A stretch of 34,646 bases of DNA from Methanomicrobia archaeon DTU008 (GTDB taxonomy: Archaea > Thermoplasmatota > Thermoplasmata > Methanomassiliicoccales > Methanomassiliicoccaceae): NCBI GenBank assembly GCA_001512965.1, contig LFRW01000019.1, positions 12,307-46,952 of the forward strand. The letters run 5' to 3'. A model generated the notes under the pieces. That model did no database searches and was not told the DNA's origin. It saw only the letters and a list, made by a program, of their open reading frames with translations. Positions 1-34,646 of this stretch are shown here, piece by piece. The translations under genes were made by a program, and so were the position numbers. Within the stretch, counting starts at the first letter, position 1, and each line of letters opens with the position of its first letter.

Positions 1-651
1 GCCAAGCCACAGCAGGGCGCCGCCAAGGACCACGAAGGGGATGTTGTGCGGCTGATCGACCTCACCCCTCTGCGCGGACATCCTCTTGCCTATGACAAGG
101 GCCGCTGCAAGCGTCGCCGCGCCGGCTGAGATGTGGACCACGGTGCCGCCCGCGAAGTCCAGTGCGCCAAGCTGGTGGATCCACCCGCCGCCCCAGACCC
201 AGTGTGCCACCAGGGGGTAGATGAGCGTTATCCAGATCGCCATGAAGAGCACCACGGTGCGCAGCTTCATCCTCTCGGCTATGCCGCCTATGATGAGCGC
301 CGCGGTTATGATGGCGAACATGCCCTGGAACATCATGTACAGCAGGGGCGGGATCGTGGTCGGGAAGTACGAGAGGTCAGGAGGAGAGTTTCCAATTCCA
401 ATGCCATGGAGGAAGGCAAAGTCGAAGCTACCGATCAACCCTGCAGTGTCCGGACCGAACGCTAGTGAGAAACCGAACGTGACCCAGACGATGGTCGCTA
501 TACCCATGATGATGATCGTCTGCCCCAGAATGGACAGCATGCTGTTCTTGCGCAGCATGCCGCCATAGAAGAAGCCGACCGCTGGCGTCATTATCAGCAC
601 CAATGCGGCCGAGACGAGCATCCATGCGATGTCTCCAGTTTCGTATACCAT
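1..651 (-). CDS. amt: Ammonium transporter (Amt/MEP/Rh family), C-terminus cut by window edge
   Basis: The minus strand from ATG 651 reads 217 codons without a stop and leaves the window, so roughly the N-terminal half of a usual ~400-residue Amt channel is present. It begins MVYETGDIAWMLVSAALVL, the usual periplasmic N-terminus and first membrane helix. It then carries the family block FYGGMLRKNS and, near the window edge, DFAGGTVVHISAG, whose His is one of the paired pore histidines of the family. Several hydrophobic helices alternate with short loops. The function known for the family is conduction of ammonium/ammonia across the cytoplasmic membrane. A GAGGTGA ribosome-binding site lies just upstream of ATG. 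Amt genes are often next to a GlnK (PII) gene; none is visible on the upstream side, and the downstream side is outside the window. Identity is near certain; substrate is inferred from family. Confidence 0.95.
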   Translation of the reverse strand, partial: MVYETGDIAWMLVSAALVLIMTPAVGFFYGGMLRKNSMLSILGQTIIIMGIATIVWVTFGFSLAFGPDTAGLIGSFDFAFLHGIGIGNSPPDLSYFPTTIPPLLYMMFQGMFAIITAALIIGGIAERMKLRTVVLFMAIWITLIYPLVAHWVWGGGWIHQLGALDFAGGTVVHISAGAATLAAALVIGKRMSAQRGEVDQPHNIPFVVLGGALLWLG

Positions 652-670
652 CTGTTCACCTCATATACTT

Positions 671-710
671 CGTCCTGAGGGACGGTCGAGGCAAGGCGAC
701 GTTTGTCGCC
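671..710 (-). promoter_or_regulatory. Two adjacent perfect hairpins in the amt 5' leader
   Basis: Bases 671-684 form CGTCC-tgag-GGACG and bases 695-710 form GGCGAC-gttt-GTCGCC. Both are perfect stems with four-base loops, 10 bases apart, and lie 20-60 bases upstream of the amt start, next to its GAGGTGA site. Both would be transcribed in the amt leader if transcription starts in the AT-rich stretch around 740-780. They could stabilise the leader or affect access to the ribosome-binding site. No known riboswitch class was recognised. Confidence 0.45.
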
Positions 711-1072
711 GACGAACACCTCGTATGAGATGTTTGTCTGCCACAACGCATGGCTGATAGTCAATAAAATAATTAAAGTTAATTATCTAGCAAATTTGTT
801 TGTTATTCCTGATTATACTAGACAAATGTATGAGAAGAATCAATGAGGGCATCGCATTGATGGATCTTTACGTCATCTCAGTATCAGCCAACGGTGCTAG
901 AGGCGGGAAAAATACGCGATTTGGGGCTTGGAACCGTTATGATGGAGATCATCTACACGAAAACGTCTCTACTCTCGTAATGTTTTTTTCAGCATTGTTG
1001 CAAATTCTGAATTTATTATTCATACTATGGCAAAACAATCGGAATTGAAATAATTGTGATGCCATAACTTAC
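711..1072. other. AT-rich intergenic region between amt and the Fic gene; no supported gene
   Basis: This stretch is clearly more AT-rich than most of the window, especially 760-830 and 980-1072. It should hold the divergent promoters for amt (minus; candidate AT-rich element about 761-778) and for the Fic gene (plus). An open frame at 800-1048 gives an 82-residue product, but it has no recognisable motif and no convincing ribosome-binding site, so it is not called. Confidence 0.5.
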
Positions 1073-2179
1073 ATGAATATGAAGCCACTCAGATATCGAA
1101 TCGAAAAGAAGAGCCTGCCAAGCGGTGAATTGGGATATTACCTAGTGAAGGACATCCGGGTTGGAAGAAAGAAGGCTAAAGTTACCTCATACTTGGGTGA
1201 AGAGGCACCTAGGCCAGATACAATAGATGCTATAGTGAGGGAACATTATCTCAAACTCGAACTGAAAGCTGCGTACAAGAAGGCAGAACTGAGCAGCTCC
1301 CAGTATCTGATCGACTATCTGGATGAGAAAAAGGGGAAGGAACTGCTTGAATTATTGGAGAAGACGAAATACCTCTGCCTAGCGTTGGATAGCCTCCTTT
1401 ATGATGATGAAATGGAGGAATATGAGAAGCAGTTCGAGCTCCAGTATGTTCACGGTACGACGTCTATCGAGGGCAATACCCTCTCACTTAACGATGTACG
1501 ATTATTAATGGAAGAAGGGATAGCACCTTCTGGAAAGGATCTCAGAGAGATGTTTGAGGTCTTGAACTTCAAGGAAGTAAAGAAGTATCGCGATCATTAC
1601 AAGAAAAAGGTCACTTTGGACTTCATCAAGAAGATCCATTCATTGGTGATGAATAACATTCAGCCCGAGTCGGCAGGGGTGTTCAGAAGAATAGATAGCA
1701 TTGGAATATCAGGAAGGGATTTCCAGCTCACCCCGGCCATTGAGATCGAGAATGAACTGCAGGAGATTATCGATGAGTATTATGCAAGGGTGGAGAGTGG
1801 TTATTGTCCGTTCTTTGAAGCATTGGTGTTCCACCATAAATTCGAGTTGATCCACCCATTCACTAATGGAAATGGGAGAGTTGGTCGAGAGGTTCTCAAT
1901 TACATGTTAATGAGGGAGAAATGCCCTCGTCTTCTCTTCCTTGGAAAGGACCGTGGAAAATATCTGTCTGCTCTAATGAAAGCTGATGATGGAGATTATG
2001 GCAGTATGATATATGACATGGCCATGTTGATCATCGATCAGAGATTGCATTCCGTTCAGAAACAACTCGATAATCTTGGAAGGTACAAGACGAGAATGAA
2101 GATAGAAATAAAGGTACCAGACTCGCTTATAGATTCTAACAACAAAGATGAATGGAAACCTTTCCTGAAGGCTGATTGA
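1073..2179 (+). CDS. Fic-family protein, probable class II AMP-transferase
   Basis: The 368-residue product carries a complete Fic core motif, HPFTNGNGRVGR at residues 261-272. The catalytic His is 261, followed by the anion-binding Gly-rich loop and the distal Arg 272. An N-terminal inhibitory-helix motif of the [ST]xxxE[GN] type, TTSIEGN at 129-135, marks it as class II, where the Glu blocks productive ATP binding until relieved. The first ~50 residues form a small basic/beta segment often seen ahead of archaeal Fic domains. The likely activity is transfer of AMP (or another phosphate-containing group) to a target hydroxyl; the target is unknown. Base composition is much lower in GC than in the flanking chromosome, suggesting a transferred accessory gene. 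The stop lies just before a reading frame that looks coding without a clear start, so the real protein may continue by frameshift into the following zinc ribbon. ATG 1079 is an alternative start. Confidence 0.9.
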   Translation: MNMKPLRYRIEKKSLPSGELGYYLVKDIRVGRKKAKVTSYLGEEAPRPDTIDAIVREHYLKLELKAAYKKAELSSSQYLIDYLDEKKGKELLELLEKTKYLCLALDSLLYDDEMEEYEKQFELQYVHGTTSIEGNTLSLNDVRLLMEEGIAPSGKDLREMFEVLNFKEVKKYRDHYKKKVTLDFIKKIHSLVMNNIQPESAGVFRRIDSIGISGRDFQLTPAIEIENELQEIIDEYYARVESGYCPFFEALVFHHKFELIHPFTNGNGRVGREVLNYMLMREKCPRLLFLGKDRGKYLSALMKADDGDYGSMIYDMAMLIIDQRLHSVQKQLDNLGRYKTRMKIEIKVPDSLIDSNNKDEWKPFLKAD

Positions 2180-2222
2180 TGAGATATGGGAAGACGATGA
2201 TCTGGATCGTCTTTTAAAAGAA

Positions 2223-2531
2223 TTGTATGAGGATCATTCATTGGGGGATGGAGACCTCCAGGAGGAGCTCGCAGATCTGCCCAGCCTTGACAAAAAGACC
2301 AATATTGACGACATTATGGCAAATGATAGCTCACATTACGCGAAACCAGCCTCTCAACAAATACATGAGACAATTCAAAAGTGTATAAGGTGTGGTACAT
2401 CTGCGATGAGCAAAAATACAACATTCTGTCGAAAATGTGGCATCCCTCTTGTTGTGGCCTGCCCTCGATGTCGATCCCCCATTGGTCGTTCTGCCAACTT
2501 CTGCGGCTTTTGTGGTCTGAGGCTGAAGTGA
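2223..2531 (+). CDS. Double zinc-ribbon protein, possibly the C-terminal part of the Fic protein
   Basis: The 102-residue product has an acidic N-terminal half and two or more zinc-ribbon knuckles at about residues 54-100: CIRCG, CRKCG, CPRCR and CGFCG, i.e. paired CxxC motifs as in archaeal double zinc ribbons. The start is uncertain. The called start is TTG 2223; the first in-frame ATG is at 2316, and neither has a clear ribosome-binding site. The frame stays open upstream to a TGA at 2166-2168, and that upstream stretch (2169-2222) reads as plausible acidic protein (LIDEIWEDDD...). It overlaps the end of the Fic gene in the +1 frame. The piece may therefore be fused to Fic through a sequencing error, a recent mutation or recoding. 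Function is not known; zinc binding is inferred from the cysteine pattern. It shares the AT-rich composition of the Fic gene. Confidence 0.7.
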   Translation: MYEDHSLGDGDLQEELADLPSLDKKTNIDDIMANDSSHYAKPASQQIHETIQKCIRCGTSAMSKNTTFCRKCGIPLVVACPRCRSPIGRSANFCGFCGLRLK

Positions 2532-2696
2532 ATGAAAACTAAATGAGATAGTTCGTCTCCATTAATTATTCGCTATTAAGAGATAACTTCGTGGTTAAGA
2601 TATGCTTAAGGATTTATTAAATATAATTTTTCGTGATTAATTCATTGCTATAGATGCAATATTGCTTACAATTCCTACAGATGCGATGTCTTAGAA

Positions 2697-2951
2697 TCAA
2701 CTTGATTCATAGCTCTTTACGATCAGTGGTTTCGCTCTCTCTAGATCATCTTTATCCCTGATCGCGATCTCCAGGTCACCAGTTCCATAATGCCCGATCC
2801 CTCGCATGTCTCTGGTGAATCCCGGTTGGAGTTCCACGCTCTCCGAATCGACCTTGACGTAGACAAGGATGACACGATTCTTGGGGTGAACCTCTACACA
2901 TGCGAAGTTACGGAATCTCTTGAAGGCGAAGTAGAACTTCAGCGTCTTCAT
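2697..2951 (-). pseudogene. Truncated DUF5655 domain (C-terminal ~84 residues only)
   Basis: From codon 2951 the minus strand reads a coherent 84-residue piece that matches the C-terminal end of DUF5655 domains: AFKRFRNFACVEV, then a GFTRDMRGIGHYGTGD block and a final LERAKPLIVKSYE. In the family this block follows at least 30-40 more residues and often a larger N-terminal protein. Here the frame upstream of 2951 turns abruptly into GC-rich antisense sequence of a different reading frame. The 5' part has therefore been lost at a breakpoint near 2950-2970, where base composition also changes sharply. MKT at 2951 could be an opportunistic start, so a short expressed remnant is not excluded. DUF5655 is of unknown function and is sometimes annotated as predicted transport or linked to restriction-like contexts; nothing here decides that. 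Confidence 0.7.
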
Positions 2952-2959
2952 CTGCACGT

Positions 2960-3061
2960 CTCCGCCTGTGCTCGTGCGGGCTCCCCCTGCGCTCGATACT
3001 CCGGAGGCTGGCGGGCGGCACGCTGTGGCAGTGCATGAGGTGCGGGAGGAAGGTAGCATGA
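2960..3061 (+). pseudogene. Truncated zinc-ribbon reading frame, 5' end missing
   Basis: In the frame ending at TGA 3059-3061 the sequence reads CSCG, about 20 residues, then WQCMRCGRKVA, which looks like the tail of a small zinc-ribbon protein. Its upstream part breaks into the DUF5655 fragment on the other strand, so the 5' end is missing. The stop overlaps the next ORF's start (ATGA at 3058-3061), the arrangement expected of two genes formerly cotranscribed and translationally coupled. The call rests only on the cysteine pattern, the coupling and the composition change. Confidence 0.4.
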
Positions 3062-4035
3062 CGACGATCGAGGACGCGCAGATCAGGGTGGCGAGGGCCG
3101 AGGACGAGAAGCAGAAGCTCCTCGAGGAGATCACGAACAACAAGAAGTACGGCTCCATCGCCGGGCTAGACCAGGTGTGCAGCAGGGAGAGCAGCGACAA
3201 GAAGGGCGGGGCCCGCGAGCTCCGGCGCAACTACAACAAGGCGACCAAGGAGCTCCGGCTCGCCAAGAGCGACCTCAAGCGCATGCGGAACGAGGAGGGC
3301 CAGGCCAAGAAGGGCGAGAACCCGCCGATCGATCCCGGCTATGCGGCGGCCATGTCCCGCCTCGAGGCCGCTCACAAGGCCGTTCACAGGCTGCAGCAGG
3401 ATCCTCTCGCTCGCTATTGCAGCGTGGAGGACCTCCGGGCGAAGGCACGCTCGGACCCGAAGGCCAAGGCCCTCCTGACCGAGCTGAACCCTGCCATGAA
3501 CGCCAGGAGGGACGAGCGCAAGAACGCTGACGCCATGGCCCCGAGGTACAGCTGCTGGAACTGCAGCTCGTTCTCGGTGAACAACTACGAGAAGCCGTGC
3601 AGGGATGATCAGCTCGATCCTGGCGACCTGCCGATCCTCGACTGCCCGGTGTTCGACGAGACCTATGCCTCCCTGAAGGCGCACCAGGGCGAGGCCATGG
3701 TGGAGGTCGAGGGGACCGAGGACGGCATCACGCTCAAGAACGTCCCGGAGGAGGTCCTCGAGGACCCCGGGGAGCGTGTTGGACTATATTTCACCAACCA
3801 CGACCTGAGAAGGACCTGCGGGAGGATGATGTACCGGGCAGGTGTCCGGCTCGAAGAGATCTCAAGGATCTTCGGACATGCCGACACTCGCACAACGATC
3901 CTCTACCTAGGCCTCAACTTTGACGATATGAGCGATGCCATGAGAACCTATGCCCAGTATCAGAAAATGTCGCTTGAACCGAAAATGGTTCAAAATGAGC
4001 TAAGCCAGAGTTTGAGTGGACAGAGCGGGATTTGA
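3058..4035 (+). CDS. Chimeric ORF: coiled-coil/zinc protein joined to a tyrosine-recombinase C-terminus
   Basis: The start ATG 3058 has a strong GGGAGGAAGG ribosome-binding site; product 325 residues. Residues 1-130 are charged and helical (Lys/Glu/Arg rich, probable coiled coil). About 160-195 hold four cysteines (CWNC, then two single Cys), a likely metal site. From about 243 the protein turns into the catalytic end of an archaeal tyrosine recombinase: H248-D-L-R251, GH with H274, and the nucleophile position Y283 in TILYLG. The upstream catalytic Arg and Lys regions of a complete integrase are absent, so recombinase activity is not expected. The last codons run into the 3' end of tRNA-Ala on the other strand, a typical integrase/attachment-site overlap. 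I infer that an integration or deletion event joined an element gene to a resident integrase remnant. The N-terminal part was not recognised as a family. Confidence 0.7.
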   Translation: MTTIEDAQIRVARAEDEKQKLLEEITNNKKYGSIAGLDQVCSRESSDKKGGARELRRNYNKATKELRLAKSDLKRMRNEEGQAKKGENPPIDPGYAAAMSRLEAAHKAVHRLQQDPLARYCSVEDLRAKARSDPKAKALLTELNPAMNARRDERKNADAMAPRYSCWNCSSFSVNNYEKPCRDDQLDPGDLPILDCPVFDETYASLKAHQGEAMVEVEGTEDGITLKNVPEEVLEDPGERVGLYFTNHDLRRTCGRMMYRAGVRLEEISRIFGHADTRTTILYLGLNFDDMSDAMRTYAQYQKMSLEPKMVQNELSQSLSGQSGI

Positions 4036-4041
4036 ACCCGC
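4017..4041. other. Putative attachment-site core: tRNA-Ala 3' end shared with the integrase remnant
   Basis: The recombinase-derived ORF ends with its TGA at 4033-4035, inside the T-arm of tRNA-Ala, so the tRNA 3' end doubles as coding sequence. Archaeal integrative elements commonly use this part of a tRNA as att core. No second copy of this core was seen elsewhere in the window, so the element's other end is either lost or outside. Confidence 0.5.
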
Positions 4042-4089
4042 GGCCTCGACATTGCGAATGTCGCGATCTTCCAGCTGATCTATCTGCCC
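4017..4089 (-). tRNA. tRNA-Ala (anticodon CGC)
   Basis: The minus strand folds as a full cloverleaf. The acceptor is GGGCAGA/TCTGTCC with discriminator A. The D-stem is GATC/GATC with an 8-base loop containing GG. The anticodon stem is CGACA/TGTCG with loop TTCGCAA (anticodon CGC, reading GCG). The variable loop has 5 bases and the T-arm is GCGGG-TTCAAAT-CCCGC. The third acceptor pair is G:U, the alanine identity element G3:U70. No intron is present and CCA is not encoded. Confidence 0.97.
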
Positions 4090-4112
4090 TTGCGAATCGG
4101 TAATGGCAGGAT

Positions 4113-4121
4113 GGATATAAT
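4113..4121 (-). promoter_or_regulatory. TATA box of tRNA-Ala
   Basis: On the minus strand an AATTATATC element is centred about 28 bases before the first tRNA base, the spacing expected for an archaeal TATA box with transcription starting at or next to the mature 5' end. Confidence 0.6.
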
Positions 4122-4291
4122 TCTTTGTGGTCGTCATTACCCCCATATCTAGTCTGGATGCAAACATCTCGCATCTTGTGATCCTCAGGTCCATCTCGGA
4201 TCCACAACGCTCTAGCTCCGCCCTTCATGAAGGCATCGCCCGCTTTTTCATCATATCCTGTCTGTTTGATCCCTCTCTCTTTTTCGAGAAA

Positions 4292-4300
4292 TATAATATC
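4292..4300 (+). promoter_or_regulatory. Probable TATA box of the histidine kinase operon
   Basis: AATATAATA lies in an otherwise GC-rich region about 100 bases before the kinase start. A start of transcription near 4323 would give a leader of ~70 bases that includes GGAGGAGGGA around 4325 and a 15-codon out-of-frame ATG reading frame starting at 4347, which overlaps the region of the kinase start. Confidence 0.45.
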
Positions 4301-4393
4301 TATCATTCCCATGCCTGCTCGGCGGGAGGAGGGACAACAGGAGCTCATGCCGTATCGATCCTCGATCGCCACCCCATCCTGGCAGGCCCATGC

Positions 4394-6461
<2,068 letters not shown>

Positions 6462-6478
<17 letters not shown>

Positions 6479-6860
6479 GATCCTGGTCGTGGATGACAAT
6501 CCCGGCGATGCGCTGCTATTGCATGAGGCGTTCGAGGCCAACGGGTCGAGCGTCTCCCTAAGTCGCGCGAGGGACGGCATGGATGCCCTGGGCTTCCTCC
6601 GCCGCAATAAATCGCATCCCACCCTTATAGTCCTGGACATCAAGATGCCTAGGATGGGAGGTCTGGAGTTCCTTAAGGAGCTCAGGGGCGATCCATCACT
6701 GAAGGACATACCGGTCATCATACTGACCGGTTCCGACGCCCCGGAGGACCGCAAGGCCGCCAGGCGTCTGGGCGTCACCGATTACAGCATCAAGCCAGGC
6801 AAGCTGGATGGATGGGTGGCGCTGGCGAGGAGGCTCGAGAGGATCGCGTGCACCAAATAG
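6462..6860 (+). CDS. Single-domain response regulator (CheY/Rcp1-like receiver)
   Basis: The 132-residue product is only a receiver domain. The acidic pair is D11-D12 in VVDDNPGD, the phosphoacceptor D59 is in VLDIKMPRMGG, T89 is in ILTGS and the conserved K111 is in SIKPG. The insertions around PGDALLLHEAF and RRNKSHPTLIVLDIKMP resemble Rcp1-type receivers, which usually accompany PAS/GAF or phytochrome-like kinases. It has a good AAGGAGAT ribosome-binding site inside the kinase's last codons and starts 17 bases before the kinase stop, so it is very likely cotranslated and phosphorylated by that kinase. There is no output domain, so it must act by protein contact or relay; the downstream partner is unknown. 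Confidence 0.93.
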
Positions 6861-6885
6861 CTGGCGATGCGTGCAGCTTCGCCAT

Positions 6886-6906
6886 CGGACCGTCACCCAT
6901 GGTCCG
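6886..6906. terminator. Stem-loop after the two-component unit
   Basis: CGGACC and GGTCCG form a 6-base-pair stem around a 9-base loop, 26 bases after the receiver stop. It lacks a clear U-tract, so it may simply stabilise the transcript end. The rest of 6861-7048 shows no supported gene. Confidence 0.3.
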
Positions 6907-7048
6907 GCTTGACGGATGTACCCATACGGATCGATCATGCACCGTTCCGATGGAGATCGGTGGCCGATGCCTTCACATCATCCCACCCCGCCGTTCTCGC
7001 CCTTCCGGGCCGGGGTCGTGATGCTTCGCGAAGAACAGAACGCGGCTC

Positions 7049-7195
7049 TCACCGCTTCTTCTTGGGTTTCTGACGAACGATCTTGCGTTTGCGCTGCAGC
7101 TCCCCATGCACATCCTCGAGATGCATGTGAAGCTCAGATATCGTTTCAAATTCCATGCCGCACTTGTCACATATCGTGTTCAGGCTTCCACTCAT
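7049..7195 (-). CDS. Small C2H2 zinc-finger protein (48 residues)
   Basis: The minus strand from ATG 7195 encodes 48 residues with one classical C2H2 finger: CDKCG, an 11-12 residue spacer FETISELHMHL, then H-x4-H (HLEDVH). A basic tail (QRKRKIVRQKPKKKR) follows and looks suited to nucleic acid contact. Single-finger proteins of this size are common in Euryarchaea. The role is not known; DNA or RNA binding is inference from the fold and charge. It is divergent from the x17 zinc protein at 7426, with a shared 230-base intergenic region. No strong ribosome-binding site was seen. Confidence 0.75.
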   Translation of the reverse strand: MSGSLNTICDKCGMEFETISELHMHLEDVHGELQRKRKIVRQKPKKKR

Positions 7196-7351
7196 GTTTA
7201 CAACTCATTGAACTGGTTCGTTCTACCATGCAGGCCACCGCCGGAATGCGACGTGGCCCGCTGGACAAAGGGGTACCCTTAGATAATAATGCTCCCCCTG
7301 CCGCTCGAAAAAGGCCATGCATCGCAGGTTTCACCCTTGCGAATAGGTTAG

Positions 7352-7359
7352 TATTTATA
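7352..7359 (+). promoter_or_regulatory. Probable TATA box of the CxxC-x17-CxxC gene
   Basis: TATTTATA stands out in the divergent intergenic region 7196-7425. A transcription start near 7382 would leave a leader of about 44 bases before ATG 7426. Nothing else in 7196-7425 could be supported as a gene. Confidence 0.45.
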
Positions 7360-7425
7360 GTTAAACAACCTGAGTGCTCTTGTCACAAGTGTCCGCAAGG
7401 GCCCTTGGGGCTGTAGGTAGTAATA

Positions 7426-7593
7426 ATGTACGGAAACAAGAGAGGCGGCTACAACCGCGAACCCAGAGAAATGCACGACGCGATCTGCTCCGACTGTGGA
7501 GCCCAGACCCAAGTTCCTTTCAAGCCGACCGAGGGTAGACCGGTCTACTGCAGGGAATGCTTCCAGAAGCACAGGCCCAGGGACAGGTTCTAA
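7426..7593 (+). CDS. CxxC-x17-CxxC small zinc-binding protein (55 residues)
   Basis: The product has 55 residues. After a Gly/Arg/Tyr-rich N-terminus (MYGNKRGGYNREPRE) comes CSDCG, 17 residues that include QVPFKPTEGRPVY, then CREC and a basic tail. This is the CxxC-x17-CxxC zinc-finger family (TIGR04272-type as I recall), widespread as a short stand-alone protein in archaea and as a domain in bacteria. The four cysteines should bind one zinc. The RGG-like, basic ends suggest nucleic acid binding, but function is not established. Leader and TATA box upstream suggest an independent transcript. Confidence 0.85.
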   Translation: MYGNKRGGYNREPREMHDAICSDCGAQTQVPFKPTEGRPVYCRECFQKHRPRDRF

Positions 7594-7601
7594 ATCTCAT
7601 C

Positions 7602-7630
7602 TAAACCCCTTAAACCCTTTAAACCCCTTT
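7602..7630. repeat. Short tandem repeat, three TAAACCC(C/T)T units
   Basis: Three successive 9-base units TAAACCCCT, TAAACCCTT and TAAACCCCT lie between the x17 zinc gene and the convergent ferredoxin. The pyrimidine-rich end CCCCTTTTCTCCCC that follows could serve as a transcript end for the plus-strand gene. Confidence 0.6.
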
Positions 7631-7681
7631 TCTCCCCATTACTTCTCCGACCTGGGAAGGGCGAATCGCCCTGTTCGGTCG

Positions 7682-8017
7682 TCACTTCATCAGTCCTGTG
7701 ATCCTGTCGTCTATTCGCCGGAGCGTATCCGTCACCACGCGCGGCGGGCGGACCTCTAGAGTGAAGGCGTCCCTTTTGCACAGGTGGGTGCACCGTCCGC
7801 AGCCGCGGCAGCGCTCCACGTCCACGTTCGCCTTCTTATCGTTCATCTCTATGGCGCCGAAGCGGCAGAACCCTTTCCTGACGCATGCGGTGCAGCCATT
7901 GCACCTCTCGTGCCTTACCATCGCCCTGATGCCCGGCACCCTGGCGAACCGGTCCGCCAGTTCCAGGGGAACGCTGGCGAGGTCTTTGGCGATGTATTTC
8001 ATATCATCCAATATCAT
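7682..8017 (-). CDS. Ferredoxin-type protein with two [4Fe-4S] motifs
   Basis: From ATG 8017 the product has 111 residues. Two cluster motifs are visible in its centre. The first is CNGCTAC followed by a Cys five residues later (Cx2Cx2Cx5C, a longer last spacer than the usual x3). The second is CRGCGRCTHLC (Cx2Cx2Cx3C). The N-terminal ~35 residues are helical and the C-terminal tail is basic. It should be a soluble low-potential electron carrier or a small redox subunit. An in-frame GTG lies at 8050, but a TATA-like AATTTTAAG around 8064-8073 would start transcription downstream of it, and GAGGGAAGTG precedes ATG 8017, which I therefore prefer. It lies 70 bases after the flavodoxin stop on the same strand; the two may exchange electrons, which is inference. 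Confidence 0.88.
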   Translation of the reverse strand: MILDDMKYIAKDLASVPLELADRFARVPGIRAMVRHERCNGCTACVRKGFCRFGAIEMNDKKANVDVERCRGCGRCTHLCKRDAFTLEVRPPRVVTDTLRRIDDRITGLMK

Positions 8018-8087
8018 CTTCACTTCCCTCGGCTTAATGCCGTTAATCACAACGTGGACGGTTACTTAAAATTCACGGACGTTCGCG

Positions 8088-8573
8088 TCATATGGAGTTC
8101 ATGTTGGCGAGGAAGCGCCTGACGAACTCCCTGCTCTGCTCCAGCGTGTTGGGCATGAGCGGGCCGTAGGTGTCGACGACCTCCGCCCTCAGCACCTCGT
8201 CGTACATCCTGATGCCGCCCTCCTCGGCCATCTCCCTGATCTTCGGTCCGGCGGTGTTGTCGATCCACTTGGCCATCTTCTCCCTGGCCGTGGGATCGGT
8301 AGGAGTGCGCAGTTTCGTCTCGAACGCCGCTCCCGGCTTGCCTGCGTAGACCTTTCGGGCCTTCTTGATGAACCGCTTGGTGCGGAAGGTCATCTGCTTC
8401 ATGCGCGTCGGCGAGCCTATGAGGATGAAATCGGCATCGGCATCGAACTTCATCGTCTGGCCGATGTTGACCAGTGCTACCTCGAGCCCCTGGGCCTTGA
8501 TCTCCTCGGCCATGGCCTCGGCAACATGCCTGGTGTTGCCGTACACGCTGTCGAACGCGACGATCCCTTTCAT
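8088..8573 (-). CDS. Flavodoxin family protein
   Basis: The 161-residue product has a flavodoxin-like fold start, KGIVAFDSVYGNTRHVAEAM. Its SVYGNT loop is the FMN phosphate-binding motif. GSPTRMKQMT corresponds to the second FMN-contacting loop. The length is typical of short-chain archaeal flavodoxins. It should carry FMN and act as one- or two-electron carrier in the cytoplasm. GTG 8582 would add three residues. ATG 8573 fits better with a TATA-like CTTTATCC (plus-strand letters) at 8601-8608, which would give a nearly leaderless message. The ferredoxin gene follows on the same strand. Confidence 0.9.
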   Translation of the reverse strand: MKGIVAFDSVYGNTRHVAEAMAEEIKAQGLEVALVNIGQTMKFDADADFILIGSPTRMKQMTFRTKRFIKKARKVYAGKPGAAFETKLRTPTDPTAREKMAKWIDNTAGPKIREMAEEGGIRMYDEVLRAEVVDTYGPLMPNTLEQSREFVRRFLANMNSI

Positions 8574-8619
8574 GATGTCCACGCCGATGCCTTTCTACCT
8601 CTTTATCCCATCGGCCCCC

Positions 8620-9456
8620 TCACGCCTTCCTGCATTTCACCCCGATCCATGATGCATCATCGCTGAACGGACCGCTGGACAGGCCGGAGAACATCTCTAT
8701 GTCAATGAACCCGTGGGATGACAACAGCTCCTTCATCATATCGGCCGTAAATGTATGGTCCCACATGTCGTAGACGGCGACGTCCTTACCTTCCTCAAGG
8801 ACGATGGTGCGGAACAGGAAGACGCCACCCTCATACTCGAAGGCGCGCTGCAGGACGAAGTGCGGCCCGGGTCGCCAGAAACCGCCGGGGGAGAAGTACC
8901 AGTCCTTGTGGAACGGCCTGTCCCTCATGTTCTTCCCGGTCATCGCGTCAAGGATCAGTATCCCGCCAGGGCGCAGGGCGCGATTCAGCCGATGCAATAC
9001 GTCGGAGCGATCGCGATCGTTCATCATCCCCAGTATGCCGTATATGAGCAGGGCGGCGTCGAACTCCTCCTTGAAGTCCATGTCGCGGACGTCCCCATGA
9101 CGATACTCTATGTGCGTCCCCTCTCTTTCTGCAGAGATGGACGCGTGCTCGATGGCCGCTCTATTGATGTCCACTCCCACCACCGACATGCCGCGGGATG
9201 CAAGTTGCCGCGCGTACAGTCCCGGACCGCAGCCGGCGTCCAGCACCCGGGCGCCCTGGGGAAGCTGCGAGGCGATCCATTCCGCTTCCCTCTCCACCTC
9301 CTGCGGCCGGCGGGACGCCGCATCGGTGTCCGGGTCGAGGTGCAGATCGAGTATGCTGCGGGAGATGTGCTCGTCGTCCCAGAAGGACAGGTCGTCCTCG
9401 GTGTGGATGGGAGGGCGCAGGTTCAGCCCGTGCAGGTCGGCGCTCCATTCTGCCAT
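8620..9456 (-). CDS. Class I SAM-dependent methyltransferase
   Basis: The 278-residue product contains the class I Rossmann methyltransferase signature. Motif I is VLDAGCGPG (residues 71-79), followed by VVGVDINRAAIEHA (the acidic end of strand 2), GDVRDMDF and a post-motif block LRPGGILILDAMTG. The residues before and after this core (about 1-60 and 190-278) resemble the methyltransferase-11/25 group, but no substrate-specifying feature was recognised. The family transfers methyl from S-adenosylmethionine to a small molecule, protein or RNA. ATG 9456 is preferred over the in-frame TTG 9465. It is on the same strand as the SRPBCC gene upstream, with a 126-base gap, so cotranscription is possible but not shown. 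Confidence 0.9.
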   Translation of the reverse strand: MAEWSADLHGLNLRPPIHTEDDLSFWDDEHISRSILDLHLDPDTDAASRRPQEVEREAEWIASQLPQGARVLDAGCGPGLYARQLASRGMSVVGVDINRAAIEHASISAEREGTHIEYRHGDVRDMDFKEEFDAALLIYGILGMMNDRDRSDVLHRLNRALRPGGILILDAMTGKNMRDRPFHKDWYFSPGGFWRPGPHFVLQRAFEYEGGVFLFRTIVLEEGKDVAVYDMWDHTFTADMMKELLSSHGFIDIEMFSGLSSGPFSDDASWIGVKCRKA

Positions 9457-9582
9457 GCCCTGCAATCGTCGATGGTGATATAACGCTCTCCCTCGCGCTA
9501 GTCCAAGGCGGCATCGCCTATCGAGGGCCCTACCGGTCGAGATGCGCCATGTTCCCTTGGATCAAGGCGGACAGGCCATGGT

Positions 9583-10080
9583 TCACCGCTGCCTTTCCAG
9601 TACCTGGGTCATGTAATCCGCGAGGCGGGCCAATGAGTCTTCGGTGCTCTGCTCGAAGCCCACCAGGGCCGCGGCCACTATGGCGGTCGGCGCGGCCTCC
9701 ACTGCCTCCCATCGCCAAGTTATCTCGGTGCCTCCATCCTTCTCTTCGAACGTGACGGTGTTGACCGCCTCGAGCGGCGGCCCTCCCCCCATGTCCTCAA
9801 TCAAGGTGGATGTGAACACCAGCCGCGACGGCCTCTCGAACTCTCTAAAGACGCCCTTCATCGGGAATGTTCTGCCATCGGCGTCCACCATGTTCACGCG
9901 GAAGGCTCCTCCCTGGCGAGGCTCGATCACCACCTCCCCTGCGGTGAAATCGCGCGGACCCCACCACACCCTGAGCTGCAACGGGTCGGTCCATGCCTTG
10001 AACACGGTCTCCCGGGGAGCGTTCAACGTCTTTGTCAACATGCGTTCCTTCCTTACCTCGGCGTGGATCCTCTCGTCCAT
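9583..10080 (-). CDS. AHSA1/SRPBCC-family protein (START-like fold)
   Basis: From ATG 10080, with a GGAGGAGA ribosome-binding site, the product has 165 residues. The signature of the AHSA1-like branch is clear: LNAPRETVFKAWTDPLQLRVWWGP near the N-terminus, then strands with GEVVIEPRQGG and FREFERPSRLVFTS, and the terminal helix (ALVGFEQSTEDSLARLADYM) that closes the hydrophobic pocket. Such single-domain proteins bind hydrophobic ligands or, in the Aha1 group, interact with chaperones. The specific ligand is not predictable from the sequence. The frame is open far upstream (to 10572), but that extension is antisense to the next gene and is not protein-like. Confidence 0.88.
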   Translation of the reverse strand: MDERIHAEVRKERMLTKTLNAPRETVFKAWTDPLQLRVWWGPRDFTAGEVVIEPRQGGAFRVNMVDADGRTFPMKGVFREFERPSRLVFTSTLIEDMGGGPPLEAVNTVTFEEKDGGTEITWRWEAVEAAPTAIVAAALVGFEQSTEDSLARLADYMTQVLERQR

Positions 10081-10243
10081 GTGCCAATCTCCTCCGTCCC
10101 GCCGTGCGTCCCCTTCTGTCGAACGCCGCGGTCCGGTGACATCATATCCGAGCGTCAAGGGGATAATACCACGCCTGCGGGCGATGCAGTGCGGCACCGC
10201 ATTTGATAAGAGATGAATGACATGGCATCGGGGAAGGGAGCGA

Positions 10244-10738
10244 ATGGGAAGGAGGTTCAAGGATCCCGCCATCGGCAAGGACATCGAATCATTGGCAAGG
10301 GAGAGCGACCATCGCGCCCTGATCGCCTGGGCGGTCGAGTGCGCGGAACGCGTTCTTCCGTTGTTCGAGGAGCATTCTCCCAATGATCCCCGTCCTCGCA
10401 GGGCCATGGAGGTGTTGAGGGAGTTCGGGAGGACCGGACGGTTCAGCATGAAGGTCGTTCGTGAGGCTTCCCTCTCCGCCCACGCTGCTGCCAGGGAGTG
10501 CCCGGACGATGGTCCTGCCCGCTTCGCCGCCCGGGCCGCGGGGCAGGCCGTCGCCACCGCGCATGTCCCCACGCACGCAACTGGAGCCGCCTATTACGCG
10601 GCAAAGGCCATCGCGACGGTGCGCCCGCTCGATGCGGATGCGATCATCGAGGAAAGGAAGTGGCAGTACCGGCGCCTGGTCGAACTTATCGATGAGTTGG
10701 GTACTGACGGGGAGAAGGTCCGGTTGTTCCGGAGGTAG
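10244..10738 (+). CDS. Imm-5-like 'putative immunity protein'
   Basis: The 164-residue helical product has the features of the family usually named 'putative immunity protein' (Imm-5-like): AVECAERVLPLFEEHSPNDPRPRRA near the start, a central Ala-rich helix pair, ARAAGQAVATAHVPTHATGAA, and a C-terminal EERKWQYRRLVEL. The family name comes from association with polymorphic toxins in some bacteria. No toxin gene is present here, and many members stand alone, so the role is unknown. ATG 10244 is preceded by GGGAAGGGAG, so it is preferred to ATG 10217. It is divergent from the SRPBCC gene and convergent with purB, so it is probably monocistronic. Confidence 0.75.
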   Translation: MGRRFKDPAIGKDIESLARESDHRALIAWAVECAERVLPLFEEHSPNDPRPRRAMEVLREFGRTGRFSMKVVREASLSAHAAARECPDDGPARFAARAAGQAVATAHVPTHATGAAYYAAKAIATVRPLDADAIIEERKWQYRRLVELIDELGTDGEKVRLFRR

Positions 10739-10760
10739 GTGCGTCCTTCCCGTCCGAGAT

Positions 10761-12113
10761 TCAGGACGAGAGGGCCTTCCGGGCCTGCTCGACGACCCTG
10801 TCCGTCAGCTCGGGCGCGGCCCCCAGGTACCTGGTGGGGTCCATCGCCGCATCGAGCTCCTCCATCGTCATCAACGCCATGACCTCGGCGTTCTCCGACA
10901 ACGCGACCTTCAGGTCCTTCCCTTCCGCCTCGGCGCGTATGGCGGTCTGACGCACCAGCTCGTGCGCCTCCTGCCTTCCCATGCCCTTCGTTGCAAGGGT
11001 CAGAAGGACCGACTCGGCCATGATGAAGCCTCCCGCCGAGCGGATGTTCTCCAGCATCCTCTCCTCGTTGACCACCAGGTTCCTGAAGACTTCGGTCATC
11101 TTGTACAGGATGTCATCGGTCAGCACGGCAACGTGCGGGAGTATGAAACGCTCCGCCGACGAGTTGCTGAGGTCCCTCTCGTGCCAGAGGACCATGGACT
11201 CCATCTGGGGCGCCAGGTAGGAGCGGACCACGCGGGCGAGGCCGGAGACGTTCTCCGACAACATGGGGTTCTTCTTCTGCGCCATGGTCGAGGAGCCCAC
11301 CTGCTTGCGGGCGTCGAACGCCTCCTGCACCTCTCCGATCTCGGAGCGCTGTAGGTTCCTTACCTCGGTAGCGTACCTCTCGCACGATGTGGCGATGAGC
11401 CCCAGGACGAACACCATCTCCGCATACCTGTCCCGGCAGACGAGCTGGGTCGCCGCCTCCTCATGCCCCAGGCCAAGCTCCTTCATCACCGCCTCCTGGA
11501 TCTGGAAGAACTTGGGGCCGAAGCCGGCGCCGGTGCCGATCGCCCCGGACATCTTGCCCACGCAGACCCGCTTGCGCATCTCCTTCACGCGCTCCCTGTG
11601 CCGGAGCATCTCCGAGAGGTACCCGGCGAGCTTGAACCCGAAGGTGGTCGGAATGGCGAACTGTCCATGGGTGCGTCCCATCATCGGCGTCAGGCGGTAC
11701 CTCTCCGCCTTGTCGGCAAGTACGGATATCAGTTCGTCAAGGTCCTGTTCGATGATGTCGAGCATGGCCTTGAACTCCAGGGCCACGGCCGTGTCGACGA
11801 TGTCGTTGGACGTGGCTCCCAGGTGAACGTACCTGCCAGCCTCCCCGGCCGCCTTGGACAGGGCGTTCACCATCGCCATGATGTCATGTTTGGTCTCCGC
11901 CTCTATCTTCTTGACCGTCTCAAGGGTGACGTGTTCCAGCGTGGCCTTCCGGGCGATCTCCTCCGCCGCCTCCACGGGGATGTCTCCCACGGCAGCATGG
12001 GCCCTTGCCAACGCTGCTTCTACCTGAAGCTTGGTACGGAGATTGTTCTCCTCGGAGAACACGGCCTTCATCGCACTGCGTCCGTAGCGGTAGTCGAGAG
12101 GACAGATCAACAT
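10761..12113 (-). CDS. purB: Adenylosuccinate lyase
   Basis: The product from ATG 12113 has 450 residues and begins MLICPLDYRYGRSAMKAVFS, typical of PurB. The fumarase/aspartase superfamily signature GSSTMAQKKNP is intact. Two other superfamily regions are visible, ATSNDIVDT and MGRTHGQFAIPTTFG with its catalytic-region His. PurB performs two steps of purine synthesis: SAICAR to AICAR plus fumarate, and adenylosuccinate to AMP plus fumarate. It forms a homotetramer in the cytoplasm. The frame is open 17 codons upstream of ATG 12113, but the TATA box lies within that stretch, so the longer form is unlikely. It stands alone, divergent from the KaiC-like gene. Confidence 0.97.
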   Translation of the reverse strand: MLICPLDYRYGRSAMKAVFSEENNLRTKLQVEAALARAHAAVGDIPVEAAEEIARKATLEHVTLETVKKIEAETKHDIMAMVNALSKAAGEAGRYVHLGATSNDIVDTAVALEFKAMLDIIEQDLDELISVLADKAERYRLTPMMGRTHGQFAIPTTFGFKLAGYLSEMLRHRERVKEMRKRVCVGKMSGAIGTGAGFGPKFFQIQEAVMKELGLGHEEAATQLVCRDRYAEMVFVLGLIATSCERYATEVRNLQRSEIGEVQEAFDARKQVGSSTMAQKKNPMLSENVSGLARVVRSYLAPQMESMVLWHERDLSNSSAERFILPHVAVLTDDILYKMTEVFRNLVVNEERMLENIRSAGGFIMAESVLLTLATKGMGRQEAHELVRQTAIRAEAEGKDLKVALSENAEVMALMTMEELDAAMDPTRYLGAAPELTDRVVEQARKALSS

Positions 12114-12140
12114 GCAATCCTCAAACGCTAAAGCAGGCGA

Positions 12141-12152
12141 ATTTATAATATT
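12141..12152 (-). promoter_or_regulatory. TATA box of purB
   Basis: On the minus strand AATATTATAAAT is centred about 33 bases before ATG 12113, which places transcription start within several bases of the start codon and predicts a nearly leaderless message. Confidence 0.6.
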
Positions 12153-12198
12153 ATGCTGAGCCACTCTCTATCATAAAGGACATACCGAATCGAAACAG

Positions 12199-12206
12199 GT
12201 TTATAC
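12199..12206 (+). promoter_or_regulatory. Probable TATA box of the KaiC-like operon
   Basis: GTTTATAC would give a transcription start near 12228, leaving a ~25-base leader with GAGGTTG at 12241-12247 as ribosome-binding site for ATG 12253. A second AT-rich element, GATATAAAC at 12231-12239, is too close to the start codon to be preferred. Confidence 0.5.
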
Positions 12207-12252
12207 TGCACAGCTAAATATTGACATTAGGATATAAACAGAGGTTGTTAAG

Positions 12253-13869
12253 ATGGTAGATTCGGCCGCTCCCGAGAAAAACAAGGGGAAGGTTCCCCCG
12301 ATCCTATTGGAGTTCATGCGTGCCCCGGGAGGGCATTCTCTTGTCGTAAAGGGAGACGCCGGAACAGGAAAGACCACCCTGGCACTGCAGATCATAGAGG
12401 AGATGGGCGACGAGCAGCCCGACTACTACTTGTCCACCAGGGTATCGGACGAGGCCCTCTTCCGACAGTTCCCGTGGGTGCGGGAGCACAAGATGAGGGA
12501 CAACGTGCTGAAGGCCGCGAAGAGCTTCCTGCAGAGGACGAAGGAGAACGTGCCAGGGGAGCATGTGAGCCCCCGGGTCGCCGCGGCGGCCGGCAAGGAG
12601 CTGCTGGGCGTCCTGAACAGGACCGAAGGCGCCCAGATCGTCGTCCGGACAGAACTGCATAAGCTGGAAGGGCAGATCGAGGCGGGCGAGATAACCGAGG
12701 ATGGGGAGGAAGGCTTCCTGGGCGACATAGGGGAGGAAGGCATCACGTTCGACATCGGGATGCTGCTGCCCGAACTGGAGGTCGCCTACGATATCGCGGA
12801 GACCAACCTGCCGAAGAAGACGCTCATAGTCGTCGACTCCATCGATGCCCTGTCAGAGAGGTACGGCATACAGGCGCAGAGGCTCGTGAACACCCTCCAG
12901 AAGGACCTGGTGGAGAACAGCCACACGAACGTGATCTACACCCTCGAGAGGTCGGGCAAGACCGACATGGACTACCTCGGCGACGGCGTCATCCAGATGC
13001 TGTCGGAGGACCGCGGGGGACGGAGGGTCAGGCAGATGGCCATCGAGAAGCTCCGGGGGCAGAAGGTGGAACGGTGGAAGTACTACTTCACGCTCGACGG
13101 CGGACGCATGACCGTCTTCGAACCTACCTGGGTACGCGTACCGGAGACCCTGCAGGTGATGCCCAAGGTGCCAGATGCCGACGATCAGACCATATCGTCC
13201 GGGAACGAGTCCATGGACCGCCACTTCGGCCGCATACGCCGCGGCTCCCTTGTCCTGTGGGAGTTCGGCCTTGACGTCCACCAGGACGTCGTGCGATGTT
13301 TGGAGCTGGCGATCATGGCCGATGTGCTGCGCAAGGGCCGTGGCGTGGCGTGGCTTCCCATGTATGCTACGGACTACGGCCTGGTGGAGAGACAGATGCG
13401 CATGCTGACCGGCATGGAAAAGCTGCCCGCCCTACGCATCCTTGACACCCAGGGCGACATCGCAGGCCAGTACGAATCGGTCAAGACGGTGGAAGGTGCC
13501 GACATCGCACAGGACCTGCGGTGGTCCGAGATGAAGTACATGATGGACAACGCCAATGCATCCGAGCCATACCTCAGCATGCTCGGGTACGACGCCATGG
13601 AGGCCATCTATGGCAGCGGGGTGTTCCGGAGCTCGCTGGAGCATATCGACGCCATGCGCCGCGGCGGGCATGTGGTGATAGCCATCGCATCATCCCGCTC
13701 CGCGTCCCTGGAAGCGCTCAGGCAGCAGGCGAAGATGCACATACGGTTCGAGGACATGGGCGGATGCGTCATGGCCGCGGGAATGAAGCCGAACACGCCC
13801 TACATGTATCTGAACTTCGAACAGCCAGAGAACAGGTTGCCGGTGCCAGTACTGATACCGATGATCTAA
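12253..13869 (+). CDS. KaiC/GvpD-like RecA-superfamily ATPase with a second, degenerate RecA domain
   Basis: The product has 538 residues. The first RecA-type domain has Walker A GDAGTGKTT (K40, T41) preceded by GGHSLVVK, and a Walker B-like strand LIVVDSID followed by AL, as in KaiC-like proteins. An unusually long charged insertion (about residues 85-170) separates them. The second half (from about 315) repeats the fold entry, RRGSLVLWEFGLDVHQDVV, but lacks a Walker A lysine, so only one active site is expected. Two-lobed archaeal proteins of this size with one Walker A include GvpD, the gas-vesicle regulator, and KaiC-like signalling ATPases. No gas vesicle genes are in the window, so a regulatory role in something else is more likely. 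It is followed after 12 bases by a winged-helix regulator, probably in one operon. The function of the pair is not known. Confidence 0.85.
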   Translation: MVDSAAPEKNKGKVPPILLEFMRAPGGHSLVVKGDAGTGKTTLALQIIEEMGDEQPDYYLSTRVSDEALFRQFPWVREHKMRDNVLKAAKSFLQRTKENVPGEHVSPRVAAAAGKELLGVLNRTEGAQIVVRTELHKLEGQIEAGEITEDGEEGFLGDIGEEGITFDIGMLLPELEVAYDIAETNLPKKTLIVVDSIDALSERYGIQAQRLVNTLQKDLVENSHTNVIYTLERSGKTDMDYLGDGVIQMLSEDRGGRRVRQMAIEKLRGQKVERWKYYFTLDGGRMTVFEPTWVRVPETLQVMPKVPDADDQTISSGNESMDRHFGRIRRGSLVLWEFGLDVHQDVVRCLELAIMADVLRKGRGVAWLPMYATDYGLVERQMRMLTGMEKLPALRILDTQGDIAGQYESVKTVEGADIAQDLRWSEMKYMMDNANASEPYLSMLGYDAMEAIYGSGVFRSSLEHIDAMRRGGHVVIAIASSRSASLEALRQQAKMHIRFEDMGGCVMAAGMKPNTPYMYLNFEQPENRLPVPVLIPMI

Positions 13870-13881
13870 AGGGGTGTTACT

Positions 13882-14289
13882 GTGGGTGATATTGATAAGA
13901 AAAGGTCTTTAAAAGAGACGTCGATTCAGCCCAGGATGGATGGGAGCGACATGCGCGATGAGGAATTGTCCAAGCTCATAGCAGATGATTATGCTGGCAA
14001 GATACTCACCGCGACATACAAGAACCCCATGTCGGTGCAGCAGATAAGCCGAACGTGCAACATCCCTATCGCGGTCGCCTACCGTAGGGTGGCCAAGATG
14101 GAGGAGCACAACCTGATCAAGTGCGTCGGCTACGAAGAGGTGTACCGGGGGAAGAAGGTCTCCTACTATCAATGTGCCGTGAACGTTGCCAGGGTGACGT
14201 TCTCCGGTGGCAGGTTCAATGTCGAGGTGGACCCTCTGCCCGAGTCGGAGCTGGTGCATGTCGGCGAGCAATCGGCTGAGAAGGCCTGA
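13882..14289 (+). CDS. Winged-helix transcription regulator (ArsR-like), partner of the KaiC-like ATPase
   Basis: The product has 135 residues. It starts at GTG 13882 with GGGGTG upstream and follows the ATPase gene by 12 bases. Residues about 28-110 form a winged helix: KLIADDYAGKILTATY (helix 1), MSVQQISRTCNIPIAVAYRRV (helix-turn-helix with recognition helix), KMEEHNLIKC and the wing VYRGKKVSYYQC. The C-terminal strand-rich end (ARVTFSGGRFNVEV) could be a dimer or ligand surface. It is clearly paralogous to the regulator at 14460: the KILTAT, IPIA.YRR and GK.VSYY blocks match. Such proteins bind DNA as dimers. Coupling to an ATPase suggests that its activity is controlled by the ATPase, as GvpD controls GvpE, but that is analogy only. 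Confidence 0.85.
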   Translation: MGDIDKKRSLKETSIQPRMDGSDMRDEELSKLIADDYAGKILTATYKNPMSVQQISRTCNIPIAVAYRRVAKMEEHNLIKCVGYEEVYRGKKVSYYQCAVNVARVTFSGGRFNVEVDPLPESELVHVGEQSAEKA

Positions 14290-14358
14290 GCCAGCCTTCC
14301 TCCTTTCTACATTCTCCGCACCATATCGCCGATGCGATAAGTATTATAATGGCTTTGG

Positions 14359-14390
14359 ATTTCTCCCATTTCAGAAATTAGGGGTGGGAG
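14359..14390. promoter_or_regulatory. Overlapping inverted repeats upstream of the second winged-helix gene
   Basis: ATTTCT/AGAAAT (14359-14364 with 14373-14378) and CTCCCA/TGGGAG (14363-14368 with 14385-14390) interlock. They sit between two TATA-like stretches, ATTATAAT at 14343-14350 and TCTATAAT at about 14394-14401. This is the layout expected of an operator, possibly for one of the adjacent winged-helix proteins. Confidence 0.4.
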
Positions 14391-14459
14391 CGATCTATAA
14401 TCTGCCGTCCATAGATATACAACGGTCATGTTCCATCGATGCCGCGGAGGCACGGTAGG

Positions 14460-14825
14460 ATGGACATGCTGAAGACGACCCAGCTCCTCACCGACGAGTA
14501 TTCGGTGAAGATCCTCACGGCCACCGTGCGGAAGGCCCGGTCCGCGCAGGAGATAGCACATCGTTTCGGCATCCCCATCGCAGCCTGCTATCGCAGGATA
14601 AAGGAGCTAGAGGCGGCAGGACTCCTGGTATGTCAGGAAAGACGGCTGTCGCAGCAGGGAAAGCGGGTGTCCTATTACATCTCGATGTTGAAGAACGCCT
14701 ACGTGTTCTTCGAGGATGGACATCTTCGCGTGAAGTTCCAGTTGAAGACCGGCGGCGCAGATCGCTTCGGGAACGATTGGCACGAGGTGAAGCTGGAGCC
14801 TACCAAGAACGATGATGACATGTGA
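14460..14825 (+). CDS. Second winged-helix regulator, paralogue of the preceding one
   Basis: From ATG 14460 the product has 121 residues; GGAGG lies 9 bases before it, making it a better start than ATG 14439. The winged helix covers about residues 5-85: LLTDEYSVKILTAT, SAQEIAHRFGIPIAACYRRI (helix-turn-helix), ELEAAGLLVC and the wing QQGKRVSYYIS. The tail YVFFEDGHLRVKFQL corresponds to the strand-rich end of the first regulator. The shared blocks point to tandem duplication. It has its own TATA candidates and an inverted-repeat region upstream, so it may be transcribed separately and autoregulated. The target genes are unknown. Confidence 0.85.
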   Translation: MDMLKTTQLLTDEYSVKILTATVRKARSAQEIAHRFGIPIAACYRRIKELEAAGLLVCQERRLSQQGKRVSYYISMLKNAYVFFEDGHLRVKFQLKTGGADRFGNDWHEVKLEPTKNDDDM

Positions 14826-14902
14826 TCACGGATCGCATGTCGGAACCGGTAGCGACCTAGGGCATCTGGCCACTTGGTGTGTTCTCTCACCGTACTCCAA
14901 AA

Positions 14903-14913
14903 GTAATATAAAT
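14903..14913 (+). promoter_or_regulatory. Probable TATA box of the coiled-coil protein gene
   Basis: GTAATATAAAT lies in a short AT-rich patch. Transcription would start near 14935-14940, leaving a ~40-base leader rich in T and A before ATG 14977. No clear ribosome-binding site precedes the ATG. Confidence 0.45.
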
Positions 14914-14976
14914 GAGAGTCAGTATCTCCTTTTTTGCCAAGCGTTTTTTAAGGCTTGCTATTGAGTGTGAACGTAT

Positions 14977-15846
14977 ATGACTGAACTGTTGGAGGAGCTC
15001 GAACAGAAGCGTCACTTGCATAATCTTGAGGCTGAGAAGCATCGCAAAATCCGCGACGAGCTGAACGAGAAGACCCGTGAATGGGTTGAAAAGAGAGACG
15101 CCCTGAATGCCAAGGTCCGGGAGCTGGTGGATCAGGCCGCCAAGCACCGCGAGGTCCGTGACGAGATGAACGCCAAGGTTCGCGAGGCAAAGGAGAACCG
15201 CGACCATTGGAACAAGATAGTCAACGAGCTGAGCGAGAAGGTCGGAAAGATCAAGAAGGAGAACCTGCCCAAGAGCGGCCCGTCGATCTCCCGCCTGAAG
15301 AAGGACCTGAAGAACCTCGAGTTCAAGCAAATGACCTCCGTTCTGTCCAAGGACAAGGAGCAGGAACTCATCGAGCAGATGGCCTCTATCCAGAACCAGA
15401 TCAAGGAGAGGGAGAAGGCCTACGAGTCGAACGAAGAGGTCAAGAACGCGGTTAAGGAGCTCCGCGAGGCCAAGGAGAAGGCCGAGGCTTATCACAGAGA
15501 GGTTTCCGAGTACGCTGAGAAGGCCCAGTCCGCGCACGATGCCATGATCGCCCTGTACGAACAGGCCGACGCGGTCCGCAAGGAGGCCGATGCGGCTCAG
15601 GAAGCGTTCGTTGCTAACAAGATCCGCGCCGACGAGGAGCACAAGCTCCATATCGAGAACATCCGCCAGGTGCACGATTACGACAAGATCATCAGCGGAA
15701 TGAGGCAGAAGGCCAGGAAGGCCAAGAGGAAAGAGGACGAGACCTCTGCCAAGGAAGAGGCGGAGAAGATCTTCGACAGGTTCAAGGCCGGCGAGAAGCT
15801 GAGCACCGAGGACCTGATGGCCCTCCAGAAGTCTGGCTACCTCTGA
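14977..15846 (+). CDS. Long coiled-coil protein (COG1340-type)
   Basis: The 289-residue product is almost entirely charged heptad-like helix (Lys, Glu, Arg, Ala; few prolines) broken around residues 100-105 (ENLPKSGPS). It carries three related N-terminal segments of the type RDELNEKxREWVEKRDALNAKV. The ending AEKIFDRFKAGEKLSTEDLMALQKSGYL is characteristic, as I recall it, of the archaeal COG1340 coiled-coil family. That family is widespread in Euryarchaea and has no established function; roles in chromosome organisation, cytoskeleton or ribosome association have been suggested without firm proof. Codon choice appears biased (GAG/AAG, CGC, GCC), consistent with high expression. It has its own promoter and a pyrimidine-rich end, so it is probably monocistronic. 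Confidence 0.85.
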   Translation: MTELLEELEQKRHLHNLEAEKHRKIRDELNEKTREWVEKRDALNAKVRELVDQAAKHREVRDEMNAKVREAKENRDHWNKIVNELSEKVGKIKKENLPKSGPSISRLKKDLKNLEFKQMTSVLSKDKEQELIEQMASIQNQIKEREKAYESNEEVKNAVKELREAKEKAEAYHREVSEYAEKAQSAHDAMIALYEQADAVRKEADAAQEAFVANKIRADEEHKLHIENIRQVHDYDKIISGMRQKARKAKRKEDETSAKEEAEKIFDRFKAGEKLSTEDLMALQKSGYL

Positions 15847-15851
15847 AACCC

Positions 15852-15896
15852 TTTCCCTTCAAAACCCTTCCATCATCTTTCTCATTTTTCAAAGAA
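15852..15896 (+). terminator. Pyrimidine-rich transcript end after the coiled-coil gene
   Basis: A run of CCCTTTCCCTTC, ATCTTTCTC and ATTTTTC follows directly after the stop. Archaeal termination commonly occurs at such T-rich stretches without a hairpin. Confidence 0.4.
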
Positions 15897-15923
15897 TATA
15901 ATAAAATAAAGGACATCCACAAT

Positions 15924-15934
15924 CTATAAATACG
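15924..15934 (+). promoter_or_regulatory. TATA box of the candidate small RNA
   Basis: CTATAAATACG is one of the best TATA-box matches in the window. It predicts transcription from about 15953, just before the long hairpin at 15956-16016, and 190 bases away from the nearest protein start. Confidence 0.55.
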
Positions 15935-15950
15935 TCAGAATGAATATTAT

Positions 15951-16030
15951 GGATTGGGAAGATTAGGCTAGACGACAGAGTGCATCCCATCCCTTCTGAC
16001 AGAGCTAGCCCTTCCCACTCTCTTTCTCAT
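15951..16030 (+). ncRNA. Candidate small structured RNA of unknown class
   Basis: GGGAAG (15956-15961) pairs exactly with CTTCCC (16011-16016), and GGCTAG (15966-15971) with CTAGCC (16005-16010). Together they make a 12-base-pair arm with a 4-base bulge (ATTA) on one side, closing a 33-base loop that can form a further CAGA/TCTG pairing. A TATA box lies ~25 bases upstream and a TCTCTTTCTC tract follows at 16019-16028. No open reading frame longer than about nine codons covers it, and pgk has its own TATA box 80 bases further on. It lacks clear C/D boxes and a 3' ACA, and no known family was recognised. It could also be a terminator-like or leader element. Confidence 0.45.
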
Positions 16031-16108
16031 CCATCATAAAAGGCAGTGATACCTCTTGGATCCCATTTCGTTCGATGCGTCGGGCCTAGAACGCGAGATC
16101 GCCAGTCA

Positions 16109-16118
16109 CTATTTATCC
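16109..16118 (+). promoter_or_regulatory. TATA box of pgk
   Basis: CTATTTATCC is centred about 27 bases before ATG 16141, predicting a leaderless pgk message; accordingly no ribosome-binding site precedes that ATG. Confidence 0.6.
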
Positions 16119-16140
16119 TTCCGATTGCCCAATCCATTTC

Positions 16141-17316
16141 ATGAACTCGATCCGCTACGTCGATCAGATGGACCTGGACGGTAAACGGGTCCTGCTGAGG
16201 GTCGATCTGAACGTTCCTCTGCGCAACGGCGTCGTGGCCGATGATTCGCGCATCCTTGCCGTACTGCCGACCATCGAGCATATCATAGGGGAGGGGGGCA
16301 TGCCCATCATCACCTCTCACCTGGACAGGCCAGGGGGGAAGCGCGTTCCCGAGCTGAGCCTCAGGCCGGTCAGCGAACGCCTGTCCGAGCTGACTGGCGA
16401 TAAGGTCGCCTTCGTCGACGAGGTCACGGGGCCTAAGGCGGAGGCCGCCGCGTCCTCGTTGAAGGAAGGCTCGATGCTGATGCTCGAGAACCTGAGGTTC
16501 GATCCGGGCGAGGAGGTCAATGATGAGTCGTTCGCCAGATCGTTGGCGTCCCTCGCAGATGCGTATGTGGACGATGCGTTCGCCAATGCCCACCGTGCGC
16601 ACGCATCGAACGTCGGCGTGACAAGGTTCATCGACGACGTGGCTGGAGGCCTGCTCATGAAGATGGAGCTTCAGGCGCTCGAGGGCGTCCTGGTGGCCCC
16701 CGAGAGGCCGCTGGTGGTGGCGATCGGGGGAGCGAAGGTGAGCAGCAAGATCGCCACCATAGAGCACCTGTCGAAGATCGCCGACCGGCTGCTGCTCGGC
16801 GGGGCGATGGCCTTCCCCTTCCTGAGGGCGAAAGGCATCGACGTGGGAGATCATCGCGCCGACGGCGAAGCGGTGGAGCGTGCGAAGAGGATGCTGGACG
16901 AGAGGCCAGGTTCGCTCGTGCTTCCAGAGGATTTCGCGGTGGACGACGGCGGCCGGAGGGAGGTGGACGTCACGGGCCTCCCGGAGGACATGAACGTCCT
17001 GGACATCGGTCCGCGCACCATCGACAAGTTCGCATCGGAGCTGAAGGCCGCGGGCACGATAGTATGGAACGGACCCATGGGCAAGTTCGAGGAGGAAGGT
17101 TTCGACGTCGGGACGAGGATGGTGGCCAAGGCCATCTCCGCCTCTCCCGCCTACTCGCTGGTGGGTGGAGGGGACACCAACGCCGCCCTGGACCGATATG
17201 AGGTGAGGGACAGGATATCGTATGTGTCCACGGGCGGAGGGGCCTTCCTGGAGATGCTCTCCGGAAGGGAGCTGCCGGCCGTCAAGGCGCTGGTGCGGCA
17301 GACGGTCAACGCTTGA
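16141..17316 (+). CDS. pgk: 3-Phosphoglycerate kinase
   Basis: The 391-residue product matches PGK end to end. It has the N-terminal [11 protein letters not shown] signature with the substrate-binding Asp/Asn, SHLDRPGG, and the substrate-binding segment [22 protein letters not shown] contains conserved basic residues, GGAKVSSKI binds the nucleotide, and GGGDTNAAL near the C-terminus is the nucleotide-phosphate loop. It transfers phosphate between 1,3-bisphosphoglycerate and ADP, reversibly, in glycolysis and gluconeogenesis. It is transcribed alone from its own leaderless promoter toward the carbon-metabolism run on the other strand. Its last 11 bases overlap the 3' end of the phosphoglycerate mutase gene, a tail-to-tail arrangement. 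Confidence 0.98.
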
Positions 17317-18052
17317 AGGCGGCCGCCCGGGACGCCTTCTCCTTCGCCTTCGACAGTTCATCCGGCGATGCGAGATACCGCCTGTCCTTCACGGCATCCC
17401 CCTCCATCTCATACACCAGCGGGATGCCGGTGGGGATGTTGACGCTGGCGATGTCCTCGTCGCTGATGCCGTCGAGATGCTTGACGAGCGCTCTCAGGCT
17501 GTTGCCGTGCGCGGCGATAAGGACGTCGTCCCCCCGCCGGATGCAGGGGAGGGCCTCATCGAACCAGTATGGAAGGGTCCTTTGAAGCGTGTCCTTCAGC
17601 GATTCGGTCGACGGCAGCTCTTCCGGGTGCAGGCAGCGGTATCGTGGATCGTGCGACGGATGCCTCTCGTCCGATATGTCGAGCGGGGGAGGCCTCACAT
17701 CGTACACCCTCCGCCAGGAGTGCACCTGTTCCGCCCCGTGCTTCCTTGCCATCTCCTCCTTGCTCAACCCTTGCAACGCGCCGTAGTGCTTCTCGTTCAA
17801 TCTCCATGATCGATGCAGGGGCACCCACATCAGGTCCGTGACGTCCATCACGATCCAGGCCGTGCGTATGGCGCGCTTCAGTACGGAGGTGTATGCAACG
17901 TCGAACGTGAGACCCTCGTCCCTGATTCGTTCGCCGGCATTCCTTGCCTCCTCCTTTCCACCGTCGGAGAGGTCGACGTCCGTCCAGCCGGTGAACAGGC
18001 CCGCCTCGTTCCACTCGCTGCGGCCGTGGCGCAGCAGGATGAGATGCGTCAG
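17306..18052 (-). CDS. gpmA: 2,3-Bisphosphoglycerate-dependent phosphoglycerate mutase, CTG start
   Basis: Reading from CTG 18052 gives 248 residues, the normal dPGM length, beginning (M)[20 protein letters not shown]9 in the RHG motif is the phosphohistidine and H182 in [10 protein letters not shown] is the second catalytic His; [20 protein letters not shown] and [10 protein letters not shown] are also family landmarks. It interconverts 3- and 2-phosphoglycerate. The first ATG in frame (about 17850) would delete the catalytic N-terminus. Between the upstream in-frame stop and 18052 there is no ATG, GTG or TTG. The CTG overlaps the aldolase stop as CTGA, the same geometry as the ATGA overlaps of the two preceding genes. 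Translation is presumably coupled. Many archaea use the unrelated cofactor-independent enzyme instead, so this is likely a gene of bacterial origin. Confidence 0.9.
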
Positions 18053-18963
18053 GCCCCCGGGTCCCCCCAGTAGAGCCTCATGGCCTCATGGACCGGGGCG
18101 CGATCGACCGTGACGGCATATATGGCGTCGCAGAACCTCGCCGCCTGCTCCAGTGGCTTCTGGTGTATGTTCCGCCCCGTGGCGCTGCCTCCCGCGCCGG
18201 CCTCCATCTGCCGGTGAAGCCTTTCCAGGAAGGACCTCTCGTCCATGCGGCTTCCTCCGGAGCAGAGCACCTTGCTCCTTCCAGCCGCACGGACCACTTC
18301 CTTGAAGCGCGATATGTCCGAACCATCGGGGCAGTTCAATTTGACGAAGTCCGCTCCCAGGCAGGCGCCGGCGCCCGCCGCCCCGGCGACGAGATGCGGG
18401 TCCTTCTCGTTCGGCACCGCCCTCCCGCGAGGATACATCCACAGTATGGCCGTCATTCCCAGACGATGGGCGCGATGCACTATCTGGGCGGCCTCCGTGA
18501 GCATGATCGCCTCATGCTCGCTTCCAAGATAGACGGTGTAGCCGACGCCCACGATGTCGAGGTCGTTCTCGTCCCTCAGGGCCGCGACCTCGTCGACGGC
18601 AAGCCACTGCCTGCTCAGGGGCTCCGCCTGCAAGGTCTTTACCAGGTGCGTCTTGGAGTTCAGCTTCACCACGCACGGGACGTCGGGGTGATCGGCCGCA
18701 TACCTGGCGATGAGTCCGAACTGGGTGGCGAACGCGCCTATCCTTCCCTTCGAGGCGATGCGGAAAAGGTGCTCGGGATCTCCGTCCTCGGGATCGATAC
18801 CTTCGCCATGGAAATCGTCGTTCAGATGCTCCATCTTCTGGTCCCCGGCGAACAGCATCAGCCTTCCCTTGCCGCCGGTCATCCTGTCGTATCGTTCCTG
18901 AAATGCCTTCCTCTGGTCCGGCGGCACGTCCAGAGGGACGGTCGAACTGACATTGCCGCTCAT
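18049..18963 (-). CDS. Class I fructose-1,6-bisphosphate aldolase (DhnA/FbaB type)
   Basis: The 304-residue TIM-barrel product has the features of archaeal/bacterial class I aldolases of the DhnA group: [14 protein letters not shown] near the start, a strand ending DFVKLNCP whose K208 is the expected Schiff-base lysine, VLCSGG(SR) and a phosphate-binding GRNIHQKP. It cleaves fructose-1,6-bisphosphate to glyceraldehyde-3-phosphate and dihydroxyacetone phosphate, and also the reverse. The start ATG 18963 overlaps the stop of the PfkB gene (ATGA), and its own stop overlaps the CTG of the mutase gene, so the three are probably translated as a coupled series. A separate bifunctional FBP aldolase/phosphatase is common in archaea and not seen here. 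The alternative role of the fold in aromatic amino acid synthesis is less likely in this context. Confidence 0.9.
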
Positions 18964-19904
18964 ACATCACCCTCCGAGAGGTCCTTGACAACTATGCTTG
19001 GCACCATGGCCATGATGTCCTCCCTCGTCGCCCTCGCCGTCCCGAGCTTCGTAGCGGTGGCGGTCCCGGCGGCCGTGCCATATACCAGGCAGTCCTTGAG
19101 ATCGAGGCGGTTCGCGAGACCGTAGATGAAGCCGGCCACGGCCGAGTCGCCAAGGCCTACGTTGTTCACCTTCTCCACCTTGGGAGGTATCGCATGATAC
19201 CTTTTTCCCTCCGCGACCGCGATCATGCCGTCCGCCCCCAGTGATACCAGGACCGTACCCACGCCCATGGAGCGCACCTGTTCGGCCGCCCGGATCACCT
19301 CGTACAGATCGTTGAGGGGCCTCCCGACCAGCTCGCTCATCTCCCGCCGGTTCGGCTTGATGTATTCGGGGCAGGCCTTGACGCCCGTGCGCAGGTTCTC
19401 GCCGTCCGCGTCCAGCAAGGTGATCGCCCCCTTCCTCCTCATGACGGTTATGATGCGGCGGTATGCGTCCGGGTGAACCCCTCGCGGCAGGCTGCCTCCT
19501 ATGGCCATCATGGTCGCTTCCGAGAGGCCCTCTATCTTGCGGAAGAGCGAGCCGAGCTCGTAGGGATCTATCTTCGGCCCCTTGGCGGTTAGAAGCAGAT
19601 GCCTTCCCTCGCCGGCCGTCTCGTTGACTATGATGTTCGTACGGGTCTCTCCAGACACCCGGACCATGTCCGTTTGAACGCCTTCATACTCGAGTCGGCA
19701 TTCCAACTCCTCGCCCACGAACCCGCCAACGAAGCCCAGGGCCACGTTGGGGACGCCCAGGTTGGTCAGCACCCGGGAGACGTCGATGCCTTTTCCTCCC
19801 GGATATCGTGACTCCCTAGCGACGCGTGTCGTGCCGTGGAAGTCCAACCGCTCGACCCACATGGTGCGGTCGATGGCAGGGTTCAACGCCAGGGTGTAGA
19901 TCAT
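18960..19904 (-). CDS. PfkB-family sugar-phosphate kinase (1-phosphofructokinase/tagatose-6-P kinase type)
   Basis: The 314-residue product is a ribokinase-fold kinase of the FruK/LacC/PfkB branch. It begins MIYTLALNPAIDRTMWVERL, has RYPGGKGIDVSRVLTNLG (sugar-binding signature) and a C-terminal nucleotide motif GLGDSAVAGF carrying the catalytic Asp. The usual motif has GAGD; here the Ala is Leu. Members phosphorylate fructose-6-P, fructose-1-P or tagatose-6-P. With aldolase and phosphoglucose isomerase nearby, formation of fructose-1,6-bisphosphate is the natural inference. Archaeal ADP-dependent phosphofructokinase is a different family. Its start overlaps the PEP synthase stop as ATGA, and its stop overlaps the aldolase start in the same way. 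Confidence 0.88.
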   Translation of the reverse strand: MIYTLALNPAIDRTMWVERLDFHGTTRVARESRYPGGKGIDVSRVLTNLGVPNVALGFVGGFVGEELECRLEYEGVQTDMVRVSGETRTNIIVNETAGEGRHLLLTAKGPKIDPYELGSLFRKIEGLSEATMMAIGGSLPRGVHPDAYRRIITVMRRKGAITLLDADGENLRTGVKACPEYIKPNRREMSELVGRPLNDLYEVIRAAEQVRSMGVGTVLVSLGADGMIAVAEGKRYHAIPPKVEKVNNVGLGDSAVAGFIYGLANRLDLKDCLVYGTAAGTATATKLGTARATREDIMAMVPSIVVKDLSEGDV

Positions 19905-22363
19905 TTCTTCCTCCGCCCTTCTTCATCTTCGATATTCTTTTCCCGCTCGAGCGCCTCCTCCGTCCGCACGACCCTCAACGTTACGTTCATAAGCGAGTCT
20001 GGATCGACCGATATCGAATCGATCCCTTCCCGCACCAGGAACTCGGCTATCTCTGGATGGTCTGCAGGCGCCTGCCCGCAGATCCCGCTGTGGCGGCCGT
20101 TCCTTCTTGCTCCCCGAACGGACAACGACATCGCCTTCAACACGCCCTCGTCCCTCTCGTCGAACTCCTTGGCCAGTATGTCGGAGTCTCGATCGATGCC
20201 AAGCACCAGCTGGGTCAGGTCGTTCGAGCCGACGGAGAAGCCGTCGAAGCATTGGCTGAACTCATCGATGAGAAGGAAATTGTTGGGTATCTCGCACATG
20301 ATGTACAGGCGCAGATCGTTCTCGCCCCTCACCAGTCCGTTGCGGCCCATCTCCTCCACGACCTTCTTGGCCTCCTCCACCGTGCGGCAGAACGGTATCA
20401 TGGGCACGACGTTCCTCAGCCCCATGTCCTCCCGGACCATGCGGATCGCCCGGCACTCCAGGCCGAAGCCTTCACGATACTGGTCGGAGTAGTAGCGGGA
20501 GGCGCCGCGGAAACCAAGCATCGGATTGTTCTCCTTCGGTTCGAAGGCGCTGCCGCCGATCAGGGCCGCGTACTCGTTGCTCTTCAGGTCGCTCATGCGC
20601 ACGACCACTTCCTTAGGGTAGAACGCGGCGGCGATGGTGGCGATCCCATGCGCGAGCGATTCGACGAAGTAGGCCTCGCCGTCAGGATACGCGGCGGTCA
20701 ACCGCTTGATCCCCTCCAGCTCCTGGCGGTCCTTGACCTTCTCGGGATGCAGCAAGGCCATCGGATGGACCCGGATGTAGCTGCCGATGATGAACTCCAG
20801 TCGAGCCAGTCCCACCCCGTCGTTCGGTATGAAGGAATGGGAGAACGCCTCGTCCGGGTTGCCGAGGTTCATCATCATCTCCGTCCGTGGCCTCTTCATT
20901 CCGCCGAGGTCTATTCGCTCCACGTGGAACGGCAGACGTCCCTCGTAGACGAAGCCGTCATCTCCCTCGGCGCAGCTTACCGTGACGACGTCCCCGTCGT
21001 GCAGCGAGCGTGTGGCATCGTCCGTCCCCACCACGGCAGGTATGCCGAGTTCGCGGCTCACGATGGCCGCATGCGACGTCCGGCCGCCCTGGTCGGTGAC
21101 GATGGCGGCGGCGATCTTCATGACAGGTTCCCAGTCCGGGGTCGTGCTGACCGACACGAGTATCTCGCCGGGGCGGAACGTCGACAGCTGGGTCTTGTCC
21201 GTTATGATCCGAACCTTCCCTGATGCTATCTTCGAACCTACGCTCCTTCCCTTGCTCAGCACCTTGCTTCGGGAATCCAGGACATGGTTCTCCAGGACGT
21301 CGACGGCCCGCCGGGATTGCACCGTCTCCGGCCTTGACTGTACGATGAACAGCTCGCCCGTCTCCCCGTCCTTGGCCCATTCGATGTCCATCGGCTCGGG
21401 ATTACCGGACTTCCTGGAATAATGCTCCTCGATCTTGAGCGCCGACGATGCGAGCGAAAGGACCTCATCGTCGGTCAGGCAGAACCGCAGGCGGTCCCCT
21501 TCAGGCACCTCCACGTTCTCGGTCCGCCTGCCTGCCCCGCCATCGCTGTAGATCAGCTTCTTCTCCTTGTCCCCCCTCTTCTTCCTGATAACCGCTCTCG
21601 ACCCCTGGCGGAACGTGGGCTTGAACACATAGTACTCGTCCGGATTGACAGCGCCCTGCACGACGTTCTCCCCGAGGCCGTAGGCGGCGGTGATGAACAC
21701 CACGTCTCGGAACCCGGTCTCCGTGTCAAGGGTGAAGATGACCCCGCTCGAGGCGAGGTCGGAGCGGACCATCTTCATGATGCCTATGGACAGTCCAACG
21801 TCCATCTGGCCGAACCCCTGGTCGATGCGGTAGGCGATGGCGCGGTCGGTGAACAGGGAGGCGAAGCATCCGGTGCACGCCTCCCTGAGCGCGTCATGTC
21901 CGCGAACGTTGAGGAAGGTCTCCTGCTGTCCGGCGAACGAGGCTGATGGGAGGTCTTCCGCGGTGGCGGAGGAGCGGACGGCCACGTCGGTGTCCTTGCC
22001 GTACTGGTCGCACAGCCGGTCGTACGCTTCGGCGATCTCCGCCCAGAGGTCGTCGGGGATTCCGGCGTTGCGGATGAGCTCGCGGACCCTGCTCCCCCGG
22101 GACGCGAGGTCGGCGACGTCGTTCTTGTCGACACCGTCCAGGGCCCTCTCCATCTCTTCACGGACCCCGGTCTCGGAGATCATGTGCCAGTAGCCTTCCG
22201 CCGTTACCGCGAACCCGTTCGGGACGTTGACGCCCTCCTCGCCGAGCTCCCGGTACATCTCGCCCAGGGAAGCGTTCTTGCCGCCTACCGACGGAACATC
22301 GTCGATCCCGATGTCCTTGAACCATCGGATGTATCGAGGATGCTTCTCTGCTACGCTTCCCAT
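19901..22363 (-). CDS. ppsA: Phosphoenolpyruvate synthase (pyruvate, water dikinase)
   Basis: From ATG 22363, with GGAGG just upstream, the product has 820 residues. It carries the ATP-grasp pyruvate/PPDK N-terminal domain (VGGKNASLGEM, VRSSATAEDLPSASFAGQQ), the swivelling phosphohistidine domain with H431 in GGRTSHAAIVSRELG, and the C-terminal PEP/pyruvate-binding barrel (GFRGASRYY, NDLTQLVLGIDRD, GICGQAPADHP). It makes PEP, AMP and Pi from pyruvate, ATP and water, or the reverse, and in archaea it often sets the direction of glycolysis versus gluconeogenesis. The frame extends 43 codons upstream into the GAPDH 3' end, but the internal ATG has the ribosome-binding site. It is 31 bases after the GAPDH stop and overlaps the PfkB start, in the centre of the operon. 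Confidence 0.96.
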   Translation of the reverse strand: MGSVAEKHPRYIRWFKDIGIDDVPSVGGKNASLGEMYRELGEEGVNVPNGFAVTAEGYWHMISETGVREEMERALDGVDKNDVADLASRGSRVRELIRNAGIPDDLWAEIAEAYDRLCDQYGKDTDVAVRSSATAEDLPSASFAGQQETFLNVRGHDALREACTGCFASLFTDRAIAYRIDQGFGQMDVGLSIGIMKMVRSDLASSGVIFTLDTETGFRDVVFITAAYGLGENVVQGAVNPDEYYVFKPTFRQGSRAVIRKKRGDKEKKLIYSDGGAGRRTENVEVPEGDRLRFCLTDDEVLSLASSALKIEEHYSRKSGNPEPMDIEWAKDGETGELFIVQSRPETVQSRRAVDVLENHVLDSRSKVLSKGRSVGSKIASGKVRIITDKTQLSTFRPGEILVSVSTTPDWEPVMKIAAAIVTDQGGRTSHAAIVSRELGIPAVVGTDDATRSLHDGDVVTVSCAEGDDGFVYEGRLPFHVERIDLGGMKRPRTEMMMNLGNPDEAFSHSFIPNDGVGLARLEFIIGSYIRVHPMALLHPEKVKDRQELEGIKRLTAAYPDGEAYFVESLAHGIATIAAAFYPKEVVVRMSDLKSNEYAALIGGSAFEPKENNPMLGFRGASRYYSDQYREGFGLECRAIRMVREDMGLRNVVPMIPFCRTVEEAKKVVEEMGRNGLVRGENDLRLYIMCEIPNNFLLIDEFSQCFDGFSVGSNDLTQLVLGIDRDSDILAKEFDERDEGVLKAMSLSVRGARRNGRHSGICGQAPADHPEIAEFLVREGIDSISVDPDSLMNVTLRVVRTEEALEREKNIEDEEGRRKK

Positions 22364-22394
22364 CGCCTCCTGCATGATAGGGCACCATCCAAGC

Positions 22395-23444
22395 TCATGC
22401 TCTGACCTGGGCCTCCACCCGGGTGGCCCTCTTGGGAAGCCCCTTCCGGGCCAGGAAGGCCGCCGTGTCCACCATCCTGCAGGCGAACCCATACTCGTTG
22501 TCGTACCATGCCAGCACCTTCACGGTCCGGCCGTTCAACACCTTGGTGGACTCCGCATCGATGATGGAGGAGTGGGGATCGCCCACGATGTCGACCGAGA
22601 CCAGGGGATCGTCGCTGACGGCGAGGATGTCCTTCATGCTCCCCTCGGCAGCCTTCCTCAAGGCAGAGTTGACCGCCTCCTCGGTCACGTCCTGATTCAG
22701 GTCGGCCGTGATGTCCGTCAGGGCGCCATCGGGTATCGGCGCCCGCACGGCGATCGCGTGCATCCTGCCCTCCAGCTCCGGGATGGCCTTCAGCGTGGCC
22801 TTGGAGGCGCCGGTGGAGGTCGGTACCAGGGACATCGCGGCCGCCCTTCCCCTTCGCACCTTCCTGGCCGGTGAATCGACCAGTTTCTGACTGGCGGTAT
22901 AGGCGTGGATGGTGGTCGCCATGAGATGGTCGATCCCGAAGGAGTCGTTCAAGACCTTGGCGACAGGCGCGAGGGAGTTGGTGGTGCACGATGCGATCGA
23001 TATCACCTCATGCTTCGAAGCGTCGTACATGTCCTCGTTCACGCCCAGCACCAGCGTGAGGTCGGCATTGTCCGACGGCGCACTTATGACGACCTTGGAG
23101 GCGCCCGCCTTGATGTGCCCGGCCGCCTTGGCACGGTCGCGGAAGGCTCCGGTGCATTCGAGCACGATGTCCACACCAAGCTTTCCCCACGGTATGCTGG
23201 CGGGATCGCTCTCCTTGAACATCTGGATACTGGTGTTCCCAAGACGGATGAAATCGTCCCCATGCTCCACCTCGAAGGGCGCTCTCCCATGCACGGAGTC
23301 GTACTTGGTCAGGTATGCGATGGTCTCGGCAGGATAGAGGTCGTTGGCCGCGACCAGCTCAATGCCCTCTGGAGGGTTGGTGACGAAGCGCCGGGCGATC
23401 ATCCTTCCGATGCGCCCCATTCCATTAATCGCCATTCTGGCCAT
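22395..23444 (-). CDS. gap: Glyceraldehyde-3-phosphate dehydrogenase, class I (bacterial type)
   Basis: From ATG 23444, with AAGGAGATGATGAG upstream, the product has 349 residues. The NAD-binding start is AINGMGRIGRMIARR. The acidic residue that favours NAD is at VAANDLY. The active site is SIASCTTNSLAPVAKVL with C153, and WYDNEYGFACRMVDT near the end is typical of GapA. It oxidises glyceraldehyde-3-phosphate to 1,3-bisphosphoglycerate. Most archaea use the distant class II enzyme; this one is of the bacterial/eukaryotic class, which suggests transfer. It lies 100 bases downstream of the hydroxyacid dehydrogenase and 31 bases upstream of the PEP synthase, so it is part of the same run. A 13-residue longer start (23483) is possible but lacks support. 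Confidence 0.97.
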   Translation of the reverse strand: MARMAINGMGRIGRMIARRFVTNPPEGIELVAANDLYPAETIAYLTKYDSVHGRAPFEVEHGDDFIRLGNTSIQMFKESDPASIPWGKLGVDIVLECTGAFRDRAKAAGHIKAGASKVVISAPSDNADLTLVLGVNEDMYDASKHEVISIASCTTNSLAPVAKVLNDSFGIDHLMATTIHAYTASQKLVDSPARKVRRGRAAAMSLVPTSTGASKATLKAIPELEGRMHAIAVRAPIPDGALTDITADLNQDVTEEAVNSALRKAAEGSMKDILAVSDDPLVSVDIVGDPHSSIIDAESTKVLNGRTVKVLAWYDNEYGFACRMVDTAAFLARKGLPKRATRVEAQVRA

Positions 23445-23544
23445 CTCATCATCTCCTTTGTCCGCTCCTTGGAAGGTCTTCATTAAAGAGGTTTACCGCC
23501 AGGGACGTGGAGACATCATCCTTCGGACGCCGCGAGAGGGCGGC

Positions 23545-24522
23545 TCACCCGGACCGGGGCCTGGATGCGGTGACATATTCGACCGGGACCCTCCCCTTGA
23601 TGCTCCCTGAACGGAACGACCGGATGATGTCTATGGAATGCTCGAGCATCCGTTCGACCGCCTCGCCGGTGAAGAACCCGATATGAGGTGTCATTATCAC
23701 TCGGTCCGATCCGATCAGGGGACTGCTCCCGGGATCGGACTCGTCGGCGATGACGTCGACGCCTGCCGCCCTCAGGTGGCCGCTGTCCAGCGCATCCTTC
23801 AACGCCTCCTCGTCCACGATGGGGCCCCTTGCCGTGTTTACCAATATGCTCCCCTTCCTCATCCTCTTCAGCGCTTCCCTGCCCATGAGGCCCTTCGTAT
23901 CGTCCGTGAGCGGCAGATGGATGGTGATGATATCGCTGTCCTCCAGGACCTCCTCGAGCGAGCGGTACGAGAAGGCGTGCTCTCGAGCCAGGGCCTCGTT
24001 CGGGTACATGTCGTACGCGATCACGTTCATCCCGAAACCGCGTGCGATGCGTATGACCTCCGAGCCTATCCTACCGGTACCCAGGACGCCCAGCACCTTG
24101 TCGCGCAGCTCTATGCCTCGGAACGGGTGGAAGTCGAACCGCTCATCCTCCTTCGCGGAGCGGTCCGCATCCACCAGGTCCCTGGCGCATGCCAGCATCA
24201 GGCAGAACGTGTGCTCCGCCACCACGTGCGGCCCGTATTCGGCCACATGGGTGACCTCTATCCCCTTGTCAATGGCGTGTCCGACATCGATATGGTCGAA
24301 GCCCACGCTTCTGGTGTTGATCATCCTTAGACCGGGGAGCGAATCGATGACCTCGCCGTCGACCCGCGTCCGTATGAAGACCGAAAGGACCGTTGCGCCC
24401 TCGGCCTCATGCACCAGTTCATCCCTGTCAAGGGGGTCGTCGAACATCACCAGCTCGTCGTCCGGGAACGCATCCCTCAGCCGGTCCTTCGCTCCCATGA
24501 CCTCGGTGAAGACCATCTTCAT
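23545..24522 (-). CDS. D-isomer specific 2-hydroxyacid dehydrogenase
   Basis: From ATG 24522, with GGAGGGATAGG upstream, the product has 325 residues. The NAD-binding motif is VLGVLGTGRIGSEVIRIAR, followed by an acidic residue in IAYDMYP, indicating NAD preference. The substrate Arg is in NTARGPIVDEEAL, the catalytic Glu lies further on and the catalytic His is in MTPHIGFFT. The N-terminal part (NTRSVGFDHIDV, VAEHTFCLML) resembles D-lactate dehydrogenases of the LdhA branch more than phosphoglycerate dehydrogenase, and there is no ACT or other C-terminal regulatory domain. Reduction of pyruvate to D-lactate would fit the carbon-metabolism context; that is inference. It follows the sugar fusion gene by 82 bases on the same strand. 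Confidence 0.9.
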   Translation of the reverse strand: MKMVFTEVMGAKDRLRDAFPDDELVMFDDPLDRDELVHEAEGATVLSVFIRTRVDGEVIDSLPGLRMINTRSVGFDHIDVGHAIDKGIEVTHVAEYGPHVVAEHTFCLMLACARDLVDADRSAKEDERFDFHPFRGIELRDKVLGVLGTGRIGSEVIRIARGFGMNVIAYDMYPNEALAREHAFSYRSLEEVLEDSDIITIHLPLTDDTKGLMGREALKRMRKGSILVNTARGPIVDEEALKDALDSGHLRAAGVDVIADESDPGSSPLIGSDRVIMTPHIGFFTGEAVERMLEHSIDIIRSFRSGSIKGRVPVEYVTASRPRSG

Positions 24523-24604
24523 CCTATCCCTCCGCCCCTGGGCCTGGCCGGGGCTGATGGTTCCTTCGAGGGCGACGTTAATAATGCTTGCCACCGTGAA
24601 CGGT

Positions 24605-27600
24605 CTATCGCCTCAGGTCGAACTCCAGGGTGTCGCCTGCCCTGAACTCGCGTATATCGTCACGGTAACCGACCTTGATGGGCTCTATCTCCTGCGGTTG
24701 GCTGGTCAGACGTAGCCGCTCGTGGTCGATGTCCACGTTGATCCAGTGATGGCGGTAGTCGATGTCGAAGCGCAGCCGTTTCAGCTCGGCCGGCAGCCTG
24801 GGGTTGAAACGTATCACGTCGCCCCTCGTCTCCAGGCCGGAGTAGCATCTTTGCACGATATCGACCGTGCCGGCCATCGCTCCCAGGTGGATGCCCTCGT
24901 GCGTCGTGCCGCCCTGGATGTCCGATATGTCGCTTCTCAGCGCCTCGCGGAACAGGCCCCATGACGCATCCCTGTTTATGCGGGACAGCACCCATGCATG
25001 GACCACGCGGCTAAGGGTGGACCCGTGAGAGGTCCGTCTCATGTAATAGTCCACGGTCTTCCTTATCGTATCCTCGTCAAGCCGGTAGCCTGCCCGCTCG
25101 AAGATCTCGCTCAGCTCATCGGTCGAGAACAGGTAGAAGAGCATCAGGACGTCGGCCTGCTTCGACACCTTGTAATTGTCAGGGCTGTCGCCCTCTGCCT
25201 TCAGTATGCGATCCAGCCGATGGATGTCCCCGTACCTCTCACGGTACGCCTCCCAGTCAAGCTCCATCAGGTCGTCGAATCCGTCGAACTGGCTTATGAT
25301 CCCGTCCCCGTGGAACGGGATGTACATCCGGCGGCTTATCTCATCCCATCGTGCAAGCTCCTCGTCGGTCAGCTGGAGGTCGGCCCATATGTCCCTGCGA
25401 TGCGCTATCGGCAGCATCCTCACGGCATCGAGCGTTCTGGCCAGCGCCCAGGCCGCCATGACGTTCGTGTAGGCGTTGTTGTCGATGCCTGGAACATCGG
25501 AGCCGGGATAGCGCTCATGGAACTCGTCGGGGCCCATGACCTTCAGTATCTCATATCGTTCCAGCGCCGGGTTGTACTCGACCTTGCTGGCCCAGAAGCG
25601 TGCTATGTTCACCAGCATCTCCGCGCCATATATGGCCATGAAGTCCTTGTCGCCCGAGACCTGGTAGTAGTTCCACACGTTGTATGCGATGGCCAGGCCG
25701 ATGTGGCGCTCCAGATGGGAATGGTCGGGGATCCATTCCCCCGAGACCGGGTTGAGGTGCAGCTTCTGCGCCTCCTCCCTCCCGTTGCTGCCGCTCTGCC
25801 AGGGAAACATCGCTCCCCGGTAACCGGCCTGATGCGCCGCCCATCTCGCCTCTGGAAGGCGGCGGAACCGGTACAGCAGCAAGGAACGGGTGACATCAGG
25901 GATGCGAAGGTTGAGGAACGGGAAGATGAAGATGTCGTCCCACATGATGAGCCCACGGTAAGCCTCCCCATGCAGGCCCCGGGGCGGCACTCCGGTGTCC
26001 AGGTCGATCGTGTTCATGGATACCGTCTGCAGCAGGTGGTAGATGTGCAGGTTGAGTATCTTGGCGATCATTCGCTGGTCCGTCTCCACGTGGATCCCGC
26101 ATCGCTCCCATAGGGCGCCCCAGATGTCCTTGTGCTCCTTCAACAGGTAGTTGGTGTCCGGCACGCGCTCCACGTTCTTCACCGCTTCCAGCAGCGGCTC
26201 CGATATGGCCCGGTCCTTCGACGTGAAGATGGCGCATATCTTCTCGACGCGTATCGGCAGGCCTTCCTTGACCGGTACCTTCACGACCTGCCCGACGCGG
26301 CCTTCATCCTGAAAGTTCCTGCGCTCGACGTCCAGCACCTCTCCGTCCGCCATCACCCTGGTCCTGGCGGCCTCGGCGATGCTCACCCGCGACTGGCTGG
26401 TCTCCGCCTGCATCCATATGATGTCCCCCCCGGACACGCCGCACTCCAGACCGGTCAGGTGCTTGTTGTTCAGCTGTCGATATCGTTTCACCAGGGAGTT
26501 GTCCACGTCGCCGTCGATTGCCGATATGATCTCTAGACTGCCCGACCAGTTCTCCGGCGTGATGGTGGTCACGAACGCGCCGAAGTGCTGATGCTCCATG
26601 CTGACGAAGCGCTTCTGGTGAACGCAGGTCCTCCGTCCACGACCGTCGACGAACCTCACGCTCCGGCTCAGGACGGCGTTCCTCAGGTCCAGTTCCTGAC
26701 TGTAGTTCACGATGCAGGCCGCGTCGATGTCGAACCATTCTCCTCCCTCGGCGCGGAACGTCAGGTACTGCCAGTTCGGGATGTTGACGATGCTCTCGTT
26801 CACTATGGTAAGGCCGGCTATCTCGCTCTCCAGCCGATTGTATACGCCCGCGACGTAGTTCCCCGGATAGTGGTGCTCGTCCTCATCCTTCTCAGGCGCC
26901 GAGGCCCTGGTGGCGAAGTAGCCGTTGCTTATGGTGCACAGCGCCTCTCGCAATGGCTCATCGTCCGGGTCGTATCCCTCGTACCGCAGCACCCAGTCTC
27001 CCCTTGCCGTCCATCTCTCGAACAGACCCGTCAGGCGCTCGAGGAACAAGGCGACCTCGTTGACGTCCCTTAGCGAGTACTTGGCCGCCGACTCGCGGGG
27101 GCGGTCGCTCACCACGACCGTAACGCCCGTGTCCGCCAGGACGCGGAAGGCGTCCTCGTCGGTCACATCGTCACCTATGAACAACGGAACGGTCCTGGCC
27201 CCGTCGGCCTTCATGAGGTCGAGAAGGAACTCGACCATCCTTCCCTTGTTCCAATCTATGTTCGGCAGCAGTTCGAAGACCTTCTTCCCGCCTGCCTTCC
27301 TGAGATCGGGGAACTCCTTCCAGACCTCGTCGAACACCCTTTCCAGCCGGGGAACGTCTTCCTCCTCTACCTGCCGATAATGCACGGTCACGGCGAACTT
27401 CTTCCGCTCCACCCATGCGCCGGGTATCTGTTCGGCCACGGCCAGCAGCGCCTCCTCCGCTTTCGCCAAGGAAGGTAGGAAAGGCTCGCCCTTGCCCCCC
27501 TCATGGTATGACCCTTCCGGCCCCAGGACCTCGAAGCCATGACTTCCGACGTAGGTCAGTTCCTCCAACCCCACCATCTTCCTGACATTGTCAAGGTCCC

Positions 27601-28597
27601 TGCCGCTGACGATGGAGACCAGGCAATGCTTGCTCAGCTCGGACAGGATGTGCCGCATTCGATCGGACATCGTCGCCATCCATGGTTTTTCGACTATCGG
27701 GGTCAACGTCCCGTCGTAATCAAGGAAGATCGCTGGCTCTCCTCCTGTCAAGGAACGGAATATCCTCTCGGAGCAGGACAGGGCCGAAGGAAGCCACCGC
27801 TCGGCCCTCCTCTCGCCCTCCACCACCAGTTCGGACAGGTCTCGGACCACTATGTCGGCACCATGGGCCTTGAGCTCTGCCGCCTGTTCCCCACGGTCCG
27901 CTCCGATGACCGTGGCGAAGCCTCCCGCGCTGCCTGCCTCCACCCCGGCCAGGGCGTCCTCGATCACCACCGCCCGGTCGGGCGAGACGCCCAGCCGTCT
28001 GGCCGCTTCCAGTATGATGTCCGGCGAAGGCTTCCCCCTGAGACCCAGTTCTTGTGCATCGTTGCCGTCGACCACCACTTCGAAGAGGTCGCCCAACCCA
28101 GAGCTCTCCAGGACCTTCTCCGCATTCTTGCTTGCGGTGAACAGGGCGAACCGGTAGCCGCGCGAGAGCATGTCCCGTATGAAGCTGACCGTCGTATCGT
28201 AGGGCTCCGCCCCGTACCGTTCAAGGTGTTCGACGAAGTAGTGGTTCTTCCTGTTGCCGACCCCATGGACCGTATGCTCTTCCGGCCCGTCGGAAGGATC
28301 TCCGTAAGGAAGGGATATGCCGCGCGACGCCAGGAACGATGCGGCCCCCTCATATCGCGGCTTCCCGTCGACATAACGGAGATAGTCGGAGCGTTCATCG
28401 AACGGTGTGAAGTTCTCGCCCGAGCGGGAGCGCTCCCGGAGCAGTTCGTCGAACGCGCGTTTCCACGCCGCGGCATGAACGCGCGAGGTGTTCGTGACGA
28501 CCCCATCCATGTCCAATATGAACGCATCGATGCCGTTCAGGTCCAATCTGGGCCTTTCAGGCGCGATCCCTCTAACGACCGTGACAGAAGTGCTCAT
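24605..28597 (-). CDS. Three-enzyme fusion: beta-phosphoglucomutase + trehalose-6-P phosphatase + GH65 phosphorylase
   Basis: The 1330-residue product has three catalytic modules. Residues ~24-245 are a HAD beta-phosphoglucomutase: D29/D31 in ILDMDGVV, HAAAW, YVDGKPRYEG in the cap, TASKN, GKPSPD and VIEDALAG. Residues ~285-530 are an OtsB phosphatase: FLDYDGTLTP with D293, SGRDLDNV and GDDVTDEDAF. Residues ~540-1330 are glycoside hydrolase family 65: RGLHGEAYRGLIMWDD, general acid E1025 in GPDEFHERYPG, phosphate site HGSTLS and THEGIHLGAMAG. All key residues are present. Read in sequence the domains could turn trehalose-6-P into trehalose plus phosphate, then glucose plus beta-glucose-1-P, then glucose-6-P. 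Mycobacterial OtsB1 (Rv2006) has, as I recall, the same layout and similar size. The GH65 substrate (trehalose, maltose, kojibiose) cannot be decided here. No trehalose-6-P synthase is in the window. It heads the carbon operon; no strong ribosome-binding site precedes ATG 28597. The 162 bases upstream hold no gene. Confidence 0.93.
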   Translation of the reverse strand: MSTSVTVVRGIAPERPRLDLNGIDAFILDMDGVVTNTSRVHAAAWKRAFDELLRERSRSGENFTPFDERSDYLRYVDGKPRYEGAASFLASRGISLPYGDPSDGPEEHTVHGVGNRKNHYFVEHLERYGAEPYDTTVSFIRDMLSRGYRFALFTASKNAEKVLESSGLGDLFEVVVDGNDAQELGLRGKPSPDIILEAARRLGVSPDRAVVIEDALAGVEAGSAGGFATVIGADRGEQAAELKAHGADIVVRDLSELVVEGERRAERWLPSALSCSERIFRSLTGGEPAIFLDYDGTLTPIVEKPWMATMSDRMRHILSELSKHCLVSIVSGRDLDNVRKMVGLEELTYVGSHGFEVLGPEGSYHEGGKGEPFLPSLAKAEEALLAVAEQIPGAWVERKKFAVTVHYRQVEEEDVPRLERVFDEVWKEFPDLRKAGGKKVFELLPNIDWNKGRMVEFLLDLMKADGARTVPLFIGDDVTDEDAFRVLADTGVTVVVSDRPRESAAKYSLRDVNEVALFLERLTGLFERWTARGDWVLRYEGYDPDDEPLREALCTISNGYFATRASAPEKDEDEHHYPGNYVAGVYNRLESEIAGLTIVNESIVNIPNWQYLTFRAEGGEWFDIDAACIVNYSQELDLRNAVLSRSVRFVDGRGRRTCVHQKRFVSMEHQHFGAFVTTITPENWSGSLEIISAIDGDVDNSLVKRYRQLNNKHLTGLECGVSGGDIIWMQAETSQSRVSIAEAARTRVMADGEVLDVERRNFQDEGRVGQVVKVPVKEGLPIRVEKICAIFTSKDRAISEPLLEAVKNVERVPDTNYLLKEHKDIWGALWERCGIHVETDQRMIAKILNLHIYHLLQTVSMNTIDLDTGVPPRGLHGEAYRGLIMWDDIFIFPFLNLRIPDVTRSLLLYRFRRLPEARWAAHQAGYRGAMFPWQSGSNGREEAQKLHLNPVSGEWIPDHSHLERHIGLAIAYNVWNYYQVSGDKDFMAIYGAEMLVNIARFWASKVEYNPALERYEILKVMGPDEFHERYPGSDVPGIDNNAYTNVMAAWALARTLDAVRMLPIAHRRDIWADLQLTDEELARWDEISRRMYIPFHGDGIISQFDGFDDLMELDWEAYRERYGDIHRLDRILKAEGDSPDNYKVSKQADVLMLFYLFSTDELSEIFERAGYRLDEDTIRKTVDYYMRRTSHGSTLSRVVHAWVLSRINRDASWGLFREALRSDISDIQGGTTHEGIHLGAMAGTVDIVQRCYSGLETRGDVIRFNPRLPAELKRLRFDIDYRHHWINVDIDHERLRLTSQPQEIEPIKVGYRDDIREFRAGDTLEFDLRR

Positions 28598-28759
28598 GTT
28601 CCATTCGCCCGATTACTATCCTGGGCATCAGCATAATCTAGTTTTCCCCCATTGGAGAATGCAATTGGCACTCCTGACACCTCTCAGGATGCGTCTGCGG
28701 AGCTGGATGCGTCAATATGTTGGGGGAAATCGACCCGGAAGGTGGTTTGGCGACGTGGC

Positions 28760-31228
28760 CTACAACGGCTGACCCCTCGAGACCTCTCCCCTCCGGATCA
28801 GCACGTTATATAGACGAACCTTGAGGTAATCGGTCACCAGCAACGCGATCACGCTCTGCGCCCAGATGAAGCCGACATATTCCAGAGGGAGCTGCGGCAG
28901 CAGTATGCCGAATGAGACGATGATGGTCGCGGTCAGCTGCGTCAGGACGATGGCCCATAGTAGCTGAGGCGCCGGTCTAACCGACCAGAAAGGACCCTTC
29001 GTGCGCGCCGCAAGAAGCACGAAGTGCCCGCCCACCGACAGTTTGAGATATATGAGCGATTGCAAGGCGGGAAGCTCGAGACGGAACACGTCCAGTGCCA
29101 GGTACAATACTATTAACGATATCGCCACGCCGATCGCACCCATGAACGTCGCCACTAGCAACAGGGTCCGCATGTCCCACCTCTCCGGCCTCATCGAATA
29201 GTTGACGTTGTCATACGCGATCGTGAGAACTGGCAGGTCGTTCAGAAGGGCCAGCAGTATGATCATCAATGCGGTTATCGGGTAGAGCTGGAAGACGATG
29301 ATGGAGAGCGCGATGAAGACCAATACCCGAACCGTTTCCGATATTCGGTAGATCGAATAGTTGATCATCCTCTGGAAGATCTTCCTGCTCTCCACCACGA
29401 CGTCGATCACTACGTCCAGTCCAGGTACCGTCAGGACGATATCGGCGGCCGATTTGGCGGCGTCGGTGGACCCCTCCACCGCTACCCCCACGTCGGCCTG
29501 CTTCAGTGCCGGGGCGTCATTGACGCCGTCGCCGGTCATGGCCACGATGTGGTCCTTCCCCTGGAGCAGCTTGACTATGCGGAACTTGTGCTCCGGGAAC
29601 ACCTCCGCGAAGCCGTCCGCCTGCTCCACGACCTCGGCAGCACTCTCGTCGGGCAGGTCGACGAAGCTGTCCGGCGTGATGATGTTGGTGCTCAACCCTA
29701 CCTGTCGGGCGACCTCCTGCGCTATGGCGGTATGGTCTCCGGTCACCATCTTGATGTCCAGACCCATTCCCTTCCCCTTGGATATGGTCTCGGCCGAGTC
29801 GTCCCGAGGCGGATCGCGCAGGCCGATCAGCCCCCGCATCTTCCAGACCCCGCCCTCCTGACGCGCCACCCCCAGCGTCCTGGAGCCACGGGATGCCATG
29901 TCGTTGACGTCCGAACGCACCTGATCCCCTATACGGTCCTTCTCCTCGACCAGGCCCAGGATCACCTGGGGCGCACCCTTGGCCACCTTGAAGTCCTTGC
30001 CATCCCGCGACACCTCGGCCTCGGTGCGCTTTATCACAGGGTCGAAGGGGACGAAGTCATTGACGACGCATCGGCCAAGCTCACCCTCGATCCCTTCGAT
30101 CGCGCCGCCCTTCTGCAGGACGGCATCGTCTATCGGGTCGTTGTCTTCGGCCCGTGAGGCCAGGACGGCGTCCAACAAGACCCGCCCCTCGTCCATGCCG
30201 CCGTATCCGATGACCTTGTCCACCGTCAGCCTGTTCTGGGTGATGGTTCCGGTCTTATCGCTGCATAGGACATCGACGCCGGCCATCTCCTCTATCGCCA
30301 CGAGCTTGCTGACTATCGCCTCCTTCTTCGCCAGGGCGATCGCCCCGATGGCCATGGTGACCGAGAGCACGGCCGGCAACGCCACCGGGATGGATGCGAT
30401 GGTGAGCACCAGGGCGAACTGCAACGTCTCCAGGAGGCTCTCGTGACGCAGTATGGCGGCGAGGAATACCAGTGCGACCAGCACGGCGGCCATCACGATC
30501 AGGTAGTTACCGATCCTCACGACATTGCGTTGGAAGTGACCAACGCTCCGGGCCTCCCCGACCATCTTGGTGGTCTTCCCGAAATAGGTGTCGCGGCCGG
30601 TGGCGACCACGAGGGCGTCCATCTCACCCTTTCGAACCAGGGAGCTCGAGTAGCAGATGTCGTCGACCTTCTTCTCGACAGGCAACGACTCGCCCGTAAG
30701 GGCGGACTGGTCCACCTCGAGATATCGTCCCTTGAACAGCCTGACGTCAGCCGGCACGATATCGCCGATCCGGACCCGGACGACGTCGCCTGGCACGAGC
30801 TCGGCGGCCGGCACATCCTTCCATGCGCCGTCCCGAAGCACGCGGGCCTCCGGCGCCAGTCTCCTCTTGAGCATCTCGATGGCATTGCCGGCCTTCCTTT
30901 CCTGGTAGAAACCTACCAGGGCGTTCGTGATGAGAAGGGCCAGGATTATGAGGAACTCCTCCCAATGGCCGATCGCGGCCGAGAGGCCCATGGCGACCAT
31001 GATCATGAACGGAATGGGGCCCCAGAAATGACGGAGGAACTCCTCCGCCGGATGCCTCTTCCTCTCTGCCAGTTCGTTCCTGCCGTAGCGTTCGAGGCGG
31101 GCACGGACTTCCTCGCTGGTCAATCCACCCTCATCACTGGACAGTCTGGAGAACGCCTCGGCTGCCGTCTCCTCATCCCCGCGCCCTCCAGATCCTGGGA
31201 TGCCCTTCTCGGGACCGACCTCGGCCAT
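28760..31228 (-). CDS. Plasma-membrane H+-ATPase-type P-type ATPase (P3A)
   Basis: The 822-residue product has the full P-type ATPase plan. There is an N-terminal cytoplasmic region with LTSEEVRARLERYGRNEL, an actuator loop DQSALTGESLPVEKK, M4 with IASIPVALPAVLSV, the phosphorylation motif CSDKTGTIT with D324, the hinge MTGDGVNDAPALK, and about ten membrane helices. The M4 sequence and the LLNDLPVLTIAYDN block in the M6 region are hallmarks of proton-pumping P3A enzymes rather than Ca, K or heavy-metal pumps. It should export protons, or in reverse contexts maintain pH, at the cost of ATP. No C-terminal autoinhibitory extension is present. It is divergent from pgi with a TATA-like element about 35 bases upstream, and its stop lies 162 bases before the sugar fusion gene. 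P-type proton pumps are scattered in Thermoplasmata and some methanogens. Confidence 0.95.
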   Translation of the reverse strand: MAEVGPEKGIPGSGGRGDEETAAEAFSRLSSDEGGLTSEEVRARLERYGRNELAERKRHPAEEFLRHFWGPIPFMIMVAMGLSAAIGHWEEFLIILALLITNALVGFYQERKAGNAIEMLKRRLAPEARVLRDGAWKDVPAAELVPGDVVRVRIGDIVPADVRLFKGRYLEVDQSALTGESLPVEKKVDDICYSSSLVRKGEMDALVVATGRDTYFGKTTKMVGEARSVGHFQRNVVRIGNYLIVMAAVLVALVFLAAILRHESLLETLQFALVLTIASIPVALPAVLSVTMAIGAIALAKKEAIVSKLVAIEEMAGVDVLCSDKTGTITQNRLTVDKVIGYGGMDEGRVLLDAVLASRAEDNDPIDDAVLQKGGAIEGIEGELGRCVVNDFVPFDPVIKRTEAEVSRDGKDFKVAKGAPQVILGLVEEKDRIGDQVRSDVNDMASRGSRTLGVARQEGGVWKMRGLIGLRDPPRDDSAETISKGKGMGLDIKMVTGDHTAIAQEVARQVGLSTNIITPDSFVDLPDESAAEVVEQADGFAEVFPEHKFRIVKLLQGKDHIVAMTGDGVNDAPALKQADVGVAVEGSTDAAKSAADIVLTVPGLDVVIDVVVESRKIFQRMINYSIYRISETVRVLVFIALSIIVFQLYPITALMIILLALLNDLPVLTIAYDNVNYSMRPERWDMRTLLLVATFMGAIGVAISLIVLYLALDVFRLELPALQSLIYLKLSVGGHFVLLAARTKGPFWSVRPAPQLLWAIVLTQLTATIIVSFGILLPQLPLEYVGFIWAQSVIALLVTDYLKVRLYNVLIRRGEVSRGQPL

Positions 31229-31257
31229 GGACTATCAGGTATTCCCTTCAGCAAGCA

Positions 31258-31311
31258 CTATTTATCAAACACCCTGGTCCAGCAGCACTGTCCAGAGAGC
31301 ATCATTATATA
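31258..31311. promoter_or_regulatory. Divergent promoters of the P-type ATPase and pgi
   Basis: On the minus strand GATAAATAG (31258-31266) is placed ~34 bases before the ATPase ATG 31228. On the plus strand ATTATATA (31304-31311) would start transcription near 31333, which lies after the first possible pgi ATG (31327) and before ATG 31360. Confidence 0.5.
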
Positions 31312-31359
31312 CCGCCCGGTCCGAGGATGGATGACGAGCGCGAGACAGGTGGGGAGGCC

Positions 31360-33039
31360 ATGGAACTGGAACTTGGACCATACAGGGACAGGGTCGATGC
31401 GAGATTGGAACGATGGGCGGAAATGGACCTTCCAGGCAGACTCAAGGAGAAGGACCTCTCCTTGTGGCGAACAAGGAAGGGGAGGGTGACCGATATGCTT
31501 GGATGGCTCTCCCTGAGGGAGTGCATGCGGTCACAGATGGACGACATCATCGACCTCTCGCGGCAGGCATGCTCCGACGGCATCACGGACGTCGTCCTGC
31601 TAGGGATGGGGGGATCCAGTATGGCTCCGCTCGTGTTCCGCAAGACCTTCGGGGTGGCCGACGAGCATCCCGACCTCACCGTACTGGACACGACCCATCC
31701 CGATGAGGTGAGCGATGAGGTGAGAGGGGTGATGGAGCGGATCGATCCGAGCGGCACGTTGTTCATCGTGTCCAGCAAGTCTGGCGGCACGATCGAGACG
31801 ATGTCCCTGTACAATTATTTCTGGGACGAGATGAGCTCGGCCGTGACGGATGCAGGGAGGCACTTCGTGGCGATAACCGATCCAGGAACGCCTCTGGCGA
31901 AGCTTGCCTCCGGGAGACGTTTCAGGAAGACCTTCGAGGGCAGCCCGGACGTGGGAGGTCGTTATTCCGCGCTGTCCGCCTTCGGCCTGGTCCCGGCAGC
32001 CTTGATCGGTGTCGACGTGCGCTCGATGCTCGAGATTGCCTTCGATGCGTGGGAAGGCGCTGCCGCCTCGAACATCAGGCGTCAAGAAGGCCTGGTCCTC
32101 GGGGCAGCGCTGGGCGAGCTTGCGGGCGCGGGGAGGGATAAGGCGACCATCTTGACATCCGATCCGCTGCAAAGCTTTCCTCTATGGACCGAGCAGTTGA
32201 TCGCCGAGAGCACCGGCAAGGACGGGAGCGGCATCATCCCGGTCACAGGCGAGCCGTGGCTCGATCCCAGTGCATACTCGTCCGACAGGACCTTCGTCGG
32301 CATCTCCCTTGTCGAAGAGGATAAGGTCATCTCGGAACGCCTGGGAGAGCTGGCCGACGCCGGCCATCCTACGATGCACATGATCATGGAGGACAGGATG
32401 GAGCTGGGCCGCGTCATGTTCGAGTGGGAGTTGGCGATCGCATCGGCCGCCATGATCCTGGGGATCGACCCTTTCGATCAACCGGATGTGCAGGCCGCCA
32501 AGGAGCTGGCGTGGACCATCGTCTCCGAGGGATCTTCGATGGAGCGAGGTGAGAGGGAGGTGTCCACTTACCATCTGGATGAGCCGGACGAGCTCATGGC
32601 TGCCGCCGAGGAATGGGCGGAGGGAGCTCAGGAGGGCGATTACATCGCGATACAGGCATTCCTAGGCTGCCGTCCAGAGGTCCAAGACGAGCTGGGGCGG
32701 CTGCAGGGGGACCTATTGACCGCGACGGGGCTGCCCACCACCCTCGGCCATGGGCCCAGGTACCTGCACTCCACGGGACAGCTACACAAGGGAGGTCCGA
32801 ACACCGGGCTGTTCCTGCAGCTGGTCGATAGAACTGTCGACCTTCCTGTTCCAGGGGAGGGATATTCCTTCAGAGACCTGACCAGGGCGGAGGCCCTCGG
32901 CGACATCATGGTCCTCAACGAACGGGGAAGACGGACGCTTCGCGTCGACCTGGACGACGAGGGCGCCGAAGGTGTCGCGAAGCTGAGGGACCTCCTCAAC
33001 GTGATGTTCCAGACCAGGGTCGTGAGCCTGCTGGCATGA
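31360..33039 (+). CDS. pgi: Glucose-6-phosphate isomerase (PGI superfamily, tal-pgi type)
   Basis: From ATG 31360 the product has 559 residues. It has two SIS-type sugar-phosphate domains: LLGMGGSSMAPLVFRKTFG, LDTTHPDEV, and SSKSGGTIET for the sugar-phosphate loop; then ESTGKDGSGIIPV and a C-terminal HGPRYLHSTGQLHKGGPNTG carrying the conserved His and Lys. This pattern is most like the isomerase half of bacterial transaldolase/PGI fusion proteins. The transaldolase half is absent. It interconverts glucose-6-P and fructose-6-P, linking the sugar fusion enzyme to the PfkB kinase and aldolase across the divergent promoter. ATG 31327 would add 11 residues but precedes the transcription start predicted from the TATA box, while AGGTGGGGAGG precedes ATG 31360. 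It is not the cupin-type PGI found in several archaea. Confidence 0.93.
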   Translation: MELELGPYRDRVDARLERWAEMDLPGRLKEKDLSLWRTRKGRVTDMLGWLSLRECMRSQMDDIIDLSRQACSDGITDVVLLGMGGSSMAPLVFRKTFGVADEHPDLTVLDTTHPDEVSDEVRGVMERIDPSGTLFIVSSKSGGTIETMSLYNYFWDEMSSAVTDAGRHFVAITDPGTPLAKLASGRRFRKTFEGSPDVGGRYSALSAFGLVPAALIGVDVRSMLEIAFDAWEGAAASNIRRQEGLVLGAALGELAGAGRDKATILTSDPLQSFPLWTEQLIAESTGKDGSGIIPVTGEPWLDPSAYSSDRTFVGISLVEEDKVISERLGELADAGHPTMHMIMEDRMELGRVMFEWELAIASAAMILGIDPFDQPDVQAAKELAWTIVSEGSSMERGEREVSTYHLDEPDELMAAAEEWAEGAQEGDYIAIQAFLGCRPEVQDELGRLQGDLLTATGLPTTLGHGPRYLHSTGQLHKGGPNTGLFLQLVDRTVDLPVPGEGYSFRDLTRAEALGDIMVLNERGRRTLRVDLDDEGAEGVAKLRDLLNVMFQTRVVSLLA

Positions 33040-33090
33040 GTGATCGCGGCGAGGCAGGCCTTCCACCGCATATGCCGTCACCGGCCGGGG

Positions 33091-33924
33091 TCAGGTGAAC
33101 ATCTCGCTGTCGAGATGATCGTGGATGTCATGAGGATGGGTGTGATCGGACCTGTGACAGCATCTTCCCGACGTCTTCGGTACGACGAGGGGCGATCCAT
33201 TATGGTCGATTATCTCCGCATCGAAGCCATAGACCTCCTTGATCAGTTGCTCGTCTATCACCTCGATGCCCCCATAGGCCACGGCCTTTCCGTTGGACAG
33301 GAAGAGGAAACGATCGGAATAGTGAGTGGCCAGGTTGATGTCGTGCATGGTCATGATGGTGCACATGTTCCTTGACCGAACGATATCCTCGATCATGTGC
33401 ATGGTCCTATGCTGGTTCGATATGTCCAGGCTGCTGGTCGGTTCGTCAAGGACCAGTACCTTCGGCTGCTGGACGATGGCCCGGGCGATGCTTGCCTTCT
33501 GCAGTTCCCCCCCACTTATCTGGGTGAGGTAGCGCAAGGAAAGGTGAGAGAGGCCAAGGGAGTCGATGATCTCGGACACCATGTCTATGTCCTTCATGGT
33601 GACGCCTATCTCGATGTACGGTCTACGACCCACGAGGACGGAATCGAACACCGTGATACGGGAAGCGGGAGAGGATTGGGGGACATAGCCTATGTACTTG
33701 GCCAGGTCCCTCCTGTTCATCGAGAGGACGTCCTTGCCATCCACCATTATCCTCCCCTCCTGCGGACGGTGGATGTTGCACATGCTCTTCAAGAGCGTCG
33801 TCTTGCCGGCACCGTTCGGCCCTAGGATGGAGATGATCTCTCCTTCATTGACATCGAACGTGATCCCGTCCAGCACCAGGTCGTCCCCGTATGAGAACTT
33901 GAGGTCCTCGACGCTCAGCATCAT
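33091..33924 (-). CDS. FecE/BtuD-type ABC transporter ATPase with His/Cys-rich tail
   Basis: The 277-residue product begins MMLSVEDLKFSYGDDLVLDG and has Walker A LGPNGAGKTTLL, a Q-loop VPQSS, the ABC signature ISGGELQKASIARA, Walker B VLVLDEPTSSLD and the switch His in TMHDINLA. This set is typical of iron-siderophore, haem and cobalamin importers (FecE, FhuC, BtuD). After the normal end of the domain, about 25 extra residues contain a CCHRSDHTHPHDIHDH stretch, rich in metal ligands. The ATG overlaps the permease stop as ATGA, so the two are translationally coupled. The actual cargo is unknown; the metal-binding tail suggests a metal or metal complex and perhaps feedback by the metal. The frame is open to 34239, but that part is antisense-like to the permease. 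It is convergent with pgi. Confidence 0.94.
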   Translation of the reverse strand: MMLSVEDLKFSYGDDLVLDGITFDVNEGEIISILGPNGAGKTTLLKSMCNIHRPQEGRIMVDGKDVLSMNRRDLAKYIGYVPQSSPASRITVFDSVLVGRRPYIEIGVTMKDIDMVSEIIDSLGLSHLSLRYLTQISGGELQKASIARAIVQQPKVLVLDEPTSSLDISNQHRTMHMIEDIVRSRNMCTIMTMHDINLATHYSDRFLFLSNGKAVAYGGIEVIDEQLIKEVYGFDAEIIDHNGSPLVVPKTSGRCCHRSDHTHPHDIHDHLDSEMFT

Positions 33925-34646
33925 TTCTTGTACCCCCTGAGAAGGATTAGGAGGAACAGGGGCCCTCCGATGGCCGATGTTATTATCCCCACCGGTATGA
34001 CGATTTCGAACGCGTAGGTGCCGACGACATATGCCAGCATTAGCACGATCGCCCCCATGACCATTGAGCCCGGTAGGGAATACCTGTTGTCGTTCCCGAT
34101 CAGGCGCTTGACTATATGTGGTCCGACCAGCCCTATGAACCCGATCACGCCCAGCACCGACACCACGGTCGCTGTCAGCAATGCAGACAGGGTAAGACCG
34201 ACCATCCTGGTCCTGGGGATGTTCACGCCCAGTCCGCATGCTACCTCCTCACCGACCTCCATGGCATTGTAGTCCCATCTCTTCAGGAAATAGTAGAAGG
34301 AAACGATAAGCAGCAGGATGAAGATGATGGTGAGGTTGTCCCATGTCACCTTGGCCAGGCTTCCGAACTGCCAATAGACTATGGCCGAGATGGAGACATC
34401 ATCGGCGATGTACTGCATGAATGCCAGGCCTGCGCTGAATATGGAGGATATGGCCAGGCCGGCGAGAACGATGGTTTCCGGCTTGCTGTCGGTGAACTTC
34501 ACCATCGCGATGATGAACAGTACGCTGATGATGGCGAAGAGAAAGGCCGACAAGGTAACGATGATGGGATCGTTGATGAGAGGGTACGCGGCAACCTGGC
34601 CGATTATGAGTCCACCGTTAAGGTACAGGATCCCCAGCGCCGCTCC
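33921..34646 (-). CDS. FecCD/BtuC-type ABC transporter permease, N-terminus outside window
   Basis: The minus strand is open from the window end to TGA 33921, 241 residues, i.e. the C-terminal two thirds of a ~340-residue permease. Hydrophobic helices alternate with landmarks of the FecCD family: LAGLAISSIFSAGLAFMQYI, a WQFGSLAKVTWDNL loop, ACGLGVNIPRTRMVGL (the cytoplasmic coupling region next to the ATPase) and GFIGLVGPHIVKRLIGNDNR (the family hallmark GFVGLVxPHxxR). The ending SAIGGPLFLLILLRGYKK is also typical. It would form the membrane channel of an importer for siderophore iron, haem or cobalamin, with the ATPase that starts in its stop codon. The first in-frame start candidate inside the window (TTG 34553) is internal; the coding pattern continues to the edge, so the real start and a likely binding-protein gene lie outside. 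Confidence 0.94.
   Translation of the reverse strand, partial: GAALGILYLNGGLIIGQVAAYPLINDPIIVTLSAFLFAIISVLFIIAMVKFTDSKPETIVLAGLAISSIFSAGLAFMQYIADDVSISAIVYWQFGSLAKVTWDNLTIIFILLLIVSFYYFLKRWDYNAMEVGEEVACGLGVNIPRTRMVGLTLSALLTATVVSVLGVIGFIGLVGPHIVKRLIGNDNRYSLPGSMVMGAIVLMLAYVVGTYAFEIVIPVGIITSAIGGPLFLLILLRGYKK

Follow-up and report, generated by a model that had tools for sequence, protein, structure and literature searches.

The fusion of a beta-phosphoglucomutase (beta-PGM), an OtsB and a GH65 module in one chain of 1330 residues, found in Methanomicrobia archaeon DTU008, is one of the layouts of a widespread triad and is not confined to mycobacteria and a single archaeon. It may quite possibly be a trifunctional enzyme centred on trehalose 6-phosphate (T6P) that would work mainly in the synthetic direction, as its residues and the occurrence of its relatives suggest. 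The window analysed here is a stretch of 34,646 nucleotides of contig LFRW01000019.1, and its features are collected in Table 1. Pfam assigned residues 23-226 to HAD/beta-PGM, 291-511 to Trehalose_PPase (174.9 bits; cut-off 27) and 539-794, 850-1245 (437 bits) and 1255-1309 to the N-terminal, central and C-terminal parts of GH65. Full-length relatives with 57-86% identity are encoded in eight other genomes of the same family, so this is no chance ORF. The preliminary description had reported three fused modules with intact catalytic residues in an archaeon. The ORF, Pfam and residue checks agree with this, and the SSU rRNA of the host genome is archaeal, scoring higher with the archaeal model than with any rival SSU model of the clan. 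The checked catalytic residues of all three modules are present and are kept among the relatives, and we consider it probable that all three modules are active. The conservation of the OtsB motifs DYDGT and GDDxTD among the relatives is conditioned by the triad search, whose patterns were built on them, and was therefore discounted as evidence.

Table 1. Features of the fusion gene and its neighbourhood (window positions)
Feature	Position	Strand	Basis
Triple-fusion ORF beta-PGM - OtsB - GH65, 1330 aa	24605..28597	-	ORF listing and Pfam
beta-PGM-type HAD module, residues 23-258	27824..28531	-	TIGR02009, Pfam Hydrolase, residue check
OtsB / trehalose-6-phosphate phosphatase module, residues 288-523	27029..27736	-	TIGR00685, Pfam
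GH65 module, residues 535-1309, T6P-phosphorylase-type fingerprint	24671..26995	-	Pfam, alignments, AF2 model
D-2-hydroxyacid dehydrogenase, 10 bp downstream of fusion	23545..24594	-	profile matches
GAPDH, type I (bacterial-type)	22395..23483	-	TIGR01534 398.4 bits, above cut-off
PEP synthase (pyruvate, water dikinase)	19901..22492	-	TIGR01418 1123.3 bits, above cut-off
PfkB-family sugar-phosphate kinase (1-phosphofructokinase type)	18960..19904	-	TIGR03828 301.4 bits, above cut-off
DeoC/LacD-family aldolase (NF005321)	18049..18963	-	profile matches
Phosphoglycerate kinase, convergent with operon	16141..17316	+	PF00162 438.3 bits
P-type proton ATPase, upstream of fusion, 162 bp gap	28760..31228	-	TIGR01647 995.8 bits, above cut-off
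PGI-like ORF, divergent	31327..33039	+	PF00342 66.8 bits, partial match

The first module scored 152.5 bits against the subfamily model TIGR02009 (cut-off 153.35) and 96 bits against the equivalog model TIGR01990 (cut-off 189.4); because both cut-offs were missed, we name it only beta-PGM type. Residues D29, D31, S156, K189, E213 and D214 are all present, and we take D29 and D31 to be the Asp nucleophile and the Asp acid/base, with S156, K189 and E213-D214 presumably catalytic as well. The OtsB module exceeded the cut-off of TIGR00685 (178.1 against 68.05 bits) with its HAD motifs intact, and retains D293, D295, S331, R333, K399, D476 and D477, which we assume to be the catalytic residues. It is proposed to be a T6P phosphatase that would hydrolyse T6P irreversibly to trehalose. 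According to a 2024 review, only OtsB2 has phosphatase activity in M. tuberculosis (PMC11046441), which would fit a reading of this module as a T6P-binding regulatory domain. However, the 2004 claim on OtsB1 came without data according to PMC12090744, all checked OtsB catalytic residues are kept here, including those outside the search patterns, and the module is the sole Trehalose_PPase match in the host genome. We therefore regard a purely regulatory OtsB as very improbable.

The third module matched PF03636, PF03632 and PF03633 above their cut-offs, and E1025, which we take to be the general acid, lines up with the corresponding residue in KP, MP and GGP. At the positions CsKP 64/392/394/402/416/585, the fingerprint of T6P phosphorylase is DQGQDE and that of trehalose phosphorylase (EC 2.4.1.64) is TRIGPP (PMC8537180). 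The archaeal module reads S-Q-G-Q-D(-E), with S602, Q934, G936, Q944 and D958, and thus has Ser for Asp at position 64; position 585 is alignment-dependent (E1135 or R1127) and agrees with the structure 9lb6 either way. It had been proposed in the preliminary description that OtsB makes trehalose, GH65 phosphorolyses it and beta-PGM turns the product into glucose 6-phosphate (G6P). All three modules needed for such a relay are present, and trehalose phosphorylases do exist in GH65 (PMC8537180). However, the module matches TRIGPP at none of the six positions, on which ground trehalose phosphorylase was rejected as its function, and a fingerprint of the T6P type implies that it should act on T6P and not on trehalose made by OtsB. 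The relay is thus hardly credible.

The best PDB match by sequence is 9lb6 (478.8 bits), a Weissella ceti enzyme that consists of GH65 alone (775 residues) and was named by its depositors for T6P, as T6P hydrolase or phosphatase, a label for which we found no explanation in the literature searched. This closest solved relative is also the best structural match, among the structures listed, of the AF2 model of the GH65 module (pLDDT 93.6), with a Z of 47.1, 33% identity and an rmsd of 1.9 over 772 residues, compared with a Z of 43.0 for kojibiose phosphorylase. It falls into one clade with the triad GH65s (65 of 71 rows; SH-aLRT 100) in a tree made by a quick method, with 15 open forks and 9lb6 on a long branch, which was used for the broad split only. 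The phosphate site (R873, S1193, T1194 and H1237) keeps the K/R, S-S/T, H pattern of phosphorylases, and its differences from the GH65 phosphorylase set (two Ser, His, Lys) are conservative and common to 9lb6. R1127, R1130, H947 and N949 are shared with 9lb6 but not with the remaining three references; they are only candidates for a pocket holding the phosphate of G6P. Taken from these sequence and model comparisons, the GH65 module probably acts on T6P.

All nine archaeal members that were aligned have Ser at position 64, which is also frequent among the mycobacterial loci, and the acceptor of this branch may differ. It is conceivable, if rather improbable, that the S-type branch of archaea, mycobacteria and Dehalococcoidia has moved from T6P to another acceptor or become a hydrolase, as the depositors' label of 9lb6 and the residue E1234, conserved here and absent from three reference phosphorylases, would allow. 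Against this, the remaining fingerprint positions match T6P phosphorylase, the phosphate-site residues are kept, and Q1228 stands at the place of E616, the general base of the Flavobacterium GH65 hydrolase FjGH65A (PMC8626586), a place inferred by spacing only, with no direct 7fe3 alignment there.

The fusion heads a glycolytic/gluconeogenic operon, in agreement with the carbon operon seen in the preliminary description. The five same-strand genes behind it, from the dehydrogenase through GAPDH, PEP synthase and PfkB kinase to the aldolase, follow with gaps of at most 61 bp or overlaps; the listed start of the PEP synthase ORF is probably too early, the TIGR01418 match beginning at residue 54. 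The reported closeness to pgi is borne out by a PGI-like ORF with only a partial PF00342 match and a score against NF007080 (558.2 bits) below the cut-off of 712.

T6P phosphorylase catalyzes the reaction T6P + Pi <-> beta-glucose-1-P + G6P. In the synthetic route that we propose, beta-PGM would isomerise one G6P to beta-glucose-1-P, GH65 would act as T6P phosphorylase in reverse and join it to a second G6P, and OtsB would then remove the phosphate from T6P, giving trehalose and pulling the whole reaction. The net reaction, 2 G6P + H2O -> trehalose + 2 Pi, would need neither OtsA nor a nucleotide sugar, and the gluconeogenic operon headed by the fusion would feed the G6P. A breakdown route explains the fusion poorly, because OtsB and GH65 would share T6P as substrate. 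The T6P phosphorylase of L. lactis has been reported to form T6P from beta-glucose-1-P and G6P in vitro in a reaction called nearly irreversible (PMC13121652), and T6P was likewise formed by an enzyme with the DQGQDE fingerprint (PMC8537180). All activities are inferred, as are the direction and whatever advantage the fusion brings, and we tentatively favour synthesis as the main net direction, with a chance that we put somewhat under even.

The triad was sampled as the best 80 of 541 loci, ranked by match to the whole query, and occurs there fused and split across many bacterial phyla. Among these best 80, a beta-PGM-OtsB fusion beside GH65 is found in 40 loci, a single-ORF triple fusion in 10, three separate ORFs in 9, beta-PGM beside an OtsB-GH65 fusion in 3 and other layouts in 18. 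A search with GH65 only, which is free of the bias of the OtsB patterns, repeated the context test: OtsB was adjacent in 5/5 new gammaproteobacterial loci, and among 67 loci of Actinomycetota it was near or fused in 34 and beta-PGM was found in 40. GH65 can work without adjacent OtsB, since 33/67 actinobacterial loci of the query type have none nearby. PEP synthase (at least 500 bits) occurs in 8 of the best 80 of 541 loci against 0.21 expected from one copy per 4 Mb, four of them checked by NCBIfam and shared ancestry being uncorrected. The adjacency of a P-type ATPase (8/80 loci) was not used, the two checked cases scoring best with Ca2+-type models, below cut-off, and not with the H+ type found in the window. 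Clusters represented by a TreY and by a TreS were seen near five and four of the best 80 of 541 loci, respectively, so trehalose could be made by other routes in some of these organisms. We suggest, with reserve, that the triad could be a natural trehalose route independent of OtsA and nucleotide sugars, distributed over many phyla of bacteria and a part of the archaea. It would occur as a single chain here and in the OtsB1 type, with PEP synthase as its link to gluconeogenesis. In the literature searched, outside which most subscription journals lie, we found no paper on the fusion by its domain names and none that describes the triad as a way to make trehalose.

The supply of T6P bears directly on the direction. 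OtsA, for which the preliminary description had advised a search, is present in the host genome (G000:C18:214-1590) and in 62 of the 80 triad genomes (best 80 of 541 loci). This weakens the simple argument from a lack of OtsA, which now rests on the 18 genomes without it (13/50 + 5/30), although some of these absences may be gaps, several of the genomes being MAGs. A single OtsB is found in 17 of these 18 genomes, and two or more in 23 of the 36 OtsA-bearing genomes tested (Fisher p 3e-5, shared ancestry uncorrected). Import of trehalose by a PTS, as in L. lactis, was rejected as the source of T6P in the host and most of its relatives: EIIB, the only PTS domain sought, was not found in the host genome and is present in only 5 of the 80 triad genomes (best 80 of 541 loci), leaving 75 without it. 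Of the 18 OtsA-less genomes, all but those of L126 and L127 show GH65 in the locus, and one of these 16 (L093, G135) has EIIB. Fifteen genomes thus have GH65 in the locus and neither OtsA nor EIIB, among them the named isolates Thioalkalivibrio thiocyanoxidans (L059), Kineobactrum sediminis (L077) and Legionella saoudiensis (L099).

Since the host has OtsA and the OtsB of the fusion as its only TPP, OtsA could supply T6P, and salvage is a serious alternative. T6P made by OtsA would then be split either into trehalose by OtsB or into two G6P by GH65 and beta-PGM, and the fusion would be a built-in control of the T6P level. The frequency of OtsA just given is in line with this, archaeal relatives with the fusion and OtsA usually have the OtsB of the fusion as their only one, and OtsA-like ORFs of one cluster occur in 13 of the best 80 of 541 loci. 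However, it would be wasteful to make T6P from a nucleotide sugar and then phosphorolyse it, published thermodynamics favour T6P formation (PMC13121652), and the 18 OtsA-less genomes would have no such supply, so we consider this explanation less likely than synthesis. For synthesis we count the fingerprint, the 9lb6 match, the phosphate site, the recurrence of the triad, the T6P supply counts, PEP synthase and the published T6P synthesis; against it we count OtsA in the host and in the 62 triad genomes, the lone TPP of the host, the actinobacterial GH65 loci with no OtsB nearby, Ser at position 64, possible gaps in the OtsA-less MAGs, the TreY and TreS clusters, counts uncorrected for ancestry and the use of the L. 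lactis enzyme in breakdown.

The T6P phosphorylase (EC 2.4.1.216) of Lactococcus lactis and Caldithrix abyssi has a near-identical fingerprint, with D at position 64 where the archaeal fusion has S, and a beta-PGM partner that is separate there. The L. lactis enzyme serves breakdown, is not known to be fused to OtsB and is fed by a PTS, for which the archaeon has no EIIB. The same T6P-forming reaction without OtsA is used in vitro with maltose phosphorylase, T6P phosphorylase and PPGK or beta-PGM, in an engineered mixture without phosphatase, whereas three natural modules are joined here in one chain. This in vitro route, one version of which uses beta-PGM, was called new-to-nature by its authors (PMC13121652), and TrePP is placed solely among T6P-degrading routes in the accessible text of a 2025 T6P review (PMC12125463). 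If the synthetic direction is true, that reaction already has a natural setting, and one more pathway to trehalose has escaped notice, its phosphorylase being filed under degradation.

Mycobacterial OtsB1 (Rv2006 type) resembles the fusion in module order, length class and S-type GH65 fingerprint. The common layout noted in the preliminary description stands for the module order, but of the eight mycobacterial loci that were inspected (Rv2006 itself lying outside the set), seven have lost catalytic residues of beta-PGM, whereas the archaeal module is intact. OtsB1 of M. tuberculosis is described in the accessible text of PMC12090744 as biochemically uncharacterised and, in one proteome, as found in carbon starvation only; synthesis by the fusion, if true, would give it a testable role. 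The view that mycobacteria lack a metabolic context for this protein is contradicted by two of these loci (L103 and L114), in which PEP synthase lies immediately upstream.

The fusion of three modules in an archaeon, as reported in the preliminary description, was confirmed: a single 1330-aa ORF carries beta-phosphoglucomutase (beta-PGM), trehalose-6-phosphate (T6P) phosphatase (OtsB) and GH65 modules recognized by Pfam, and the SSU rRNA of the genome is archaeal. The interpretation placed on it was only partly supported. TIGR00685 (trehalose-phosphatase) passes its own cut-off on the fusion. TIGR02009 (beta-PGM subfamily) scores one bit under its cut-off and TIGR01990 (beta-PGM equivalog) far under, and the assignment of a mutase therefore depends on residues and context.

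Positions of the features discussed (residues are numbered on the fusion)
Feature	Sequence	Position	Strand	Basis
Fusion ORF	window	24605-28597	-	ORF translation
HAD module, beta-PGM type	fusion	residues 23-226		Pfam
Trehalose_PPase	fusion	residues 291-511		Pfam
Three GH65 domains	fusion	residues 539-1309		Pfam
PEP synthase ORF	window	19901-22492
Fic-domain ORF and phage-type integrase	window	1073-4089
tRNA gene overlapped by integrase end	window	4017-4089	-
Kojibiose-phosphorylase-type GH65, 1.6 kb from a beta-PGM-OtsB fusion	L146 (G191)	4380-10020		motif EEAPH
Separate beta-PGM ORF adjoining OtsB-GH65, archaeal family	L038 (G011:C39)	9497-13874

De Beul et al. (PMC8537180) describe six positions that separate GH65 specificities, with the motifs DQGQDE for T6P phosphorylase, TRIGPP for trehalose phosphorylase, EEAPxx for kojibiose phosphorylase and KV[MF]NES for maltose phosphorylase. 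Aligned with the reference structure 3wiq, the fusion has S602, Q934, G936, Q944 and D958 at the first five. The sixth is E1135 in the first alignments and R1127 in a slower one; since the Weissella ceti GH65 structure 9lb6 shifts likewise, this position is uninformative. As internal checks, maltose and kojibiose references gave the expected motifs, and three weaker gammaproteobacterial matches (L146-L148) were kojibiose-like. Among 86 GH65 rows, including the fusion, 45 have DQGQDE, 20 SQGQDE, and 21 are variants or gapped. The phosphate site, given as two Ser, His and Lys in GH65 phosphorylases (PMC8626586), has S1193, T1194, H1237 and R873 as its counterparts here, with conservative changes that 9lb6 shares. 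The AF2 model (pLDDT 93.6) matches 9lb6 best, which its depositors labelled both T6P hydrolase and T6P phosphatase, so that its name is no proof of phosphorolysis. Judged from its sequence, the GH65 module is well supported as a predicted T6P-type enzyme. Four actinobacterial beta-PGM-GH65 fusions without OtsB (L236, L238, L239, L240) have the fingerprint HQGPDE, intermediate between known kinds.

It had been proposed that OtsB makes trehalose, that GH65 phosphorolyses it and that beta-PGM turns the product into glucose-6-phosphate (G6P). A GH65 acting on T6P would leave the second step of this relay without an enzyme and make OtsB and GH65 rivals for one substrate. The fusion is easier to understand with T6P as the common intermediate: beta-PGM, with an equilibrium constant of about 28, would provide beta-glucose-1-phosphate, GH65 would join it with G6P to form T6P, and OtsB would take T6P away. 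With the Lactococcus lactis T6P phosphorylase, T6P was reportedly made from maltose at 93% yield, and the T6P-forming step is termed nearly irreversible toward T6P; the source ascribes an equilibrium constant of 760 once to the overall reaction and elsewhere to this step (PMC13121652). Taking both constants, we roughly estimate that 2 G6P -> T6P + Pi remains favourable. We favour trehalose synthesis from G6P as the direction, which is unproven; its main rival is the salvage of T6P.

As for the supply of T6P, the OtsA (T6P synthase) search suggested in the preliminary description turned up a single OtsA-type GT20, located on a small contig. The host genome (1.76 Mb, 59 contigs, 98.98% complete) has one GH65 and one Trehalose_PPase match, the fusion itself. 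OtsA is also present in fusion-bearing relatives (pieces only in G011), and exceeds the cut-off in 37/50 and 25/30 triad genomes of two sets, the second of which also held 14 archaeal-relative genomes outside the 30. PTS EIIB occurs in 5/80 genomes, a set made up of the host plus 79 from the 80 triad genomes. A single OtsB is found in 17/18 OtsA-less triad genomes and two or more in 23/36 OtsA-bearing ones (G101-G149, leaving out those among G150-G180). OtsA thus tends to bring its own OtsB, and the triad retains OtsB without OtsA, as would be expected of a triad that is self-contained, at least in OtsA-less lineages. This pattern does not settle the archaeal case, where OtsA and the fusion have just one OtsB between them.

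Tightly packed 3' of the fusion on the same strand are genes for a 2-hydroxyacid dehydrogenase, type I GAPDH, PEP synthase, PfkB kinase and aldolase. PGK lies at the far end; a P-type H+-ATPase is the upstream neighbour and a nearby PGI-like ORF is divergent. This order is partly repeated in same-family archaeal relatives (e.g., L039, L041, L046). The PEP synthase probably starts about 50 codons past its first ATG, which would remove the overlap with GAPDH. PEP synthase also occurs in 8/80 triad loci (Chloroflexota, mycobacteria and several proteobacterial lines), its identity being backed by NCBIfam in 4/8. For Mycobacterium tuberculosis OtsB1, published accounts give regulation by DosR and KstR1 and detection in carbon-starved cells only (PMC12090744), and no discernible planktonic growth defect in an otsB1 knockout (PMC6606615). 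These data agree with a role under gluconeogenic conditions and do not prove it. In eight mycobacterial loci compared (L057, L060-L063, L103, L114, L117), OtsB residues are kept in 8/8, apart from Arg in place of K438 in every locus and in place of K399 in L114, whereas beta-PGM residues are lost in 7/8; the archaeal fusion is therefore the more complete machine.

Patterns on OtsB motifs found relatives in many phyla. The best 80 of 541 loci comprise beta-PGM-OtsB with GH65 (40), single triple ORFs (10), three separate ORFs (9), beta-PGM-OtsB without GH65 in the locus (5), beta-PGM-GH65 (4), beta-PGM with OtsB-GH65 (3), OtsB-GH65 without detected beta-PGM (3) and others (6). Because this search favours OtsB, GH65 was also searched alone. 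It matched 10/274 gammaproteobacterial genomes, seven strongly, two of these known before; the five new strong loci have OtsB adjacent to or fused with GH65 in 5/5 and beta-PGM in 4/5. In Actinomycetota, 64/396 genomes matched, and 67 of 71 matches were sampled, the other four lying inside loci already in the set: of these 67, 34 had OtsB and 40 had beta-PGM, with 23 having the two together and 16 having neither. The arrangement in L146 indicates that the beta-PGM-OtsB pair may partner other GH65s too. A small P-loop protein, one member of which matched the phosphoribulokinase/uridine kinase family, adjoins triad genes in L100, L101, L102, L104, L108 and L110 (Bacteroidota/Fibrobacterota).

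In the host's phylum 8/389 genomes matched, including a triple fusion from outside the host family (G862); Candidatus Ethanoperedens (L053) also has one. A quick tree nests the archaeal family among bacteria, beside Dehalococcoidia, which suggests transfer from bacteria. In the archaeal relative L009 (G005), the second catalytic Asp of beta-PGM (D31) is Tyr, and other contigs of this genome hold more pieces of a second fusion copy; G011 has a full fusion besides its split form. L048 and L049 (G007, G009) lack GH65 and OtsA and retain an OtsB, with 50-51% identity to the fusion module, close to fibronectin-III and Fic-domain ORFs. The Fic-domain and integrase ORFs of the window itself possibly form an integrated element.
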